A stretch of 64,000 bases of DNA from Thermus hydrothermalis (GCF_022760925.1 NZ_JAKTNT010000001.1:1-64000), one strand, 5' to 3'. Shown: positions 1 to 64,000, counted from the first letter of the stretch. The notes: generated by a model not told the origin, from the sequence alone. Program-made: numbers and translations.

Positions 1-40
1 AGCCCTGACTAAACTGACCGGTAAGGTGGTCCAAATTTAG

Positions 41-163
41 GGCCGCAGTACATATCGTTTGCGGACGGGGATAAGCTGGTATGAGGCGAAGGCAGCCATT
101 CTTCGGGACGCCATCCGAGCCTATCTGGCACACCCCTCCTATGAACTCATCCCAACTGCGTAA
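41..163 (+). pseudogene. C-terminal scrap of an unidentified gene, possibly a transposase
   Basis: An open stretch of 40 codons ends at TAA 161-163 and has a stop (TAG 38-40) directly in front of it, so it can only be a fragment. The peptide tail (Tyr-Glu-Ala-Lys rich helix followed by AYLAHPSYELIPTA) reads like the end of a globular protein, and transposase remnants are common in such plasmid gaps, but I cannot name the family. The rest of the 419 bases before the next gene shows no convincing gene apart from the promoter at 374-402. Confidence 0.22.
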
Positions 164-373
164 GTCCTATCACCGTTGTACCGCAAGCCGCGGCTCTCCA
201 ATCCCTCCCGAAGCATCGAGAGGCTAAATGGTTGTTGTTGGAAGGGCTACGTCTTGGGCCAGGCGGAGAGGGGCTGGGGGCCTCCTTGGAGGTCGGTTCT
301 CGGCGAGGGAAGCCGCGCTTGCCCATGTCAATTCGACACCTCAAGGGAGTTTGCAAGGCAAGCTCCGTAGGCC

Positions 374-406
374 TTGACGCCCCCTAGTACCTGTTATATA
401 ACAGGT
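374..406 (+). promoter_or_regulatory. Promoter with overlapping LexA-type operator palindrome
   Basis: TTGACG (374-379) and TATAAC (397-402) are separated by 17 bp, a good sigma-70 type promoter. The -10 is embedded in a perfect 18-bp palindrome at 389-406 (half-site ACCTGTTAT). It contains CTGT-N6-ACAG, close to but tighter than the enterobacterial LexA box CTGT-N8-ACAG. A repressor bound here would block the -10 directly. Transcription would start near 409, leaving about an 11-base leader before the ATG at 420. The natural reading is autoregulation by the LexA-like protein encoded immediately downstream, controlling the whole mutagenesis cassette. Confidence 0.75.
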
Positions 407-419
407 GTAGGGGGATCCT

Positions 420-1046
420 ATGAAACTGCCTCCCGGGCAACAGCGGGTGCTCAAGGCCGCGGCGGAGATGGTCCAGGAGGGCTTCTCCCCCACGGCCCAC
501 GACCTCACGCGCCTCCTCGGCCTGCGGCCCCAAACCCTGCGGCAACACCTCGAGGCCCTGGAGAAAAAGGGCCTCCTCCGCCTCCACCCCGCCGGCCACG
601 GCCGCCCCACCCACCTGGAGCTCACCCCCGAGGGCCTCCTGGTGGCGGGGGCGGCCATCCCCTTGGTGGGCCGCATCCCCGCAGGCCCCTTGGAGGAGGC
701 CATGGAGGAGGCGGAGGGCCTCCTGGCCCTTCCGGGAAGGCCGGGCCTCTTCGCCCTGGTGGTGGAGGGGGACAGCATGGCGGAGTACCTCCTGGAGGGG
801 GACGTGGTGGTGGTGGAGCGGGGGCCCAAGCCCAGGCGGGGAGAGGTGGCGGCGGTCCTCCACCAGGGGCGGACCACCTTGAAGTACGTCTACCTCGAGG
901 GGGACGAGGTGGTCCTCAGGCCCCACAACCCCGCCTACCCCACCCTGCGCCTCCCCGCAGGGGAGGTGGAGGTGCAAGGGGTCTTCCGCTTCCTCCTGCG
1001 GGGACGGGAGGCCTTGGAGGCCCTAAGGATCCTGCGGAGGCTCTAG
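420..1046 (+). CDS. lexA: LexA-like SOS repressor (S24 self-cleaving)
   Basis: A 208-residue protein with the LexA layout: an N-terminal winged helix (residues 1-70, GLRPQTLRQHLEALEKKG as the recognition region) followed by an S24 autoprotease domain. The expected self-cleavage Ala-Gly pair is at 88-89 (RIPAGPLEE), the nucleophile Ser is Ser119 in VEGDSM, and the general base is Lys155 in RTTLKYVY, so cleavage should work. RecA-stimulated cleavage would release the promoter palindrome 14 bases upstream of the start. The gene is first of a tight cassette: its stop is followed at once by the ImuB-like gene at 1047. Family assignment is confident. That it senses DNA damage in this host is inferred from the family and the neighbours. 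Confidence 0.85.
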   Translation: MKLPPGQQRVLKAAAEMVQEGFSPTAHDLTRLLGLRPQTLRQHLEALEKKGLLRLHPAGHGRPTHLELTPEGLLVAGAAIPLVGRIPAGPLEEAMEEAEGLLALPGRPGLFALVVEGDSMAEYLLEGDVVVVERGPKPRRGEVAAVLHQGRTTLKYVYLEGDEVVLRPHNPAYPTLRLPAGEVEVQGVFRFLLRGREALEALRILRRL

Positions 1047-2279
1047 ATGGTGGCCGCCGCCCTCTTCCGCCCCTGGCCCGTTTGGCTCCTCGGGCGGGAA
1101 CGGCCCGAGCTCCAAGACCTCCCCCTGGCCCTGCACCGGGGCGGGCGGGTGGTGGCCCTCTCCCCCAAGGCCCGCCGCCTCGGGGTGCGGGAGGGGATGG
1201 GGGTGGAGGTGGCCCGGATGCGGGCGGCGGGCCTCGCCCTCCTCCCCTACCCCGCCCACGCCGCCCCCGCCTGGCGGGCCCTCCTCCAGGAGCTTTACCG
1301 CCTCACCCCCTGGGTGGAGCCCCTGGAGGAGGGGACGGTCCTCCTCGGGCTCGCCCCCGCCGAGGCCCGGCTCCTGGCGGAGGGGTACGGGGTGCGGGTG
1401 GGGGTGGCCGCCTGGCGGGAGGTGGCCCTCCTGGCCGCCTGGGCCGCCCGGGAGGGGGAGGCCCGGGTGGTGGCGGAAGGGGCGGAGCGGGCCTTCCTGG
1501 CCCGGCTTCCCCTCCACTTCCTGAGGGGGGTGGGGCTTGGCCTCGAGGGGCTCGGGAAGCTCAGGCTTCTGGGGCTCAAGCGGGTGGGCGAGCTCCTCGC
1601 CTGGAGCCCCGCCCAGCTTCGCGCCTACCTCCCGGAAGGGGAAAGGCTTCTCCCCTACCTCCACGGCCCCTGGCACCGGGGGGTGGCCCGCTTCCCCGAG
1701 GCGCCCCAGGTGGAGGCCAGGGCCCCCTTGGACCCCCAGGGGGAGGTGGGGGTGGACCTCCTGGAGCACCTGGCCCGGAGGCTCCACCAAAGGCTCGCCG
1801 GCCGGGCCGCCCTTTGGGTGGCGGTGGAGGCGGTGGGGGCGGGGCTTCGCTTCCGGGGGGAGCACCTGGCCAAAGCCCCCTTGCGGGAGGAGAAGGAGGT
1901 GCGGCTCGCCCTGGAGCTGGCCTTCCGGCGGAGCGGGGCCTGGGGGATGCCCCTGGAGGAGGTGCGGGCGGCGGCCTCGGGCCTCCACCGCCCCGCCCAC
2001 CAGGAGGGGCTTTTCCGCCGGCCGGGGGCCGGGCTCGGCCCCCTCTTGGCCCGCTACCCGGGGGCGCTTTTGCGGGTGGAGGTCCTGGACCCGGAGGCCC
2101 TGGCCCCGGAATGGGGCTTCCGCTACCGGAGCCTGGAGGTGGAGGATGCGGCTTTACCTGGTGCCCCTCACGGTCCTCGTTCAGGAGGGGAAACCCCGGT
2201 GGGTGGTCTGGGGCAGGAAGCGGCGGGTGGTGCGCCTCCTGGACCGCTGGCGGGCCGGCGGGCGCTGGTGGCGCCTTGA
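1047..2279 (+). CDS. imuB: ImuB-like Y-family polymerase homologue, probably non-catalytic
   Basis: This protein has up to 410 residues and starts ATG directly after the lexA stop. The N-terminus (PWPVWLLGRERPELQDLPLA), the palm-like GVREGMGVEVARMR region and the helix-hairpin-helix-like segment around residues 165-190 match ImuB, the inactive Y-family partner of DnaE2. The acidic palm residues of active Y polymerases are not visible (the expected Asp-Val-Thr/Ser position reads LLGLAP), as in ImuB proteins. ImuB is known to recruit DnaE2 and the beta clamp to lesions, but no clear clamp motif is seen. No imuA lies in the cassette. Oddity: the last 45 residues overlap the next gene by 134 bases and read as Gly/Pro-rich filler, so a small indel may have displaced the real stop, which would lie near 2150. 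Confidence 0.75.
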   Translation: MVAAALFRPWPVWLLGRERPELQDLPLALHRGGRVVALSPKARRLGVREGMGVEVARMRAAGLALLPYPAHAAPAWRALLQELYRLTPWVEPLEEGTVLLGLAPAEARLLAEGYGVRVGVAAWREVALLAAWAAREGEARVVAEGAERAFLARLPLHFLRGVGLGLEGLGKLRLLGLKRVGELLAWSPAQLRAYLPEGERLLPYLHGPWHRGVARFPEAPQVEARAPLDPQGEVGVDLLEHLARRLHQRLAGRAALWVAVEAVGAGLRFRGEHLAKAPLREEKEVRLALELAFRRSGAWGMPLEEVRAAASGLHRPAHQEGLFRRPGAGLGPLLARYPGALLRVEVLDPEALAPEWGFRYRSLEVEDAALPGAPHGPRSGGETPVGGLGQEAAGGAPPGPLAGRRALVAP

Positions 2280-2379
2280 GCCCGGGCGGGACTACTTCCT
2301 CCTGGAGGTGGAGGGAGGCCTCCTCCTGGAGGTCTACCGGGAGGGGGAAGGATGGGTGCTGAGCCGGGTCCTGGACTAG
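2146..2379 (+). CDS. DUF6504-family small protein
   Basis: This 77-residue protein starts at an ATG inside the end of imuB, with GGAGG directly in front. The sequence pattern (KPRWVVWGRKRRVV, LLDRWR, WWRLEPGRDYFLLEVEGG, EVYREGEGWVLSRVLD) fits the DUF6504 family, whose members repeatedly sit between or beside imuB and dnaE2. The function is unknown. Position implies a role in the same mutagenic polymerase complex. It overlaps dnaE2 by 28 bases, so the three are probably translationally coupled. Confidence 0.7.
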   Translation: MRLYLVPLTVLVQEGKPRWVVWGRKRRVVRLLDRWRAGGRWWRLEPGRDYFLLEVEGGLLLEVYREGEGWVLSRVLD

Positions 2380-5300
2380 CCCTGCTCTGGACGGAGTCCT
2401 ACTTCGGCCGAGGGGTTTCCTCCCCGGAGAGGCTTTTGGAGGTGGCCTCGGCCCTGGGCCACACCCACCTGGCCCTCACGGACTGGCGCTCCCTCACCGG
2501 GGGCGTGCGCCTATACCAGCGGGCGAAGGCCCTGGGGGTGGTGCCCCTCCTGGGGGCGGGGCTTCCCCTCAAGACCCCGGAGGGCACCTTCCCCGTCCTC
2601 CTCCTGGCGGGGAGCCGGGAGGGGTACGCCCGGCTTTCCGCCCACCTGACCCAGGCCCTGGCGGAAGGGAGCCTGCCCCTGGAAGCCCTCCTCGAGGCCA
2701 ACGAGGACCTCGTCCTCCTCACGGGGGGAAGGGAGGGCTTCCCAAGCCGCCTCCTGGCGCAAAGGCGCCTGGAGGCCTTGGATCGCCTCCTAAAGGCCCT
2801 GCGGGCGGCCTTCGGGGAGCGGCTTTTCCTCTCCCTCTACCACGCCCGCCTCCCGGGGGACGACCGCCGGGCCCGGGTGCTCCGGGCCCTGGCCCAGGAC
2901 CGGGGCCTGCCCTACGTGGCGGCCCTCGAGGTGCGCCAGGCCACGCCGGACCTCTACCCCCTCCTGGACGCCCTCACCTGCGCCCGGCTGGGGGTGAGCG
3001 TGGAAGAGCCCCATCCGGAAAGGCCCCGGAACGAGGCCCTGGCTCTGCCCAGCCGGGAGGAGGCCCTGGACCGCCTCCCCTTCCCCGAAGCCTGGGCCAA
3101 CGCCCGGGCCCTGGGGGAGGCCCTGGCCTTCCCCCTCCTGCCCGAAAGGAGCCTGGACCCTCCCGTCCCCCTCCCCCCGGGGCGCACCCCCATGGGGGAG
3201 CTCGCCCGCCTGGCCTGGGAGGCCTTGGAGCGCCGCTACCCCCACAGGCCCGCCTACCGGGAGCGCCTCAGGGAGGAGCTCGCCACCGTGGAGGCCTTGG
3301 GCCTCGCCGGCTTCTTCCTCCTGGCCCACGGAGTGGCGGCCTGGGCCCGGGCCCGGGGCATCCTGGCCTCCGCCCGGGGGAGCGCCGTGGGGAGCCTCCT
3401 CGCCCACCTCCTGGACCTCACCCCTGTGGACCCGGTGGCGGAGGGCCTCCTCTTTGAGCGCTTCCTCCACGGGGGGATGAAGGCCCTGCCGGACATAGAC
3501 CTGGACCTGGCGAGCCGCCGCCGGGAGGAGGTGATCCGCCACCTGGAGGAGGCCTACGGGGCCCAGGAGGCCATGGCCGTCGCCTACGTCACCTACCGCC
3601 TGCCCTTGGCGGTGCAGGACCTGGGGCGGGCCCTGGGCCTGCCCGCCCCCTTGCGGAACCGCCTCACCCGGGCCCTGGGCCGGGACTTCCGCCACCTTCC
3701 CCCCCACCGGGCGGGGGAGGCGGAGCCCCTCTTTCGGGAGGTGCTGGGGGAGGCCCCCGTGAAGGACCTCCTCCTTTCCCTCCTCGCCCGCATGGAGAAG
3801 GGGCAGGTGCGCCACCTCACCCCCCACGTGGGCGGGGTGGTGGTGGCCCCCGGTCCCCTCACCCGCTACGCCCCCGTGGTGCGGAGCGCAGGGGGGATCC
3901 GGCTCCTCACCCTGGACAAGGACGACCTCGAGGCCCTAGGCCTGGTGAAGCTGGACCTCCTGGGCCTGCGCACCCTCTCGGCCCTGGAGCGGGCCCGGGA
4001 GGAGGTCTTCCGCCTGGAGGGGGTCTGGCTGGACCTGGAGCGCCTTCCCCAGGAGGAAGGGGTGTACCGCCCCCTCTGGCGGGGGGAAACCCTGGGGGTC
4101 TTCCAGTTGGAAAGCCCTGCCCAGACCGCCATGAGCCGGAAGCTCCGCCCGAGGAGCCTGGAGGACCTGGCCCACCAGATCGCCTTGGTCCGCCCGGGGC
4201 CCATCCAGTCGGGGACGGTGCGCCCCTACCTGGCCCGGCGCCTGGGCCAGGCGGCGAAGCCCCCCCTGCCCCCCGCCCTGGAGCCCATCCTGGGGAAGAC
4301 CCACGGGGTCCTCCTCTTCCAAGAGCAACTCCTCCGCCTCCTCCACCACGGGGCGGGGATGGACTGGCCGGAGGCGGAGGCCTTCCGCAAGGCGGTGGCC
4401 AAGGCCCGGGACGAGGAGGACCTCCGCCCCTTGCGGGAGCGGTTCTTGCGGGGCCTAGCGGCCACCTTGGGCCTTGCGGGGGAGGAGGCGGAGGGGCTAT
4501 GGCGCATGGTGGAGGGCTTCCGGGGGTACGGGTTCACGGAGAGCCACGCCCTGGCCTTCGCCCGCCACGCCTACGCCACGCTATGGCTCAAGGCCCACTA
4601 CCCGGCGGAGTTCCTGGCGGGCCTCCTCTCCGAGGCTCCCGGCATGTGGCCCCTCGCCACCCTGCGCCAGGAGGCGAGGCGGCTGGGGGTGCCCCTTCTG
4701 CCCCTCTGCGTCAACCGCTCGGGCCTCCACTACCGGGTGGAGGTCCAAGGGGGGGTGAAGGCCCTCCGCCCACCCCTCACCGCCGCCAAAGGGGTTTCGC
4801 CGGAGGTGGCCCGGGCCATCCTGCGGGAGAGGCTTCGGGGCCCCTTCCGCTCCTTAGAGGAGTTCCGCGCCCGCCTGGACCTCCCCCAGGACATCCTCCT
4901 CTCCCTGGCCCGGGCGGGGGCCTTTGACGGCCTCCACGAACGGCGGGAAGCCCTCTTCCGCGCGGGCCTTCCCCGCCAAGGCCCCCTTCTGGGGGAAGGG
5001 ATAACGCCCCCGCCCCTCCCCTCCCTAGGGGCCGGGGAGCGGCTTGCCCTGGACCTCGAGGCCAAGGGGTTTTCCGAGCTCCCCCTCCACCCCATGGACC
5101 TCCTCCGGGGGAGGCTGGAGGAGCTCGGGGCCACCCCCATCCCCCTCCTCCGCCCCGGGCCCGCCCTCACCGCCGGGCTCGTGGTGGCCAAGCAGAAGCC
5201 CCCCACCGCCCAAGGCCACGCCTTTTACGTCCTCGAGGACGGCCCCCACCGCCTCCAGGCGGTCATCCCCCCGGAGGTGTGGGCGAGGCGCTACCCCACC

Positions 5301-5390
5301 CTGCGGGACGCCCGGGTTTTGCTGGTGCGGGGGGTTCTGGAAGGAGGGGCTTTGCGGGTGGAAGAGGTATGGGACCTTGGGGAAGCGTAG
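2352..5390 (+). CDS. dnaE2: Error-prone DNA polymerase DnaE2
   Basis: A 1012-residue C-family polymerase alpha subunit, close to the usual DnaE2 length of about 1050. The catalytic PDIDLDL motif falls around residues 380-386 and the third Asp near residue 535 (KLDLLGL). A helix-hairpin-helix/OB-type tail follows. The N-terminal PHP domain has lost its metal-binding residues (canonical HxH and TDH replaced by TES and TDW), so no PHP exonuclease is expected. This is a DnaE2 trait rather than one of replicative DnaE1. DnaE2 carries out mutagenic translesion synthesis with ImuB. The start at 2352 overlaps DUF6504 and gives a sensible N-terminus. This is the last gene of the LexA-controlled cassette and converges with the RES toxin gene. 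Confidence 0.9.
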   Translation: MGAEPGPGLALLWTESYFGRGVSSPERLLEVASALGHTHLALTDWRSLTGGVRLYQRAKALGVVPLLGAGLPLKTPEGTFPVLLLAGSREGYARLSAHLTQALAEGSLPLEALLEANEDLVLLTGGREGFPSRLLAQRRLEALDRLLKALRAAFGERLFLSLYHARLPGDDRRARVLRALAQDRGLPYVAALEVRQATPDLYPLLDALTCARLGVSVEEPHPERPRNEALALPSREEALDRLPFPEAWANARALGEALAFPLLPERSLDPPVPLPPGRTPMGELARLAWEALERRYPHRPAYRERLREELATVEALGLAGFFLLAHGVAAWARARGILASARGSAVGSLLAHLLDLTPVDPVAEGLLFERFLHGGMKALPDIDLDLASRRREEVIRHLEEAYGAQEAMAVAYVTYRLPLAVQDLGRALGLPAPLRNRLTRALGRDFRHLPPHRAGEAEPLFREVLGEAPVKDLLLSLLARMEKGQVRHLTPHVGGVVVAPGPLTRYAPVVRSAGGIRLLTLDKDDLEALGLVKLDLLGLRTLSALERAREEVFRLEGVWLDLERLPQEEGVYRPLWRGETLGVFQLESPAQTAMSRKLRPRSLEDLAHQIALVRPGPIQSGTVRPYLARRLGQAAKPPLPPALEPILGKTHGVLLFQEQLLRLLHHGAGMDWPEAEAFRKAVAKARDEEDLRPLRERFLRGLAATLGLAGEEAEGLWRMVEGFRGYGFTESHALAFARHAYATLWLKAHYPAEFLAGLLSEAPGMWPLATLRQEARRLGVPLLPLCVNRSGLHYRVEVQGGVKALRPPLTAAKGVSPEVARAILRERLRGPFRSLEEFRARLDLPQDILLSLARAGAFDGLHERREALFRAGLPRQGPLLGEGITPPPLPSLGAGERLALDLEAKGFSELPLHPMDLLRGRLEELGATPIPLLRPGPALTAGLVVAKQKPPTAQGHAFYVLEDGPHRLQAVIPPEVWARRYPTLRDARVLLVRGVLEGGALRVEEVWDLGEA

Positions 5391-5438
5391 GCCTGCCCCT
5401 CGAGGGCCCGGCTAAAAACCGGAGGCTTATCCGCCCCG

Positions 5439-5909
5439 CTAGCCCCGTGCCCGCCGCACCAACTCCTCCACCCTGGGGTCCCAGACAAGGGAGAAAGGCC
5501 CCTCTACCTCCACCAGGTGGAAGGCGGGGTGCTTCGGGTTAAGGACCAGGTTCCACCCCTCAGGCACCAGCACCGAGGGTACAAGGAAAGCAAGGGCGCC
5601 CTCCTCCACCAGAAGGCGTCTGCCGACTTCCTGGGTTTCGGGAGGATGAGGGAGGGCCCTCCAGTTCGGCGGGATTTCCGCCCGGACAACCTCGGACGAG
5701 GGCACCTCTAGGCGAAAGTAGACGTAGCTCTCCAAGGAGGCTACCTCCAGGGCGTAGGCTAACCACTCCAGCACGCTCAGGGCCAGGTGCTCGCTGGCGT
5801 AGACTGCGGGAACACCTTTGGGGTTCCAGCGCCCGCCCCGGAGCGCCGCGCCGCGGCCCGAGAAGGCCTCCGGGGCATAGTCCGCCTTCACGAGACGGTA
5901 GGCTCGCAA
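5439..5909 (-). CDS. RES-domain toxin (NAD+-depleting)
   Basis: This 156-residue protein contains the RES hallmarks: Arg in AYRLV at the N-terminus, GRGAALRGGRWNPKG (conserved Gly-Gly-Arg-Trp-Asn), YASEHLALSVLE with the conserved Tyr and Glu, and a Ser-containing C-terminal strand. RES toxins of RES-Xre modules degrade NAD+ phosphorolytically or hydrolytically. I chose the TTG at 5909-5907 because AGGGAG lies 6 bases upstream and the product begins just before the conserved AYRL strand. Longer frames would run into the antitoxin gene. It follows the antitoxin by 10 bases in one operon. Confidence 0.85.
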   Translation of the reverse strand: MRAYRLVKADYAPEAFSGRGAALRGGRWNPKGVPAVYASEHLALSVLEWLAYALEVASLESYVYFRLEVPSSEVVRAEIPPNWRALPHPPETQEVGRRLLVEEGALAFLVPSVLVPEGWNLVLNPKHPAFHLVEVEGPFSLVWDPRVEELVRRARG

Positions 5910-5919
5910 ACCCGTCTCC

Positions 5920-6297
5920 CTACAGGTACACCCCCTCCTCCAGGTTGTCCAGGAGGTCAAGGGTGGCCTCGAGGCCGGCTTCGTTGACCGCAAGGTCCAG
6001 GGGGCGCTTCCCGCCCAGGGCGGGGTTTGGGGTGAGGAGGAAGCGCCGAGCCCGCTCCGGGTCGCCGTGGAAGAGGAGGGCCCGCTCGTAAAGGCGGTAG
6101 AGGCGGTAGAGGCGGTCGGAGAGCTCCGGGGAAAGCCGCGCCCCCTGGCGTTGGAGGGTCCTGGGGGTGGTGCGGAGGAGGCGGGCCAGGGTGGTTTGGG
6201 GAAGTCCGAGGTTCTTTTGCAGTTCTAGGAGCGCCTCCTTGGGCAAACCCTCTTCCAGGAGGGTCGCACGCGCCACAGGATCGGGTGGGAGAACCAT
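5920..6297 (-). CDS. Xre/MbcA/ParS-type antitoxin (DUF2384)
   Basis: A 125-residue partner of the RES toxin. Residues 20-60 form a Cro-like helix-turn-helix (GLPQTTLARLLRTTPRTLQR). The C-terminal half has the DUF2384 pattern (GGKRPLDLAVNEAGLEATLDLLDNLEEGVYL), the part that plugs the toxin active site. The order antitoxin-toxin and the divergent palindrome at 6305-6325 suggest autoregulation. The ATG at 6297 follows the palindrome by only 7 bases, so the leader is very short. Confidence 0.85.
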   Translation of the reverse strand: MVLPPDPVARATLLEEGLPKEALLELQKNLGLPQTTLARLLRTTPRTLQRQGARLSPELSDRLYRLYRLYERALLFHGDPERARRFLLTPNPALGGKRPLDLAVNEAGLEATLDLLDNLEEGVYL

Positions 6298-6304
6298 AAT
6301 GGTA

Positions 6305-6325
6305 TTGTCGCAAGTTATGCGACAA
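6305..6325. promoter_or_regulatory. Operator palindrome of the RES/Xre module
   Basis: Perfect 8-bp arms TTGTCGCA and TGCGACAA are separated by 5 bp, directly upstream of the antitoxin start. Position and symmetry suit binding of the Xre-type antitoxin for autorepression. No clean -35/-10 pair can be fixed here. Confidence 0.6.
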
Positions 6326-7199
6326 AGAGCAAGGGCTGCCCGCCGTATGCCCCTCCCCTTAGGTTTTCAACCTAACGCCCCCCAAAGCCCTCAGGACTCC
6401 CACCCTTGCCTCCCGTAACCCCTGCAAACGCTCGTCCGCCAGGGCATCCCATGCCCCTTCGCCCATCGCCATACCCCCCTCCATGGGATGGCAATGCGGG
6501 CTGGACCTCGGCAAGTACCTCGCCTCCCCCCTCGGCACCCCGTGTATTCCGCCGGCGGGCCCAGAGCGAAACCGCCCCCGTCCAGGGAGTCCACCCCTAC
6601 CTCGTCAGGCGCACCTGCCGGGTCCGCTTCCACCCGCAACCCGTCCTCCGGAGGTGGCGGGCCAGGGTGCCCGGGGGTTAGGGCCACGCCAAAGCGCTCA
6701 GGAGGGCCTCGGAGAGCTTTGCCAACCTGAAGGTACGGTCCTCCTTGAGCCTTTCCCGGAAGCGGCCATCCCGGGGGTGAGCTTGGACCCTGCACCTCGG
6801 GGTTTGCGGTGGAGGAACCCGGGGATGCCCTCGGCGAGGGGTTGGTGGGGGATGGGGGTGGAAGGGGAGAGCGATGCGGGGGGCGGGCCATCCTGCGTTG
6901 GCCAGGCGGACCATCCACGCCTAGGTGCGGGTCTTCTTCTGCGCCTTGGCGTCCTGGGAGAGGCGCAGGGATCCTTGGCCTTCCTCGGAGGTCAGGTGGT
7001 CCTGAGGGGTGCCGCTGGGTTGGGATTGTAGGGCTTGCGGCCTGGCATCCCCCGACTTCCTTGCGAAGTAGTCCTGGCCTCGTTCCGCAAAGGCCCTTGC
7101 GGTATTGAACGAGCACGGGCAAGCCCTGCCTGAGGCAGGCCTGCCCCTCCTTCCCCAAAGCCCGTCCCAGGGCTAAACTACTCGTATCCCTTTCCTGCC
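6326..7199. other. Gene-poor 870-base interval
   Basis: Open frames here are Pro/Gly/Arg-rich on both strands with no recognisable domain, so I treat them as shadows of high GC. On the minus strand short patches look more protein-like (for example RLKEDRTFRLAKLSEALL near 6680-6740 and ARAFAERGQDYFARKSG near 7050-7100), but stops separate them. They may be a decayed gene. A 9-bp inverted repeat (CATCCCATG at 6445-6453, CATGGGATG at 6482-6490) is present and has no assigned role. Confidence 0.4.
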
Positions 7200-8891
7200 A
7201 TGCTGCGAACCCTAGGAACCCTCTCCCTAGAAACCCCTCAGGCCAAGGGGTTTCGCAAGAAGAAGCCCCTCCTCCTGCTGGCGTACCTCGCCCTCGAGGG
7301 CCCCCGCTCCCGCCGCCACCTGGCGGAGCTCTTTTGGCCCGAGGCCAGCGACCCCCTAAATAGCCTCTCCGTGGCCCTGACCCAGCTCCGGAAGGCCGGT
7401 GCCCCGGTCCTGGGTGGGGACGTGCTCCACACCGAAATCCCCTGCGATGCCCATATCTTTCGGACCGCTTTGGCGGAGGGAAGGCTGGAAGAGGCCCGCC
7501 GCCTTTACGAGGGAAGGTTCCTGGAGGGAGCGGACGAGGGGCTTCCCGCGGAGCTGGAGGAATGGGTTTGGAGCCAACGAGAGGCCTTGGCCGAGGCCCT
7601 GTGGCGGGGGCACGCCCGCCAGGCGAGGGCCCTGTACGCCCTCGGGCTAACCGAGGAGGCGGAAGCCCTTATGCGGGAGGTGCGCAACCTCCCGGGTATA
7701 GGCGAACCGCTGGAGGAGGAACCCCCCTGGGAGCCCTTGGACCTCGAGGCCCAACAGGCCTTCTTCGCCATCCAACTCGTGGGGCTAACCCGCGCCGTGG
7801 GCCTCCTTGGCCTACAGGCGGAGGCCCTGGACCGCCTCATGGCCCGGGGCCTCCTGGACGCCCAAGGGCAACCTACCCTGGAAGCCCCCTTGACCCTGGA
7901 AGGGCGCAAGGCCGCCTTGGAACTCGCCCGCAAGCTACCCCTGCGGGAGGCGGCCCCCCTGTACCTAGCGGCGCGGGGATGCTGGGCGGTGGCCGACCTT
8001 CCCAGGGGGCAACAGGCCCTGTTGGGCCTAGCCCGGGAGAGGGTGGAGGAAGCCCCCCACGAGGCTCTGGCCCTCTTGGCGGAACTCTCCTTCGAGCCCG
8101 AGATCCTCCTCCTCAGGGCACGCGCCTTGGAGCGGCTTGGCCGCTACCGCGAAGCCCTAGAACTTCTGGAGGAGCTACCCCCAAGCCCCGAAAGGAGCGC
8201 CGTGCGGGGGATAGTCCTCTTCCGGCTCGGCCACCTTGCGGAGGCCCTGGCCGAGGCCGAGGCGGCCTCCCAGGGGGGTGCTTACCCCCAGGCCGAGGCC
8301 TTAAACCTCCAAGGCATGGCGCTCCTGGCCCAAGGCCGCTTCCAGGAGGCAGCGGAGGCCTTTAGCCGGGCGGCGGTGCGGTTTTTGATGGCGGGGGAAG
8401 AAGCGCGGCACCTTGGAGCCTTGGGTAACCGGGCGGTGGCCTTGGCGGAACTCGGGCAGGGGGAGGAGGCGTTCAGGGAGGTCCTGGAGGCTGTGGGGAA
8501 CCGGGCTTGGCTGCGGGCCCGGATCTACCTCAACCTGGGGGTGCTGAAGGAGCGCCGGGGGGAGGTGGCCGAAGCCGAAGGGCTTTGCAAGGAGTCCCTG
8601 GCCCTGGCCCAGGGGAACCTGGAGGCCATGGGCCGGGCCTGGAACAACCTGGGGGCCCTCTACCACCGCCAAGGGCGCACCGAGGAGGCCCGAACGGCCT
8701 ACGAGGAGGCCCTCCGCCTCGCCCGGGCCAGCCAGGAGTGGGTGCTCACGGCGGCGGTGCTCGCCAACCTGGCCGAGCTTACAGGGGAGCGGGCCAACCT
8801 CGAGGAAGCTATAGCCCTGCTGGAGGAAGCCCGGTACACCGTGCTGGCCGAGCGCTACCGGGGCCGCCTGGAGACGTTCAGACCCCGTTAA
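7200..8891 (+). CDS. SARP-family transcriptional activator (winged helix, BTAD, TPR)
   Basis: A 563-residue regulator. Residues 1-70 resemble the SARP/OmpR-type winged helix (LLLAYLALEGPRSRRHLAELFW then NSLSVALTQLRKAG). Residues 75-165 fit the bacterial transcriptional activation domain (LEEARRLYEGRFLEGAD, EEWVWSQREALAEALWRG). The remaining 350 residues are about eight tetratricopeptide repeats (LARARALERLGRYREALELLEEL-like units). There is no ATPase domain. SARPs activate by binding direct repeats spaced 11 bp next to the -10 and contacting RNA polymerase. Repeats of exactly this kind lie at 8876-8909 (inside the end of this gene), 11596-11640, 13896-13927 and 16158-16189. The TPR part probably receives a protein or peptide signal, which is inference. 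Confidence 0.8.
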   Translation: MLRTLGTLSLETPQAKGFRKKKPLLLLAYLALEGPRSRRHLAELFWPEASDPLNSLSVALTQLRKAGAPVLGGDVLHTEIPCDAHIFRTALAEGRLEEARRLYEGRFLEGADEGLPAELEEWVWSQREALAEALWRGHARQARALYALGLTEEAEALMREVRNLPGIGEPLEEEPPWEPLDLEAQQAFFAIQLVGLTRAVGLLGLQAEALDRLMARGLLDAQGQPTLEAPLTLEGRKAALELARKLPLREAAPLYLAARGCWAVADLPRGQQALLGLARERVEEAPHEALALLAELSFEPEILLLRARALERLGRYREALELLEELPPSPERSAVRGIVLFRLGHLAEALAEAEAASQGGAYPQAEALNLQGMALLAQGRFQEAAEAFSRAAVRFLMAGEEARHLGALGNRAVALAELGQGEEAFREVLEAVGNRAWLRARIYLNLGVLKERRGEVAEAEGLCKESLALAQGNLEAMGRAWNNLGALYHRQGRTEEARTAYEEALRLARASQEWVLTAAVLANLAELTGERANLEEAIALLEEARYTVLAERYRGRLETFRPR

Positions 8892-8909
8892 GGGGGGGTG
8901 GTCTAGGGT
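8876..8909 (+). promoter_or_regulatory. SARP-type promoter: 11-bp direct repeats plus -10
   Basis: GTTCAGA (8876-8882) and GTTAAGG (8887-8893) start exactly 11 bp apart. A -10-like TAGGGT follows at 8904-8909 (TCTAGG at 8902 is the alternative), and the lipoprotein ATG lies at 8927. No -35 is needed in SARP-dependent promoters. The same heptamers recur before the lipoprotein gene at 11683. Confidence 0.5.
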
Positions 8910-8926
8910 GCGGGGGAGGTGGGAAG

Positions 8927-10195
8927 ATGGTACGGAAACTTCTGGGCATGGGGTTGGCGGGTATGTTGGCAGGTTGCGGCGGGGGCACGGTCCCACCCCC
9001 GAGCAGCATCACCCTGACTGTGGTGGACACCCAGAACGTTGGCTATGCGGCGGCCTACCAGTTGGGTAGCGGCTCCTGGACAGCCCTCACCCCAAACCCC
9101 GGTGGCACCTACACCATCAGCGTGCGCGGCAATACTCTCTACGGCGTGGCCGTGCGTTGCAACCCCTTGGTCCCGGGGATGGCCGTGGAAGTCCACGTCA
9201 TCCAAGCGGCCGCCTCAGAGCTCGCCAACCCCAAGGTGACCTGTAGCGGTACAAACCCCAGCACGGTGAGCTACACCCTCACCGTGAACGCCCCCGGGGT
9301 ACCCGGGTTGGCCGTGGGCGACACCGTGATGGCCAGTGGAAGAGCCTTTAGTGCCGGGGGGACGGTGACCAGCCTGACGAGTCCGGTAGCGGTTCCCCTA
9401 ACGGCCCCCGCCGGAACCCAGGATCTGCTGGTGACGGTGAGCGCACCGGGTAACCCCACCAACTACAAGGCGGCCAAGGTGGTACGGGGGGTAAACATCA
9501 GCGCCGGTGGATCCAGCAGCGTTACCCTTACCGCTTCGGACGCCCCACCCCTTCAGACCCTCATGGTGACCCTCCCCGTAGGCTTCAGCCCCACGTTCGG
9601 CATGGCCCAAGTGGTCTACCTCAGCGCGGATAACCAGGGCTTGGGCACCGTGGGTTCCGCCACCGGTAGCGCCGCCACCAACCTCTCCTTCCGCCCCGTG
9701 AGCGGGTTTGGCCCGGGGGACCGCTACGCCGCCTTCGCCGTGGCGGGCGCCGGCGGCCACGTCCTCGAGGCCTACAAGGGTAGCGGCGGAGGAGCCATTT
9801 CCCTGGCCCTGCCCAACCCTTGGCCCACAGGGAGCCTGGGGCTGAGCGCCGCCGCTCACCCCACGGTGAGCGGACTTAGCTATAGCGGGGCGAACCTGAG
9901 GGCCTACCGACTGGAACTGGAGGATCCCACCCTCGTTTACCACGCCACCTTGGGTAAGGGTTGGTTGGGGACCGCCACAGGCTACAGCTTCCCGGATCTC
10001 TCCAGCACCCTGGGCCACACGCCCTTCGCTTCCGGGAGTACCGTGCACGCATCGGTAAGTGCCCTGCTTTCGGCAAGCCCCCTCCTGCAGCTGGACGCCA
10101 CGGACCCCGGCGCTTTCACGGCTACCACCGACATCGGCCTAGCCATCGCCACCGGCAGCTACACGGTGGGCGGGGCTAGCGCAAGCCTTCCCTAG
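8927..10195 (+). CDS. Predicted surface lipoprotein, beta-rich, unknown function
   Basis: A 422-residue protein with a signal peptide and lipobox (MVRKLLGMGLAGMLAGC, Cys17 lipidated) followed by a Gly/Pro linker. The body is rich in Ser, Thr, Gly and Val with alternating short strands (SITLTVVDTQNVGYAAAYQLG, YTLTVNAPGVPGLAVGD), suggesting stacked immunoglobulin-like or carboxypeptidase-regulatory-like beta domains. I do not recognise a family. The start is set by GGGGGAGGTGGGA just upstream. It sits 35 bases after the SARP regulator and 63 bases before the protease gene, so it is likely co-expressed with the protease from the repeat-bearing promoter at 8876-8909. Codon usage is slightly less GC-extreme than in the flanking housekeeping-type genes. 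Confidence 0.65.
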   Translation: MVRKLLGMGLAGMLAGCGGGTVPPPSSITLTVVDTQNVGYAAAYQLGSGSWTALTPNPGGTYTISVRGNTLYGVAVRCNPLVPGMAVEVHVIQAAASELANPKVTCSGTNPSTVSYTLTVNAPGVPGLAVGDTVMASGRAFSAGGTVTSLTSPVAVPLTAPAGTQDLLVTVSAPGNPTNYKAAKVVRGVNISAGGSSSVTLTASDAPPLQTLMVTLPVGFSPTFGMAQVVYLSADNQGLGTVGSATGSAATNLSFRPVSGFGPGDRYAAFAVAGAGGHVLEAYKGSGGGAISLALPNPWPTGSLGLSAAAHPTVSGLSYSGANLRAYRLELEDPTLVYHATLGKGWLGTATGYSFPDLSSTLGHTPFASGSTVHASVSALLSASPLLQLDATDPGAFTATTDIGLAIATGSYTVGGASASLP

Positions 10196-10258
10196 CCATG
10201 CCCGCTTGGCTCTTGGACCTGAGCGGGCACAGCGTTCCCTGTAGCGAGGAGGAGATGG

Positions 10259-11572
10259 ATGCGTGGACCCTTCTGGTTGATTCTCGCCTTGCTTTCCGCT
10301 TGCGCACCCGGGAGCCCAAGCCTAGACCTGTCCCCGGGCCGGGCGGCCATCGGGGAGGAGGTGACGGCCCGGGTGACGGGCATGGCCCTCGAGGGGGCCC
10401 GGGTGTTCGTGGGGGAGAGGGAGGCCACGGTAACGGCGCGTGAAGGGAACACCCTTCGCTTCCAAGTGCCCCCGGTGCCCGGGGGGCCGAGGGCGGTGCG
10501 GGTGGTGGCCGGCGCCAAGGAGGCCCAAGCCACCCTGGGGGTGCTGGGCCAAGTGGACCGGAACCGAATCCTCTTGCGCCTCCCCCTTGGGCGCACGCCT
10601 ACCCTGCCGAGGGGGTTTACCCTCCTTCGCCGGGACGACCTCCAGGGGTGCGGCTTCGCCCTGGCCGAGCTCGGCTATAGCGGCGAGGCCCTAGGCAAGG
10701 CCCTGGAGGAGTTGGAAGCGCAGGACCCCAGCTATAAAGCCGACCCGGAAAGCCTGTGGAGCCTAAGCGGCTGGGGGAGCGAGGCCATTGGAGCCCCCTT
10801 GGCGCAGGGGCGGGGCTACCGAGGGAGAGGGGTCCGGGTAGCGGTCCTGGACACCGGGGTGGACGCAGCCATCCCCCAGGCACCGGGCTACGACTTCGTG
10901 GAGGACGACACCACGCCCCAGGACGCCTTTCCCAGCGGGCACGGTACCGGGGTAGCGGGGCTGGTAAAGGAGGTCGCCCCCGATGCTGAAATCGTCCCGG
11001 TACGCGTCTGCGACGAGAACGGGGTCTGCCGGGCCAGCCGGGTGGTGCGGGGGGTGTGCTGGGTGGTCCAACACCGCCAGGGCCCCACGGTGCTCAACCT
11101 GAGCCTAGGGGGCGACACGCCGGTGGAAGCCCTCAAGCTGGCCTTGCAAGCGGCCTTGAGCCAGAACATCCCGGTGGCCGCCGCCGCTGGGAACCAGGGG
11201 AACCAGGGAAGCCCAGCCCACTACCCTGCGGCCTTTGACTTCCCGGGCCTGGTGGCCGTGGGGGCTTTGGAAAGGGACCCGAACCAGGGAGGACTGCGCC
11301 CCGCCCCCTATAGCACGAGAGGCGCGTACCTGGACCTATCGGCCCCTGGGACGGGTCTGGAGTGCTCTGTCCCTGGCGGGGCTATGGGGACGTGCACCGG
11401 CACCTCCTTCGCCACGCCCCTGGTGGCGGGGGCCATGGCGGTTTGGCTCTCGGCCCAGCCCAGCCTCACCCCCGCGCAGCTCCAGGGAAACCTGGAACAG
11501 GATGCTTCGCCCCTCCCCTTCCCTGCCCAGGAGGTGGGGAAAGGGAGGGTGGACCTTTCGGCAAGGCCATGA
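10259..11572 (+). CDS. Lipid-anchored subtilisin-like serine protease with N-terminal IPT-like domain
   Basis: A 437-residue S8 peptidase. The lipobox LLSAC places it on the outside of the membrane (Cys15). Residues 20-95 look like an IPT/TIG immunoglobulin-like domain (LSPGRAAIGEEVTARVTG). The catalytic triad is complete: Asp198 in AVLDTGVD, His228 in SGHGTGVAG and Ser383 in GTSFATPLVAG, with the oxyanion Asn312 in AAGNQGNQG. No long propeptide is obvious, although residues 100-180 could act as one. Paired cysteines (251/257, 370/379) may form disulphides. It is downstream of the lipoprotein at 8927 and upstream of another at 11683. A surface processing or signalling protease for these proteins, perhaps tied to the TPR regulator, is a plausible inference. 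Confidence 0.88.
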   Translation: MRGPFWLILALLSACAPGSPSLDLSPGRAAIGEEVTARVTGMALEGARVFVGEREATVTAREGNTLRFQVPPVPGGPRAVRVVAGAKEAQATLGVLGQVDRNRILLRLPLGRTPTLPRGFTLLRRDDLQGCGFALAELGYSGEALGKALEELEAQDPSYKADPESLWSLSGWGSEAIGAPLAQGRGYRGRGVRVAVLDTGVDAAIPQAPGYDFVEDDTTPQDAFPSGHGTGVAGLVKEVAPDAEIVPVRVCDENGVCRASRVVRGVCWVVQHRQGPTVLNLSLGGDTPVEALKLALQAALSQNIPVAAAAGNQGNQGSPAHYPAAFDFPGLVAVGALERDPNQGGLRPAPYSTRGAYLDLSAPGTGLECSVPGGAMGTCTGTSFATPLVAGAMAVWLSAQPSLTPAQLQGNLEQDASPLPFPAQEVGKGRVDLSARP

Positions 11573-11595
11573 TGGCGGCATGCCGGCAGGTTGGG

Positions 11596-11640
11596 GTTCA
11601 GGGAGCGTTAAGGGTGCGTTCAGACCCCCTAGGCTACCCT
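11596..11640 (+). promoter_or_regulatory. SARP-type promoter: three 11-bp direct repeats plus -10
   Basis: GTTCAGG (11596-11602), GTTAAGG (11607-11613) and GTTCAGA (11618-11624) start at exact 11-bp intervals. TACCCT (11635-11640) lies 10 bp after the last heptamer and is a candidate -10. The lipoprotein gene starts at 11683. This is the best-formed member of the four repeat-bearing promoters in this region. Confidence 0.6.
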
Positions 11641-11682
11641 AGGCCTCGAGGCTAAAAGGATACGCCTCAAAGGAGGAAGAGG

Positions 11683-12864
11683 ATGAGGAAAGCCGTTTTG
11701 CTAGCGAGCTTTGGCGCTTTGTTGGCCCTCCTGGTTGCTTGCGGGGGGCAGACGGGTGGGCAGACGACCCCCCTTGACGAGCTCATCCAGAACGACAATG
11801 TGCTCTACGACGCCGGCCAGTCCCTCTTGGATGAGGCCGTGAATGCGTTTGCCGACCTCATGCCTCAAGGGTTTTCCCCTCAAGCCGTTTCTCCTCGCCC
11901 CCTAACCATGGCGAAGGACGGCGAGGACACCGTCCTTATCGGTGGCCCCTGGCGCCCTCCCTTCCCCTATCCCCTGCCGCCCGTGGATAAGCCCGTTTTT
12001 GTAGTCATCAAGTGCCCGAGCAAAACGCGCCCATGGTGCTACGCCGACCTGGCCTATTTGCGCCAAGCCCCTCAAGGGGGCTACGAGCTGGAGTGGCACG
12101 GTGAACGGGGAGCGGCTTCGGTGCGGACCCCGGCGCAGGTGGAGATGCGGGGGAACCCCGATCAATCGGGCGCATCCGAGCATCTAGTAAAGCTCTCCAT
12201 CAGTAAACAGGGTTCCACTTGGACCATAGACATCATCATCATTCTCCGCAACGATCCCTCGAATCCGCTCCGCATGCACCTTGTGAGCGCCCTTCCTCCT
12301 GATACCCTAACCGGACGGCAGATAGCCTACAACGCAGGCAAAGAGGGTGCCATCCTCTATGAACGCAAGATCCGGGAGGTCTGTTGCGGCAGGCCCAAGC
12401 CCTTCCCGCCAAGGGAAGAAACCCCTTGGCTCCTCCGGGAGGATGTTTCCGTAGCGGCGATACCCTACGACAACCCCAAGTTGTGGGACAGCACCCCCAT
12501 CGAGGAACTAGTGGGAGAAAACCTGGGCTTCCTCTACCTTCGCAAGAAGCCGTGGGGGGGAACCACCACCGACTGCGGCCCGAGCAATGTCTGGTGCCCA
12601 CCCGAGGGCGACCCCTTCCTGAACCTGCGCTTGGTGCGCAACCCCGCCGGAGGGTACGCCGTGCAGCTCACCAAGCTGGGCGACCCCAATCGGGTAATCG
12701 CCACCCTGCCCGCCCAGGTGCTACCCAACGATGGGCCTGTGGGCATCGGCATAGAGGACGACATCGCCTCACCGGAGGAGCCTACCCTCAAAATCACGTG
12801 GCCCAAGATCAAGATCATCATCGTCATCTGCAAAGGCGACTGCAACATAAACGTGAGCGGTTAG
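11683..12864 (+). CDS. Predicted lipoprotein, unknown function
   Basis: A 393-residue protein with a clear lipoprotein signal (MRKAVLLASFGALLALLVAC, Cys20). The RBS AGGAGGAAGAGG precedes the ATG. The mature part has many Cys and aromatic residues and beta-type segments (WTIDIIIILRND, and a C-terminal KIKIIIVICKGDCNINVSG). I recognise no family. It is the last gene before a strong hairpin terminator and has its own repeat-bearing promoter, so it is a single-gene unit probably controlled with the other envelope genes here. Confidence 0.65.
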   Translation: MRKAVLLASFGALLALLVACGGQTGGQTTPLDELIQNDNVLYDAGQSLLDEAVNAFADLMPQGFSPQAVSPRPLTMAKDGEDTVLIGGPWRPPFPYPLPPVDKPVFVVIKCPSKTRPWCYADLAYLRQAPQGGYELEWHGERGAASVRTPAQVEMRGNPDQSGASEHLVKLSISKQGSTWTIDIIIILRNDPSNPLRMHLVSALPPDTLTGRQIAYNAGKEGAILYERKIREVCCGRPKPFPPREETPWLLREDVSVAAIPYDNPKLWDSTPIEELVGENLGFLYLRKKPWGGTTTDCGPSNVWCPPEGDPFLNLRLVRNPAGGYAVQLTKLGDPNRVIATLPAQVLPNDGPVGIGIEDDIASPEEPTLKITWPKIKIIIVICKGDCNINVSG

Positions 12865-12886
12865 CCTGAGCCTACAGACAACGCAA

Positions 12887-12909
12887 GGGCGGAGGGTTCT
12901 CCTCCGCCC
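12887..12909 (+). terminator. Rho-independent-type hairpin
   Basis: Nine perfect pairs (GGGCGGAGG with CCTCCGCCC), a five-base loop, then CAACCATTTTG. It sits 23 bases after the lipoprotein stop and before the next promoter. Confidence 0.65.
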
Positions 12910-12917
12910 CAACCATT

Positions 12918-12946
12918 TTGAAGGGGGGATCCCAAGCACCTAGACT
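12918..12946 (+). promoter_or_regulatory. Leaderless promoter of the C26 hydrolase gene
   Basis: TTGAAG (12918-12923), a 17-bp spacer, then TAGACT (12941-12946). The expected start point, 6-7 bases later, coincides with the ATG at 12953, so the transcript should be leaderless. This decides the start in favour of 12953 over the ATG at 12947, which abuts the -10. Confidence 0.65.
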
Positions 12947-12952
12947 ATGACC

Positions 12953-13576
12953 ATGCGCCTCATCGGCGTGGCCAGCCAGTTCCGTATGGCCGAGGGGTAT
13001 ATGCCTTACCGCTTCTGGGGCCTCCTCGAGCCCTACCTGGAGCGCATCCTCCCCCACCTGGACAGCCTCCTCCTCCCCGGGGGCGGGGACTTAGACCCTA
13101 CGCATTACGGGGAAGGACCCCACCCCAAGCTTGGGGAGGTGAGCCCGGAACGGGACGCCCACGAGCTTTTCCTCGCCCGCTATGCGGCAGAAAAAGGCCT
13201 TCCCGCCCTGGGGATCTGCCGAGGAATCCAGGTGATGAACGTGGCCCTGGGAGGGACGCTTTACCAGGACCTCGAGGCCCAAGGGTTTACCGAGGTGGAA
13301 CACCGCCAGAAGAGCCCCCCACCCGCCCTGGCCCACAGCGTGCGCCAGGTGGCGGATGGCCCCCTTTCCCACCTTTTCCCCGAGGAATTTCCCGTGAACT
13401 CCTACCACCACCAGGGGTTGAAGACCCTGGGCGAAGGCCTAAAGCCCCTGGCCGTGGCCCCCGATGGCCTGGCGGAGGCGGTGGTCCTGGAAGGCCACCC
13501 CCTCTTCCTGGGGGTCCAGTGGCACCCCGAGCTCTTGCGGGAGCACTGGGCCGTTTTCGGTCTCTTCCGGGAGTGA
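12953..13576 (+). CDS. Class I glutamine amidotransferase-like hydrolase (peptidase C26)
   Basis: A 207-residue protein of the gamma-glutamyl-GABA hydrolase/PuuD type. Visible motifs are LLLPGGGDLDP (conserved Gly-Gly-x-Asp), catalytic Cys in LGICRGIQVMNVALGG, NSYHHQG and the His-Glu pair in LGVQWHPEL. Such enzymes hydrolyse gamma-glutamyl amide bonds. The substrate cannot be read from sequence. The protein is cytoplasmic with no signal. It is monocistronic, with its own leaderless promoter and a transposon end directly downstream. Confidence 0.85.
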   Translation: MRLIGVASQFRMAEGYMPYRFWGLLEPYLERILPHLDSLLLPGGGDLDPTHYGEGPHPKLGEVSPERDAHELFLARYAAEKGLPALGICRGIQVMNVALGGTLYQDLEAQGFTEVEHRQKSPPPALAHSVRQVADGPLSHLFPEEFPVNSYHHQGLKTLGEGLKPLAVAPDGLAEAVVLEGHPLFLGVQWHPELLREHWAVFGLFRE

Positions 13577-13580
13577 TTCG

Positions 13581-13660
13581 TCACAGCTTCTCGGACTAAA
13601 GTCCGAGGCTACGAACTAGGCATCGCCTGACCTCGGTTCACGATAGAGCTATTGCTGGGT
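13581..13660 (-). mobile_element. Solo right end of an IS200/IS605-type (TnpB) element
   Basis: The hairpin CTCGGACT-AA-AGTCCGAG (13590-13607), then CTCGGTTCACGATAGAGCT and preceding GTCAC-like bases, correspond in the same order and orientation to the right end of the tnpB element at 52.05-52.11 kb, with about 20 extra bases between hairpin and inner block. No tnpB remains next to it. The rest of the interval to 13895 holds no gene I can support. Confidence 0.65.
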
Positions 13661-13895
13661 CCCTCCTCGGTCACGCAGAAGCGCACCTCGCAGGCGCCGC
13701 CCAGGATTGTACTGAGGATAGCAGAAGCCCTTGCGCAGCAAAGGCCATGCAAGCGGTCAGCTCAGGTGTAGCGCCAGGCTCCCGAGGCTTCCTCGGGCTT
13801 CGCCCGCACATCCCCGACACGATAACCAGGGAAAGAAGCCAAGGGTGTGCCGGGGATAGAGCTCCCCCCAGCCCGCCAAGCCGCATAGAAGCCCA

Positions 13896-13927
13896 TTTAC
13901 GCCCCGCTTACGCCGGAGTGCTAGGTT
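13896..13927 (+). promoter_or_regulatory. SARP-type promoter of the second motif class
   Basis: TTTACGC (13896-13902) and CTTACGC (13907-13913) are 11 bp apart, followed after exactly 8 bp by TAGGTT (13922-13927). The gene starts at 13947 behind GGAGGTG. The arrangement and -10 are the same as at 16158-16189. Confidence 0.55.
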
Positions 13928-13946
13928 CGGACGAGGAGGTGTACCC

Positions 13947-15362
13947 ATGCGCTGGAAGGCGCTTCTCGCATTGGCTGCCCTGCTCTCCGCTTGCCAGGTT
14001 ACCCCGCAGACGGGCCAAGGGCAAGCCCTCGAGGCCCTGGGCGTTCTGGGCGGGACGGAGGCCCAGCCCACGCTCTTGGGCAAGCCTTTGGACCTCAGCG
14101 GGGCGTCCCTGGCGAAGGAGGGGGAAGCCTTCTCCGGCACCCTTCTCCCGGGAATGGTGGTCCAGGTGAAGGGCGAGGACACGGGCACCCGCATCCGGGT
14201 GGAGGCCCTCGAGGTCCAGGTGGAGCTGAGGGGCCCCGTGGCCAACGTGGACCTCCAAGCGGGCACCCTGGTGGTCCTCGGCCAAACGGTGTACACGGAC
14301 GCCAACACCCGCATCTACGAAAAGGCTCCCCGGGGGTACCGGACGCTCCTCCTCTCCGACTTACGGGTAGGGGACTACGTGGAGGTCCAAGGCACGGCCA
14401 CAGACACCGGCATCCTGGCCACGTACGTGGAGCGCTACCCTGCGCCCTCCTCCCAGGTGGAAACCGAGGGACGGGTACAAGGCCTGAAAACGGAGGCAAA
14501 GACCTTCACCCTTAACGGCTTCACCGTGAACTACGCCCAAGCCCGGGTGGAGGGCACTCCCCAGGACGGGGTGTGGGCGGAGGTGAAGGGAACCCTCTCG
14601 GGAACCACGATCCTCGCCACGAAGGTGGCCTTCAAGGGCCAGGGCCAAAGCGGCTTTGGCACCTCCCGGCGGGTGGAGCTGGAAGGCCCCATCGCCAACC
14701 TGGACGAGGCCGCCATGACCTTCTCCCTCCTCGGCTACACCGTGGACTTTAGCCGTGCCCAAGTGGTGGGCAACCTGACGGAAGGGAGCTACGTGGAGGC
14801 CAAGGGCCAGGTGGACGGTAACGACCCCACCCTCCTCCACGCCCAGCTGGTGAAGGTGAAGTACCCGAAGACGAGGGCCCCCAAGGCGGAGGCCAAGGGC
14901 CAGGTGACCGCCCTGGACCCGGAGGCCATGACCCTGGCCTTGGGTAGCCTGGCCTTCTACGCAGACCAGAACACCCTCGTCAAGCGGGACGACCCGGACG
15001 GGCCCATGGCCTTTGGGGAGATCCAGGTGGGGGACTACGTGGACGTGGCCTACGACCCCGCCACCCAGGACGCCGAAGGGCGCTTTTACGCCCTGCGCAT
15101 TGAGGTAAAGGGGGCCACGGGGAGCGAGGAGGGCGAGTGGGAAGGCCCCGTCCAGAACGTGGACAGCGCCAACTACTCGTTCGGGCTCCTCGGCTACACG
15201 GTGGTCACCGATGCCTCCACCCAGTTTGAGGCCAACGACCAAACCTACGACCAAGCGGGCTTCTTCGCCCTAATCCGGGTGGGCGACTGGGTGGAGGTCA
15301 AGGGCACCCTTTCGGGCACCGCCCTCCAGGCCAGGGAGGTGGAGCTCAAGGGAAGGAGGTGA
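13947..15362 (+). CDS. Lipoprotein built from DUF5666-type repeats
   Basis: A 471-residue protein with lipobox LAALLSAC (Cys14). The body consists of about six OB-like repeats of 65-75 residues, each with a GPVANVD/GPIANLD-type start, a LGYTVDFS/LGQTVYTDANT strand and a GDYVEVQG or GSYVEAKG end. This is the DUF5666 pattern. The function of the family is not established, but members are exported and may act as scaffolds or binders. The promoter carries 11-bp repeats, linking it to the SARP-like regulator. It is monocistronic and followed by a small GC hairpin. Confidence 0.8.
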   Translation: MRWKALLALAALLSACQVTPQTGQGQALEALGVLGGTEAQPTLLGKPLDLSGASLAKEGEAFSGTLLPGMVVQVKGEDTGTRIRVEALEVQVELRGPVANVDLQAGTLVVLGQTVYTDANTRIYEKAPRGYRTLLLSDLRVGDYVEVQGTATDTGILATYVERYPAPSSQVETEGRVQGLKTEAKTFTLNGFTVNYAQARVEGTPQDGVWAEVKGTLSGTTILATKVAFKGQGQSGFGTSRRVELEGPIANLDEAAMTFSLLGYTVDFSRAQVVGNLTEGSYVEAKGQVDGNDPTLLHAQLVKVKYPKTRAPKAEAKGQVTALDPEAMTLALGSLAFYADQNTLVKRDDPDGPMAFGEIQVGDYVDVAYDPATQDAEGRFYALRIEVKGATGSEEGEWEGPVQNVDSANYSFGLLGYTVVTDASTQFEANDQTYDQAGFFALIRVGDWVEVKGTLSGTALQAREVELKGRR

Positions 15363-15441
15363 CGGCTCCCCGCATTGGAGCGCGTGGCCTAAAGAGGCGG
15401 CTCGGCCTGGCCTCGGCTGGGGACGGGGCTTCCGCCGTGCC

Positions 15442-15521
15442 CTTCCGGATGGCCCCGTCCAGGCCTTGGCCAGGTCTTTGGCCTGCGGTTTAGTGGGAAA
15501 GAGGCGGCGCCTGGAGGCCAC
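15442..15521 (-). mobile_element. Internally deleted tnpB remnant
   Basis: The minus-strand peptide RRLFPTKPQAKDLA matches the TnpB N-terminus seen at 53.2 kb (YRLYPTKPQQKDL), and it runs directly into AKAWTGPSG, which matches the TnpB C-terminus at 52.1 kb (RAWTGPSG). The roughly 340 codons between are missing. This looks like a short non-autonomous derivative. The surrounding bases 15363-15709 contain no gene I can support. Confidence 0.55.
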
Positions 15522-15616
15522 GATGCAAATTCTCCGCCCACCGGGGTGGGGATCGCACCGGGAGCACGTGGGGTAGGAGAGCGTCCCCTCGGGGTTTTGG
15601 GTGCCCGTTGAGTCAT

Positions 15617-15633
15617 GGGGGCACTAAGCCCCC
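15617..15633. terminator. GC hairpin between convergent genes
   Basis: GGGGGC and GCCCCC are separated by five bases, lying between the convergent DUF5666 lipoprotein and DUF4926 genes. There is no T-run, so termination is uncertain. Confidence 0.3.
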
Positions 15634-15709
15634 CACGGCGCATGTGGCTTCGCTGACCCGTGGGTCCCCGGCTGCGGTCCCGCCAGGGGGCCGGGCGGCG
15701 GGCGAGGGC

Positions 15710-15925
15710 TTAGGCGCCCCTGGCCCGGAGGCGGGCGGGCCCCGTGAGGGGGGCCACCTCCGCCTCGGAGAGGTCCAGGAGGGCCAGGGTGTTGCGCTCG
15801 TGGTCCACGAACTCCACCAGGTAACCCCCGTGGGGATATACCTGGACCACGGTGCCCACTTCTCCCGCCTTCAGGCCCCACGCTTCCTGGTCCCACATAA
15901 GAACAACCGAGCCGTGCTCCCCCAT
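15710..15925 (-). CDS. DUF4926 small protein
   Basis: This 71-residue protein matches the DUF4926 pattern: VVLMWDQEAWGLKAGEVGTVV, then VYPHGGYLVEFVDHERNTLALLDLSEAEV. DUF4926 proteins are small beta-barrel-like proteins often paired with a DUF6883-type partner and suspected to be antitoxins. I see no partner upstream. The ATG at 15925 is chosen because the family pattern starts a few residues later and GGAAAGG precedes it. Confidence 0.7.
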   Translation of the reverse strand: MGEHGSVVLMWDQEAWGLKAGEVGTVVQVYPHGGYLVEFVDHERNTLALLDLSEAEVAPLTGPARLRARGA

Positions 15926-16157
15926 CCTTTCCCCTTCCAAGGGTACGCCATCACCCGAAAGGTCCTTCCTCCTAAGCGTACCTGCACGCCTCCTGCCCAG
16001 CGCCCCGTGGGAGCCTCTTAGGACCACCCGCACCCCTTGGCCTTGGAAGCCGGGGGGTCTGGGGCCAAAGCGTATCCCGGGCCCAACAGCTTGCGTGGAC
16101 CAACTCCCCAACCCAAAGGGACCTCCCCGTGGCCATGGACGAGGCCCTGCCCCCTCG

Positions 16158-16189
16158 TTTACGCCCCGTATACGGCCTTTGGCTAGGTT
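16158..16189 (+). promoter_or_regulatory. SARP-type promoter before yceI/cytochrome operon
   Basis: TTTACGC (16158-16164) and TATACGG (16169-16175) are 11 bp apart. After 8 bp comes TAGGTT (16184-16189), identical to the -10 at 13922. The bases TTTACGCCCCG are shared with the 13.9-kb site. GTG at 16211 follows an extended GGAGGAGGTG. Confidence 0.55.
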
Positions 16190-16210
16190 GGAGGGAGGAG
16201 GTGAAAGGAC

Positions 16211-16721
16211 GTGCGGCTTCTTGCCCTCTCGGTTCTCCTGGCCGGCTTGGCGCTTGGCCAGAGGTACAGCGTGACGGGGGAAGCGGTATATAGAGCGCAG
16301 GCACCCTTGGGAAGCTTCCAGGGGGTCAACCGGACCCTTAAGGGAGAGGTGGTCCAAGAGGGGGAGCGCCTCCAGGGCCAAGCCTGCATAGACCTTTCGG
16401 CCTGGGACTCCAAGGAACCCCTTCGCGACCGGCACACCAGGGAGATGTTCCAGGTGGACCGCTACCCACAGGCCTGCCTGAGGCTCCAAGGGGTGGACAG
16501 GGCTAAGGGTCTCGTCCTCGGCACCCTCACCCTCCACGGCGTGGAAAAGCCCGTGGCCTGGCCCGTGAAGCTGAACCAGGAGGGAAAAGGGGTACGCTTC
16601 CAGGGTGCCTTCGCTCTAACTAAGGCTAAGCGACTATGGGCTTAAGGCCCCGAGCTTCATGGGCATGCGGGTCAAGGACGAGGTGTGGGTGGAGGTCCGG
16701 GAGGAGGGAAGGACCCCATGA
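16211..16721 (+). pseudogene. YceI-family protein with a one-base frameshift near the end
   Basis: Starts GTG with a signal peptide (RLLALSVLLAGLALG) and the YceI lipocalin-like pattern (YSVTGEAVYRAQAPLGSFQGVNRTLKGEV, then LTLHGVEKPV). In the starting frame the protein ends early at 16645. In the next frame the expected last strand continues (LSDYGLKAPSFMGMRVKDEVWVEVR) to TGA at 16721, overlapping the cytochrome start as ATGA. The shift is one extra base near 16623-16627. YceI proteins bind polyisoprenoid or similar lipids in the periplasm and often accompany cytochromes. Either the gene was recently broken, losing about 25 residues, or there is a base-call error. Confidence 0.75.
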
Positions 16722-17506
16722 GGAGGCTCTTCCCCTTGCTCCTCTTGGGGCTCGCCCTGGCCTCGGAAGGGGAGCGCTACCTCTACGTCCGCTGGGATGC
16801 GGAGAAGGGGGCGGCGGTCCTTTCCGACGGCACGCCCCTCCCCCCGGGTGTGCGCCTGGTGCCAGGCCAGTACGTGGAGGTGGAGGAAGGCCGTCTCAAG
16901 CCCAAGCGTCAGTGGCAACCGCCCCAAGACCTCGTTCGGACCTTCCAGCCCCAGGGCATGGGCCGGGTGGTGTTCAGCCACGAACGCCACTTCGGCTTCC
17001 TTGGAGCGAAGGGGACCAGTTGCGAAACCTGCCACGCCAGTCTGGACAAGGGCAAGGCCTGGCCGAGCACCGCCCCCAACCCCAGCCTGGAACCCCACGG
17101 CCCCACCTCCCTGGGCCGCTTCTGCGCCACCTGCCACGACGGTAAAAGGCTGGTCCAGCAGATTCCAGGAAGCCGAAGCCCCATAAGGGGGCCCGTCTTC
17201 ACCGCTTTGGGGAAGAAGGGTGCGGCCTCTTGTAACCTCTGCCATACTCCTCGGGACCACGGCCAGGACTTCACCCAAGGGCACGGGGAGGTGGCGGAAC
17301 GCCTAGGGGGGCAAGCCTGCGCCAGCTGCCACCGGGGAGCGGACCAAATAGGCGCCGCAGCGCTCGCCTTGGCCAGGGCCTTCCAAGAGGCACAGCTCGC
17401 CCTAATCCGCAACCCGGACGACAGCCAAGCCTTCAACCAGATCCTGCCGGCCAACTTCTGCGCCTACTGCCATGGGCTGGACGGGAAGGCTTGGCGTGGG
17501 AAATGA
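16718..17506 (+). CDS. Exported pentaheme c-type cytochrome
   Basis: A 262-residue protein with a signal peptide (MRRLFPLLLLGLALAS) and five CxxCH heme-binding motifs beginning at residues 102, 136, 172, 201 and 248. His-rich segments (FSHERHFGF, HGQDFTQGHGEV) provide distal ligands, so the fold is probably of the cytochrome c7/NrfB type. It would carry electrons in the periplasm. It overlaps yceI (ATGA) and is followed by a membrane protein and a two-component system, suggesting a regulated redox unit. The donor and acceptor cannot be deduced. Confidence 0.88.
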   Translation: MRRLFPLLLLGLALASEGERYLYVRWDAEKGAAVLSDGTPLPPGVRLVPGQYVEVEEGRLKPKRQWQPPQDLVRTFQPQGMGRVVFSHERHFGFLGAKGTSCETCHASLDKGKAWPSTAPNPSLEPHGPTSLGRFCATCHDGKRLVQQIPGSRSPIRGPVFTALGKKGAASCNLCHTPRDHGQDFTQGHGEVAERLGGQACASCHRGADQIGAAALALARAFQEAQLALIRNPDDSQAFNQILPANFCAYCHGLDGKAWRGK

Positions 17507-17517
17507 TGGAGGCGACG

Positions 17518-17958
17518 ATGGGAAACGCAAGGACATGGTTGCGCAGGCATCTGCCGGAAGTGTTCGGCCTCTTTGCGCTGATGGGGTTCTTCCTCACCTT
17601 GGCCGAGCTCTTCCTCATGGGCCACGTGGAGGGCGTACAGGTCGTCGCCCCTATAGCCGCCACCCTAGGGGCCTTGGCCGTGGGCCTGGGCCTTCTCCTT
17701 CCCCAAAGCCGGCCCCTGGCGGTAGCCCTGCTCCTTTTGGTGGGGGGCGCTGGCCTGGTGGGGCTTTTGGAGCACCTCGAGGCGAGCCTAGGGGAAGCCC
17801 AAGGGACCCCTCGGGTGGTCCTCGTGGACGAGGAGGGCGAGGCGTGGCCGGGGTGGGAAGGGAAGGAGCAGGAGGGCACGCCCCCGCCCCTCGCCCCCTT
17901 GAGCCTCTCGGGCCTGGGCCTTCTCGGGGCCCTGGCCCTTTGGGTGCGGGAGCCATGA
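17518..17958 (+). CDS. Small integral membrane protein, unknown
   Basis: A 146-residue protein with about four hydrophobic segments (VFGLFALMGFFLTLAELFL, VVAPIAATLGALAVGLGLLL, LAVALLLLVGGAGLVGLLE, LSGLGLLGALALWV) and a short acidic external loop. The ATG at 17518 is preferred because GGAGG lies 5 bases upstream. Two earlier ATGs lack a site. The stop overlaps the response-regulator start (ATGA). Context suggests a membrane partner of the cytochrome or sensor, but no family is recognised. Confidence 0.65.
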   Translation: MGNARTWLRRHLPEVFGLFALMGFFLTLAELFLMGHVEGVQVVAPIAATLGALAVGLGLLLPQSRPLAVALLLLVGGAGLVGLLEHLEASLGEAQGTPRVVLVDEEGEAWPGWEGKEQEGTPPPLAPLSLSGLGLLGALALWVREP

Positions 17959-18611
17959 GGGTGCTCGTGGTGGAGGACGAGCAGGGCATCCTGGAGCCCG
18001 TGGTGGCGGTCCTCCGGAAGGAGCGGTACGAGGCCTCGGGGGTGCGGAGCCTAAAGGAAGCCTGGGAGAAGCTGGCGGAGGGGGAGCCCGACGTCCTGGT
18101 CTTGGACGTGATGCTCCCCGAGGGGGAAGGGGCCGGCTTCCGCTTCGCCGAGGACCTAAGGCAAAGCGGCTACCGGGGAGGAATCCTCTTCCTCACCGCC
18201 CGGGATGCCCTGGAGGACCGCATCCACGGCCTGGAGCTGGGCGGGGATGACTACCTGGTGAAGCCCTTCCACCTTTCCGAGCTGGTGGCCCGGGTGCGGG
18301 CCCTGGCCCGGCGCACCGCCGGCTTCAAGGGGATGATCCTCACCCGGGGGCCCCTGGTGGTGGACTTCGCCCAGCGGCGGGTCACCTACGCCGGCAAGGA
18401 AGTGGCCCTCTCCCCCAAGGCCTTCGCCCTCTTGGAGCTCCTCGCCCTTCACCCGGAGAGGACCTTCACCCGGGAGGAGCTTTTAGAAGGGCTCTTTCCT
18501 GGGGCGGAAAGCGACGCCGTGCTCCGGGTGTACGTGCAGAAGCTCCGGCAATCCCTGGCCCCATGGGTGGTGGAGCGGGTGCCTGGGGGGTATCGGCTGG
18601 GAGAACCATGA
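17955..18611 (+). CDS. OmpR-family response regulator
   Basis: A 218-residue protein. The receiver domain has acidic residues VEDE, the phospho-acceptor Asp in VLVLDVMLP, Thr in FLTARD and Lys in YLVKPF. The C-terminal winged helix (VALSPKAFALLELLALHPERTFTREELLEGLF, then VYVQKLRQ) is of the OmpR/PhoB type. It overlaps both neighbours by four bases and forms a pair with the downstream kinase. Probable targets are the cytochrome and envelope genes next to it. Confidence 0.92.
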   Translation: MRVLVVEDEQGILEPVVAVLRKERYEASGVRSLKEAWEKLAEGEPDVLVLDVMLPEGEGAGFRFAEDLRQSGYRGGILFLTARDALEDRIHGLELGGDDYLVKPFHLSELVARVRALARRTAGFKGMILTRGPLVVDFAQRRVTYAGKEVALSPKAFALLELLALHPERTFTREELLEGLFPGAESDAVLRVYVQKLRQSLAPWVVERVPGGYRLGEP

Positions 18612-19849
18612 CCCTCAAGGGCCGCCTGGCCTGGGCCTTCTTCCTGGTGGCCGCCTGCACGGGCCTCGCCAGCCTCCTCGGGGGCTACGCCGTGTTCTGG
18701 AACCTGGTGGAGCGGGACATCGCCCTGGACCTGGGGGAGGCCGCCTCGAAGGTGCAGAGGGCCCTCGTCCTAACCCCAGAGGGCCCCCGGCTCACTTCCG
18801 CCGAGGCCTTCAGCGGGAGCCACTACGTCTTTGGCTTCCGGCTCCTGGAGGCGGGGACGCCGATCCTGGAGGGGGGCTTTTTCCCCCAGGCGGGGGAGGC
18901 TTGGCGCACCCTAAGCCTTCCCTGGCAGGGCTACCAATTGGAGGTTTACCTGCGCACAGAGGAGTACACCCGCGCCCTAAGGGCTTACGTGCGCGGGGGG
19001 CTTTTGCTCCTCTTTCCCCTTCTGTTCCTGGCGACCCTCTTCGGCTACGGCTTCGCCCGGCTCATCGTCCGGCCCCTGGACGAGCTGGCCCGGGCGGTGG
19101 AGGCGGTTTCCCTCCTCCGGTTTCCCGAACCCCTCGCCCCCGGGCGGGAACGGGAGATCCGGCGCCTGGTCCAGGGCTTTAACCGCATGGCGGAGGCGGT
19201 GCGGGCCGCCTTGGAAAGGGAGCGCCTCTTCACCCGGCACGCCTCCCACGAGCTGAGGAGCCCCCTGGCGGTGATCCGGAGCCAGGTGGAGGCCCTTCAA
19301 GGTGGGCTTCTGCCCTTAAAGCGGGCGCTTCCCCAGCTCGCCCAAAGCGTGGACCGCATGGAGGCCGTGTTGCGGGGGCTCCTCGCCCTGGCCCGGTCCG
19401 AAGGGGCCGACCTGGCCCCGCTAGAGCTCAGCGCCTTTCTCGGGGAGTACCTGGCGGGAGAGGAGGGGGTGAGGGCCAGCCTACAAGGGCCCGCCTGGGT
19501 CCTGGCCCACCCGGCCTTGCTGGAGCGCATCCTGGATAACCTCCTGGAGAACGCCCGCCGCCACGGAGCCCCGCCCGTGGAGGTGCGCCTGGGGGTGCGG
19601 GGGGAGGAGGTCATCCTCGAGGTGCGGGACCACGGGCCCGGGGTGGCACCGGAAGACCTATCCCGGCTTGCGGAGCCCTTCTTCCGGGGACAGATGGCGG
19701 GGGATGGTCTAGGGCTTGGCCTCGCCCTGGCGCAGGAGGCGGCGAGGCGGCTTGGGGGCACCCTGGAGGTGGAAAACGCCCAGCCCGGGCTTCGGGTGCG
19801 GGTCCGGTTGCCGAGGTGGGAGGATGGGGCGGCGGCAGGTTCTCTGTAG
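18608..19849 (+). CDS. Membrane sensor histidine kinase
   Basis: A 413-residue kinase with two transmembrane helices (about residues 7-30 and 127-150) enclosing a periplasmic sensor of about 95 residues. A HAMP-like region follows, then the H-box FTRHASHELRSPLAVIRSQ, N-box DNLLENARRHG, G1 box DHGPGVAPED and G2 box DGLGLGLALAQEAA. All catalytic motifs are intact. It partners the regulator at 17955. The signal is unknown. Confidence 0.92.
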   Translation: MTLKGRLAWAFFLVAACTGLASLLGGYAVFWNLVERDIALDLGEAASKVQRALVLTPEGPRLTSAEAFSGSHYVFGFRLLEAGTPILEGGFFPQAGEAWRTLSLPWQGYQLEVYLRTEEYTRALRAYVRGGLLLLFPLLFLATLFGYGFARLIVRPLDELARAVEAVSLLRFPEPLAPGREREIRRLVQGFNRMAEAVRAALERERLFTRHASHELRSPLAVIRSQVEALQGGLLPLKRALPQLAQSVDRMEAVLRGLLALARSEGADLAPLELSAFLGEYLAGEEGVRASLQGPAWVLAHPALLERILDNLLENARRHGAPPVEVRLGVRGEEVILEVRDHGPGVAPEDLSRLAEPFFRGQMAGDGLGLGLALAQEAARRLGGTLEVENAQPGLRVRVRLPRWEDGAAAGSL

Positions 19850-20363
19850 GTTAGCCCTCTGGCTCCTAGCGGCCATGGGCCTGGCCCTCGCCTCGGGGAG
19901 GGAGGGCAAGGAAGAGAAGGAAAGGAAAAAGGAGAAGGAGGAAAAGGAAAAGCGCCCCCTCTACTACGGACGGGTAGAGGTGGTGGAGGAGGGGCAGCTT
20001 TGGGCAGGGGGCCGGGCCATCCCCTCCGCCTCCCCCCTCCTCCCCTACTTGGCCCCAGGGATGGTGGTGGAGCTGGGCCCAGAGGGCCTTAAGACCCTGG
20101 AACCGGCAAGGTGGGCCTACTACGAGGGACCCGGTGCCCCCTGGGGGCTATCCTTGACCTGGGCCAGGGTCTGGTGGGTGGGCGGGAAGGTTTGGAAGGC
20201 GCTTCCGGGCACCGGGCGGGAGGCCCTCCTCGTGGCCCAATACGCCGAGGGGAAGTGGCGGGCCGTCCCCCCGGGCCTCCGCCTCCCCCGTCCCCCCAGG
20301 GAGGGGTGGTGGCTTCTCCGCCTGGAGGGCCTCGAGGGCGCTCTCGTGCGCTTCCTAAACTAG
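19824..20363 (+). CDS. Exported protein with Lys/Glu-rich linker
   Basis: A 179-residue protein with a signal peptide (RLALWLLAAMGLALAS), then a highly charged Lys/Glu stretch at residues 26-43, then a small beta-rich domain (YYGRVEVVEEGQLWAGG, LAPGMVVELGPEG) that resembles a single DUF5666-like OB unit. It overlaps the kinase end by 26 bases, so it is the last gene of the cytochrome/two-component operon and may modulate the sensor. It converges with the Ehr-like operon, its last four bases overlapping the NuoB-like gene end. Confidence 0.6.
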   Translation: MGRRQVLCRLALWLLAAMGLALASGREGKEEKERKKEKEEKEKRPLYYGRVEVVEEGQLWAGGRAIPSASPLLPYLAPGMVVELGPEGLKTLEPARWAYYEGPGAPWGLSLTWARVWWVGGKVWKALPGTGREALLVAQYAEGKWRAVPPGLRLPRPPREGWWLLRLEGLEGALVRFLN

Positions 20364-21169
20364 CCCCCTTCTGGGGCTTCATCGGGAAGGATCCCTCCCC
20401 GGAGCCGTTGCGCCACCCGGCCCGTGAGGAGCAGGAGGCCAAAGAGGATCGCCCCGGGCCGGGGAGGGTCCCCGGGCACGTACACGTCCACGGGCACCAC
20501 CCGGTCCACCCCGCCCACCACCTCGGGGCTCCCGGCGAACACGCCCCCCGAGATGGCCTCGTTTCCCACCGCCACAACCCCCTTGGGCTCGGGTGTGGCC
20601 TCATAGGTGCGCCAGAGGGCCTGGGCCATGTTGCGGCTCACGGGGCCAGTAACCACCAGGGCATCCGCATGCCGGGGCGAAGCGGCCACGGTAAAGCCGA
20701 AGCGACCCATGTCGTGGAAGGGGTTGGCAAGAAGCGCCACCTCGGAGTCCGCAAGGCCCGTATCCCCGGCGCTCACCTCCCGGAAAGCCAGGGTGGGAAG
20801 GACCAGCTCGGGCCGGGGGGGAGGAGGAGGGCCCGGGTCCAGGAAACCCCGGCTCCTCAGGTCCACCCGCTGCACCAGGTCTTCCCTGCGCCTCACCGCC
20901 ACCGCCAAGGACCGCATCTCCCCCACTGCCCGTGGATAGGCCAGGGCGCACCGGCCGCATCCCACGCACCGTGCAAGGTCAAGGCCGAAGACCCCTTCCT
21001 CTTCAAAGAAGGCGTCGCTCGGGCAGAGTGAAAGGAGGCCTCGTTGCGCTTCCCGGTCAAGCCCTTCGGGCTTCAGGCGTGGCAGGCCGAAGGCGTGCAC
21101 CGGGACCCTCAGGAGATCCTCGAGCTTCCTCGCTAAACGACCGATGCGCAAGCTGTGCCAAAGGCTCAT
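20360..21169 (-). CDS. Ehr-like complex: ferredoxin-NuoB fusion lacking the small-subunit cluster ligands
   Basis: A 269-residue protein equivalent to HyfH plus HyfI. The N-terminal part keeps one [4Fe-4S] site (Cys68, Cys71 and Cys74 in CVGCGRC plus Cys49 in CPSDAF). The rest matches the hydrogenase-4/NuoB small subunit (RFGFTVAASPRHADALVVTGPVSRN, PEPKGVVAVG, GGVDRVVPVDVYVPG), but every cluster ligand of that subunit is gone: the GSCNGC region reads AGDTGLADSE, GACA is GNEA (202-205) and GCPP is GDPP (233-236). Loss of these cysteines is the signature of energy-converting-hydrogenase-related (Ehr) complexes, whose reaction is unknown. It is the last gene of the operon. Confidence 0.85.
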   Translation of the reverse strand: MSLWHSLRIGRLARKLEDLLRVPVHAFGLPRLKPEGLDREAQRGLLSLCPSDAFFEEEGVFGLDLARCVGCGRCALAYPRAVGEMRSLAVAVRRREDLVQRVDLRSRGFLDPGPPPPPRPELVLPTLAFREVSAGDTGLADSEVALLANPFHDMGRFGFTVAASPRHADALVVTGPVSRNMAQALWRTYEATPEPKGVVAVGNEAISGGVFAGSPEVVGGVDRVVPVDVYVPGDPPRPGAILFGLLLLTGRVAQRLRGGILPDEAPEGG

Positions 21170-21177
21170 CTTCCCCC

Positions 21178-22488
21178 CTACAGGTCGTTCCCCGCATAGG
21201 AGAGGTCAAAGGACTTGTTGCAAAGGGGGAAGTCGGGAAGCCCCTCCCCCCGCACCGCAAGCTCCAGGGCCCGCCAGTTTTTGAAGGAAGGGTCCACGCC
21301 CTCCGCCACGTCCACCTGCCCCTCCAGGAGGCGCACGAACCAGAAGACCTCCCCCCTACCCGCCTCCACCCGCGCCATCCCCTCCCCTTCCCCCGGGGGC
21401 GGTTCCCAGGCCAGGGGGCCTTCAGGGAGGCCCTTGAGGAAGCGCAAGGCGAGGTCTAGGGCCGCCACCGCCTCCTCGGCGTATACCTGGGCCCGCGCCA
21501 GAACGTCCCCGCCCTGGCGCACCGCTGGCGCAAAACCCGGGTAGAGGGGGTCGTCCTGGCGCAGGTCGCGCGCCACCCCACTGGCCCGCGCCGTGGGGCC
21601 CACGAAACCTAGGGTTTCCGCCTCCACCCGGCGCACCACGCCCACGTACCGCATCCGGTCCAGCACAGGGGGATGGCGCAAGAGGCGGGGGAGTAGGCGG
21701 GCGAGCTCCCTACGGTAGCTGGCGAGGGCCTCGAGGTCCGCCCGGCCCTCCCGCCCCACCCCGCCCACGCGGACGAAGTTGCGCCCGTACCGGTGGCCGG
21801 TGAGACGGTCCACCCCCGCCTGCAGGAGGGCGCGGATCCGCCCCACCTGGGTGGCCCCGTAGGCGTAACCGATGTCGGTGAAAAGCCCCGCCAGGCGCCC
21901 CAAGTGGCCAAAGGCCCGCTCCAGCTCCAACGCCGCGCGCCGAAGAGCCTGGGCCCGGGGAGGGGCCGCCCGCCCGAGGGCCCTTTCCCAGGCCTCGGCG
22001 AAGGCCAAGGCGTGGGCCACCGGCTCGCTCCCTGCCCGCTCCACCAAGAGTAGGGCCCGCTCGGGACCGGCCCTGCGCAAAAGGGTAAGAAGGCCCCGGT
22101 GCTGGTATCCGAGACGGATCTCCAGGTGAACGATGCTCTCCCCGAGCACGCTGAAGCGGAAGTGGCCCGGTTCGATGATCCCGGCGTGGACGGGTCCCAC
22201 CGGCACCTCGTGCAGTTCGGCAAAGCGCCGGAAGGTGTAGGGAAGGTCGTGGCGCCGCAGGGGCTTCAAGTCCGGATGCCCGTCCACCTCCAGGCCCCGC
22301 TCCCATAGGGCGCGCTCAAACCAGTCCAGGGCAGGGAACTCGGCTGCCAGGCTCGGGAACCGCCCCCCACCCCCGTAGCGGTAGACCCGAAGCGTCCCTT
22401 CCACCTCCGCCACCAAGGCCACCCCATCCCCATAGGGGTACAGGGCCACCGGCCGACCCGACCGCAACGCCTCCCTCACCTCGTCCAC
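21178..22488 (-). CDS. Ehr-like complex: NuoCD/HyfG-type large subunit without NiFe ligands
   Basis: A 436-residue fusion with a NuoC-like N-terminus (residues 1-85) and a NuoD/HyfG-like remainder (GPVHAGIIEPGHFRFSVLGE, IRLGYQHRG, DIGYAYGATQVGRIR). Both CxxC pairs that hold the NiFe centre in hydrogenases are missing: the first site reads ERAGSEPVAH (150-159) and the C-terminal site reads SFDLSYAGNDL (426-436). The protein therefore cannot be a NiFe hydrogenase, and the pattern agrees with Ehr complexes. Overlap with the membrane subunit gene upstream (13 bases) shows one operon. Confidence 0.87.
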   Translation of the reverse strand: MDEVREALRSGRPVALYPYGDGVALVAEVEGTLRVYRYGGGGRFPSLAAEFPALDWFERALWERGLEVDGHPDLKPLRRHDLPYTFRRFAELHEVPVGPVHAGIIEPGHFRFSVLGESIVHLEIRLGYQHRGLLTLLRRAGPERALLLVERAGSEPVAHALAFAEAWERALGRAAPPRAQALRRAALELERAFGHLGRLAGLFTDIGYAYGATQVGRIRALLQAGVDRLTGHRYGRNFVRVGGVGREGRADLEALASYRRELARLLPRLLRHPPVLDRMRYVGVVRRVEAETLGFVGPTARASGVARDLRQDDPLYPGFAPAVRQGGDVLARAQVYAEEAVAALDLALRFLKGLPEGPLAWEPPPGEGEGMARVEAGRGEVFWFVRLLEGQVDVAEGVDPSFKNWRALELAVRGEGLPDFPLCNKSFDLSYAGNDL

Positions 22489-23822
22489 AGCACCGCCTCC
22501 ACTGCCTTAAGTAGCGCCACCGGGGGGAATAGTCCGAGGAAGAGAAGGGCGCCGAGCAAAAGCCAAAGGGGGGCCCACGGCAGGCCCCGGGCCTTGGGCG
22601 GCTGCCCGGGACCGAAGCCCATCCGGGTTACGGCCGGAAGCAACCCGGCAAAGGCAAGCCCGAGTCCGAGGAGGTAGAGGAGACCCAGGACAGGCCACCG
22701 CCACGCCGCCGTCACCGCCTGGACCTCGGCGTAAAAGAGGGGGAAGGGCGGGAGCCCCCCAAGGGCCAAAAAGGCCAGGACCAGGGGCACGCCGAGGGCG
22801 GGGAGGCCCAGGAAGAGCCCCCCCACCCGCCCCACCTCCCGGGCATGGGTGAGGGCGTACACCCCGCTCGCCCCGAGGAAGGCGAGGGTCTTGCTCAGGG
22901 AGTGGGCCAGGGTGTGGAAGAGGGCGAGCCAGGGCAGTCCGAGGCCCAGCGCAAAGAGGGCAAGCCCCATGTGCTCCACGCTGGAATAGGCGAGGAGCCG
23001 CTTGTACTCCTTCTGGCCATAGAGGAGGAGCCCCGCCGCCAAAAGGCTCAATAGGCCAAAGAAGAGGAGAAGGCCCTGGACGAAGGGGAAGAGTCCCGCC
23101 GCCTGGGCTAGGGCGGCGTAGCGCAACAGGGCGTAGAAAGCCACATTCAAAAGGGTTCCAGAAAGCAAGGCGGAAGCGGGCCCTGGGGCCTCGGCGTGGG
23201 CATCGGGAAGCCAGGTGTGGAGGGGGAAAAGGCCCACCTTGGTCCCGAAGCCCACGAGCAAGAAGGCGTAGGCCACCTTGAACCCCTCCGGGTTCACGGA
23301 GGCCATGAGCGACCGGGCCCGCCCCCAGTCCAAGGTGGCTCCCCCCAGGAGGGCGTAGACCAGGATGACGCCCAAAAGCCCGAAGGCGATGCCCACGCTC
23401 CCCAGCATCAGGTACTTCCAGGTGGCCTCGAGGGCCCTGGCCCCGCCCCTGTGGTAGACAAGGAGGGCGGAGGCCAATGTGCTCCCCTCTACGAAGATCC
23501 AGAGGACCCCGAGGTTGTGGGCCAGGTAGGCCCCGTGGGCGGCCAAGAGGAAGAGGGCGCCGGCCCAATAGAAGCGCCAGGCTTCCTCCTTTGGGAAGTA
23601 CCCGAGGGCGAACCGGGCCACCAGGGCGTACAGCAAATCGGTGAGTACGAGGTAGAAAAGGCCCACCGCATCCAGCCGAAACGGGCCCGACGCCTGGCCC
23701 AAGAGGGCCAGGGAAAGAAGCGCCGCCCCTAAGGGCACGAGCTGGGAAAGGAGGGCCAGGCGGCCCGCCTCCCGCCGGCCCAGGAGCGCCAGGAGGGGGA
23801 GGAGAAGGAGCAGGTAAAGCAC
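22476..23822 (-). CDS. Ehr-like complex: antiporter-like membrane subunit (HyfF/NuoN type)
   Basis: A 448-residue protein with about 13-14 transmembrane helices of the Mrp antiporter family. Conserved features include the Glu in WIFVEGSTLASAL, the Lys in GFGTKVGLFPLHTWLPDAHAEAPGPASALLSG, and the Lys/His region LLAYSSVEHMGLALFALG with HTLAHSLSKTLAFLGASG. These residues form the proton path in complex I and group 4 hydrogenases, so ion pumping is plausible even though the redox centres are altered. Confidence 0.88.
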   Translation of the reverse strand: MLYLLLLLPLLALLGRREAGRLALLSQLVPLGAALLSLALLGQASGPFRLDAVGLFYLVLTDLLYALVARFALGYFPKEEAWRFYWAGALFLLAAHGAYLAHNLGVLWIFVEGSTLASALLVYHRGGARALEATWKYLMLGSVGIAFGLLGVILVYALLGGATLDWGRARSLMASVNPEGFKVAYAFLLVGFGTKVGLFPLHTWLPDAHAEAPGPASALLSGTLLNVAFYALLRYAALAQAAGLFPFVQGLLLFFGLLSLLAAGLLLYGQKEYKRLLAYSSVEHMGLALFALGLGLPWLALFHTLAHSLSKTLAFLGASGVYALTHAREVGRVGGLFLGLPALGVPLVLAFLALGGLPPFPLFYAEVQAVTAAWRWPVLGLLYLLGLGLAFAGLLPAVTRMGFGPGQPPKARGLPWAPLWLLLGALLFLGLFPPVALLKAVEAVLWTR

Positions 23823-23825
23823 CCC

Positions 23826-24458
23826 TCACCCCCTCAGGGCCCGCATCCGGGCGGTGTCCAGATGCCCCAGCTCTCCCCGGATGCGGAAGAGGAGAACGCC
23901 CGCCAGGAATACGGCGGCGAAGGCGTCCAGGGCCACGCCCAGCTCCACGAAGAGGGGCAGGCCATGGCTCTCCGAGAGGGCGAGGAGGAAGACCCCGTTC
24001 TCCAGGGCCAGGAACCCCAGTACCTGGCTGATGGCCTTCTTCCGGACCACCATGGAGAGCGCGCCCAAGAGGACCAGGCTCAGGGCCACCGGCACCCCTT
24101 CGGGGAGCGGAGCCCCGGGAAGAATGAACACCCCGCCCACGCGGAAGGCCAGGGCGGTGAGGGCCCCCGCCAGGGCCAAGGTGAGAAAGACGGAGAGGTA
24201 GCCCTCCACCTCGTGGCTCACCTCGAGGCGGTCCAGAAGCCAGAAGAGGTAAACCGGTATGGCAACCCCCTTGAGGAGGAAAAGAGCGAGCCCCGCCAAA
24301 ACGAAGTGGAGTTCCCCATGGGCCAATCCAAAGGACACCAGGGCCAAGAGGATGTTCTGTAGGGCGTAAAGCCGGATGATGGCATCCAGGCTCCGCCGAC
24401 TCACCATGAGAAATCCCGTGGCCAACACCGCAAGGACCAGCACGTTCACCGTAGCCAT
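23826..24458 (-). CDS. Ehr-like complex: HyfE-type membrane subunit
   Basis: This 210-residue, almost wholly hydrophobic protein has six or seven helices. The pattern RLYALQNILLALVSFGLA and LGFLALENGVFLLALSESHGLPLFVELGVALDAF (Glu in LALEN and FVELGVALD) matches HyfE, a NuoK-related subunit fused to an extra region. The downstream antiporter-like gene starts only 3 bases after the stop. Confidence 0.85.
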   Translation of the reverse strand: MATVNVLVLAVLATGFLMVSRRSLDAIIRLYALQNILLALVSFGLAHGELHFVLAGLALFLLKGVAIPVYLFWLLDRLEVSHEVEGYLSVFLTLALAGALTALAFRVGGVFILPGAPLPEGVPVALSLVLLGALSMVVRKKAISQVLGFLALENGVFLLALSESHGLPLFVELGVALDAFAAVFLAGVLLFRIRGELGHLDTARMRALRG

Positions 24459-25300
24459 ATCGCCCCCAAAAGCGCCAGCGCCCCAAACAGGGTGTTATAG
24501 GAAAGAAAGTCGGGGAGCCGCAGATAGCGGAGTTTCACGCCATAGGTTTCCAGGTAGGCGAGGACCACCGCCCACACCCCTACCAACCCCAAGAAGACGC
24601 ATAGCCGCGGCCCCGGCAGGAGGAGGGCCATGAGGCCAGCGTAGAAGAGCATCTTGGCCGAGGCCGCCAGTTCGTATAGGCCGAGGAGGGGGCCGCCGTG
24701 GTCCAGGAGCTGGGCCTCGTGGATCATGGTCAACTCCAGGTGCGTGGCGGGGTCGTCCACCGGCATCCGCGCCCCCTCCGCCAGGAAGGCCACCGCCAAG
24801 GAGGCGAGGACCAGGACCACCACCAGGGCATGCTCCCCGTTCAGGACCGCCAGACCCTGGAGGCTACCCCCCTTCCCCACGGCCGCCGCAGCCGCCAAGG
24901 CCATGAGCGTTCCCGGCTCCGCCAGTAGGGTAACCACGCCCTCCCGGTAGCTACCCTGGGCTCCAAAGGCGCTCCCGGCGTCCAAGGCCGCCAGCATCTG
25001 GAAGAAGCGGCCCAGGTTTACAAGGTAGACAGCCAACAGGAAGTCTCCGGGTAAGGCCAATCCTGGGAGGATGGGGAGGAGGCTCACCGCCAGGGTGGTC
25101 CCCAGAAGGGCCACGATGGGGCCAAGGAGAAAGGCGGGAGAGCTAGGCCATGGACGCACCCAAGCCTTGCGCCATAGCTTAGAGAGGTTCCGGTACTCCA
25201 GGAAAGGGCTCGCCCCCTGCCGGTGCGTGAGCCTCGCCTTGAGCCACTTCACGCTTCCCGTAAAGAGGGGGGCTAGGAGGAGGATTAGGACCGCCGTCAT
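24446..25300 (-). CDS. Ehr-like complex: HyfC/NuoH-type membrane anchor
   Basis: A 284-residue subunit with about eight helices. The NuoH signatures are SPFLEYRNLSKLWRKAW near the N-terminus and EGARMPVDDPATHLELTMIHEA in the middle, the latter forming the acidic funnel that couples the redox arm to the membrane arm. I chose the ATG at 25300, which overlaps the stop of the upstream gene as ATGA. A longer start five codons earlier would lack such coupling. Confidence 0.88.
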   Translation of the reverse strand: MTAVLILLLAPLFTGSVKWLKARLTHRQGASPFLEYRNLSKLWRKAWVRPWPSSPAFLLGPIVALLGTTLAVSLLPILPGLALPGDFLLAVYLVNLGRFFQMLAALDAGSAFGAQGSYREGVVTLLAEPGTLMALAAAAAVGKGGSLQGLAVLNGEHALVVVLVLASLAVAFLAEGARMPVDDPATHLELTMIHEAQLLDHGGPLLGLYELAASAKMLFYAGLMALLLPGPRLCVFLGLVGVWAVVLAYLETYGVKLRYLRLPDFLSYNTLFGALALLGAIWLR

Positions 25301-26958
25301 CGCAACACCACCCAAAGAACGGCCACAAGGGTGAGGAGTTGGAGGAGCAGGTAGAGGTGGATGCTCCCCGACTGGAGCCCCTGGAACGCCCGAGCGAGGC
25401 GGGCGTAGCTGCGGCCCACTCCGGCATACGTGTTGGCGAGGGGCTCTTCCAGAAGAGGCTTATCGCCCACCCAGAGGCGGAGGAAAGGGAATAGGCCCAA
25501 GGCGGGGGCGGCGAATCCTAGGCCGTTGGGTTGCATCCTGGGCTCCAGCTGCCCATAGCCGCAGTCCCAGGTGCCGTAGTCCCGGTGGGGCCGGGCGAGG
25601 AGGTGGCGGTAGAGGGGGTACGCCAACGCCACGAGAAGGAAAAGCAGGATCCCGTTGAGGTAGAAGGAAGCCCGAAGGGGCCCAAGCGCCAAGCCCGGGA
25701 AGAACGCAAGGGCGAGCAAGGCCACCACAAGGAAACCCAGGCCCTGGCGCATGCCCCGCCCCAGGTGGACCTCCACCCTGGCGCGGGGCAGGCCCAGGAA
25801 GGCGAGGCCGAAGAGGCGGACATAAAAGTAGAGGGCGAGGGCCCCCACCAGGGCCAAGACGCCCACCGCCAGAGGCAGAAGGCCCGGCGCCCCAAGGAAA
25901 CCCCGGTACAGGGTCCACTCCGCCAGGAAAAGGGGCCCGGGCGGTAACCCCGCCCCCACGCCCATCCCCAGAAGGACCAAGGCGCCTAAAACGGGTTCCG
26001 AACGCCACAGACCCCCAAGGCGGGATAGACGTCGCTCCGGCAAGGCCCCCGCCGCCAAGAAGAGGAGCCCCTTGAAGAGCGCATGGGCCAATTGGTGCAG
26101 GAAAAAGGCGTGGAGAAAGAGGGGCGTCTGGGTCAGGAAGTAGGCCCCGAGCGCCGCCTGCATGAGGCCAAGGTTCTCCACGCTGGAGTAGGCCAGGGCA
26201 CCCTTCACGTCCTCCTCGCCCAAGCCCCGTACCAGAGCGTATACGCCCCCCGAAAGCCCCAAGACCACAAGGGCCCAACCGGCCCAACTGGGAGGTGGGC
26301 CGAACCAGAACGGGGCCTGGTACAAGCCGTAAAGCCCAAGCTTGGTCATGGCCGAGGAGAGGAGGGCGGAAACCGGGCTAAGGGCCACGGGGTGGGCCAG
26401 GGGAAGCCAAGGGTGCAAGGGAAAGAGGGCAGCCTTCACCCCAAATCCCAGCAAAAGCCCCGCCCATAGCCATTCCCTAGGAAGGGTTCCCTGGCCCAGA
26501 AAGGCCAGGTAGAGCCCCGCCGCCCCCAGTCGGCTCGCCAGGAAGAAGGCGCGGGCCCCCGCCTCCGCCTTGGGGCCCTCCAGAGCGATGAGGAGGTAGC
26601 CGAGAAGGGCCATGCCCTCCCAGAGGAACAGGAAGGGAAACCCCGGGGGGGCCACCGCAACCCCCGCCATGCTCCCGAGGAAGAGGGGCACCAGGAAGCC
26701 ATAGACCCTCGCCGTCCTGGGGTGATGGGCGAGGTAAGCGGGGAGATAGGGGGCGAGGGCCAGGGTGAGGAGGCCAAGGAGCGCAAGGAAGAAGCCCCCC
26801 GCCTGAGCGTTGTGCCACCAGGCCAGCCCTCCCCCACCGAGCCAGAGGGCCCCCACCGCCCCAAGAGCCAGGCCGTAAGCGTGGCCCTTCGGATCCCTTA
26901 GCCCTAAGAGGCTCGCTCCGAGCAAGGCGGGCCACGCCCCGAGGAGCCAGGCGCTCAC
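25297..26958 (-). CDS. Ehr-like complex: HyfB/NuoL-type antiporter-like subunit
   Basis: A 553-residue protein with about 14-16 transmembrane helices. Motifs include FPFLFLWEGMALLGYLLIALE, LGFGVKAALFPLHPWLPLAHPVALSPVSALLSSAMTKLG, LAYSSVENLGL and HALFKGLLFLAAGA. The C-terminal GTWDCGYG segment is typical of HyfB. It is first in the complex operon and overlaps the ArsR gene by four bases (ATGA). It likely forms part of the ion-translocating arm. Confidence 0.88.
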   Translation of the reverse strand: MSAWLLGAWPALLGASLLGLRDPKGHAYGLALGAVGALWLGGGGLAWWHNAQAGGFFLALLGLLTLALAPYLPAYLAHHPRTARVYGFLVPLFLGSMAGVAVAPPGFPFLFLWEGMALLGYLLIALEGPKAEAGARAFFLASRLGAAGLYLAFLGQGTLPREWLWAGLLLGFGVKAALFPLHPWLPLAHPVALSPVSALLSSAMTKLGLYGLYQAPFWFGPPPSWAGWALVVLGLSGGVYALVRGLGEEDVKGALAYSSVENLGLMQAALGAYFLTQTPLFLHAFFLHQLAHALFKGLLFLAAGALPERRLSRLGGLWRSEPVLGALVLLGMGVGAGLPPGPLFLAEWTLYRGFLGAPGLLPLAVGVLALVGALALYFYVRLFGLAFLGLPRARVEVHLGRGMRQGLGFLVVALLALAFFPGLALGPLRASFYLNGILLFLLVALAYPLYRHLLARPHRDYGTWDCGYGQLEPRMQPNGLGFAAPALGLFPFLRLWVGDKPLLEEPLANTYAGVGRSYARLARAFQGLQSGSIHLYLLLQLLTLVAVLWVVLR

Positions 26959-27284
26959 ATCCCCTCCTCGAGGGCCTGAAGGCGCGCCCGCTCCGCCTGC
27001 AGGTGGCGCTCGAAGATGCGCCGCCCCAGGTCCAAGAAGGCGTAGACCTCGGAGTCTTTGGTGCGGTAGTAAGCGAGGGCACCTTCCCGCCTCACCTCCA
27101 CCAACCCTCGCTCACGCAGAAAAGCCAGCTGCCGGGACACGGCCGACTGCTCCACGCGAAGCTCCTTTTGTAAAGCGGTGACGCTCTTCTCCCCCTCCCG
27201 CAAGGCGTCCAGGATGGCTAGCCGCAAGGGGTGGGCCAAGGCCTTGAAGAACTCCGCCTTGTAGCGGTGCAGGGCGCTCGGCAT
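26955..27284 (-). CDS. ArsR-family regulator of the Ehr-like operon
   Basis: A 109-residue winged-helix repressor (FFKALAHPLRLAILDALREG, LRVEQSAVSRQLAFLRERGLVEVRREG, AYYRTKD). It contains no cysteine, so it is not a thiol-dependent metal sensor of the ArsR/CadC type. The C-terminal helix extends through FERHLQAERARLQALEEG and probably dimerises. The ATG at 27284 has AGGAG upstream. It heads the operon, and a perfect palindrome 18 bases before the start is its likely operator. Confidence 0.88.
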   Translation of the reverse strand: MPSALHRYKAEFFKALAHPLRLAILDALREGEKSVTALQKELRVEQSAVSRQLAFLRERGLVEVRREGALAYYRTKDSEVYAFLDLGRRIFERHLQAERARLQALEEGM

Positions 27285-27301
27285 GCATGTCTCCTTTCGC
27301 T

Positions 27302-27319
27302 TATGGCAATATTGCCATA
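27302..27319. promoter_or_regulatory. ArsR operator, perfect 18-bp palindrome
   Basis: Half-site TATGGCAAT is followed by its exact complement. It stands out as an AT-rich symmetric site in GC-rich DNA, directly upstream of the ArsR RBS. ArsR proteins bind such inverted repeats and usually repress themselves and the following genes. Confidence 0.7.
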
Positions 27320-27496
27320 TGTGGTCATGGTACCGTGCTAACGGCGCGCCGTCAACCCAAGGCGCTTGCACATCCCGCTAGGGGCGGTGTGCCCCATCTG
27401 GGGGCCACGACCCCGTCGCCCAAGCCCGGCACCCCTACCACCTGGCAGAAGCGCCAAGCGTAGTCCCCGGAGGCCTTTCCCACCGTTCCGAGGCCG

Positions 27497-28669
27497 TTAG
27501 TCCCCCGGCGGCCCCTCCCCGGCCATGAGGCTCTCCCAGGGCTCCCGCTCCCGCAACACCTCCCAAGCCTCCCCCGTCCAGAGGAGCTCCAGGGGCCTCG
27601 GGGTATCCAGGTAGGAAAGGGCCATGCTGGCCCCGTAGGCCCCCGCCTCGAGGAGGGCCAGGGCGTCCCCCTCCTCGGGGGCGGGGAGGCGCACCCCCCG
27701 GGCCAGGACGTCCCCCGCCTCGCAGGCGGGCCCCGCCAGGTCGTACACCCCCTCCTCCCCGCCCTCGTACAGGGGAAGGACCGGGTGCCGGGCGCCGTAG
27801 AGGGCGGGGCGCAGGAGGGCGGTCATGCCGGCGTCCAGGAGGAGGTACCGCCTCCGGGTTTCCTTCACCCCCACCACCCGGGCCACCAGCACCCCCGCCT
27901 CCGCCACCAGGTAGCGCCCGGGCTCCAGCCAGACCTCCGCCCCGTAGGCCCGGGCCAGGGCCTCCATGCCGGGGGCCAGGGCGGCGAGCCCCAGGCCCAG
28001 GCCGAACCCGCCCCCCAGGTCCAGCACCTCCACGGGCCCCACCTCCGGCCTCAGGGCCTCCAGCACCCGGTAGCCCAGGAGGAAGTCCTCGGGGTCCTCG
28101 AGGGCGGAGCCCAGGTGCAGGTGGAGGCCCAAAACCCTTAGCCCCCGCTCCCTCGCCTCCCGGAGAAGGACGGGCACCTCCTCGGGCAGGACGCCGAACT
28201 GGCTCTCCCCCCGGCCCGTGGCCAGGTGGCCGTGGGTCCTCACGGGGAGGTCCGGGTTCACCCGCAGGAGGACCCGCACCCCCGGAAGCTCCTCCGCCAC
28301 CCTCCCCAGGTCCTCCCGGGAGTCCAGCACCACCACGGGGGCCTGGCCCCTCAGGGCCCGCAGGGCCTCCCGGGGCTTCACGGGGCCATTCCAGAGGACC
28401 TCCTCCGGGGAAAAACCCGCCCAGTAGGCCCTTAGGACCTCCCCCAAGGAAACCGCCTCCGCCCCCAGTCCCAAGGCGCGAAGCCGTCGGAGAAGCCCAA
28501 GGCGCGGGTTCGCCTTCAGGGCGTAGAAGAGGCGGGCGAAGGGAAAGGCGGCCCGAAGGCGCTTTAGGCGTTCCTCCACCGCTTGCCAGTCGTAGGCGTA
28601 AAAGGGGGTGGGGTAACGGGAAAGGGCCTCCTTCAGGGCCTGGAGGAACTCCGGGCGTAGCAGGCTCAC
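27497..28669 (-). CDS. lysA: Diaminopimelate decarboxylase-like PLP enzyme
   Basis: A 390-residue fold-type III PLP enzyme. Visible motifs are the PLP lysine in FYALKANPRLG, His in LHLHLGS, the phosphate loop LGGGFG, EPGRYLVAEAG, and the substrate/dimer motif CEAGDVL (family CESGD). Length and order fit LysA. Thermus is known to make lysine by the alpha-aminoadipate route and to use ornithine in its wall, so the true substrate may be another diamino acid. Upstream, 27285-27496 holds only the ArsR control region. The gene is divergent from nagA. Confidence 0.8.
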   Translation of the reverse strand: MSLLRPEFLQALKEALSRYPTPFYAYDWQAVEERLKRLRAAFPFARLFYALKANPRLGLLRRLRALGLGAEAVSLGEVLRAYWAGFSPEEVLWNGPVKPREALRALRGQAPVVVLDSREDLGRVAEELPGVRVLLRVNPDLPVRTHGHLATGRGESQFGVLPEEVPVLLREARERGLRVLGLHLHLGSALEDPEDFLLGYRVLEALRPEVGPVEVLDLGGGFGLGLGLAALAPGMEALARAYGAEVWLEPGRYLVAEAGVLVARVVGVKETRRRYLLLDAGMTALLRPALYGARHPVLPLYEGGEEGVYDLAGPACEAGDVLARGVRLPAPEEGDALALLEAGAYGASMALSYLDTPRPLELLWTGEAWEVLREREPWESLMAGEGPPGD

Positions 28670-28736
28670 CCCTTCAGGCTACCCGAGGTAAGGCCCCCCT
28701 GGGGTCCGGCATGGCCTCGAGGCTAGGCTAGAGGGT

Positions 28737-29813
28737 ATGGGCGGGGTCCTGGAGGGGCAGATCCTCACCCCCTCGGGCTTCCTCCGAGGCCGCCTCCACT
28801 TCGGCGAGCGCATAGAGGCCCTGGAAGAGGCCCCCGTGGAGGGCCCCTATATCCTCCCCGGGTTTCTGGACCTCCACGTCCACGGGGGTGGGGGGCACGA
28901 GGTTATGGCGGGGAAGGAAAGCGTGGAGGGGACCCTCCGCTTCCACCTCTCCCACGGCACCACGGGCCTCCTGGCCACCACGGTCACCGCCCCCCTTCCC
29001 GACCTGGAGCGCGCCCTTAGGGGCATCAGGGAGGCGGGAGAAGGCCACTTGGGAGAGGCCCTTTTGGGCGTCCACCTCGAGGGCCCCTTCATCAGCCCAA
29101 AGCGCCTTGGGGCCCAGCCCCCCTACCCTCTCCTCCCCGACCTGGAGGTGGCCTCCCGCCTCCTCTCCCTGGCCCCCGTGCGGGCCATCACCCTGGCCCC
29201 CGAGCTCCCTGGGGCCCTGGACCTGGTGCGCTTCCTGGCCGAGCGGGGCGTGCGGGTCCAGCTCGGCCACACGGAAGCGGGCTACGAGGAGGCCCTGGAG
29301 GCCCTGAAGGCGGGTGCTGCGGGCTTCACCCACCTCTACAACGCCATGACCGGCCTCCACCACCGCTCCCCCGGGGTGGTGGGCCTCGCCCTGGAGCGGG
29401 GTGCCTGGGCCGAGCTCATCCCCGACGGCCTCCACGTGCACCCCTCCGCCCTTCACCTGGCCCTGAAGGCCATCCCCGGCCTCTACTTCGTGACGGACGC
29501 CGTGGCGGCGGCGGGGATGCCGGACGGCACCTACCCCTTGGGGGCCCACCGGGTGGAGAAGCAGGGGAACGGGGTCTGGCTTGGGGAGAGCCTGGCGGGG
29601 AGCACCCTCACCCTGGACCAGGCCCTGAGGAACCTGGTGGCCTGGGGCCTCCCCTTGGAGGAGGCGGCGAGGCGGCTTTCCCTCTATCCCGCCCGCTACC
29701 TGGGCCTTTCCGACCGGGGGGAGATCGCACCCGGGAAGCGGGCCGACCTGGTGGTCCTGGACGAGGCCCTCCGGGTGCAGGCGGTTTACCTGGGAGGAAA
29801 ACGGGTGGCCTAA
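28737..29813 (+). CDS. nagA: N-acetylglucosamine-6-phosphate deacetylase
   Basis: A 358-residue amidohydrolase. Key residues are DLHVHGGGG (metal His pair, partly changed), the metal Glu in GVHLEGPFISP, His in LGHTEAGYEEA, THLYNAMTG, the substrate loop DGLHV and the catalytic Asp in VTDAVAAAG. It removes acetate from GlcNAc-6-phosphate during amino-sugar or cell-wall recycling. No nagB or PTS genes are adjacent. A truncated permease gene abuts its stop. Confidence 0.9.
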   Translation: MGGVLEGQILTPSGFLRGRLHFGERIEALEEAPVEGPYILPGFLDLHVHGGGGHEVMAGKESVEGTLRFHLSHGTTGLLATTVTAPLPDLERALRGIREAGEGHLGEALLGVHLEGPFISPKRLGAQPPYPLLPDLEVASRLLSLAPVRAITLAPELPGALDLVRFLAERGVRVQLGHTEAGYEEALEALKAGAAGFTHLYNAMTGLHHRSPGVVGLALERGAWAELIPDGLHVHPSALHLALKAIPGLYFVTDAVAAAGMPDGTYPLGAHRVEKQGNGVWLGESLAGSTLTLDQALRNLVAWGLPLEEAARRLSLYPARYLGLSDRGEIAPGKRADLVVLDEALRVQAVYLGGKRVA

Positions 29814-30074
29814 ACCCTCACCCGCCATGACCCCAAACGGGCGGCAGGCATCAACGCCTTCGCCGTAACCCCTCCCTCCTTCTCCGCCTTCCTCCCCCAC
29901 ATGGCCACCGCCCGGCTTGACCTGGGCCTCACCCCCACCCTGCTCGTGGCCGGGGCGCTCGGGTCCTACCTGGGCTCGAGGCTCACCAGCCTCTTCGTCC
30001 CCCCGGCCCGGATCAAGCAGATCTTCGGGGTCCTCATCGTCCTGGTGACCCTGTACAAGATCGTCCAGCTTTGA
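29814..30074 (+). pseudogene. C-terminal fragment of a TauE/SafE permease
   Basis: An 86-codon open stretch, without a start codon, begins at the base after the nagA stop and ends at TGA 30072-30074. Its sequence (AAGINAFAVTPPS, LLVAGALGSYLGSRLTSLFVP, IKQIFGVLIVLVTLYKI) is the last third of a TauE/SafE (DUF81) sulfite/organosulfonate exporter. The junction with nagA is exact, indicating a deletion that removed the N-terminal two thirds. Confidence 0.75.
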
Positions 30075-30090
30075 CCCCGCCCAAAGCCCC

Positions 30091-30882
30091 CTACAGGGGC
30101 GGCGCATACCGCCCGTCCACCGCCGTCCAGCCCCCGTCCACGAGGAAGAGGGTCCCGGTGACGTAGCTACTGGCGGGGGAGGCCAGGTAGACCACGGCCA
30201 TGGCCACCTCCTCGGGCCTGCCCCAGCGGCCCAGGGCGGTCTTCTCGGCGTAGGCCCGGTACCACCCGGGGTTGGCCTTGATGGGGGCGGTGAGGGGGGT
30301 TTCAATGGGCCCAGGGGCGATGGCGTTGGCCCGCACCCCCTTGGGCCCAAGCTCCGCCGCCAAGGCCCGGACGAGCTGCAGGATCCCCGCCTTGGTGGCG
30401 GCGTAGACCCCTTGCCCGGGCTCCACCACCAGGGCGCGGATGGAGGCGAAGGCGATGAGGCTTCCCGAGCCCTGCTCCGCCATCACCCGCCCCCCGGCCC
30501 GGAGGAGGCGCAGGGTGGCCTTCAGGTTCAGGTCCACCACCCGGTCCACCTCCTCGTCCGTGTAGGCGAGGAGGGGCTTGCGCACGTTGATGGCCGGGGT
30601 GGTGACCAGGGCGTCCAGCCGGCCAAAGCGCTCCAGGGTCCAGGCCACGAGGCGGTCCGCCGCCTCCTTTTCGGCGATGTCCACGGGGAGGGCGTCCGCC
30701 TCGAGGCCATTCCGCCTTAGGCCCTCCGCGACCTCGGAAAGCCCCGCCGCATCCCGGTCGGCCAGGGCCACCTTGGCCCCGAAGGCCGCCAAGGCCTCCG
30801 CCGAGGCCCGCCCGATCCCCGAGGCCGCCCCCACCACCAAGGCCACCTGGCCCGTCAAGTCCAAAAGGCGCCGGTAGTCCAT
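30091..30882 (-). CDS. Short-chain dehydrogenase/reductase
   Basis: A 263-residue classical SDR. It has the NAD(P) motif VVGAASGIGRASAEAL, Asp at the end of beta-2 (ALADRDAAG, favouring NAD), an NAG-equivalent TTPAIN, catalytic Ser in FASIRAL and the Tyr-Lys pair in VYAATKAG. The C-terminal SSYVTGTLFLVDGGWTAVDGR is typical of the FabG-like subgroup. The substrate is unknown. It is divergent from the mmsA cluster. Confidence 0.88.
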   Translation of the reverse strand: MDYRRLLDLTGQVALVVGAASGIGRASAEALAAFGAKVALADRDAAGLSEVAEGLRRNGLEADALPVDIAEKEAADRLVAWTLERFGRLDALVTTPAINVRKPLLAYTDEEVDRVVDLNLKATLRLLRAGGRVMAEQGSGSLIAFASIRALVVEPGQGVYAATKAGILQLVRALAAELGPKGVRANAIAPGPIETPLTAPIKANPGWYRAYAEKTALGRWGRPEEVAMAVVYLASPASSYVTGTLFLVDGGWTAVDGRYAPPL

Positions 30883-30966
30883 AGCTTTTCACCCCATCCT
30901 ACCCCCGGCCCAAGCCCTTGCCAAGCCGCCCGGCCTTGGGGATGATGGGGGACAAAGGGGGAAAGC

Positions 30967-32391
30967 ATGCTCAAGAACCTCATCGGCGGCGCATGGCGGG
31001 AGGTTTCCCGGCCCACCCTTCCCGTCTACAACCCGGCCACGGGGGAGGTGCTGGAGGAGGTGCCCCTCTCGGGGCCGGAGGAGGTGGACCAGGCGGTCCG
31101 GGCGGCGGAAGCGGCCTTTGCGATTTGGAGCCGGACCCCCCTCCTGGAAAGGGTGCGGCTCATGTTCCGCTTCAAGGAGCTTTTGGAAAGGCACCTTGAG
31201 GAGCTCGCCCGCCTCATCACCCTCCACCACGGCAAGACCCTGGAGGAGGCCCGGGGGGAGGTGCGCCGGGGCATTGAGGTGGTGGACTTCGCCCTCTCCG
31301 CCCCCACCCTTCTCCAAGGGCGGACCCTGAGGGAGGTGACGGGGGGCGTGGACCAGAACCTCTACCACTACCCCTTGGGGGTGGTGGCGGGCATCCCCCC
31401 CTTCAACTTCCCCGTGATGATCCCCCTCTGGATGTTCCCCATCGCCGTGGTGGCGGGGAACACCTTCGTCCTGAAGCCCTCGGAGCGCACCCCCTTGGGG
31501 GCGGTGCGCCTTGCGGAGCTCTTCCTGGAGGCGGGCTTCCCCGAGGGGGTCCTGAACCTGGTCCACGGGGGCAAGGAGGCCGCCGAGGCCCTGGTGCGCC
31601 ATCCGGGGGTGCGGGCGGTGCAGTTTGTGGGCTCGGAGCCCGTGGCCCGCCGGATCTACGCCCTGGCGGCGGAGGGGGGGAAGCGGGTTTCGGCGGCCGG
31701 GGGGGCCAAGAACCACCTGGTGGTCCTGCCGGACGCCGATTGGGAGGTGGCGGTACCCGCCATCCTCAACTCCGCCTTCGGCAACGCCGGGGAGCGGTGC
31801 CTGGCGGGGAGCGTGGCCGTGGGGGTGGGGGAGGCGGGGCCCGAGCTCCTGGAGCGGGTGGTGGCGGCGGCCCAAAGGCTCAAGGTGGGCCCGGGATGGG
31901 AGGAAGGGGTGGACCTGGGCCCCCTCATCCGGGAGGAGCACCGGAGGCGGGTGGTGGGGTACATCCAACGGGGCCTGGAGGAGGGGGCCACCCTGGCCCT
32001 GGACGGGCGGGGGGTGGAGGGGCCGGGGTTTTTCCTGGGGCCCACGGTGCTCGCTGGGGTCTCCCCCCGGATGGCGGTGGGGCGGGAGGAGATCTTCGGC
32101 CCGGTGCTCTCCGTTTCCTTCGTGAAGACCCTGGAGGAGGCCATCGCGCAGGCCAACGCCGTGCCCTACGGGAACATGGCCTGCGTCTTCACCGGAAGCG
32201 GCAAGGCGGCCCGGGCCTTCCGGGAGGGAGTGCAGGCGGGGATGGTGGGGGTGAACGTGGGGGTGGCCCAGCCCTTCGCCTTCTACCCCTTCTCCGGCTG
32301 GCGGGACTCCTTTTTCGGGGACCTCCACCCCCACGGCCCCGACGCCTTCCTCTTCTACACGCAAAGGAAGGTGGTGGTGGAAAGGTGGTAA
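30967..32391 (+). CDS. mmsA: CoA-acylating methylmalonate-semialdehyde dehydrogenase
   Basis: A 474-residue aldehyde dehydrogenase of the MmsA class: NLIGGAWREV start, IPPFNFPVMIPLWMFPIA (class-typical), KPSERTP, and catalytic Cys in AFGNAGERCLAGS. MmsA converts methylmalonate or malonate semialdehyde plus CoA to propionyl- or acetyl-CoA in valine, inositol or pyrimidine catabolism. The start is preceded by AAAGGGGGAAAGC. It overlaps the M20 hydrolase by seven bases. Confidence 0.9.
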   Translation: MLKNLIGGAWREVSRPTLPVYNPATGEVLEEVPLSGPEEVDQAVRAAEAAFAIWSRTPLLERVRLMFRFKELLERHLEELARLITLHHGKTLEEARGEVRRGIEVVDFALSAPTLLQGRTLREVTGGVDQNLYHYPLGVVAGIPPFNFPVMIPLWMFPIAVVAGNTFVLKPSERTPLGAVRLAELFLEAGFPEGVLNLVHGGKEAAEALVRHPGVRAVQFVGSEPVARRIYALAAEGGKRVSAAGGAKNHLVVLPDADWEVAVPAILNSAFGNAGERCLAGSVAVGVGEAGPELLERVVAAAQRLKVGPGWEEGVDLGPLIREEHRRRVVGYIQRGLEEGATLALDGRGVEGPGFFLGPTVLAGVSPRMAVGREEIFGPVLSVSFVKTLEEAIAQANAVPYGNMACVFTGSGKAARAFREGVQAGMVGVNVGVAQPFAFYPFSGWRDSFFGDLHPHGPDAFLFYTQRKVVVERW

Positions 32392-33545
32392 GGGAAGCCC
32401 TTCGGGCGGCGGAGGCCGTGGACGAGAAGGAGGTGGTGGACCTCCTCAAGGCCCTGGTGCGCATCCCAAGCCACTACCCGGGGCCAGGGGAGGCGGGGGT
32501 GGCGGCGTACCTGGAGGCCTACCTGAAGGAGCGGGGCCTAGGGGTTTTCCTCCAGGAGGCGGCCCCGGGCCGGCCCAACCTGGTGGCGGACCTGGGGGAG
32601 GGCGAGGGGGGGCTCCTCCTCGAGGGCCACACGGACGTGGTCACCCCAGGGGATGAGGCCCTTTGGACCCATCCCCCTTACGCCGGGGTGGTGGAGGGAA
32701 GGAGGCTCTACGGCCGGGGAAGTTGCGACATGAAGGGGGGCCTCGCCGCCCTGGTGGGGGCCATGCTGGCGGTGAAGCGGGCCCTGGGAAAACCCAAGCG
32801 CCCCCTTCGCCTCGCCGCCCTGGCGGACGAGGAGGGGATGATGCTCGGGGTCAAAGCCTTCCTCCGGGCGGGGCTGGCGGAGGGCTTCCGGGGGGCCTTG
32901 GTGGCGGAGCCCGAGGAGATGGAGGTCTGCCTCTGGCAAAAGGGGGCCCTGCGCCTCCGCCTCCTTTTCCCGGGAAAGATGGCCCACGGGGCCATGCCCT
33001 ACGCCGGGGAAAACCCCATCCCCAAGGCGGCCTGCTTCGTGGTGGCGCTAAAGGACCTGGAGGAGCGCCTGCAGAAGGCCCACCCCCACCCTTACCTGGG
33101 CCCGCCCTACCTCACCCCCACCCGCTTCCTGGCAAGCGCCGGGGAGGGGCAACTCAACGTCATCCCCGGCCGGGCGGAGGTGGCCCTGGACGTCCGCACC
33201 GTGCCCGGGGTGGACCATCATGGCTTGGTAAGGGAGCTGGAAGCCCTCTCCGGGGTAGGGGTGGAGGTCCTCGAGGACCGCCCCCCCGTGGAAACCCCCC
33301 GGGACGACCCCCTGGTCCAGGCGGCGGAGGAGGCCTTGAGGCTCCTAGGCCTGTCCGTGCGGCTTGGCGGGGTGCCGGGGGCCACGGACGGCACCTTCCT
33401 CAGGGCCTGGGGCGGGCTTCCCGTGGTGGTCATGGGGCCAGGGAGGAAGACCCTTCCCCACCAGGTGGACGAGTGGGTGGACCTCGAGGAGGTGGTCCTG
33501 GCGGCCCGGGTCTACGCCGCCCTAGCGGTGCTCTACCTGGCGTAG
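32385..33545 (+). CDS. M20-family metallohydrolase (ArgE/DapE/carboxypeptidase type)
   Basis: A 386-residue protein. I chose the GTG at 32385, which overlaps the mmsA stop. Metal-binding motifs are complete: LLEGHTDVVTPG, YGRGSCDMKGGLAAL, ADEEGMMLG and a C-terminal TLPHQVDEW. The lid domain FPGKMAHGAMPYAGENPI is typical. The family removes acyl or carbamoyl groups from amino acids. Pairing with MmsA suggests catabolism of an N-substituted beta-amino acid, but this is inference. Confidence 0.85.
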   Translation: MVREALRAAEAVDEKEVVDLLKALVRIPSHYPGPGEAGVAAYLEAYLKERGLGVFLQEAAPGRPNLVADLGEGEGGLLLEGHTDVVTPGDEALWTHPPYAGVVEGRRLYGRGSCDMKGGLAALVGAMLAVKRALGKPKRPLRLAALADEEGMMLGVKAFLRAGLAEGFRGALVAEPEEMEVCLWQKGALRLRLLFPGKMAHGAMPYAGENPIPKAACFVVALKDLEERLQKAHPHPYLGPPYLTPTRFLASAGEGQLNVIPGRAEVALDVRTVPGVDHHGLVRELEALSGVGVEVLEDRPPVETPRDDPLVQAAEEALRLLGLSVRLGGVPGATDGTFLRAWGGLPVVVMGPGRKTLPHQVDEWVDLEEVVLAARVYAALAVLYLA

Positions 33546-33591
33546 GGCCCCTGGAAGGCCTAGGTCTTTAGGATGGAGGGGGAGGGACAGG

Positions 33592-34158
33592 ATGGACCTG
33601 GCTATCGTGCTAGGGTTGGTGGCGCTCCTCGTCTTGGGGGGCTTTCTCACCTACAACGCCCTCATCGCCCGCAAAAACCAGGTGGAAAACGCCCTTGGCG
33701 CCGTGGAGGCCTACCTCAAGAAGCGCCACGACCTCATCCCCAACCTGGTGGAGGCGGTGAAACGGTACATGGCCCACGAACGGGAGCTTTTGGAGAGGCT
33801 CGTGGAGCTCCGGGAGAAAGCTTCTATGGCCCTAAGGGAGGGCAAGCCCGAAGAGGACTTCCGGCTGGAAGGAGAGCTCTCCCGCCTCCTCGCCCAGGTG
33901 CGCCTCCGGGCGGAGGCCTACCCGGACCTAAAGGCGAGCCAGAACTTCCTGCAACTCCAAGCCGCCCTCACGGAGGTGGAGGACTCCCTGGCCGCTGCCC
34001 GGCGCTTCTACAACCAGGCGGTGACGGACTACAACAACGCCATTGAGCAACTGCCGGGCCGCCTCCTCGCCCCCCTCATGGGCCTAGGGCGCAAGCCCGT
34101 CTTCACGGTCCCCGAAGAAGAGCGGGAAAGGCCCGACTTGGGGAAGCTCTTCGGGTAG
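33592..34158 (+). CDS. lemA: LemA-family protein
   Basis: This 188-residue protein has one N-terminal membrane helix (MDLAIVLGLVALLVLGGFLTYN) followed by the LemA helical bundle (RKNQVENALGAVEAYLKKRHDLIPNLVEAVKRYM, ending FYNQAVTDYNNAIEQLP). LemA proteins are membrane-anchored, outward-facing helical rods of unknown biochemical role. It is 10 bases ahead of a DUF3137 gene, its usual partner. Confidence 0.9.
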   Translation: MDLAIVLGLVALLVLGGFLTYNALIARKNQVENALGAVEAYLKKRHDLIPNLVEAVKRYMAHERELLERLVELREKASMALREGKPEEDFRLEGELSRLLAQVRLRAEAYPDLKASQNFLQLQAALTEVEDSLAAARRFYNQAVTDYNNAIEQLPGRLLAPLMGLGRKPVFTVPEEERERPDLGKLFG

Positions 34159-34168
34159 GGAGGGCTAG

Positions 34169-35278
34169 GTGGAGAAAGAAGAAATCCTGGCCGCCCTCGA
34201 GGCCAAGCTCGCCCCCCTGGAGGCCCAAAGGAGGCGGGAACTCCTCCTGGCGGGGGTCCTCCTTCTCCTCACCCCCTTCTGGGCCTACCTCCTCCTGAAG
34301 GCTTTCCAGGCTATCGGAGTCCGGGGGCTAGGCACCCTCTGGACCCTCCTCGTGGCCATCCCCCCGGGGCTCGCCCTGTGGCGCCTCCACGTCCTCCGCT
34401 CCACCCTCAAGTGGAAGCTCGCCAAGCCCCTGGCGGAAGCCCTGGGCTTCACCTACTTTCCCTCCTCCGGCCTGTCCCGGGAGGACGTGGAGGCCTCGGG
34501 CCTCCTTCCCCGGGCGGACCGCTATGAAAGCGAGGACTTCCTGGAGGGGCAAGTGGGCCCCTTCGCCTTCCGCTCGGGGGACATCGCCCTCTACCAAAAG
34601 CAACGCACCAAGAACGGCACCCGCTACGTCCAAATCTTCCAAGGGACCCTCTACCGCTTCTCCCTCCCCTTCGCCTTTCCCCAGGAGGTACGCCTCGCCC
34701 CCCAAGGGGCGGGGGTACAGGCGGGTGGGGCCTCTCCCGCCCTCGTCCTCGGCTTCCTGGCCCTCTTCTGGGGGATTTTCGTCCTTGGCGTTACCTTTGG
34801 CGAAGGGGATAAGGCGGAACTCCCCCTCGTGGTGGGGGGCTTCGCCCTCCTAAGCCTCCCCTTCCTCCTCTACGGCCTTGGCCTCTGGAAGCCCGGCGTG
34901 GGGCCTAGGGAGCGGGTGGCCCTGGAGTCGGGGGAGTTTGAGCAGCTCTTTGACGTCTACGGGGACCAGATAGAGGCCAGGAAGCTCCTGACCCCAAGGG
35001 TGCAAGAGGCTTTGGTGGCCTTCAGAAAGGCCCTGGGGAAGCCCTTCTGGGCGGCCTTTAGGGGAAGCGAAGCCTGGTTTCTCATCCGAGGGCGGAACCG
35101 CTTTGAGCCGAGCCCCCTCCGCCCCCTGAACCGAGAAACGCTTCGGGGCTACGTGGAAACCTGGACCCACGACCTCACAGAGGCCAAGCGGCTTTTGGAG
35201 GCGGTGGGGCTGGACCTCGAGGCCAGGAAGCGGGGCCTCTTGGGGGGCGAGGGCGCCACCCCTGGAACCCTGTGGTAG
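34169..35278 (+). CDS. DUF3137 membrane protein
   Basis: A 369-residue protein starting at GTG behind GGGAGGGCTAG. Helices lie at about residues 25-65 (LLLAGVLLLLTPFWAYLLLK, GTLWTLLVAIPPGLALW) and 190-250. The C-terminal domain (LESGEFEQLFDVYGDQIEARKLLTPRVQEAL, FLIRGRNRFEPS) matches DUF3137. DUF3137 is regularly coupled to lemA, as here. The function is unknown. Confidence 0.85.
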   Translation: MEKEEILAALEAKLAPLEAQRRRELLLAGVLLLLTPFWAYLLLKAFQAIGVRGLGTLWTLLVAIPPGLALWRLHVLRSTLKWKLAKPLAEALGFTYFPSSGLSREDVEASGLLPRADRYESEDFLEGQVGPFAFRSGDIALYQKQRTKNGTRYVQIFQGTLYRFSLPFAFPQEVRLAPQGAGVQAGGASPALVLGFLALFWGIFVLGVTFGEGDKAELPLVVGGFALLSLPFLLYGLGLWKPGVGPRERVALESGEFEQLFDVYGDQIEARKLLTPRVQEALVAFRKALGKPFWAAFRGSEAWFLIRGRNRFEPSPLRPLNRETLRGYVETWTHDLTEAKRLLEAVGLDLEARKRGLLGGEGATPGTLW

Positions 35279-35300
35279 GCTTTCCCTAAGGGAGGAACCC

Positions 35301-36782
35301 ATGAAGCGCACCCTGGCGATGCTCGCTCTCGGCTTCTCCCTCGCCCTGGCCCAGACCCGGGGCGGGGAGCTTCGGGTGGCCATCCTGGCCGAGCCCCCGG
35401 TCCTGGACCCCACCGCCTCCACCAGCCAAGAGATCGCCCGGATGCTCTACGACAACGTCCTCCAGGGCCTGGTGAAGTTCAACGAGAAGGGGGAGATCGT
35501 TCCCGCCCTGGCGGAGCGCTGGCAGGGAAGCCCCTCCAGCCTCACCTGGACCTTTTACCTGCGGAAGGGGGTGCGCTTCCACGACGGGAGCCCCTTCACC
35601 GCCGAGGACGTGGTCTACAAGTTCAACCGGGCCCGGGACCCCAGGTCCGGCCACACCCACCCCGAGTACTACCAGGACATCCAGAGCGTGGAGACCAAAG
35701 ACCCCTACACCGTGGTCTTCCGCCTGCGCCAGCCCAACCAGGACTTCCTGTTCAACTTGGCCCGTCCCGACTCCGTGATCGGCCCCAAGGGGCGGGTGGA
35801 GGCGCAGCGGACAAACCCCATCGGCACCGGCCCCTTCCGCTTCGTGGCCTGGGAGCGGGGGGTGGGGGTGCGGCTGGAGCGGTTTGAGGGGTACTACGAG
35901 CCCGGCCTCCCCTACCTGGACCGGGTCTTCTTCCGCTTCCTTCCCGACGCCAACGCCCAAATCGCCGCCTTAAGGGCCGGGGACATCCACGTGATCGGCC
36001 TCGGGGTGAGCCCGGAAAACGCCCTGGTGCTCGGGCGGGACCCCGCCTTCAAGGTGGTCACGGGCTTCACCACCACGGAGATCACCGCAGGGATGAACAA
36101 CAGCCGCCCCCCTTTCAACGACCCCCGGGTGCGCCGGGCCATCCAGCACGCCGTGGACAAGAAGGCCCTGGTGGAGGGGGTGATGCTGGGCTACGGCACG
36201 CCCATCGGAAGCCACCGCTCCCCGGGGGAGAGTTGCTACGAGGACCTCTCCGGCTACTACCCCTACGACCCCGCCCGGGCCCGGGCCCTCCTGCAGGAGG
36301 CAGGGTATGGGCCGGGCAACCCCTTGCGCTTCACCTTCACCCTCGCCGCCCCCTACCCCTACGAAAGGCGGCTTGGGGAGGCCATCGCCGCCCAGCTCGG
36401 CCAGATCGGGGTCCAGGCCCGCCTCGAGGTGGTGGAGTGGGCCACCTGGCTTTCTCGGGTCTTCCGGGGGGCGGACTACCAGATGACCATCATCGGCCAC
36501 TCCGAGCCCAACGACATCGGGATCTACGCCAACCCCAACTACTACTTCCGCTACGACTCCCCCAGGTTCCGGGAGCTCTACACCCAGTACCTGCGCACCC
36601 CGGACCCCAAACGGGCCTGCGAGCTCATGAAGGAGATGCAACGCCTCCTCGCCCAGGACGCGGTGAACCTTTGGGTGATGAACGCCCCCTACTTGGCCGC
36701 CATGCGCCGGGAGGTGATGGGCTGGTGGACGAACCAACCCACCCCGAGCCTCAACGTGACCCGGGTCTACCTGGCGCGCTAG
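35301..36782 (+). CDS. Family 5 substrate-binding protein of a peptide-type ABC transporter
   Basis: A 493-residue exported protein with signal MKRTLAMLALGFSLALAQ. The SBP_bac_5 fold is evident from GELRVAILAEPPVLDPTAS, ALAERW, FYLRKGVRFHDGSPFTAEDVVYKFNR and FNDPRVRRAIQHAVDKKALVEGV. It delivers peptides, opines or similar solutes to the permease pair encoded right after it. No ATPase gene of the DppD/F type follows, so the transporter must share one encoded elsewhere. Confidence 0.9.
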   Translation: MKRTLAMLALGFSLALAQTRGGELRVAILAEPPVLDPTASTSQEIARMLYDNVLQGLVKFNEKGEIVPALAERWQGSPSSLTWTFYLRKGVRFHDGSPFTAEDVVYKFNRARDPRSGHTHPEYYQDIQSVETKDPYTVVFRLRQPNQDFLFNLARPDSVIGPKGRVEAQRTNPIGTGPFRFVAWERGVGVRLERFEGYYEPGLPYLDRVFFRFLPDANAQIAALRAGDIHVIGLGVSPENALVLGRDPAFKVVTGFTTTEITAGMNNSRPPFNDPRVRRAIQHAVDKKALVEGVMLGYGTPIGSHRSPGESCYEDLSGYYPYDPARARALLQEAGYGPGNPLRFTFTLAAPYPYERRLGEAIAAQLGQIGVQARLEVVEWATWLSRVFRGADYQMTIIGHSEPNDIGIYANPNYYFRYDSPRFRELYTQYLRTPDPKRACELMKEMQRLLAQDAVNLWVMNAPYLAAMRREVMGWWTNQPTPSLNVTRVYLAR

Positions 36783-37718
36783 ATGCGGGGCTTCCTCCTC
36801 CGCCGCCTCCTCCTCGCCCTCTTCACCCTCTGGCTTTCCGCCACCTTGGTCTTCGCCTTCCTCCTCCTCCTGCCTGGGGACCCCGTGCAGGCCATCCTGG
36901 GCCTGGAGGCCTCCCCCGAGGCCCGGGCCGCCCTGGAGCGCTCCTTGGGCCTGGACAAGCCCCCCCTGGCGCGCTACCTGGACTGGCTAGAGGGGGTTTT
37001 CCGGGGGGAGCTGGGGGAGTCCATCCGCTACGGGAAGCCCGTGGCGGAACTCCTCTGGGAGAGGCTTCCCCTCTCCTTGGCCCTGGTCCTCCTGGGGCTT
37101 GGGGGTAGCCTGGCCCTCTCCCTCCCCCTCGCCCTCCTCGCCCTCCGCTTTCCCCTTTGGGACCTGGCCCTAAGCGGCCTCATGGCCTTCCTCCAGTCCC
37201 TCCCCACCTTTTTCCTCGGGGTGGCCCTCCTCTACCTCCTCGCCGTCCACCTTCCCCTTCTCCCCGCAAGCGGCTTCCCGGGCTGGGAAAGGCCCTTAGA
37301 GGCCCTCCGCCACCTCCTCCTCCCCGCCTTCACCCTGGCCCTCTCCCGGGCCGCCCTCCTCTTCCGCATGGCCCGGGCGAGCCTCCTGGAGGTCCTCTCC
37401 CAGGACTACATCCGCACCGCCCGGGCCAAGGGGGTCCCCGAGGGGCGGGTGCTTTGGAAGCACGCCCTGAAACCGGCAAGCCTTCCCCTAGTGACCCTTT
37501 TAGGCCTCGAGGGGGGCTTCCTCCTCACGGGGGCGGTGGTGGTGGAGGCGGTCTTCGCCCTCCCCGGCCTCGGGAGCCTGGCCCTCACCGCCCTGGAGGC
37601 CCGGGACTACCCCCTCCTCCAGGGCCTGGTCCTCGCCATGGCCTGCCTCATCGTCCTCTTCAACCTCCTCGTGGACCTCCTCTACGGCCTTCTGGACCCC
37701 CGGGTGGCGTATGCCTAG
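36783..37718 (+). CDS. DppB-type ABC permease
   Basis: A 311-residue permease with six helices starting one base after the binding-protein stop. N-terminal FLLRRLLLALFTLWLSATLVF is typical of DppB, as is the EAA loop YIRTARAKGVPEGRVLWKHALKPA that contacts the ATPase. It overlaps dppC by eight bases. Confidence 0.9.
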   Translation: MRGFLLRRLLLALFTLWLSATLVFAFLLLLPGDPVQAILGLEASPEARAALERSLGLDKPPLARYLDWLEGVFRGELGESIRYGKPVAELLWERLPLSLALVLLGLGGSLALSLPLALLALRFPLWDLALSGLMAFLQSLPTFFLGVALLYLLAVHLPLLPASGFPGWERPLEALRHLLLPAFTLALSRAALLFRMARASLLEVLSQDYIRTARAKGVPEGRVLWKHALKPASLPLVTLLGLEGGFLLTGAVVVEAVFALPGLGSLALTALEARDYPLLQGLVLAMACLIVLFNLLVDLLYGLLDPRVAYA

Positions 37719-38508
37719 GCCAAGCCTCCTCTTGGGAAGCCTCCTCGTGGGCCTCTTCCTCCTCCTGGCCCTGGCCTCCTTCCTCTACCCCGTGGACCCC
37801 AACGCCCCGGACTTCCTCCGCCGTCTAAGCCCTCCTTCCCCGGACCACCCCCTGGGCACGGACCCCTTGGGCCGGGACCTCCTGGCGCGGGTCCTCCACG
37901 GGGCCAGAAACGCCCTTTGGGTGGGGGGCATCGCCGTGGCGGTGGGGTTTGGCCTGGGGGTCCCCTTGGGGCTCCTCGCCGGGTACCTGGGGGGCCTGGT
38001 GGACGGGGCCCTAAGCCTCCTCATGGAGGCCCTCTACGCCCTGCCCGGCCTTCTCCTCGCCCTCCTCTTCGCCGCCCTCCTGGGCCCCGGGGCCTTGAGC
38101 AGCATGCTGGCGGTGGGGCTATCCATGGTGCCCGCCTTCTTCCGGGTGGCCCGCGCCGGGGCCATGGCCCTCCGGAGCGCCCCCTTCGTGGAGGCGGCCG
38201 TGGCCTTAGGGGCCTCGAGGGGGCGCATCCTCCTCCGCCACATCCTCCCCAACCTCCTCGGGCCCCTCCTGGTCCAGGCGAGCCTAGCCTTCGCAGCCGC
38301 CCTCCTGGCCGAGGCCGCCCTCGCCTACCTGGGCCTCGGCGTCCAGCCCCCCGCCCCAAGCCTCGGCCGGATGCTCCGGGAGGCGCAAAGCTTCCTCCCC
38401 CTCTCCCCTTACCCCGCCCTGGTCCCGGGCCTCGCCCTCACCCTGGCCGTCCTCGGCTTCAACCTCTTGGGGGACGGGCTACGGGACCGGCTGGACCCCA
38501 GGCGGTAA
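37711..38508 (+). CDS. DppC-type ABC permease
   Basis: A 265-residue second permease subunit. HPLGTDPLGRDLLARVLHGARNALWVG is the DppC signature, and the EAA loop is VEAAVALGASRGRILLRHILPN. It is the last gene of the transporter unit. A new promoter follows at 38512. Confidence 0.9.
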   Translation: MPRPSLLLGSLLVGLFLLLALASFLYPVDPNAPDFLRRLSPPSPDHPLGTDPLGRDLLARVLHGARNALWVGGIAVAVGFGLGVPLGLLAGYLGGLVDGALSLLMEALYALPGLLLALLFAALLGPGALSSMLAVGLSMVPAFFRVARAGAMALRSAPFVEAAVALGASRGRILLRHILPNLLGPLLVQASLAFAAALLAEAALAYLGLGVQPPAPSLGRMLREAQSFLPLSPYPALVPGLALTLAVLGFNLLGDGLRDRLDPRR

Positions 38509-38511
38509 CCC

Positions 38512-38541
38512 TTGCCTACCTTTGCGGGGACGTGGTAAGTT
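38512..38541 (+). promoter_or_regulatory. Promoter before the cyclase gene
   Basis: TTGCCT (38512-38517), an 18-bp spacer, TAAGTT (38536-38541), with AAAGGAGG just before the ATG at 38566. It probably drives the cyclase, AhpD-like and SsuABC-like genes together. Confidence 0.5.
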
Positions 38542-38565
38542 TATTCGGCAAGAAAGGAGGACGCC

Positions 38566-39375
38566 ATGTGCGCACCCTTGGTGATGGAGGCGGTGGCCCG
38601 CTCCCTTTCCCGGAGGGCCTTTTTGGGGGCGGGCCTGGGGCTTCTGGCGGGGCGGGCCCTGGCCCAGGCGGAGGTGCCGGGGAAGGCCTTCTCCCGGGCG
38701 GTGGACCTCACCCATGAGCTCTCCCCGGAGATCCCCCTCTTCCCCGGGGCCGAGCCCATGCGCATCACCACCCTGGTCACCGTGCGGCAGAACGGCTACT
38801 ACGGGAACCGCCTGGACCTCTGGGAGCACTCGGGCACCCACATGGACGCCCCCGCCCACTTCGCCGAGGGGGGGCTTACGGCGGAGAAGCTCCCCGTGGC
38901 AAGCCTCATCGCCCCCCTGGCGGTGCTCCACCTCCACGAGCGGGCGGCCAGGGACCCCGACACCCAGGTGACCGTGGACGACATCCTGGCCTACGAGCGC
39001 CAGCACGGCCGCCTGCCCAAGGGGGCCTTCGTGGCCATGCACTCGGGCTGGGAGGCGCGCTGGCGCGACCCCAAGGCCTTCCTCAACCAGGACGCCTCCG
39101 GCACCCTCCACTTCCCCGGCTTCTCCCCCGAGGCGGCGGAGTTCCTGGTGCGGGAGCGGGAGATCGTGGGGGTGGGGGTGGACACCCTCTCCCTGGACCA
39201 CGGCCCCTCCAAGGACTTTAAGGCCCACGTGATCCTCCTCGGGGCCGGGAAGTACGGCCTGGAGAACCTGGCCAACCTGGCCCAGGTGCCCCCCGCCGGG
39301 GCCCTCCTCTTCGTGGGCGGGCCCAAGCACCGGGGCGCCTCCGGCGGCCCCGTGCGGGCGGTGGCGGTATGGTGA
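38566..39375 (+). CDS. Cyclase-family metal hydrolase, Tat-type export signal
   Basis: A 269-residue member of the cyclase/kynurenine-formamidase family. The metal motif is HSGTHMDAPAHF, and VGVDTLSLDHG and the C-terminal GGPKHRGASGGPVRAVAV are also typical. The N-terminus carries a twin-arginine-like signal (LSRRAFLGAGLGLLAGRALAQ), so the folded metalloenzyme is probably exported. Such enzymes hydrolyse amides such as N-formylkynurenine or isatin. The substrate here is unknown. Confidence 0.85.
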   Translation: MCAPLVMEAVARSLSRRAFLGAGLGLLAGRALAQAEVPGKAFSRAVDLTHELSPEIPLFPGAEPMRITTLVTVRQNGYYGNRLDLWEHSGTHMDAPAHFAEGGLTAEKLPVASLIAPLAVLHLHERAARDPDTQVTVDDILAYERQHGRLPKGAFVAMHSGWEARWRDPKAFLNQDASGTLHFPGFSPEAAEFLVREREIVGVGVDTLSLDHGPSKDFKAHVILLGAGKYGLENLANLAQVPPAGALLFVGGPKHRGASGGPVRAVAVW

Positions 39376-39917
39376 TCTCCTGGCTCCGGGTCCCGGAGGA
39401 GGCGGAGCTTCCCGAGGAGGTGAGGGCCCTCTTCGGGGAGTTCCGGGAGCAAATGGGCTTCGTCCCCAACGTGGCCCGGGCCTTCGCCCTAAGCCCCCGC
39501 TTCCTCCTCTGGTTCCGCTACTACCACGCCCTCATGCGGGGGGAGGGCCTCCTCAGCCGGGAGGAAAAGGAGGCCATGGCCATCGCCATAAGCGGGGAAA
39601 ACCGGTGCGAGTACTGCGTGGCGAGCCACAAGCGCTACCTGAAGGAGCTCACCGGGGACGGGCGGCTCCCCGAGGTCCTGGCCGCCAACCCCCGCCGGGC
39701 GGAGCTTCCCCCGAGGATGCGGGCCCTGGTGAACTTTGCCCTCAAGGTAACCCACCGGCACTACGAGCTTTCGAAGGAGGACCTGAGGCCCCTCAAGGAG
39801 GCGGGGCTTTCCGACGAGGCCATCCTCGAGGCCGCCGAGGTGGCGGCCATGTTCAACTTCACCAACCGCCTCCTTAACGCCCTTGGGATAAGGCCCAACC
39901 CCGAGTACTATTCATGA
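39369..39917 (+). CDS. AhpD-like peroxidase-related protein
   Basis: A 182-residue carboxymuconolactone-decarboxylase/AhpD-fold protein. The catalytic motif is RCEYCVASHKRYL (Glu-x-x-Cys-x-x-Cys-x3-His pattern), preceded by the peroxidase-related leader FREQMGFVPNVARAFALSPR. It probably reduces peroxides or handles thiols. It overlaps the cyclase gene by seven bases and the ATPase gene by four, so all are translated together. Confidence 0.85.
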   Translation: MVISWLRVPEEAELPEEVRALFGEFREQMGFVPNVARAFALSPRFLLWFRYYHALMRGEGLLSREEKEAMAIAISGENRCEYCVASHKRYLKELTGDGRLPEVLAANPRRAELPPRMRALVNFALKVTHRHYELSKEDLRPLKEAGLSDEAILEAAEVAAMFNFTNRLLNALGIRPNPEYYS

Positions 39918-40687
39918 GCCTCCTGGAGTTCCGGCAGGTTTCCGTGGCCTTTGGGGAGTACGTGGCGGTGGAAGGGGTTACCCTCCGCCTCGTCCCCGGG
40001 GAGTTCGTGAGCCTGGTGGGGCCCACGGGGTGCGGGAAGAGCACCCTCCTCAACGTGGCGGCGGGCCTCCTCCCCCCAAGCCGGGGGGAGGTCCTCCTGG
40101 AGGGGAGGCCCCTCAGGGGCCTGAACCCCTTGGCGGGCTACCTCTTCCAGCAGGACGCCATCCTCCCCTGGAAGACCGCCCTGGACAACGTGGCCCTCCC
40201 CTTGGTCTTCCGGGGGCGCCCCTGGGCCGAGGCCCGCAAGGAGGCCCTGGCCTGGCTGGAGAAGGTGGGGCTTGGGCGTTTTCCCCACCACTTCCCCCAC
40301 CAGCTCTCCGGCGGGATGCGCAAGCGGGTGGGCCTGGCCCAGGTCCTCATCGCCGGCCCCAAGCTCCTCCTCATGGACGAGCCCTTCTCCGCCCTGGACG
40401 TGCAGACCCGGCAACTCATGGAGAACGAGCTTCTAAAGCTCTGGCAGGAGGACCGGAAGACGGTGCTCTTCGTGACCCACGACCTAGAGGAGGCCATCGC
40501 CCTCTCCGACCGGGTGGTGGTCCTCTCCGCCGGGCCCCGCTCCCGGCCCATCGGGGAGTTCCCCATCCCCCTCCCCCGGCCCCGGGACGTGGCGGAGATC
40601 CGGCTCACCCCCGAGTTCCTGCGGCTCCACCGGGAGATTTGGGAGCTTTTGCGAGGGGAGGTGATGCGGGCCCATGCGGGGGCTTAG
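39914..40687 (+). CDS. SsuB/TauB-type ABC ATPase
   Basis: A 257-residue ATPase. Walker A is GPTGCGKSTL, Q-loop FQQDAILPWKTA (aliphatic sulfonate/nitrate class), signature LSGGMRKRVGLAQ, Walker B LLLMDEPFSALD and switch His in VTHDLEEAIALSDRV. It powers import with the permease and binding protein that follow. Confidence 0.92.
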   Translation: MSLLEFRQVSVAFGEYVAVEGVTLRLVPGEFVSLVGPTGCGKSTLLNVAAGLLPPSRGEVLLEGRPLRGLNPLAGYLFQQDAILPWKTALDNVALPLVFRGRPWAEARKEALAWLEKVGLGRFPHHFPHQLSGGMRKRVGLAQVLIAGPKLLLMDEPFSALDVQTRQLMENELLKLWQEDRKTVLFVTHDLEEAIALSDRVVVLSAGPRSRPIGEFPIPLPRPRDVAEIRLTPEFLRLHREIWELLRGEVMRAHAGA

Positions 40688-41441
40688 GGTACGGCTTTGG
40701 CAGGCGGGGCTCCTCGTGGCCTTCCTCCTCCTTTGGGAGTGGGCCTCGAGGACAGGCCGCATAGACCCCTTCTTCTTCTCCTACCCCTCGGAGATCCTCA
40801 AGCGGGTCCTCCGCTGGTTCGGCACGGGGGAGGTCTACCCCCACCTCTACGTGACCACGGTGGAGATGCTCCTCGCCTTCGCCATCGGCACCCTCCTCGG
40901 GGTGGTCTTCGGGCTCTGGCTCGCCCTCTCCCCCGGGGTGGCGGCGGTGCTGGATCCCTACGTGAAGGCCCTGAACGCCATCCCCCGGGTGGTCCTCGCC
41001 CCCATCTTCACCCTGTGGTTCGGCCTCGGGGTCCTCTCCAAGGTGGCCCTGGGGGTCACCCTGGTCTTCTTCGTGGCCTTCTTCAACACCTACCAAGGGG
41101 TGAAGGAGGTGAGCCCCATCGTCCTGCAAAACGCCCGCCTCCTCGGGGCGAACCGCCGCCACCTCCTCGCCCACGTTTACCTGCCGGCGGCGGCGAGCTG
41201 GATCTTCAGCTCCTTGCGGACCTCCATCGGCTTCGCCGTCATCGGGGCCGTGGTGGGGGAGTACCTGGGAAGCGCCGCCGGGCTTGGCTACCTCATCGCC
41301 CAGGCGGAAGGGGTTTTTGACACCACGGGGGTCTTTGCCGGGATGGTGGTCCTCATGGCCTTCGTCCTGGCGCTGGACGCCCTGGTGGGGGCCGTGGAAC
41401 GGAGGCTTCTCGTGTGGCGGCCCAAAGGAGGTGAAGCATGA
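40674..41441 (+). CDS. SsuC/TauC-type ABC permease
   Basis: A 255-residue permease with six helices. The coupling loop includes VLQNARLLGANRRHLLAHVYLPAAASWIFSSLRTSIGFAVIGAVVGEYLG, characteristic of the SsuC/NrtB group. It overlaps the ATPase gene by 14 bases. Confidence 0.9.
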   Translation: MRGLRVRLWQAGLLVAFLLLWEWASRTGRIDPFFFSYPSEILKRVLRWFGTGEVYPHLYVTTVEMLLAFAIGTLLGVVFGLWLALSPGVAAVLDPYVKALNAIPRVVLAPIFTLWFGLGVLSKVALGVTLVFFVAFFNTYQGVKEVSPIVLQNARLLGANRRHLLAHVYLPAAASWIFSSLRTSIGFAVIGAVVGEYLGSAAGLGYLIAQAEGVFDTTGVFAGMVVLMAFVLALDALVGAVERRLLVWRPKGGEA

Positions 41442-42427
41442 AGCGGATTGCGGTCTGGTTCCTTCTGGTCCTTTTGGCCTTCGGCCTCGCCCAGAAGCGG
41501 GTGGTCCTGGGCGTGGGGGGGAAGACCGCCGTGGTCTACCTGCCCCTCACGGTGGTGGAAAGGCTCGGCTACTTCAAGGAAGAGGGCCTGGACGTGGTGA
41601 TCCAGGACCTCCAGGCGGGTAGCCGCGCCCTCCAGGCCCTTATCGGGGGAAGCGTGGAGGTGGTGATGGGCTACTACGACCACACCATCCAGATGCAGGC
41701 CCAGGGCCGGGACATCGTGGCCTTCGTGCAGGTGGGGCGGTATCCGGCCATCGTCCTCGGGGTGCGCTCGGACCTGGCGGACCAGGTGCGGTCCATCGCC
41801 GACCTCAAGGGGCGCCGGGTGGGGGTCACCGCCCCCGGCTCCTCCACCCACTTCTTCCTCAACTACCTCCTGGTGAAGAACGGCCTCAAGCCCACGGACG
41901 TGGCCGTGGTGGGGGTTTCCGTGGGGGCGCAGGCGGTGGCCGCCGTGCAGAACAAGCAGGTGGAGGCCATCGCCAACGTGGAACCCGCCATCACCCTCCT
42001 GGAGGAGCGGGGCCTCATCAAGGTCCTGGCGGACACCCGCACCACCAAGGGCACCCGGGAGGTCCTGGGAGGGGAGTACCCCGCCGCCGTCCTCTACACC
42101 ACCCGGGCCTGGCTGGAGCGGAACCCGGACACGGCCCAGCGCCTGGTGAACGCCATGGTGCGGGGCCTGCGCTGGATGCAGGGCAAGTCCCCCGAGGAGA
42201 TCGCCGCCATTCTGCCCGAGGAGTACTTCCTGGGGGACAAGGCCCTCTACCTGAAGGTGCTCAGGAACTCCTTGGAAAGCTTCTCCCCCACGGGGCGCTT
42301 CAGCGACACCGCCCCCTTGCGGCCCCTCACGGTGCTCTCCGCCTTTGACCCCAACGTGGCCCGGGCGCGGATAGACCTGAAGCGCACCTACACCAACGCC
42401 TTCGTGGACCAGGCGCCCAAGCAGTAA
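41438..42427 (+). CDS. SsuA/ThiY-like periplasmic binding protein
   Basis: A 329-residue protein with signal peptide KRIAVWFLLVLLAFGLAQ. The NMT1/SsuA fold is seen in YLPLTVVERLGYFKEEGLDVVI, AGSRALQALIGGSVEVVMGYYDH and LKGRRVGVTAPGSSTHFFLNYLL. Ligands of this class are sulfonates, nitrate, cyanate or pyrimidine precursors. With MmsA, a hydrolase and a cyclase nearby, a nitrogen heterocycle is conceivable but unproven. Confidence 0.87.
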   Translation: MKRIAVWFLLVLLAFGLAQKRVVLGVGGKTAVVYLPLTVVERLGYFKEEGLDVVIQDLQAGSRALQALIGGSVEVVMGYYDHTIQMQAQGRDIVAFVQVGRYPAIVLGVRSDLADQVRSIADLKGRRVGVTAPGSSTHFFLNYLLVKNGLKPTDVAVVGVSVGAQAVAAVQNKQVEAIANVEPAITLLEERGLIKVLADTRTTKGTREVLGGEYPAAVLYTTRAWLERNPDTAQRLVNAMVRGLRWMQGKSPEEIAAILPEEYFLGDKALYLKVLRNSLESFSPTGRFSDTAPLRPLTVLSAFDPNVARARIDLKRTYTNAFVDQAPKQ

Positions 42428-42431
42428 GATT

Positions 42432-43405
42432 ATGCATAAGAGGCGAGGGTTCCTGCGCAAAGCCCTGGTAGCCCTTATCGGCATTTCCTGAAGGCCCAAG
42501 CCCAGACCTAGAACATGGCCACCCCCTATCCCCCGGCCAACTTCCACACTCAAGAACATCCTCCAGTTCGCCCAGGAGGTGGAGGAGGCCACGGGGGGCG
42601 GGTGAAGATCACGGTCCACCCCGGGGGGTCCCTCCTCCCCCACCCGCAGATCCTCCCCGCGGTGCGCAACGGGCAGATCCAGATGGGGGAGGTCCTCATG
42701 TCCCTCCTCGCCAACGAAAACCCCCTCTTCAACCTGGACTCCATCCCCTTCGTGGCCATGAGCTACGAAGGGGCGCAGCGGCTTTACCAAGCCCAGCGGC
42801 CCGAGGTGGAGCGGTGGCTCGCCCAGCGGGGGGTGGTCTTCCTCTACGCCGTGCCCTGGCCGCCCCAGGGGCTTTACACCAAGAAGCCCGTCCAGTCCGC
42901 CCAGGACCTCCAGGGGATCCGCTTCCGCGCCTATAACCCCGCCACGGCCCGGCTGGCGGAGCTCCTGGGCATGACCCCCGTGCAGGTGGAGGCGGCGGAC
43001 ATCCCCCAAGCCTTCGCCACGGGCATCGTGGAGGCCATGATCACCTCCCCCGTCACGGGGGTGGACAGCCAGGCCTGGGACTTCGCCCGCTACTTCTACG
43101 ACGTGAAGGCCTGGATTCCCAAGAACATGGGGGTCATCGGCCGCCGGGCCTTTGAGAGCCTCTCCCCCCAGGACCGGGAAGCCCTCCTGCAGGCGGCCAA
43201 GCGGGCGGAGAAACGGGGCTGGCGGCTAAGCCAAGAGCAGGAGGAGAAGGCGCTAAAGACCCTGGAGAGCCGGGGCATGCAGGTGGTGAAGCCCTCGCCC
43301 CAGCTCCTCGCCGACCTCAAGAAGGTGGGCGGGACCATGATCGTGGAGTGGCAACGCCAGGCGGGGGCCACAGGGGTGAAGGTCTACCGGCAGTACCTCG
43401 GCCGA
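42432..43405 (+). pseudogene. TRAP transporter binding protein (DctP), broken N-terminus
   Basis: Starts MHKRRGFLRKALVALIGIS and meets TGA at 42489, with a further in-frame-type TAG shortly after (KAQAQT then stop). The expected DctP text resumes as MATPYPPANFHT. There it is again out of frame: the frame encoding LKNILQFAQEVEEATGG is not the frame that continues (RVKITVHPGGSLLPHPQILP). From 42600 on the protein is well preserved (GVIGRRAFESLSPQDREALLQAAK). At least three lesions make the gene non-functional. Confidence 0.8.
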
Positions 43406-43867
43406 ATGAGCCTCCTATTTCGCCTGGCAGAACTCCTCGCGGCCCTCATGGGCCTTTTCGTCCTCCTGGTGATCCTGGCCCAGGTGGTGGAGCGCTTCCT
43501 CGGCTTCGTGGTCCCCTCGGCCCTGGAGCTCGCCGGCTACGCCACCGCTGGCCTCATCTTCCTGGGCCTCGCCCCCACCCTGCGGGCCGGGGGGCACATC
43601 CGGGTGGGGCTCCTCCTGGAGCGGCTTCCCCCAGGGCCCAGGCGGGCCGTGGAGGCGGGGGCTCTCCTCCTGGGCCTTTTGGCGAGCCTCTTCGCCGCCT
43701 ACCACGCCTGGGCCAAGGCGGCGGAGAGCTACCGCTATGGCGACCTGGCCCCGGGGCTACTCCCCTTGCCCCTATGGCTGCCGCAGGGTTTTCTAGCCCT
43801 GGGGCTTAGCTTTTTCGCCTTAGGCCTCCTGGAAGCCTTCCTGAAGGCGGCGAGGAGGGAAAGGTGA
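43406..43867 (+). CDS. TRAP transporter small permease (DctQ)
   Basis: A 153-residue membrane protein with four helices (FRLAELLAALMGLFVLLVILAQVVERFLG, GLIFLGLAPTLRAGGHIRVGLLLERLPPGPRR) matching DctQ. It has no stop from the preceding DctP frame: the junction CGAATGAGC would read CGA-TGA if one A were removed, so a single-base insertion has fused the two frames. Since DctP and DctM are both damaged, this subunit has no complete partner here. Confidence 0.7.
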   Translation: MSLLFRLAELLAALMGLFVLLVILAQVVERFLGFVVPSALELAGYATAGLIFLGLAPTLRAGGHIRVGLLLERLPPGPRRAVEAGALLLGLLASLFAAYHAWAKAAESYRYGDLAPGLLPLPLWLPQGFLALGLSFFALGLLEAFLKAARRER

Positions 43868-45114
43868 ACCTCCTCGAAGCCAGCCTCGCCCTCATCCTCA
43901 CCCTCCTGGAGCTTGGGGTGTACGTGGGGCTTGCCCTCCTCCTGGTGGGCCTCCTGGCCCTCGCCCTCTACACCTAGGCCCCCCTTGGGCCCAACCTGGC
44001 CACGGCCCTCTGGACGGCCACCTCGGGCTGGAGCCTGGCCGCCCTTCCCCTCTTCGTCTGGATGGGGGAGGTCCTCTATCGGTCCCTCCTGGCCCAGGGG
44101 CTTTTCCAGGGGCTTGCCCCGCTCCTCTCCCGGCTCACCGGGGGGCTCCTCCACGGGAACGTGGTGGCGAGCGCCCTCTTCGCCGCCGTCATCGGTTCCT
44201 CCGCCGCCACCACGGCCACGGTGAACCGCTTCACCCTGCCCGAGCTCCTGCGGCGGGGCTACCCCAAGCCCCTCGCCCTGGGCTCCCTGGCGGGGGCGGG
44301 CACCCTGGGCTTCCTTATCCCCCCGAGCGTCATCATGATCGCCTACGGGGTGATGGCGGAGGTGTCCGCGGCCCGGCTCTTCATGCTCACGGTGGCCCTC
44401 CTCGCCCTAAGGCACCGGGACGCCTTGCCGAGGGAGCCCTCGAGGCCCCTCGGGGAAACCCTCCTGGGCCTCCTAAAGGTGGGCCCCGTACTCCTCCTCA
44501 TCCTCCTCGTCCTGGGCTCCATCTACCTTGGGGTCGCCACCCCCACGGAGGCGGCGGCCATCGGTGTAGTGGGGGCCTTCCTCCTCGCCGCCCTCTGCCG
44601 GGAACTCTCCCCTTCCCTCTCCTTTGAAAGCCTCTTGGGAGCCGTGCGTACCACCAGCATGATCGGCCTCATCTTGGCGGGGGCTGGGGTGCTCACCCTG
44701 GCCATGGGCTTCACGGGCATCCCCCGGGCCCTGGCCGCCTGGGCGGCCGAGGCCGGGGTCACGCCAATAGCCCTCATCTTCTTCCTAACCCTGGTCTACA
44801 TCGTCCTGGGCTGGTTCCTGGACGGCATCTCCATCGTGGTCCTCACCATCAGCGTGATCCTGCCCGTGGTGAAGGCCATCGGTGTGGACCCCCTGTGGTT
44901 TGGCATCTACCTGGTGATTATGGTGGAACTCGCCCAGATCACGCCGCCCGTGGGCTTCAACCTCTTCGTCCTCCAGTCCCTGACCGGGGAGGACCTCGTC
45001 CGCATCGCCCGGTATAGCCTCCCCTTTATGGGGGTCCTCCTCCTCATGGTGGCCCTCCTGGTGGCCTTCCCCGAACTGGCCACCTGGCTACCCCGGACCA
45101 TGACGGGAGGCTAA
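43864..45114 (+). pseudogene. TRAP transporter large permease (DctM) with in-frame stop
   Basis: The GTG start at 43864 overlaps DctQ. The DctM sequence begins normally (a helix VYVGLALLLVGLLALALYT), then meets TAG at 43975-43977. It continues in the same frame to 45114 with family features (IGSSAATTATVNRF, GTLGFLIPPSVIMIAYGVMAEVSAARLF, TPTEAAAIGVVGAF, ITPPVGFNLFVLQSL). The segment after AARLF is shorter than usual and may carry a small deletion. The transporter is inactivated. Confidence 0.82.
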
Positions 45115-45259
45115 GGCCTGGCGGCACGAGCTCGCCATCTGGCGGATGGTATCGCCCCTTGGGGAAACCTTCCTGTAGGCAGCTCCTCGGCATCTTGACT
45201 CCAACAAGCGGAATGCCTTCGTGTGCTACTTGATCTCCAGGGTCAGATGCGCAAAAAGA

Positions 45260-45293
45260 GGGGGTGCTATGAAGCTTAACCGTGAGCACCCCC
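45260..45293. repeat. 9-bp inverted repeat at a transposase remnant
   Basis: GGGGGTGCT (45260-45268) and AGCACCCCC (45285-45293) flank the presumed transposase start ATGAAGCTTAACCG. This could be an IS end structure or a protective hairpin in front of the transposase gene. Confidence 0.45.
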
Positions 45294-45690
45294 TTTAACC
45301 ACCTTGATTCCAAAGGTCCTTGAAGGCTAAGACCTCGCCAAAGACTACCTGGCCAGCAAAACCCTCCTCAAACCCCTCTTCCCCTCTCTACCCCACCTCT
45401 CCCGCTTCTACCGCGTCCTCCAAAAAGCCGCCCGCCTCCCCGCCCTCCTGGCCCAACGCCTGGAAGGCGGACCCGGCCTCCCCCAAGGGGTGGACCGCAA
45501 ACCCCTACCCCTAGTCCACGGCCACCGCATCCACACCCGCTCCTTCCCCCACGTAGCCATCGGCGTGGGCCCTTTGGATTTGCTGGGCTTGTCCTGGGGG
45601 TGGTGATGAACGAGCGGGGACGCTTCTTTCGCTTCGCCCTTTTGCCCAGGAACGTTCGGGAGAAGTGGAGCGAGGGGCTATTGGAAGGTA
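45269..45690 (+). pseudogene. N-terminal fragment of a DDE-type transposase, frameshifted
   Basis: ATG at 45269 opens MKLNREHP. After one or two indels the text continues as DLAKDYLASKTLLKPLFPSL, LSRFYRVLQKAARLPALLAQRL, PLPLVHGHRIHTRSFPHVAIG (45331-45570), and after another frameshift as LVLGVVMNERGRFFRFALL and REKWSEGLLEG up to about 45690. Only about the first 135 residues remain and the acidic triad is not complete. The look is that of an insertion-sequence transposase. I do not assign a family with confidence. Confidence 0.65.
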
Positions 45691-45725
45691 TGAATTTCGG
45701 CAAACCAAGAAACCCTGAGTTGGGA

Positions 45726-45731
45726 TATACT
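45726..45731 (+). promoter_or_regulatory. -10 element giving a leaderless antitoxin transcript
   Basis: TATACT at 45726-45731 is followed by six bases and then the ATG at 45738, so transcription should start on the A of the start codon. The -35 is weak. Confidence 0.5.
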
Positions 45732-45737
45732 GAAACC

Positions 45738-45980
45738 ATGGAACTGGCCAAGCTTAGCCGAAAGGGCCAACTCTCCATTCCCAAGCGCCTCCTCAGGGCC
45801 ATGGGCGTGGAGGGGGAAGCTTACTTCCTAGTGGAGCTCGCCCCCGAAGGGGGGCTCCTCTTGCGCCCCGCCGGGGTCTACCCTCTGGAGGTGTACACGG
45901 AAAGGCGCCTCCAGGAGCTCCTGGCAGAGGACGCCCTTACCGAAGAGGAACGGGCCCGCCTTGCCGCAATCCCCCGCTAA
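45738..45980 (+). CDS. AbrB/SpoVT-type antitoxin
   Basis: An 80-residue protein with an N-terminal swapped-hairpin AbrB domain (AKLSRKGQLSIPKRLLRAMGVEGEAYFLVELAPEGGLLLRP) and a short acidic C-terminal tail that would cover a PIN toxin. The start was fixed by the leaderless -10 and by the family pattern. It overlaps the PIN gene by 20 bases. Confidence 0.85.
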   Translation: MELAKLSRKGQLSIPKRLLRAMGVEGEAYFLVELAPEGGLLLRPAGVYPLEVYTERRLQELLAEDALTEEERARLAAIPR

Positions 45981-46416
45981 GCTCCGCCGCCTTTTTCTAG
46001 ACGCCAACGTCCTCTTCGCCGCTTGTTGGCAAGCGGGAAGGGCGCGGGCTCTTCTGGAGCTAGCGCCCAAAGTGGGCTTAGAGCTCCTCACCTCCGCCCA
46101 CGCCCTGGAGGAGGCCCGGCGCAACCTGGAGGCGAAACGGCTGGAGGCCCTGGAGTACCTTCAGGTCCTTCGGGAAAGCGTGCGGCCGGTTCCTGAGGCT
46201 CCTTGGAGCTTGGTGCAAAAAGCCTTAGCGAAAGGTCTTACCTTGGAGGATGCACCGATCCTGGCGGCCGCCTGGAGCGCTCGTGCGAATGCCCTGGTTA
46301 CCGGTGACCGACGCCATTTCGGGCACCTTATGGGCAAAAAGGTGGGAACGGTCTGGGTGCTTTCCCTGAGGGAGTCCTTGGAGTTGGTTCTGGACCTCCT
46401 GGAGAGCCAGGGGTGA
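45961..46416 (+). CDS. PIN-domain toxin (VapC-like ribonuclease)
   Basis: A 151-residue protein starting at TTG inside the antitoxin gene. Acidic active-site residues are Asp in FLDANVLFAAC, Glu in HALEEARRNL, Asp in TLEDAPILAAAW and Asp in ALVTGDRRHFGHL, the four-acid pattern of PIN nucleases. It would cleave RNA, typically tRNA or rRNA, when not held by the antitoxin. The module lies between a transposase remnant and the unknown operon. Confidence 0.85.
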   Translation: MPQSPAKLRRLFLDANVLFAACWQAGRARALLELAPKVGLELLTSAHALEEARRNLEAKRLEALEYLQVLRESVRPVPEAPWSLVQKALAKGLTLEDAPILAAAWSARANALVTGDRRHFGHLMGKKVGTVWVLSLRESLELVLDLLESQG

Positions 46417-46504
46417 GGAAAGCTTTGGGACGAGGGGTTTGCGGGGTCCCGTAGGCCCTGAAGTTCCCCCTGGCCCACCGAGGAGGAAGGGAGAAGCCTT
46501 GGGC

Positions 46505-46894
46505 ATGGCAAGATCCCTCCGCCTGGCGGTCTTTCTGCTCCTGGGGGGCTTAACTTACGGCCAAAGATTGGGCAAACCCCTGGGGGCTGACTGGAACGCC
46601 ATCTCCCAAGATCTCTTGGCGACCGGGGCGGCACCCGACACGCTCGGGGAAAGACCTCCCTTGGAGCGCCTCCTCCTTGGGCCCTTGCCTGAGGGTTACC
46701 AAGGGTTTTCCCTTTCCGTGGGGCTTCTCCGTTGGAGCGTGCCCTGGACCTTCGCCGGGGCCTTGGAGGGGCTCGTGGTGGCCGATTCTTTATGGCAGGG
46801 CTTCTGGCTCACCAACGCCCTCTGGGCCGCAGAGGACGGAGGCATCGCCCTGGTGTTCTTCCTCGAGCGCAGAGCGCCTTTCAAACCCTCATAG
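46505..46894 (+). CDS. Exported or membrane-anchored protein, unknown (operon gene 1)
   Basis: A 129-residue protein starting at ATG behind GGAGGAAGGGAG. Signal-like helix ARSLRLAVFLLLGGLTYG. The mature part contains a second hydrophobic region (GLLRWSVPWTFAGALEGLVVADSLWQGFWLTNALW). No family is recognised. The last codons overlap a sequence resembling a CRISPR repeat, so the natural C-terminus may have been altered by recombination. It is the apparent first gene of a compact same-strand set running to 49471. Confidence 0.55.
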   Translation: MARSLRLAVFLLLGGLTYGQRLGKPLGADWNAISQDLLATGAAPDTLGERPPLERLLLGPLPEGYQGFSLSVGLLRWSVPWTFAGALEGLVVADSLWQGFWLTNALWAAEDGGIALVFFLERRAPFKPS

Positions 46895-46907
46895 GTACGG
46901 TGCAAAC
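46879..46907 (-). repeat. Single CRISPR-repeat-like sequence
   Basis: On the minus strand these 29 bases read GTTTGCACCGTACCTATGAG followed by GGTTTGAAA. They have the form of known repeats of the class GTTT...CCTATGAGG...TTGAAAC. There is no second copy within the window and no spacer array. It could be the relic of an eroded array or a chance match, although both ends and the central CCTATGAGG fit. Confidence 0.4.
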
Positions 46908-46921
46908 CCCTCAAGGAACGG

Positions 46922-47275
46922 GTGAAGAGGCAACTTGTCGCCCTGGAAGAGCGGTTCACACGCCGCAAGGCGCCCTTACTGAAGGCCCTGGAGGAGTACC
47001 AGAAGGTGCTCGCCCACCTGGAGAACCTTCGGGCGGAAGGGCGCTACCCCGAGGGCGCCCTCCGGGCGGCCCTTGCCCGGGAGGAGCTTAGGATCGCCTA
47101 CGTCAAGGGGGAGCTTGCCCGCCTCGAGGAGGCCCACCGCCTCCAGGTGGCCAAGCGCCTCACCCGGGCCCGGGTCAAGGCCGCCCGCCTAGCGGCCCTG
47201 GCCCAAGCAGAGGAGGCCTTGGACGACCTCTTCCCCCTGCCGCAAAAGGAGGAAGGCCATGCCCCTGCTCTTTAG
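46922..47275 (+). CDS. Small coiled-coil protein, unknown (operon gene 2)
   Basis: A 117-residue protein starting at GTG. It is almost wholly alpha-helical and charged (LVALEERFTRRKAPLLKALEEYQKVLAHLENLRAEG, then AREELRIAYVKGELARLEEAHRLQVAKRL), with heptad-like spacing that predicts a coiled coil. There is no membrane segment. It overlaps the next gene by 17 bases, so the two are coupled. No family is recognised. Confidence 0.6.
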   Translation: MKRQLVALEERFTRRKAPLLKALEEYQKVLAHLENLRAEGRYPEGALRAALAREELRIAYVKGELARLEEAHRLQVAKRLTRARVKAARLAALAQAEEALDDLFPLPQKEEGHAPAL

Positions 47276-48215
47276 CCTGCGCAACATGCGCGCCTACTGG
47301 ATCGGAAAGCGGGACGGGAGGAATTTCGCCAAGAAGCACGCCAGCCTCGCCTACCTCACGCCAAGCCCCTTCCCCCAGGAGCTCGCCGAGCGCTTCCGGC
47401 GCTGGATGGAGGGGGTGGCGGGGCGGTACCTGCGGCTTAGGGCCAGGCTGGAGGAGCGGCTAGAGGTGGTCCGCCACCAGCGGAAGGCCCTCACCCGGGT
47501 GGTGGGCCAGGACGAACCCACCCCGGAAGTCTTCGCCCACATGTGGGGCTACGCCGGGCGGTACGGGCTCCTCGGAGCGGTGCTCGCCGCCGAGCTCGTC
47601 TACAACAAGCTCGCCATGGACACCCTAGAGCTCTCCCAGCTAGAGGCCTACATCGTGGCCTCCATCGCCACCTTGGTCATGTTCTGGCTTGGGCACGAGG
47701 CGGGCAACCAGTTCCGGAAGGGCAACGTGCCCCTCGCCCTGGGCATGGCGGTCTTGCCGGCCCTGATGGCGGTGAGCTTCGCCGCCCTCCGCACGGAGTT
47801 CACCCGGCGCATGGCCCAGATCAACGGGGACCCCCTCCCCTCCCCCTGGGCCCTGCCGGCCCTTTTGGTCTTGGGCCTGGCCCTCGTGGCCTTCACCTTC
47901 TTCCTGGGCTACAAGAGCCCCCACGAACGGGAGGTGCTCATGCGGAAGCTCTTCCTCACCGCCCGGAAGGAGAGGCGGCTTGCGGAGCACCTAGAGGCCC
48001 TACACCGGCACACGGAGCGCGCCCTGGACCAGCTCCTCGCCCACTACCGGGAGGAGGTGGCCGCCTACTGGCGGGGGTTCGCCCGGGCCTGGCCCGCCTG
48101 GGACCCGGCCCCCGAGTTCGTGGGATACGTGCCCCCCTTGAACCGCCCCGAGCTCCCACCCCTCACCCACGAGGCCCCGAGCGACCCCCTGACGCAAGAG
48201 GTGCGGGCGGGATGA
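47259..48215 (+). CDS. Four-helix membrane protein, unknown (operon gene 3)
   Basis: A 318-residue protein with RBS AAAGGAGGAAGG. A basic N-terminal cytoplasmic region (residues 1-98) contains a predicted coiled coil (LRARLEERLEVVRHQRKAL). Four transmembrane helices follow at about 103-120, 129-146, 157-177 and 197-218, then a second coiled coil (EREVLMRKLFLTARKERRLAEHLEALHRHTERALDQLLAHYREEVAAYW) and a Pro-rich tail. The shape suggests a membrane scaffold. It overlaps gene 4 as ATGA. Confidence 0.6.
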   Translation: MPLLFSLRNMRAYWIGKRDGRNFAKKHASLAYLTPSPFPQELAERFRRWMEGVAGRYLRLRARLEERLEVVRHQRKALTRVVGQDEPTPEVFAHMWGYAGRYGLLGAVLAAELVYNKLAMDTLELSQLEAYIVASIATLVMFWLGHEAGNQFRKGNVPLALGMAVLPALMAVSFAALRTEFTRRMAQINGDPLPSPWALPALLVLGLALVAFTFFLGYKSPHEREVLMRKLFLTARKERRLAEHLEALHRHTERALDQLLAHYREEVAAYWRGFARAWPAWDPAPEFVGYVPPLNRPELPPLTHEAPSDPLTQEVRAG

Positions 48216-48931
48216 TCCCTTGGGTCTTGAGCCTAGCCCTCACCCTGCCCTTTGGCGGGCAGGTCCAGGACTTCCAGGTGCTGGTGGCCCTGGGATGCAG
48301 CGCCCCCCGTCACGTGCAAAACGCCTACCGGGAGGCACTGGCCCACGAGGTCCTGCCCCGCCTGGCGGAGAGGCTTCTCAACGAACGGATACGCCTCACC
48401 CTGGCCCCCATCACGGGGCGGAGCTACACCGCCCCCGTGCGGGTCCTGGAAACGCCGGACCCCCTTTCCACCCCCCGGTTCAAGCTGGAAAAGGAAAAGG
48501 CCCTCTGGCAGAGGCGGGCCCTCGAGGCCTTTGACGAGCTCCGCAGGCGGGCCACCGCCGAGTGCACCAAGGGCACGGAGATCGTGGCCGCCCTAAAGGC
48601 GGCTGGGGAGCGGGCCAGGGGCAGGGGGCGCATCCTGGTCCTGGCCCACGGATTTGAGCAGTCCGAGCTGGTGAACCTTTACGATTACCGGCTCAAGCTG
48701 GAAAGGCCCGAGGTGCGCAAAACCCTGCTAGAGCGGACAAAGCAACGGCTGGGATTACCTAACCTAAGGGGCCAGGAGGTCTGCATCGCCGGCATCACCG
48801 CAGGCCACGACAACAACGCCAACGCCCGGCTCACCACCTCCATCAAGGCCTTTTGGGAAGAGCTTATCGCCGCTTCCGGAGGGAGGCTTGTGGGCTACGG
48901 CGCCTCCCCCCGGCTCTACCCCTTCCTATAG
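48212..48931 (+). CDS. Exported VWA-like protein (operon gene 4)
   Basis: A 239-residue protein with signal-like MIPWVLSLALTLPFGG. The rest looks like a von Willebrand A/Rossmann-type fold: a first strand FQVLVALGCSAPRHVQ where MIDAS Asp-x-Ser would be (here Gly-Cys-Ser), the Thr-containing KGTEIVAALKAAGERA, a central strand RILVLAHGFEQSELVN, and GQEVCIAGITAGHDNNANARLTTSIKAFWEELIAASGG. The metal-site acidic residues are atypical. The four cysteines suggest an oxidised compartment. The fold call is tentative. Confidence 0.5.
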   Translation: MIPWVLSLALTLPFGGQVQDFQVLVALGCSAPRHVQNAYREALAHEVLPRLAERLLNERIRLTLAPITGRSYTAPVRVLETPDPLSTPRFKLEKEKALWQRRALEAFDELRRRATAECTKGTEIVAALKAAGERARGRGRILVLAHGFEQSELVNLYDYRLKLERPEVRKTLLERTKQRLGLPNLRGQEVCIAGITAGHDNNANARLTTSIKAFWEELIAASGGRLVGYGASPRLYPFL

Positions 48932-48934
48932 GCC

Positions 48935-49471
48935 ATGGCCGCAGTCTGGAAACGCACGGGAGATCCGCTTGGGGACTTTATCCGGCTCATCCTCCTCCTG
49001 GAGGAAGCCCTGGAGCGGCTCGGGGCTCCCCCTGAGGCCACCCTGGGGGCCAAGCTCCACTCGGGGGCCGCCCTGGCTTTTTTCCAGAGCTACCCCGATG
49101 GGGAGGAGGTGCGGGCCAGGCTTTGGCGGCTCGTGGAGGTGCGGAACGCCGTCCTGCACGAGCGGGCGGAGGTCCCCCCTTGGGCCTTTGAAGAGGGAGA
49201 GGCCCTCCTCCGCCGGATGCTTCTCGCCCTGGAGAGGCAGGGGTTCTACGAAAGGGGGGAGCTTGCCGAGCGGGTGGCCTTCCTTCAGGCCCCGCCCCCG
49301 CCCGAGCCCGCGCCTATCCTCGAGGCCATCCCCCCGGAGGAGGCGCGGGTCCCCGAACCCTTGCGGGAAAGGCCCAAACGGCCCTGGTGGGCCCTCCGCC
49401 TTCCCCTGCCCATTCCCGCGCGGGCCCTTCCCAGAAGGCTCCTCCCCGTGCCCAAGCGTAGGCTCCGCTAG
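48935..49471 (+). CDS. HEPN-like protein (operon gene 5)
   Basis: A 178-residue protein. Residues 10-110 are helical, with a motif Arg70-Asn-Ala-Val-Leu-His75 in LWRLVEVRNAVLHERAEV, an RX4H arrangement typical of HEPN ribonucleases (an Asn after the Arg is favoured). The C-terminal 60 residues are Pro/Arg-rich and probably disordered. It would act as an RNase or a signalling-dependent effector if the assignment is right. It converges with can1, the two stops overlapping by four bases. Confidence 0.5.
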   Translation: MAAVWKRTGDPLGDFIRLILLLEEALERLGAPPEATLGAKLHSGAALAFFQSYPDGEEVRARLWRLVEVRNAVLHERAEVPPWAFEEGEALLRRMLLALERQGFYERGELAERVAFLQAPPPPEPAPILEAIPPEEARVPEPLRERPKRPWWALRLPLPIPARALPRRLLPVPKRRLR

Positions 49472-51348
49472 GGAAGCACCTTATCCAGGTCCTCGGGGAA
49501 GCGGTGGACCCCTTCCACCCCTTCGGGCACCCGCAGGGCCATGTAGACGAGCCGAGGGCTCCTCTCCGGCGGCGGCGCATTCCCCCAGTCCCGGGCCAGC
49601 ATGAGCCCCTTCCCCTGGGTCCCCGCCACCCCCTGTACCAGGCTTTCCATGAAGGGGGCCCGTTTCCGGAGTTCCCGGGCCGTGGGCTTGCACTCCAGAA
49701 ACCACAGGGCACCCCGGTAGAGGAGGACGCCGTCCACCTCCGTGTTCTGCCCGCCCAGGTCCTCCCGCCCTCCCAGGGGCACGAGGTTGCCGCCCATGGC
49801 CGCCCTACCTCCTCTGGTCGCAAGGTGGGCCTGGAGCTCGGCGAAAGCGAGGTACTCCAGGGCAAGACCCTTCAGGCTTCCCCTGTCCTTACCGGAAAAC
49901 TCCCGGCCAAACCGCCTCCACCGGTCAAGGAAGCCTTTGACTAGGGGAGAGGTGTCCCATCCCCGCTCCGCCTCTTCCCAGCCCTCGAGGATGCGGCGGG
50001 CCAAAGCCAAGAGCTCGGGGTCCGGGTAAGGTCTCCCCACCTTGCCGAGGAGCCGGTACACTCGCAGGAGAGGGTAGGCCTCCGGGTCGCCCTCCCCCCA
50101 GGGAACGGGGAGCTCGCCCCCCTCTAGCCGCAAAAGCCGGTCCCGGTCCAGGTAGGAGGCCTCCACCCCTTTCCCCAAGGCGAGGAATAGGCCCATGGCC
50201 AAGGCGGTGGTGCCCCCATTGAGGTTGGCGTGCACGGGTAACCCCCGCCTCGAGGCCTCCTCCACCACGGGGCCTAGAAGCCTGACCACCTCCTTCCAGG
50301 CCCAGGGGGAGGAGAGGAAGCTGAAGTGGACCCGCACCCCCTGTTCCCGGAAAAAGGCTTGGGCCGAGCGGAGTTGCCCCTCCATTTCCCCGGTGGCGAG
50401 GGGGTAGACCTCCTCAGGCTTGGCGTGGAGGTAAGCGGCGTAAAGGGGCATGCTCTGCTCGGAAAGGAGGGCGAGAAGGCTTGGCCCCTGTGGGGCGGGA
50501 AGGGCCTTCTTGGGGGCCTTGCCCTGGGCTTGGGGAGCGAGGTGCGCCGCCAAGGGCTTTTCCGGGTGGGCGAGGAGAACCCCCTGCTCCTGCGCCCAGG
50601 CCCGCCAGCGGGCCAGGACGTTGCCCCTTTGTTTGGCGTGGAGGCTTTGCAGGTGGGCGGCGTGGAAGGCCACCACGGGCCGGCACAGGTAGCCTCCAAG
50701 CCTCTGGGCCTCCTGGCGGTGCTGGGCGAGGGCGTTCCGCTCCATCTCCCCCTTAGGGTTCCCAAGGTGGGGGCGCACCCAGTAGGGCCGGCCCCGGTAG
50801 ACCACAAAGAGGCCTCCCCCACGCCCATGAAGCCGCACGGCCTCTGCCCCTTGGAGGAAGGCCCTGGGCGGTTGCACGGGCTCCACCTCCTCCCCCTCGG
50901 GCCGGAGGTAGAGGCGGAGGTAGTCCGCTAGCGTCAGGGCAGCACCCCCGTCTCGCACCTCCTCCCCTTCCTCCGGGAGGAAGAAGAGGGCCCGGGGGGC
51001 CTCGAGGTCCCGGTGGGCGTCCAGGAGGAAGACCCTGGCCCCCGTCCCCTGCCAGCGGCGGAGGGAGCGGAGGGCGAGGAGCTTGGAGCCCCCGGTGAGG
51101 TTGACCCAAACCCCCTCTCCTGGCTCCACCCCTGCCCCGTCCAAAGCCCCCGCTTCCAGCAGGCGGTAGGGGGTGCCCTCCTCCTCAAGGAGCCGCAGAA
51201 GGGCCTCCCACTTCTTCTCGTACCCCGGCCAGGGCCTTTCGGCGTAGAAGACCGCTTCCTCCACGCTGCCCGCGCGGCTACGCACGAACTTGAGCCCTAT
51301 GTAGGCGGGGCCGGGCTCGTTGCCCAAGAGAGAAACGTAGACCGCCAT
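49468..51348 (-). CDS. can1: CRISPR ancillary nuclease Can1 (cyclic oligoadenylate activated)
   Basis: A 626-residue protein, close to the 636 residues of the Thermus Can1 protein. Order: first CARF domain (AVYVSLLGNEPGPAYIGLKFVRS, VWVNLTGGSKLLAL), a nuclease-like domain, a second CARF region (VHANLNGGTTALAMGLFLALGKGVEASYLD), then a PD-(D/E)xK nuclease with Asp539 in NTEVDGVLLYRG and Glu552-Lys554 in LWFLECKPT, plus GLMLARDWG. Can1 is known to bind cyclic tetra-adenylate made by type III CRISPR complexes and to nick supercoiled DNA. No Cas10 is in the window. It overlaps nothing upstream but lies 3 bases after the CARF fragment's stop. Confidence 0.85.
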   Translation of the reverse strand: MAVYVSLLGNEPGPAYIGLKFVRSRAGSVEEAVFYAERPWPGYEKKWEALLRLLEEEGTPYRLLEAGALDGAGVEPGEGVWVNLTGGSKLLALRSLRRWQGTGARVFLLDAHRDLEAPRALFFLPEEGEEVRDGGAALTLADYLRLYLRPEGEEVEPVQPPRAFLQGAEAVRLHGRGGGLFVVYRGRPYWVRPHLGNPKGEMERNALAQHRQEAQRLGGYLCRPVVAFHAAHLQSLHAKQRGNVLARWRAWAQEQGVLLAHPEKPLAAHLAPQAQGKAPKKALPAPQGPSLLALLSEQSMPLYAAYLHAKPEEVYPLATGEMEGQLRSAQAFFREQGVRVHFSFLSSPWAWKEVVRLLGPVVEEASRRGLPVHANLNGGTTALAMGLFLALGKGVEASYLDRDRLLRLEGGELPVPWGEGDPEAYPLLRVYRLLGKVGRPYPDPELLALARRILEGWEEAERGWDTSPLVKGFLDRWRRFGREFSGKDRGSLKGLALEYLAFAELQAHLATRGGRAAMGGNLVPLGGREDLGGQNTEVDGVLLYRGALWFLECKPTARELRKRAPFMESLVQGVAGTQGKGLMLARDWGNAPPPERSPRLVYMALRVPEGVEGVHRFPEDLDKVLP

Positions 51349-51351
51349 GGC

Positions 51352-52053
51352 TCACCGGGGCAAGGGGATGGCCTCGAGGTCCGGCTGGAACCCGAGCGCC
51401 CCTTGGAGGTCCTGAAAGAGCTTCCGGGCGAGGGCCGCCACCTGGTCCACCTGCTTCTCCGTGGGCACCTGCAGGCCGTGGACGAGGAGGGCCTGGTTTC
51501 TGGCCTTGAGCACCCCAGCAAGCCCCTGCAGGTCCCGGACGTTCAGGGAGGCCAGGAGGGGGTCCCCCAGCACCCGGAGGAAGGCCAAGACCTCCAGAAG
51601 CCCGAGCTTTTCCCGAACCCTCGGGGCCTCGTTCCCCGGGAGGATGCGCCGAAGCTCCTCCGCTAAAGCCTCCGCCTCCTCCGGGGAGAGCCCGGGGGCC
51701 TCGGCAAGGCGGCCGAACCGGCCAAGCCGCTCCTGGAGGAGGAGTTCCAGGGCCCGGTAGGCGTAGAGGGCCGCCAGGGTGGTCTGGCCCCGCTTGCCGA
51801 AGCGTTCGCTCAGGTGAAGGAGGGTGGCCGCCACCGCCAGCACCCCTCGGGGGTTCGCCAGGTCCCCTGTGGAAAGAAGCTCCCGCGCCGCTTGGAGAAG
51901 CTCCGTTTGGCGCTTGAGGCGCCCGAAGTGGCGGGCCAGGGGGTGCTGGAGCCAGACGTTCCTGCCCAGGGCCTCGAGGAGGCTTTCCCCCTTCCTGGCC
52001 GCCTCCTTAAAGTCCAGGGCCCGCCAAGCCCGGTACATCTCGGCGAGGAGGTG
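51352..52053 (-). pseudogene. C-terminal part of a Cas02710-type CARF protein, cut by a TnpB element
   Basis: The coherent sequence begins at about HHLLAEMYRAWRALDFKEAA and runs through LQHPLARHFGRLKRQTELLQAARELL and RFGKRGQTTLAALYAYRALELLLQERLGRFG to the stop at 51352. This is the helical C-terminal half of TIGR02710-family CRISPR-associated proteins. Upstream the frame enters the right end of the insertion element, so the CARF half is missing here. A matching N-terminal piece lies at 55.4 kb on the other strand. It was probably the first gene of an operon with can1. Confidence 0.7.
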
Positions 52054-52054
52054 G

Positions 52055-53250
52055 TGACGACTCCTCGGACTAAAGTCCGAGGCTTCTCGGTTCAAGATAC
52101 AGCTATCCCTGTATCTTTCCCCGAAGGCCCCGTCCAGGCCCGAGCCAAGATGTTCCGCGCAGCGGCCACATCCCTGTGAAGCGGCGTCCCGCAGGATGAA
52201 CAAACAAACTCCCTCACCCACAGGGGCTTTTTCTCCCTGTGGCCGCACACCGGACAGTCCTGGCTCGTGTATTTGGGGTCTACCCTTATGACTCGCCTAC
52301 CAGCCTCCTCCGCTTTGTAGGCGAGGATTTGCAAAAACTGCGCCCAACCGGCATCGTGTACGCCCTTGGCTGTGTGGCTACGAGCTAAGCCAAGAACGTT
52401 CAGGTCTTCGTGGACGATAGTCCCATAGCGGTTAACAAGCCTCCTCGCCACCTTGTGGTGGAAGTCCAACCTTTGCCTAGCTACCTTCCGGTGTAGCTTG
52501 GCAAACTCTTCCTTGGCCTTCAGGTAGCGACAGCTCCCCTTCCCTTTACGAGAGAGCTCCCTCTGCTTCCTAGCCAGCCTCTCCTGGGTCTTCTGGTAGT
52601 ACCGAGGGGCTTCTATCTTTTCCCCCTCCGAGGTGATGAGGAAGTGGGGGTTGGTCCCCAGGTCAAGGCCCACCGCCTCCCTAGACGGGGGAAGCGGTTT
52701 GGGGTCTACCTCACACACAAAGACGATGTACCATTCGTCCCCTTCTCTTTTGATTGTGGCGGTCTTGATTTTCCCTTCAAGCGGGCGGTGCATCTTGACC
52801 TTAACCGAACCAATCCCGTGAAGAAGAACCCGCTTCCCGCCCTCCTGGACTTTGATCCCGGTGGCGTAGGCCTGGGGGAAGGTGAAGGCGTCGTAGCGTC
52901 CCTTTCCCTTGAACCGGGGGTAGCCGGCTTTACCCTTTCTGGCTTTTAGGCGGCGGAAGAAGCCCTTGAAGGCTCGGTCTACTCTCTTAAGAACGTCTTG
53001 CAGGACCTGGGAGTGGACCCTATTTGTACTCCGGCAGGTCGGCTCTTATCTCTGGGAGCCACCTCATTTGTTCGTAGAGGGAAAGGCTTTTCTTCGCTTT
53101 CCTATGTGCCATCCTCCGTTCTTGGAGGGCGGCGTTGTAGAGCTGGCGGCAGAGCTCCAGGGTGCGCTCCAGGTCCTTTTGCTGGGGCTTGGTGGGGTAG
53201 AGGCGGTATTTGAAGGCTTTACGTGCCACGTGCCATCACAATAGCGCATC
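52055..53250 (-). mobile_element. IS200/IS605-type element carrying only tnpB (IS1341-like)
   Basis: The right end is marked by the hairpin CCTCGGACT-AA-AGTCCGAGG (52063-52082) with GTCAC beyond it. The left end lies near the CACGTGCCATCACAATAGC region at about 53225-53250. There is no Y1 transposase gene, so movement would need a partner elsewhere. It is inserted in the CARF gene. An omega-RNA-like transcript is expected across the tnpB 3' end and hairpin on the minus strand. Exact ends are approximate. Confidence 0.7.
52092..53229 (-). pseudogene. tnpB: TnpB RNA-guided nuclease gene with one frameshift
   Basis: Read as one gene this is about 379 residues. The N-terminus KAFKYRLYPTKPQQKDLERTL is in one frame to a TAG at 53022-53020. 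One inserted base (the T in ACAAATAGGG) shifts the frame, after which RVHSQVLQDVLKRVDRAFKGFF continues to the end. All nuclease residues are intact: RuvC-I Asp in VGLDLGTNPHF, RuvC-II Glu in IVHEDLNVLG, zinc finger CPVCG and CSSCG, RuvC-III Asp in HRDVAAARNI. The lesion is thus recent. Confidence 0.85.
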
Positions 53251-53336
53251 CTCCGCTTGTCCTGCTATGTGCACCTTCGACGGGCGTGGGGGAGTTTATG
53301 TATCCCCGGCTCGGGAACTGGGGGATTATCGCTTCC

Positions 53337-53453
53337 CTACGCCGCCCCCTCTTTTCTGTAAAGGGCCTGGGAGTTCCCGCCCGCAGCCACCGCCTCCTTG
53401 TACCTGGCCCACGCCTCTTGCAACGCCTTCCACCGTTCCTGCTCTTGGAGCAT
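53337..53453 (-). CDS. Possible 38-residue helical protein
   Basis: MLQEQERWKALQEAWARYKE continues to an AYRKEGAA-like end. It has a TATAAG -10 seven bases ahead of the ATG, which would give a leaderless transcript antisense to the repA leader. It could be a small regulator of replication or noise. No family is recognised. Confidence 0.3.
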   Translation of the reverse strand: MLQEQERWKALQEAWARYKEAVAAGGNSQALYRKEGAA

Positions 53454-53489
53454 GGAAACCCTTATACCACAAGGCCCCCCTCCGGTAGA

Positions 53490-54872
53490 ATGGACCGGAA
53501 CATGGCCGCAAGCCGCCCTTCCAAGAAGGAGGTCCTGGCCCGGGCGCAGCACCTGGACGAGGCCAACGTGGCCCGCCTTGGGCTCATCTCCATCCAGGAG
53601 CGCATCCCCGAGGGCTACTCCTCTTGGGAAGAGGAGTTTGAGTTCCTGGGCAAGCCGGTGAAGCTGGCCTGCTACGCCAGCGAAAAGGTGGGGGGCGTGC
53701 CCCACGGCTTGGACAACGAGGTTTCCTTGGCCCTCATCGCCCTTTACTTCAACGCCGGAAGCCCCGAGGACGGCACCTTCACCGCCACCCCTTACCAGAT
53801 CCTGAAGCTCATGGGCCTGGACACCTCGGGCTACTACTACCAGGCCCTCAAGGAGAGCCTCATGCGCCTCACCACCGCCACTTACGTCCTCTCAGAGGCC
53901 TGGCGGGCGGATGGGCGCTGGCAGAGCGTCACCTTCCGCTACATAGAGAAGCTGGAGTACACCTCTTCCGCCGAGGGCAAGCTGGACCGGGCCAGCGTCT
54001 TGCGCATCACTCTGGCCAAGGAAATCGTGCGCTCGCTAAAGCAAAACTACGTGAAGCCCATTGACATTGAGTTCATGGCGAGCCTCCGCCGCCCCTTGAG
54101 CCGGGCCCTGTACCGGCTTTTGGACGCCCAGCGGTTTTCCCCGGAGAACCCGGCCCCCCTCACCCGGTTTGAGGTGAACCTCATGGAGTGGGCCGCCGCC
54201 TGCAAGATCGTCCACAAGCGGCCCGACAAGGTGCGGCGCACCCTCGAGCCCGCCCACGAGGAGCTCATAGAGCGCCGCTACCTTCAGTCCGTGGAATACA
54301 TCGGCCGGGGCCAGAACCAGACCATCGTCTACGTCTTCGGCGAGGAGGCGGGCGGGGTCCCAGATATGGAGGCGGTGGAGCTCCTGATGGCGGAGGGCCT
54401 TTCCTTCACCAGCGCCTATTCCCTCGCCCGCCGCTACCCCTTGGCCCACATCAAGGAGCGCTTGGAGCGGTACCGGAACATCCTGGCCTCCGGGTACAAA
54501 CCCAAGAACAATCTGGGCTTCCTGGTGGACGTGATCCGGGACGAAAGCGGCAAGTACGCCCGCGCCCTCCCCCCCGCCTCCGCCCGCAGGGTCCAGGCCA
54601 AGGTGGAGGAGGAGGAGGCCCGCCGCATAGAGGAAGAGGCGGAAAGGGAGTGGCAGAACATGCCCAAGGAGGCCCAGGTGCGCCGGGCGGTGCAGGTGGC
54701 CCAGCTCCTTTTGCGTTCCCGCCTTTCCGTGGGCGACCTCGAGGACCTCACCCGCCTCATGGAGGCGGGGGTGCTTGAGCCGCGGCGGGTGGTGGAGGAG
54801 CTCAAGGAGGCGGCGTCCCGGGGGACTTTGGAGGAATGGGTCCAAAGTTTCCGCATGGGGCTGGGGGAGTAG
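53490..54872 (+). CDS. repA: Plasmid replication initiator protein (RepA type)
   Basis: A 460-residue protein starting at ATG (a second ATG four codons later is possible). Residues 30-330 have tandem winged helices typical of replication initiators (GSPEDGTFTATPYQILKLMG, YYYQALKESLMRLTTATY, RPLSRALYRLLDAQRF, AAACKIVHKRPDKVRRTLEPAHEELIERRYL). A charged coiled coil (KVEEEEARRIEEEAEREWQ) precedes the C-terminus. It should bind the iterons immediately downstream (54876-55097). There is no ATPase motif. It is the key evidence that this DNA is a plasmid. Confidence 0.8.
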   Translation: MDRNMAASRPSKKEVLARAQHLDEANVARLGLISIQERIPEGYSSWEEEFEFLGKPVKLACYASEKVGGVPHGLDNEVSLALIALYFNAGSPEDGTFTATPYQILKLMGLDTSGYYYQALKESLMRLTTATYVLSEAWRADGRWQSVTFRYIEKLEYTSSAEGKLDRASVLRITLAKEIVRSLKQNYVKPIDIEFMASLRRPLSRALYRLLDAQRFSPENPAPLTRFEVNLMEWAAACKIVHKRPDKVRRTLEPAHEELIERRYLQSVEYIGRGQNQTIVYVFGEEAGGVPDMEAVELLMAEGLSFTSAYSLARRYPLAHIKERLERYRNILASGYKPKNNLGFLVDVIRDESGKYARALPPASARRVQAKVEEEEARRIEEEAEREWQNMPKEAQVRRAVQVAQLLLRSRLSVGDLEDLTRLMEAGVLEPRRVVEELKEAASRGTLEEWVQSFRMGLGE

Positions 54873-54875
54873 GGG

Positions 54876-55097
54876 TATCGGAAGACTTGGGGAGTTTTGG
54901 GCGGGGCGGGAAGCGAAACCCCGCCCTTTTCCCTTAGTTAAGGCAAAATCGGCTCGTACCCCGACTATCGGAAGACTTGGGGAGTTTGCCCGGTCCCGTA
55001 TCGGAAGACTTGGGGAGTTTGGGGAGCAAACTATCGGAAGACTTGGGGAGTTGGTATCGGAAGACTTGGGGAGTTCTATCGGAAGACTTGGGGAGTT
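54876..55097 (+). repeat. Six 21-bp iterons of the replication origin
   Basis: TATCGGAAGACTTGGGGAGT plus T occurs perfectly at 54876, 54966, 54999, 55032, 55055 and 55077. Start-to-start distances for the last four are 33, 23 and 22 bp, about three and two helical turns, so bound initiator would lie on one face of the DNA. The first copy begins three bases after the repA stop. Confidence 0.9.
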
Positions 55098-55152
55098 TTT
55101 CACCCCGGTTTGCGTCCTGAACGCGGTTTTCGCCCCGCCGCCCCCCGTCCTT

Positions 55153-55216
55153 GTTGTTGATCATCAATATATCAATGGGTTTAGAGCATTTAAGGAGATT
55201 AATAGAGATCAACAAC
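55153..55216. other. AT-rich unwinding region with 10-bp inverted repeat
   Basis: GTTGTTGATC (55153-55162) and GATCAACAAC (55207-55216) enclose 44 bases that are very AT-rich for this DNA (ATCAATATATCAATGGG and similar). Next to the iterons this is the expected DNA unwinding element. Together with the iterons it forms the probable oriV, covering 54873-55388. Confidence 0.65.
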
Positions 55217-55303
55217 ACGGCACTATTGTTTGGATCCATTCCCTTTAGCGTTGGACAGGGCTCCCCTCTTTCCTTGCTCCATGTAACGTATCCAAGCAAT
55301 GGC

Positions 55304-55324
55304 TATCGGAAGTCTTGGGGTGTC
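55304..55324 (+). repeat. Degenerate seventh iteron
   Basis: TATCGGAAGTCTTGGGGTGTC differs from the iteron at 3 of 21 positions and lies beyond the AT-rich region, so initiator could also contact that side. Confidence 0.55.
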
Positions 55325-55388
55325 CTTCCCCCGGAAGCCCTCCGTGCCTGGCCCCGGTGGGTGCCCATCCCGAATGATAAAGCTCTGT

Positions 55389-55697
55389 ATGAAGGTCCTC
55401 ATCCTCACGGTAGGGACCACCCCAGGCCCCCTGGAGGAGGCCTTGGCCCACCACGCCCCGGAAGGGGTGGTTTTCCTGGCGAGCCAGGACACCCATCCCG
55501 TGGCGGCGAAGCTGGTGCGGGACTATGGCACCTCCTTGCGCCATCACGCCTCCTTTCTGGACTGGTCCGAAAGCTTTGCTGCAAGCTATCACGTAACCTT
55601 GAAGAACCCAAAGACGTTCCTGAAACAGAAGAGACTGGCGCCGGTTGCCTACCTGAAAGCGAGTACCAGGGCCAGCGAAGCGAGCGCTACCGTGTGA
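55389..55697 (+). pseudogene. N-terminal piece of a Cas02710-type CARF protein
   Basis: Starts MKVLILTVGTTPGPLEEALA, then HAPEGVVFLASQDTHPVAAKLV, the first strand-helix-strand of a CARF domain. After about residue 60 (HHASFLDWSES) the text no longer looks like the family and ends at a stop at 55697. It is on the plus strand, whereas the C-terminal part at 52 kb is on the minus strand, so the gene was split by inversion or these are relics of two paralogues. Confidence 0.6.
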
Positions 55698-55722
55698 GCG
55701 ATGGGCACCGGGGCCGAATGGG

Positions 55723-55728
55723 TACAAT
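55723..55728 (+). promoter_or_regulatory. -10 element of a leaderless cas6 transcript
   Basis: TACAAT lies six bases ahead of the cas6 ATG at 55735. The -35 is poor. Confidence 0.45.
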
Positions 55729-55734
55729 CGGGCC

Positions 55735-56469
55735 ATGGTCTTGGCGGCGCTGGTGCTCCTCCTGGAGGGCGAGGCCCCGCCCGAGCCCTTGGGCCTAAGG
55801 GGGTTTTTCTACGGGCTCCTGCGGGAGGTGGCCCCCGAGGTGCACGACCAGGGGGAAAACCCCTTTGCCCTGGGGTTTGGGGGGAAGGAGGGGGCTTACT
55901 GGGCCCGGGTGAGCTTTCTAAGGGAGGACCTCTATGCCCGGCTCTCCCCTACCCTCTTCGCCCTCGAGGGCCAGGAGGTGCGCCTGGGGACCCCCTTCCG
56001 CCTCAAGGCCGTGCTCCAGGAGGGACACCCCTGGGCGGGGGTCACCACCTACCCGAGGCTTTTCCAGAACCCCTTAGGGCCGGACCTCCCCTTGCGCTTC
56101 CACGCCCCCACCTTCTTCCGCCGCAAGGGGGTGCACTACCCTCTCCCCGAGCCTAGGCTGGTGATGGAGAGCCTCTTACGGCGCCTCGAGGCCTTCGGCA
56201 CCCTCAAGGCCCCAGAGGAGGTGCGGGAGGCCCTCTTGGAGAGGACCACGGTGCGCTGGCTGGAGGGGCGCACCCTGAGGGCGGCCACGGAGGTGGACAC
56301 CGTGGGCTTCGTGGGCCGGGTGGTCTACCACCTCCCTAGGGCCACGGAGGAGGAGCGGGCTTGGCTTTGGGCCTTGGGGCGCTTCGCCTTCTTCGCCGGG
56401 GTGGGGGCCAAGACTGCCCTGGGCTACGGGCGGGCCAAGGTGTTCGCCCCGAGGGAGGGGGATGGGTAG
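55735..56469 (+). CDS. cas6: CRISPR RNA endonuclease Cas6
   Basis: A 244-residue RAMP protein with two ferredoxin-like halves. The C-terminal Gly-rich loop FAGVGAKTALGYGRAKV is the Cas6 signature. A conserved HDQGENPFALGFG lies at the edge of the first domain. Cas6 cuts CRISPR precursor RNA in the repeat. It is an orphan here: no array, cas1/2 or effector genes are in the window, so it presumably serves arrays elsewhere in the genome. It overlaps the next gene by eight bases. Confidence 0.88.
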   Translation: MVLAALVLLLEGEAPPEPLGLRGFFYGLLREVAPEVHDQGENPFALGFGGKEGAYWARVSFLREDLYARLSPTLFALEGQEVRLGTPFRLKAVLQEGHPWAGVTTYPRLFQNPLGPDLPLRFHAPTFFRRKGVHYPLPEPRLVMESLLRRLEAFGTLKAPEEVREALLERTTVRWLEGRTLRAATEVDTVGFVGRVVYHLPRATEEERAWLWALGRFAFFAGVGAKTALGYGRAKVFAPREGDG

Positions 56470-57052
56470 GCTCCTTGTGGTCCTGGCCCTCCTCCTCGTG
56501 GCGGCCTGGTTTTGGCAGCGGCCCAAGCCCCCGCCGCCAGGCGTCCTGGCGCCCCATCCCCCGGTGCAGGAGCCCTTGGGGCCGGAAGATCCCCGTGCCC
56601 TGGTGAAGGGCCCCTACCGGCTAATCCCCGTGGCCCGGTTCGGCCTCGAGGCCCGTCTCCTCGCCAAGCGCCGCTACCGCTTTGACCGGTGGGCGGCGGT
56701 CGCCCCTTGGGACTTCGCCCTGGGCTGGGGACGGATGTCGGACACCGCCGTTCTCCGCCGCATGCGCATCTGGCAGGCGGACCGCTTCTACTTCTACGCT
56801 GGCTCCGGGGAGCCCCCCATCCCTTTGAGGGAGATCGTGGAGCATAGCGCCAACATGCACCTCGTGCCGGCAAGCCCAGGGATAGAGCGGGCCATGGGCC
56901 GGGTGCGCCCTGGCCAGGTGGTGCGCCTCGAGGGCTACCTGGTGGACGTCTACGGGCCGGATGGGTCCTATTGGCGGACCTCCACCACCCGCCAGGACAC
57001 GGGGGCCGGGGCGTGCGAGGTGGTCTGGGTGGTGCGTTTTGCCTTTCGGTAG
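56462..57052 (+). CDS. Membrane-anchored conserved protein, unknown
   Basis: A 196-residue protein with one N-terminal helix (GRLLVVLALLLVAAWFWQR). The exported domain has the strongly patterned segments WDFALGWGRMSD, PPIPLREIVEHSANMHLVPAS, VRPGQVVRLEGYLVDVYGPDG, and TSTTRQDTGAGACEVVWV. I recall this pattern from an uncharacterised family in many bacteria that is not CRISPR-specific. It is translationally coupled to cas6, which may be chance. Confidence 0.6.
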   Translation: MGRLLVVLALLLVAAWFWQRPKPPPPGVLAPHPPVQEPLGPEDPRALVKGPYRLIPVARFGLEARLLAKRRYRFDRWAAVAPWDFALGWGRMSDTAVLRRMRIWQADRFYFYAGSGEPPIPLREIVEHSANMHLVPASPGIERAMGRVRPGQVVRLEGYLVDVYGPDGSYWRTSTTRQDTGAGACEVVWVVRFAFR

Positions 57053-57088
57053 GGCCGGGGTTCTTGTGTGGGAACCGTCAGAGCCTGG

Positions 57089-57118
57089 TTGCCGAAAAGC
57101 GCACATACCTGGTATCCT
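57089..57118 (+). promoter_or_regulatory. Promoter of parAB, leaderless
   Basis: TTGCCG (57089-57094), 18-bp spacer, TATCCT (57113-57118) with TGG extension. The predicted start point coincides with the parA ATG at 57125. The short repeat ATACC-T-GGTAT overlaps the -10 and may be an operator for ParA. Confidence 0.6.
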
Positions 57119-57124
57119 TCCCTC

Positions 57125-58087
57125 ATGAAACGGGAAAGGTTGGTTCCCCTCACGGAGTGGGCCCGCAAAGAGGGGATGTCGGAGAGCCTGGCCCGGAGGT
57201 GGATCAAGGAGGGCAGGCTGGCGGCGGTGCGCCTGGGCCACTACTGGTACATCCCCGAGGAGGTGGACGGTCCCGAGCGGAGGACGCAGGTTTACACCCT
57301 CTTCACCCACGCCGGCGGGGCGGGGAAGACCTCCCTGGCCCGGGACCTGGGGTTTGAGCTGGCCTCGAGGGGGTACCGGGTTCTCCTGATTGACGCCGAC
57401 CCCCAGGCCAACCTCACCGCCTGGCTCGGCGTGGACCCGAGCGGCGTTCAGGACGAGGAAACCCTCCTTCGGGTCATCCGCCAGGACCTCCTCCCCCCGC
57501 CCAAGGAGGTGGGCCGTAACCTTTACCTGGTCCCCGCCTCCGTGAACCTGGCGGTGGGGGAGCTGGAGCTGGACCGGAAGCCCTTGGGCGCCCTGGCCCT
57601 GCGCACCGCCCTGGAAAAGCTGGAGCGGTACGACCTGGTCTTCGTGGACTCCCTGCCCTCCCTGGGCTCCTTGGCGGTGATGGCCGCCCTGGCGGGGGAC
57701 GGGCTCCTGGTGCCCGTGGAGACGGGGGCCAAGGGAATCCAGGCGCTAAAGGCGGTGATCGGGGTGGCCAAGGAGTACCGGGAGGCCCTGCGCAAGGTGG
57801 ACCCCGAGGCGGTGTCGGGGCGGGGCCATATCATCCGCGCCTTCATCCCCACCAAGTACGACGCCCGCACCGCCGGCGACAACCGGGTGCTGGAGACCAT
57901 CCAAGAGCTGGAGGAAATCGCTCCCGTAACCCCTCGGATGGCCTACCGGCCTGGCCCACACCGCCGTGCCACGGAGGAGGGGGTGCCCATCCACCTCACG
58001 GGGGACAAGGAGGCGGCGGAGGAGGTCGCCCGGCTCGCCGACTTCCTCCTGGAGAGGGTCTTCCGCTTTGAGGAGGTGGTGGCGTGA
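57125..58087 (+). CDS. parA: Partition ATPase ParA with N-terminal HTH
   Basis: A 320-residue protein. Residues 1-50 form a MerR/excisionase-like helix-turn-helix ([38 protein letters not shown]). The ATPase follows with deviant Walker A in [34 protein letters not shown] and Walker B-type [11 protein letters not shown]. Type Ia ParA proteins have such an HTH and repress their own operon while also moving plasmid copies. The leaderless promoter fixes the start. Confidence 0.88.
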
Positions 58088-58959
58088 GCGCCATCCGGGC
58101 CTACCTCAAGGGACTGGTGGAGGAGGCCAAACGCCCTGCATCCTCCGTGGCCCTCCTGAGCGAGCTTGTTCCCCGCCCCCAACCCCGCCGCCGCTTTGAC
58201 GAGGCCTCCCTCCAGGCCCTGGCCGAGTCCATCCGGGCCCAAGGGGTCCTGGAGCCCCTCCTGGTTCGCCCCGTGGAGGGCGGGAAGTACGAGATTATCG
58301 CCGGGGAAAGGCGCTACCGTGCGGCGGGGATGGCGGGGCTTAAGGAGGTCCCCGTGGTGGTCCTGGAGGTGGAGGAGAAGGCCGCCTCTGCCATCGCCCT
58401 CATGGAGAACCTCCAGCGGGAGGACCTGAACCCCTACGAGGAAACCATCGGGGTCCTGGACCTCCTGGCCCTGGAGCTTGGGAAGAGCAGGGACGAGGTG
58501 GTGCGCTTCCTCCACCGGATGCGGAACGAGAAGGGGGGTAAGGCTACCCCCAACGTTGGGGGTAGCCCAGAGGCCCAGAAGGTGGAAGAGGTCTTCCGCC
58601 TCCTCGGACGAATGACCTGGGACTCCTTCGTGAAGCACCGCCTCCCCCTCTTGAGGCTTCCCGAGGACCTGAAGGAGGCCCTGGAAGGAGGTGCCATCCC
58701 CTACACCGCCGCCTTAGAGCTCAAGAAGGTGAAGGACGATGGCCTTCGGAAGGCCCTTCTGGAAGAAGTGAAGGCGGGGCTTTCCTTGCGGGACCTGAAG
58801 GCCAGGGTGCGGGAGGCCTTAAGGCGGGAGGAGGCGCCCAAGCCCTGGTACAAGGAGGTGGTGGCGAGGCTTAGCCGGCTTGACCTCGAGGCCCTCCCCC
58901 CCAAGAAGCGCCGCCTGGTGGAAGAGAAGCTGAGGGAGCTGGAAGCCGTGCTTCTCTGA
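58084..58959 (+). CDS. parB: Partition protein ParB
   Basis: A 291-residue protein starting at GTG overlapping the parA stop. The CTPase/ParB domain has RPQPRRRFDEASLQALAESI, GKYEIIAGERRYRAA (signature GERRxRA) and ALMENLQREDLNPYEE. HTH helices follow, then a C-terminal dimerisation region. The gene contains a perfect 26-bp palindrome (58542-58567) in the coding region that is probably its own binding site. Confidence 0.9.
   Translation: MSAIRAYLKGLVEEAKRPASSVALLSELVPRPQPRRRFDEASLQALAESIRAQGVLEPLLVRPVEGGKYEIIAGERRYRAAGMAGLKEVPVVVLEVEEKAASAIALMENLQREDLNPYEETIGVLDLLALELGKSRDEVVRFLHRMRNEKGGKATPNVGGSPEAQKVEEVFRLLGRMTWDSFVKHRLPLLRLPEDLKEALEGGAIPYTAALELKKVKDDGLRKALLEEVKAGLSLRDLKARVREALRREEAPKPWYKEVVARLSRLDLEALPPKKRRLVEEKLRELEAVLL
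58542..58567. promoter_or_regulatory. Probable parS site inside parB
   Basis: Perfect 26-bp palindrome with half-site GGCTACCCCCAAC. The symmetric centre is AACGTT. A second perfect 26-bp palindrome of the same framework occurs in the parB duplicate at 59899-59924, differing symmetrically in both arms. Confidence 0.7.
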
Positions 58960-59069
58960 GGGTTTGGGGGCTTCTGCGTTCCCCAGAAGAGACCGTTACT
59001 CTTGGGACGCCTGAAGGTGCCCCCGGGCCTGGAGAGGTGGCCCAAGGGTGGTAGAAGGGAGGAAGACGT

Positions 59070-59276
59070 ATGGGAAGGCTTGAGGAGTTGCTTCAGCAGT
59101 TGCCGCCCGAATTGCAACGGGAGGTTGCCGACTTCGCGGAGTTCTTGCTGGAAAAGCGGCGCCGCAAGCAAGCACGTCCGTTGCGACAAGATTGGGCGGG
59201 AGCGCTCCGGGAGTACCGCAGTCAGTACACTGCGCTAGAGCTTCAGAAAGAGGCGTTGCGGTGGAGGGGCGATTGA
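59070..59276 (+). CDS. DUF2281-type antitoxin
   Basis: A 68-residue protein: GRLEELLQQLPPELQREVADFAEFLLEKRRRK is the DUF2281 pattern, followed by a basic/aromatic tail that would wrap a PIN toxin. RBS GGGAGGAAG. It is followed after 3 bases by the broken toxin gene. Confidence 0.8.
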   Translation: MGRLEELLQQLPPELQREVADFAEFLLEKRRRKQARPLRQDWAGALREYRSQYTALELQKEALRWRGD

Positions 59277-59279
59277 GCC

Positions 59280-59684
59280 ATGTATCTGGTGGACACGAAC
59301 GTCTGGTTGGAGCGCTTCCTGGAGTAGGAGCGGGCGGAGGAGGTCGGAGCCTTTTTGGCCCAAACCCCCTCGGACCAGTTATGCCTAACGGACTTCTTCC
59401 TCCACTCCATTGGTATCGTGCTTGGCCGGCTTGGCAGGTCGGATGCCTTCGTCTTGTTCGTCCGGGATGCATTCCTGGAGGGGGCCGTTTCCCTCGTTCG
59501 CCTAAGCCCTGAGGATATGCCGGACCTGGTTGCGACCATGGAGCGGTATCGGTTGGATTTTGACGATGCCTATCAGTACAGGGCGGTGGAAAAGTACGGC
59601 TTGATCTTGGTCAGTTTTGACGGCGACTTTGATAGGACGCCCCTCGGGCGCAGGACGCCTGCTCAGGTACTTGGTAAGGGATAG
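59280..59684 (+). pseudogene. VapC-type PIN toxin interrupted by an amber codon
   Basis: ATG at 59280 gives MYLVDTNVWLERFLE, then TAG at 59325-59327. The same frame continues with PIN features to 59684 (LCLTDFFLHSIGIVL, DFDDAYQYRAVEKYGLILVSFDGDF). The acids Asp, Glu/Asp, Asp and Asp are present, so only the stop inactivates it. The antitoxin in front is intact. Confidence 0.82.
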
Positions 59685-59836
59685 CCCGGAGTGGAAGAAG
59701 GCCAAGTGTCTTCGTAGGCTCTTGGTCCCGGGGCATGACCGGAAAGAGGATCCCCACTAGGGTGGCAGGGGGCGCTCTGGAGCCTAGGTGCGGTTTTGCC
59801 CTGGGCCTGCCGCCAGGCTGGGATGCCTACGGGCAC

Positions 59837-60316
59837 GGGAGGGATCGGGAGGAGGTGGTGCGCCTCCTCCACCGGATGCGGAACGAGAGGGGGGGTAAGG
59901 CTACCCATAACGTTATGGGTAGCCCGGAGGCCCGGAGGGTGGAGGAGGTTTTCCGCGTCCTGGGGCGGATGACCTGGGAGTCCTTTGTCCAGAACCGCCT
60001 CCCCCTCTTGACGCTTCCCGAAGACCTGAAGGAGGCTCTGGAGCAGGGCGCCATCCCCTACACCGCCGCCTTGGAACTGAAGAAGGTGAAGGACGACGCT
60101 CTCCGGAAGGCCCTCTTGGAGGAGGTGAAGGCGAGGCTTTCCTTGCGGGACCTGAAGGCCAGGGTGCGGGAGGCTTTAAGGCGGGAGGAGGCGCCCAAGC
60201 CTTGGTACAAGGAGGTGGTGGCGAAGCTTGCCCGGCTTGACCTCGAGGCCCTCCCCAAGAAGCGGCGCCTGGTGGAGGCGCGGCTCAGGGCGCTTTGGGA
60301 GGCGTTGGAGGAGTAA
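59837..60316 (+). pseudogene. Truncated second copy of parB
   Basis: The protein text from RDREEVVRLLHRMRNERGGK onward parallels ParB residues from about 137 to the end (RLPLLTLPEDLKEALEQGAIPYTAALELKKVKDDALRKALLEEVKA, PKPWYKEVV). The N-terminal CTPase half is absent and the preceding 100 bases (from 59735) are unrelated. If expressed it would be a DNA-binding, dimerising fragment. It contains the second palindrome. It overlaps the uvsE end by 32 bases. Confidence 0.8.
59899..59924. promoter_or_regulatory. Second probable parS site in the parB duplicate
   Basis: Perfect 26-bp palindrome with half-site GGCTACCCATAAC. Relative to the copy in parB, two positions per arm differ, and each difference is matched in the other arm so the symmetry is kept. 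Confidence 0.7.
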
Positions 60317-61199
60317 GGGGCTCCTCGCCCTGCGCGGCCGGGGCCAAAAGGGCCAAAGCCCCCGGCGGGAGCCCTTGTTCCTTCCCCTTGGCCTCCACCA
60401 TGAGGTCGGCGGGTCCAGGGAGCGCCCGCAAGAGCCGCTCCCAGTCCGCCTCCAGGACCCGGAAGGCGTGGGCCCCGGGGCGCTTGGCCGGGTCCTGGCT
60501 TGCCAGGTGGACCTTGGGCCTACCCCGCCAGGTGGGGAAGGCGAGGCGCAGGGCCTCCTCCAGGGAAAGCCGGCCCGGGTTCAGGGCGTGGTGGAGGGTA
60601 TCCACCACCACGGGCACGCCCAAGGCCTCCGCCACCTTAAGGACCTCCTCCACGGGCCAAAGCCGCTCGTCGTTCTCCAGGGCCAGGTAGCGGAGGACCT
60701 CCCTTTCCGCCTTGAGGTTTTCCACAAAGCGCCGGAGGGCCCGCCTTGGGTCCCCGTAGGCCCCGCCCAGGTGGAGGACCAAAACCCCGTCCTCCGCCCC
60801 GAGGAGGGTGAGGGCGCGGGCGGAGTAGCGGAGTTCCGCCAGGGAGCGCTCCACCACCTGGGGGTTTGGGCTTCCCGGGTTCACGTACTGCCCCGGGTGG
60901 AAGGAAAGCCGTATCCCCAGGGCCCTGGCCAGGCGCCCGAGGCGGCCAAGCTCCGCCCCGTGGGCTCGCTCCCAGGCGTAGGGGAAGGCGGGGTGGGAGG
61001 CGAAGGGGATGAGGTGCTGGCCGATGCGGAAAAGGCGGAAGCCATGGGAGGCGTTCCAGCGGAGGATGCGCTCCAGGTCCGAGAGGTTCTCCGCCACCTT
61101 GGCCCGCACCCTTTCCTCCGTGAGGGAGGCGAGGTGCAGGGTGTGGTTGGTGCTCGCCCCGAGGGTCAGGTTCTCGCAGGGGTAGCCCAGGCGGATCAC
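60285..61199 (-). CDS. uvsE: UV damage endonuclease UvsE (UVDE)
   Basis: A 304-residue TIM-barrel nuclease. The GTG at 61199 starts [20 protein letters not shown], the family N-terminus, and overlaps the yceI stop. Metal-ligand motifs include [48 protein letters not shown] (Glu) and [12 protein letters not shown]. It incises DNA 5' to UV photoproducts. On this plasmid it complements the SOS-type polymerase cassette at the other end of the window. Confidence 0.9.
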
Positions 61200-61702
61200 C
61201 GCCGGACCTCCGCCTCGAGGAGGACCTCCACCTCGTCCCGCACCTCCAGGAAGAGGAAGCGGGGGCGCTCCAGGTTCCAGTCGGAAAAGCGGGTGACGAA
61301 GCGGCCCTGGAAGCGGTAGCCCGGCCCCCTCGGCAAGAGCTCCCCCTCCACCCGCACGGGGCGCCTGAGGCCCGCCAGGGAGAGCTCCCCCTCCACCACG
61401 AACCGCCCTTGGGCGAAGTAGGCCCGCTTGAGGTAGAGGCAGGCCTCGGGGTATTCCTTTGCCCGGAGGATCTCCCGGGCCTTCTTGTCCCTTTCGCCGT
61501 TTCCCGAGTCCCAGGCCGCCTGCGCCAGGCAGACCTTTCCCGAGGCCTCCTCCCCGTCCCACCAGACCTCCCCCCGGGCCGTGGGGTTCACCCCCTCCCA
61601 GCTCCCTAGGGGGTAGTAGCCCCGGTAGCGGGCCACGCCCTCCACGGCGTAGGGGGCTTGGGCGAAGGCCAGAAGGAAGAGGAAAGCGGCCCCCACTCTC
61701 AT
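61196..61702 (-). CDS. YceI-family periplasmic protein
   Basis: A 168-residue protein with signal [18 protein letters not shown] and YceI pattern ([60 protein letters not shown]). It is an intact relative of the frameshifted copy at 16.2 kb. It probably binds a lipid such as an isoprenoid. It overlaps uvsE and the flavin-reductase-like gene by four bases on each side. Confidence 0.85.
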
Positions 61703-62196
61703 GGGCGGAACCTCCAGGTCTCCCCCAAGGTGGCGAAGTCCCGGAAGCCCAGGAAGAGGATGGGCCGCCTTTTGGCCTCGGGGCTTCCCTCGGCGTGGAC
61801 CACATCCCCCAGGAAGAGGGCGTGGTCCCCGTCCGTGGGCCACTCCGCCACCTTCAGTTCAAACACGGCGAGCGCCTCCTCGGGCACCAGGGTGCGGGCG
61901 AGGGCCCGGGCGGGCCTAAGGGGCACGCGGAGCCTATCCGCCTTGCGCACGCGCCGCCCCGAGAGGTAACCCGCCCGCACCACCCAGGCCCGCGCCTCCC
62001 AGGGCAGAAAGCAAAGCGCCCCCTCGCCGAGCTCCCGGAGGAGGCTTAGGGTGTGGTTCTTCCGGTCCACGGCCAGGAGGAAGCGGAAGGGGGCCTTGGA
62101 CACGGGGGTCCACCAGGCCATGGGCATGAAGTTCTCCCCCACGGCGAGGAGGGCGAGGCGCATGGGATAGAAGTGGGCCTGGTAGCGGGCTTCCAC
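61699..62196 (-). CDS. Flavin reductase-like (FMN-binding split barrel) protein
   Basis: A 165-residue protein starting at GTG. The flavin-reductase fold is suggested by [44 protein letters not shown], then [21 protein letters not shown] and LGDVVHAEG. Such proteins reduce or use FMN. It lies in a four-gene minus-strand run with uvsE, yceI and an SDR. Confidence 0.7.
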
Positions 62197-62198
62197 GG

Positions 62199-62822
62199 CT
62201 ACACCTCCAGGACCTCGGGCGGAGGCTCAGCGAGGACGGCCTCCAACACCCTCCTCGCCGCCTCCTCGGGGGTGAGGGCCCCTTTGGGCGGGCCCCCGAG
62301 GGGGGTCCAAAGCCCCGTGGCCACGGCGGGGAGGCGCACCAGGACGAGATGGACCCCTTCCCGGCGGAGCTCCTTGTGGGCCGCCTCCAGGTAGGCCTCG
62401 AGGGCCCCCTTGGCCGCGGCGTAGGCGGCGAAGCCGGGGACCCGCACGTAGGCGGGGTAGGCGCCGAAGAAGACGGCCCGGGCCCCGGGCCGGAAGCGGG
62501 CGTGCTTGAGGGCGTGGTGGGCGGTGAGGAGGTGGGCCGAGAGCATCCCCTCCAGGAGGTCCCTTGGGGTTTCCCGCACCGGGGCCCGCCCCGCTGCCCC
62601 CACCGCGTGGAGGAGGAGGTCCAGGGGCCCCGCCTCCTCCAGGAGGGCCTGGGCCTCCAGTTCGTCGGCGAGGTCAGCGGGTAGGGGCTTCCCTCCCACC
62701 TCCTCCGCCAACCCCCGCAGGGCCTCCGTTCGCCGGCCCGAAAGGAGGAGCTCGTAGCCCCTCAGGGCCCGGGCCAGGGCCCCCCCTAGGCCTCCCGTGG
62801 CCCCGAGCACCAGGACGCGCAT
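62199..62822 (-). CDS. Short-chain dehydrogenase-like protein
   Basis: A 207-residue protein with NAD(P) motif LVLGATGGLGGALARAL and a catalytic Tyr-Lys pair in FAAYAAAKGALEAYLEAAH. The short length and VLVRLPAVATGLWTPLGGPP tail resemble the YdfG/cyclopentanol dehydrogenase-like group. The stop is separated by 2 bases from the flavin-reductase-like gene, so they are co-transcribed. Confidence 0.82.
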   Translation of the reverse strand: MRVLVLGATGGLGGALARALRGYELLLSGRRTEALRGLAEEVGGKPLPADLADELEAQALLEEAGPLDLLLHAVGAAGRAPVRETPRDLLEGMLSAHLLTAHHALKHARFRPGARAVFFGAYPAYVRVPGFAAYAAAKGALEAYLEAAHKELRREGVHLVLVRLPAVATGLWTPLGGPPKGALTPEEAARRVLEAVLAEPPPEVLEV

Positions 62823-62872
62823 GCCCTAAGCCTAGGGAAGGAGGAGGAAGCCCTTTGTAGCTTGGACTAAGG

Positions 62873-64000
62873 CTAGCCCGGCTTCTCCGCCTCTTTGGCG
62901 ATGGCCCGGGCCAGGTCGCTGAAGATGCGGGCGTGGATGGGGTAGAGCGACCACCAGTAGAGGAAGCCCGTGAGGCCCATGGGGGCGAAATAGGCGGTCT
63001 GGACCAGGCGGCAACCTTCCCCTTCCGGGAGGGCCTGCCACTCCAGCCACGCCTTCCCGGGCAGGCGCATCTCCGCCCTGAGGCGGAGGAGGCGGCCCGG
63101 CTCCACCGCCTCCACGCGCCAGAAGTCCACCGCCTCCCCGGGGAGGAGGAGGGTGGGGTGGCGCCGGCCCCGCCTTAAGCCCGGGCCCCCCAGGAGCCGG
63201 TCCACGAGCCCCCTCAGGGCCCAGGCCCAGCCCCAGACGAGCCAGCCCCGCTCGCCCCCCAGGGAGGCGAAGACCCGGTAGACCCTCTCGGGGGGCGCTT
63301 GGACGGGGAGGGTGCGCACCTCGCGGATGACCCCCTCCCGGTCCTCCAGGAAGTAACCCCGCCCCTGGAGGGCCCCGGACCAACGGGTCTCCACCTCGCC
63401 CAGGGCGATGCGCTCCAGGGCCAAGGCTACCGCCTGCCGATAGGGGATGGGGTCCACCTCGGGGAAGAGGGCCTTGGCCCGGGCGGTGTCCGCCACCAGG
63501 GGGTGGAGGATGCCCTCCACCAGGGGCAGGGCCAGGCGGTTGGGAATGGGGGTGACGAGGCCCACCCAAAGGGCGGCAAGCCTCGGGGCCAGGACGGGCA
63601 CGGGGAGGATGAGGCGCTTAAGGCCCCGCACCTCCGCGTAGGTTTCCATCATGGCCTTGAAGGTGAGGGGCGGGGCCCCCACCTCCACCACCCCCGAAGG
63701 CCCCCGCTCCAGGGCCAGGAGGAGGTAGGCCAGGACGTCCCGGATAGCGATGGGGGAGACGGGGTTGAGGACCCAGCGGGGGGCCACCATTACGGGGAGG
63801 CGCTCCGTGAGGTAGCGGACCATCTCGAAACTGGCCGAGCCCGAGCCCACGATGGGCCCGGCCCGGAACTCCGTGGTGGGCACCCCCGCCCGCAGGATCT
63901 CCCCCACCCGGGCCCGGCTCGCCAGGTGGGGGGAGGGCCTTCCCGTCCGGGGCAGGAGCCCCCCCAGGTAGATGGCGTGGGGGAGGCCCGCCCTTTGGGC
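62873..64000 (-). CDS. NAD-binding/DUF2867 fusion protein, N-terminus beyond the window
   Basis: At least 375 residues, open through the right edge. The visible part begins with an atypical-SDR middle (VPTTEFRAGPIVGSGSASFEMVRYLTERLPVMVAPRWV, INPVSPIAIRDVLAYLLLALE), then at about 210 residues before the end switches to a DUF2867/SRPBCC-like domain (RTLPVQAPPERVYRVFASLGGERGWLVWGWAW, LRAEMRLPGKAWLEWQALPEG, QTAYFAPMGLTGFLYWWSLYPIHARIF). This fusion is known from YbjT-like proteins. The function is unknown. Confidence 0.75.
   Translation of the reverse strand, partial: AQRAGLPHAIYLGGLLPRTGRPSPHLASRARVGEILRAGVPTTEFRAGPIVGSGSASFEMVRYLTERLPVMVAPRWVLNPVSPIAIRDVLAYLLLALERGPSGVVEVGAPPLTFKAMMETYAEVRGLKRLILPVPVLAPRLAALWVGLVTPIPNRLALPLVEGILHPLVADTARAKALFPEVDPIPYRQAVALALERIALGEVETRWSGALQGRGYFLEDREGVIREVRTLPVQAPPERVYRVFASLGGERGWLVWGWAWALRGLVDRLLGGPGLRRGRRHPTLLLPGEAVDFWRVEAVEPGRLLRLRAEMRLPGKAWLEWQALPEGEGCRLVQTAYFAPMGLTGFLYWWSLYPIHARIFSDLARAIAKEAEKPG

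Follow-up and report, generated by a model that had tools for sequence, protein, structure and literature searches.

What can a complex with the architecture of an energy-converting hydrogenase do when the ligands of its catalytic metals and of the adjoining iron-sulphur cluster have been lost? This question is raised by an operon in a 64,000-nucleotide stretch of DNA from Thermus hydrothermalis (NZ_JAKTNT010000001.1:1-64000), the whole of which is hereafter called the window.

The operon and its metal ligands

The operon is transcribed from the minus strand in the order ArsR, HyfB, HyfC, HyfE, HyfF, large subunit, and small subunit, and ends at position 20360 (Table 1). According to Pfam and NCBIfam, HyfB and HyfF are NuoL/M-like, HyfC is NuoH-like, HyfE is HyfE-like, the large subunit is NuoD-like (Complex1_49kDa), and the small subunit is NuoB-like (Oxidored_q6) with weak additional 4Fe-4S matches. 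The antiporter-like, NuoH-like, and HyfE-like membrane subunits of Ehr operons are all encoded, and HyfA and HyfD are absent.

Table 1. Features of the operon and its upstream region in the window
Feature	Position	Strand	Remarks
Small subunit (EhrS)	20360..21169	-	Ferredoxin-like domain fused to NuoB/HycG-like domain
Large subunit (EhrL)	21178..22488	-	NuoC remnant and NuoD/HycE-like domain; NiFe cysteines missing
HyfF-like antiporter subunit	22476..23822	-	TM5 Glu, TM7 Lys, HxxxHxxxK, and TM12 Glu intact
HyfE-like membrane subunit	23826..24458	-	Family match
HyfC/NuoH-like membrane subunit	24446..25315	-	E178, R181, D185, H190, E192, H197, E198, and others intact
HyfB-like antiporter subunit (553 aa)	25297..26958	-	TM5 Glu, TM7 Lys, TM8 Lys, and TM12 Glu intact
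ArsR/SmtB-family regulator	26955..27284	-	Start MPSALHRY; 4-bp overlap with hyfB
Putative ArsR operator, perfect 18-bp palindrome TATGGCAATATTGCCATA	27302..27319	n/a	Single genome match at up to 3 mismatches
Promoter-like TTGACG-17-TACCAT	27327..27355	-	Directly upstream of palindrome; consensus match only

In the alignment of the large subunit with Escherichia coli HycE (7z0s), DRVCGICGFAH is replaced by ERAGSEPVAH and SLDPCYSCTD by SFDLSYAGND, and the C-terminus of EhrL (SYAGNDL) matches the C-terminal CYSCTD segment of HycE. All four NiFe-binding cysteines characteristic of group 4 [NiFe] hydrogenases are missing. In the small subunit, the N2-type motifs (A)GxCxxCE (AGxCNGCELE), GxCA (GxCAIS), and PGCPP are changed to AGDTGLADSE, GNEAIS, and PGDPP, respectively, i.e. 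all four ligands that hold N2 in the NuoB subunit of complex I are gone. The remaining Cys49, Cys68, Cys71, and Cys74 correspond to C4, C5, C6, and C7 of the eight-cysteine ferredoxin domain of Variovorax and form a full ligand set for exactly one cluster; the ligands of the second ferredoxin cluster (C1-C3 and C8) have all been lost. Of 79 fused-type small subunits, 78 have the same four cysteines (cluster-II) intact, and these alignments indicate that the single-cluster point is more general than the earlier note on this DNA had it. That note had described an intact HyfB, C, E, F, large and small subunit gene order at 20360-26958, replacement of both large-subunit CxxC sites, disappearance of every small-subunit cluster cysteine with the fold retained, and one remaining ferredoxin-type cluster; the open reading frames, coordinates, alignments, and predicted model bear out each of these points. 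No match to HypD was found in the genome, the E. coli control being positive, so that formation of a NiFe site is improbable.

Confident AlphaFold models were obtained from Ehr alignments, with a mean pLDDT of 89.5 for the small and 91.0 for the large subunit. Their best structural matches are HycG (Z 20; rmsd 1.6-2.0 Å over 140-142 residues) and HycE (Z 42; rmsd 2.2 Å over 432 residues) of 7z0s/7z0t, and the fold is thus predicted to be preserved despite the ligand loss.

In the membrane arm, the TM5 Glu, TM7 Lys, HxxxHxxxK motif, and TM12 Glu are found in both HyfF and HyfB, the latter having the TM8 Lys as well. These ion-path residues are conserved across approximately 100 HyfF and 100 HyfB sequences, including the Methanosarcina copy, in which a few residues of HyfF are exchanged (e.g. 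Lys for Glu in TM12), and a set of charged positions in HyfC is >95% conserved. Mrp-type cation/proton antiporters, which resemble the function proposed below, share homologous antiporter subunits and the ion-path Glu and Lys residues, but they have no NuoB/NuoD-like peripheral arm, and the MrpA-G gene set is not that of the Thermus locus.

Placement, conservation, and control

A maximum-likelihood tree of 116 large subunits was constructed (quick search, SH-aLRT support only). The Ehr sequences group together with a support of 90 (99 with the long-branch row L133 included) and adjoin HycE/HyfG (98), apart from the Ech-like hydrogenases and complex I. The Deinococcota (Thermaceae) copies form one clade within Ehr (100). 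The Ehr assignment of the earlier note, which had suggested placing the large subunit among group 4 hydrogenases, complex I, and Ehr, agrees with both motifs and tree, the subunit falling in Ehr and outside the NiFe hydrogenases. A functional group 4 hydrogenase is ruled out by the motifs, the tree, and the HypD search, and the Thermus complex is an Ehr by all published sequence criteria tested.

In the available parts of the literature, Ehr is defined by the loss of the large-subunit CxxC motifs (PMC6349859, PMC7304191, PMC10284858, PMC4378227) and its function is called unknown (PMC10284858, PMC4378227). The same parts of these four papers were found to contain no mention of a small-subunit cluster loss, which may have been noticed earlier elsewhere. 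The statement of the earlier note that such losses are already known from Ehr sequences accordingly stands for the NiFe ligands, the absence of which defines Ehr in those parts, but not for the small subunit, where loss is atypical and the cluster is kept in 66 of 79 sequences from outside Deinococcota. Since most sampled Ehr keep the small-subunit cluster, the Thermus form is to be regarded as atypical, derived, and redox-disconnected.

Other Ehr, such as that of Geobacter (GSU0739-0745), share with the Thermus complex the subunit set, the loss of both CxxC sites, the C-terminal NKSF-LSY-G-DL pattern, and the tree position. They differ in the first large-subunit motif (GDT in Ehr, GSEP in Thermus), and most sampled Ehr retain the N2-type cluster and many have two ferredoxin clusters, whereas the Thermus complex has one ferredoxin cluster alone. 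By tree and fold, the nearest characterized relatives are the E. coli formate hydrogenlyase and hydrogenase-4 (HycB-G and HyfA-I; 7z0s), which have homologues of HyfB, C, E, and F; compared with these, the Thermus system is devoid of the NiFe site, the N2 cluster, HyfA, and HyfD, its genome yielded no HypD, and its locus is without a formate dehydrogenase. The complex I (Nqo/Nuo) of the same genome is built of homologous NuoB, C, D, H, L, and M modules but keeps N2 and the electron-input modules.

The large subunit is present in 14 of 27 Thermus genomes (78-100% identity), which also carry a normal complex I large-subunit gene, approximately 29% identical to it, and further copies of the operon occur in other Deinococcota. 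Twenty Deinococcota loci, including two from Allomeiothermus silvanus, were aligned. In all 20 copies, the seven genes are present in one order, the N2 and NiFe cysteines are missing, and the four ferredoxin cysteines are kept. Resequencing, which the earlier note had considered might restore the cysteines, can hardly be expected to do so, as identical losses in every aligned copy rule out sequencing error. Within Thermus (13 genomes), pairwise omega values are 0.10 for ArsR, 0.25 for HyfB, 0.17 for HyfC, 0.08 for HyfE, 0.19 for HyfF, 0.155 for the large subunit, and 0.164 for the small subunit. The former N2 loop, with a pn/ps of 0.09, is the most tightly constrained of the small-subunit regions tested. 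The operon is under strong purifying selection. In one Thermus genome (L157), the hyfB frame is shortened to 354 aa and the end of hyfF is altered, which may reflect a draft error or early decay.

The plasmid location given in the earlier note fits the T. hydrothermalis contig, the window containing an RPA-type replication initiator and ParB (53223-54872 and 58084-58959), but in 12 other Thermus genomes (L151-L162) the operon occupies one common site, lying on contigs of 2.05 and 2.45 Mb in two of them. The plasmid location is therefore particular to the T. hydrothermalis lineage, and a plasmid-specific system is ruled out. At the common site, a class-V aminotransferase gene begins 6-13 bp downstream of the small-subunit gene, whereas in non-Thermus Thermaceae (L165, L168, L166, and L013) the small-subunit gene is followed by that of a small, conserved CCPxC-motif protein. 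A Variovorax plasmid (L015:4731-12015 and 15427-21254) carries two different adjoining hydrogenase-4-like operons. Positions 16685-20363 of the window contain genes for a pentahaem cytochrome c, a small membrane protein, a response regulator, a histidine kinase, and a protein that looks secreted, all convergent with the Ehr operon; of the other Deinococcota loci in the comparison, only that of the same species (L150) shares this group. The cytochrome and two-component genes (16685-19849) were rejected as redox partners on the ground that the other loci, L150 excepted, have none. The operon itself yielded no gene for a redox partner, and no molybdopterin gene, which would have pointed to a conserved formate dehydrogenase partner, was seen among the selected neighbours scanned in the examined regions.

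The ArsR protein (109 aa) contains no cysteines and hence lacks the Cys metal-binding site of ArsR/SmtB sensors. Its best solved match is Rv0081 of Mycobacterium tuberculosis (6jmi; E 9e-15), reportedly a negative self-regulator that also regulates rv0082-rv0087 (PMC5484546, PMC6901956) and a member of a hypoxia-induced regulon (PMC6177252). In M. tuberculosis (Rv0081-Rv0087), as in Thermus, an ArsR-subfamily regulator adjoins a hydrogenase-like operon (annotated HycD, HycP, HycQ, and HycE); compared by annotation, the gene order differs, Rv0082 ('probable oxidoreductase') being first, the place taken by the small subunit in Rhodococcus L014. In other Deinococcota loci, an ATAT...ATAT inverted repeat lies at the place of the palindrome, and ArsR is co-inherited with the operon, with the palindrome conserved at its promoter. 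From the 4-bp overlap with hyfB and this conserved palindrome, we infer that ArsR controls the operon, as the earlier note had assumed. By analogy with Rv0081, ArsR most likely binds the palindrome and would repress the operon until a non-metal signal is received. In Acidobacteria (L034), Rokubacteria (L074), and L085, a related ArsR gene is located close to Ehr; a wide ArsR-Ehr linkage was rejected, as ArsR is not adjacent in most of the closest 80 of at least 576 GTDB loci.

Small-subunit cluster loss across Ehr

The GTDB sample comprises the closest 80 of at least 576 Ehr loci, and the frequencies given here hold for that sample. Among 79 small subunits from outside Deinococcota, the N2-type cysteines are complete in 66 and partly or wholly missing in 12, and one is cut by a contig end. 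The four-cysteine site, common in Ehr but outside the definition in the available parts of the published accounts, is lacking in the Thermus small subunit. Mapped on the tree, N2-ligand loss takes approximately six changes, at least four of which are forced by supported branches, suggesting that many independent losses. No N2 ligand remains in the Thermaceae and their kin, in L085, or in Methanosarcina and a Dehalococcoidales genome, where the positions read D-T-D-N; a Bacteroidales group has D-C-D-N, and two Opitutia show partial loss. D, D, and N thus occupy the same three ligand positions in two separate lineages. As each Cys-to-Asp or Cys-to-Asn step takes two base changes, these are not the easiest mutations.

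In Methanosarcina (L051, 3586-10876) and the Dehalococcoidales genome (L052, 52-4301), the small subunit has no ferredoxin domain and the large subunit no CxxC. No ferredoxin motif was found in a plausible nearby gene of either locus, the hyfB end of L052 lying off the contig, and hence no cluster ligand set was found in the complex. The ligand-free form is present in 10 Methanosarcinales genomes (including L204-L213), with large- and small-subunit genes adjacent; a related form, approximately 54% identical, has none of the four cysteines missing in the ten copies examined.

The second NiFe-cysteine position is occupied by Glu in both Thermaceae and the Methanosarcina/Dehalococcoidales group, the Thermaceae case hinging on a one-residue deletion placed just upstream. 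In N2-intact sequences, this position is Thr, Ser, Asn, Ala, or Met, and never Glu (0/67). The Glu appears from these alignments to have arisen independently in the two N2-free clades. The N2-free L085 has Thr here, so the link between Glu and N2 loss is not absolute.

Possible functions of the complex

We give about an even chance to the reading that the Thermus complex descends from an energy-converting hydrogenase and works as a redox-uncoupled cation/proton transporter. Such transport is favoured by the intact channels, the strong selection, the lack of a partner gene at the locus, and the parallel lineages free of cluster ligands. The peripheral arm would have the shape of that of formate hydrogenlyase, with electron transfer to the former active site no longer possible, and the complex would act as an antiporter or a proton valve. 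A conformational wave running through HyfC into HyfF and HyfB would be driven or gated not by the arrival of electrons but by a protonation or ligand-binding event in the altered catalytic cavity, and the single [4Fe-4S] cluster would have a structural role or serve as a redox sensor. Cation-for-proton exchange would require no chemical substrate. Counting against the transporter reading, the near-invariance of the retained cluster in fused-type Ehr suggests a redox role there, and the N2-free L085 is without the active-site Glu. In Geobacter sulfurreducens, moreover, formate goes with higher levels of the Ehr subunits (PMC7894505), which points to redox work for N2-keeping Ehr; the Geobacter-group small subunits sampled have N2 kept.

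The formate effect (PMC7894505), the near-invariant cluster-II ligands, and the formate dehydrogenase-Ehr complexes proposed in PMC6349859 would also fit a complex that is still an oxidoreductase, in which a partner feeds the single ferredoxin cluster and electrons pass, bypassing N2, to a substrate at the small/large-subunit interface or to another carrier. This appears rather unlikely, as the N2 ligands are all gone and the loop that carried them is under tight conservation as altered, no partner gene was found at the locus, and the Methanosarcina and Dehalococcoidales forms yielded no cluster ligands. Moreover, the ferredoxin-type cluster, N2, and the cavity are so spaced in complex I that removal of N2 leaves a gap exceeding the usual tunnelling limit of approximately 14 Å, and the step to the cavity should do so here.

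Still less probable is a redox-gated channel, with the isolated [4Fe-4S] cluster as a sensor of cellular redox state or oxygen that gates the antiporter arm, electrons being a signal and not a fuel. Retention of one complete cluster while the others were lost, the intact channels, and the membership of the related Rv0081 in a hypoxia-induced regulon (PMC6177252) are consistent with such gating, but some Ehr have no ferredoxin domain. Lastly, a decaying, functionless plasmid-borne relic, which the several ligand losses, the plasmid setting in the T. hydrothermalis strain, and the shortened or altered hyfB/hyfF of L157 might suggest, is scarcely credible: it is contradicted by omega values of 0.08-0.25 in all seven genes, by which decay is ruled out, as well as by the ordered seven genes of the 20 aligned copies and the conserved promoter palindrome.

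Extending the transporter reading to the family, we suggest tentatively, and with somewhat less than even confidence, that Ehr complexes repeatedly abandoned redox chemistry to become redox-free ion transporters on the complex I fold, with one isolated cluster left in Thermaceae and no redox cofactor in the Methanosarcina/Dehalococcoidales form, acidic residues having replaced ligands of both cluster and active site, partly convergently. In complex I, the way in which electron flow through the peripheral arm drives the pumping of protons by the membrane arm remains a matter of debate, and natural relatives in which the channels and fold are kept and the electron path is cut or removed would set these two halves apart. 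Thermus, a tractable thermophile, offers a solved complex I with which to compare them. If the suggestion is true, the widespread Ehr family would gain a testable function, namely ion transport without redox chemistry.
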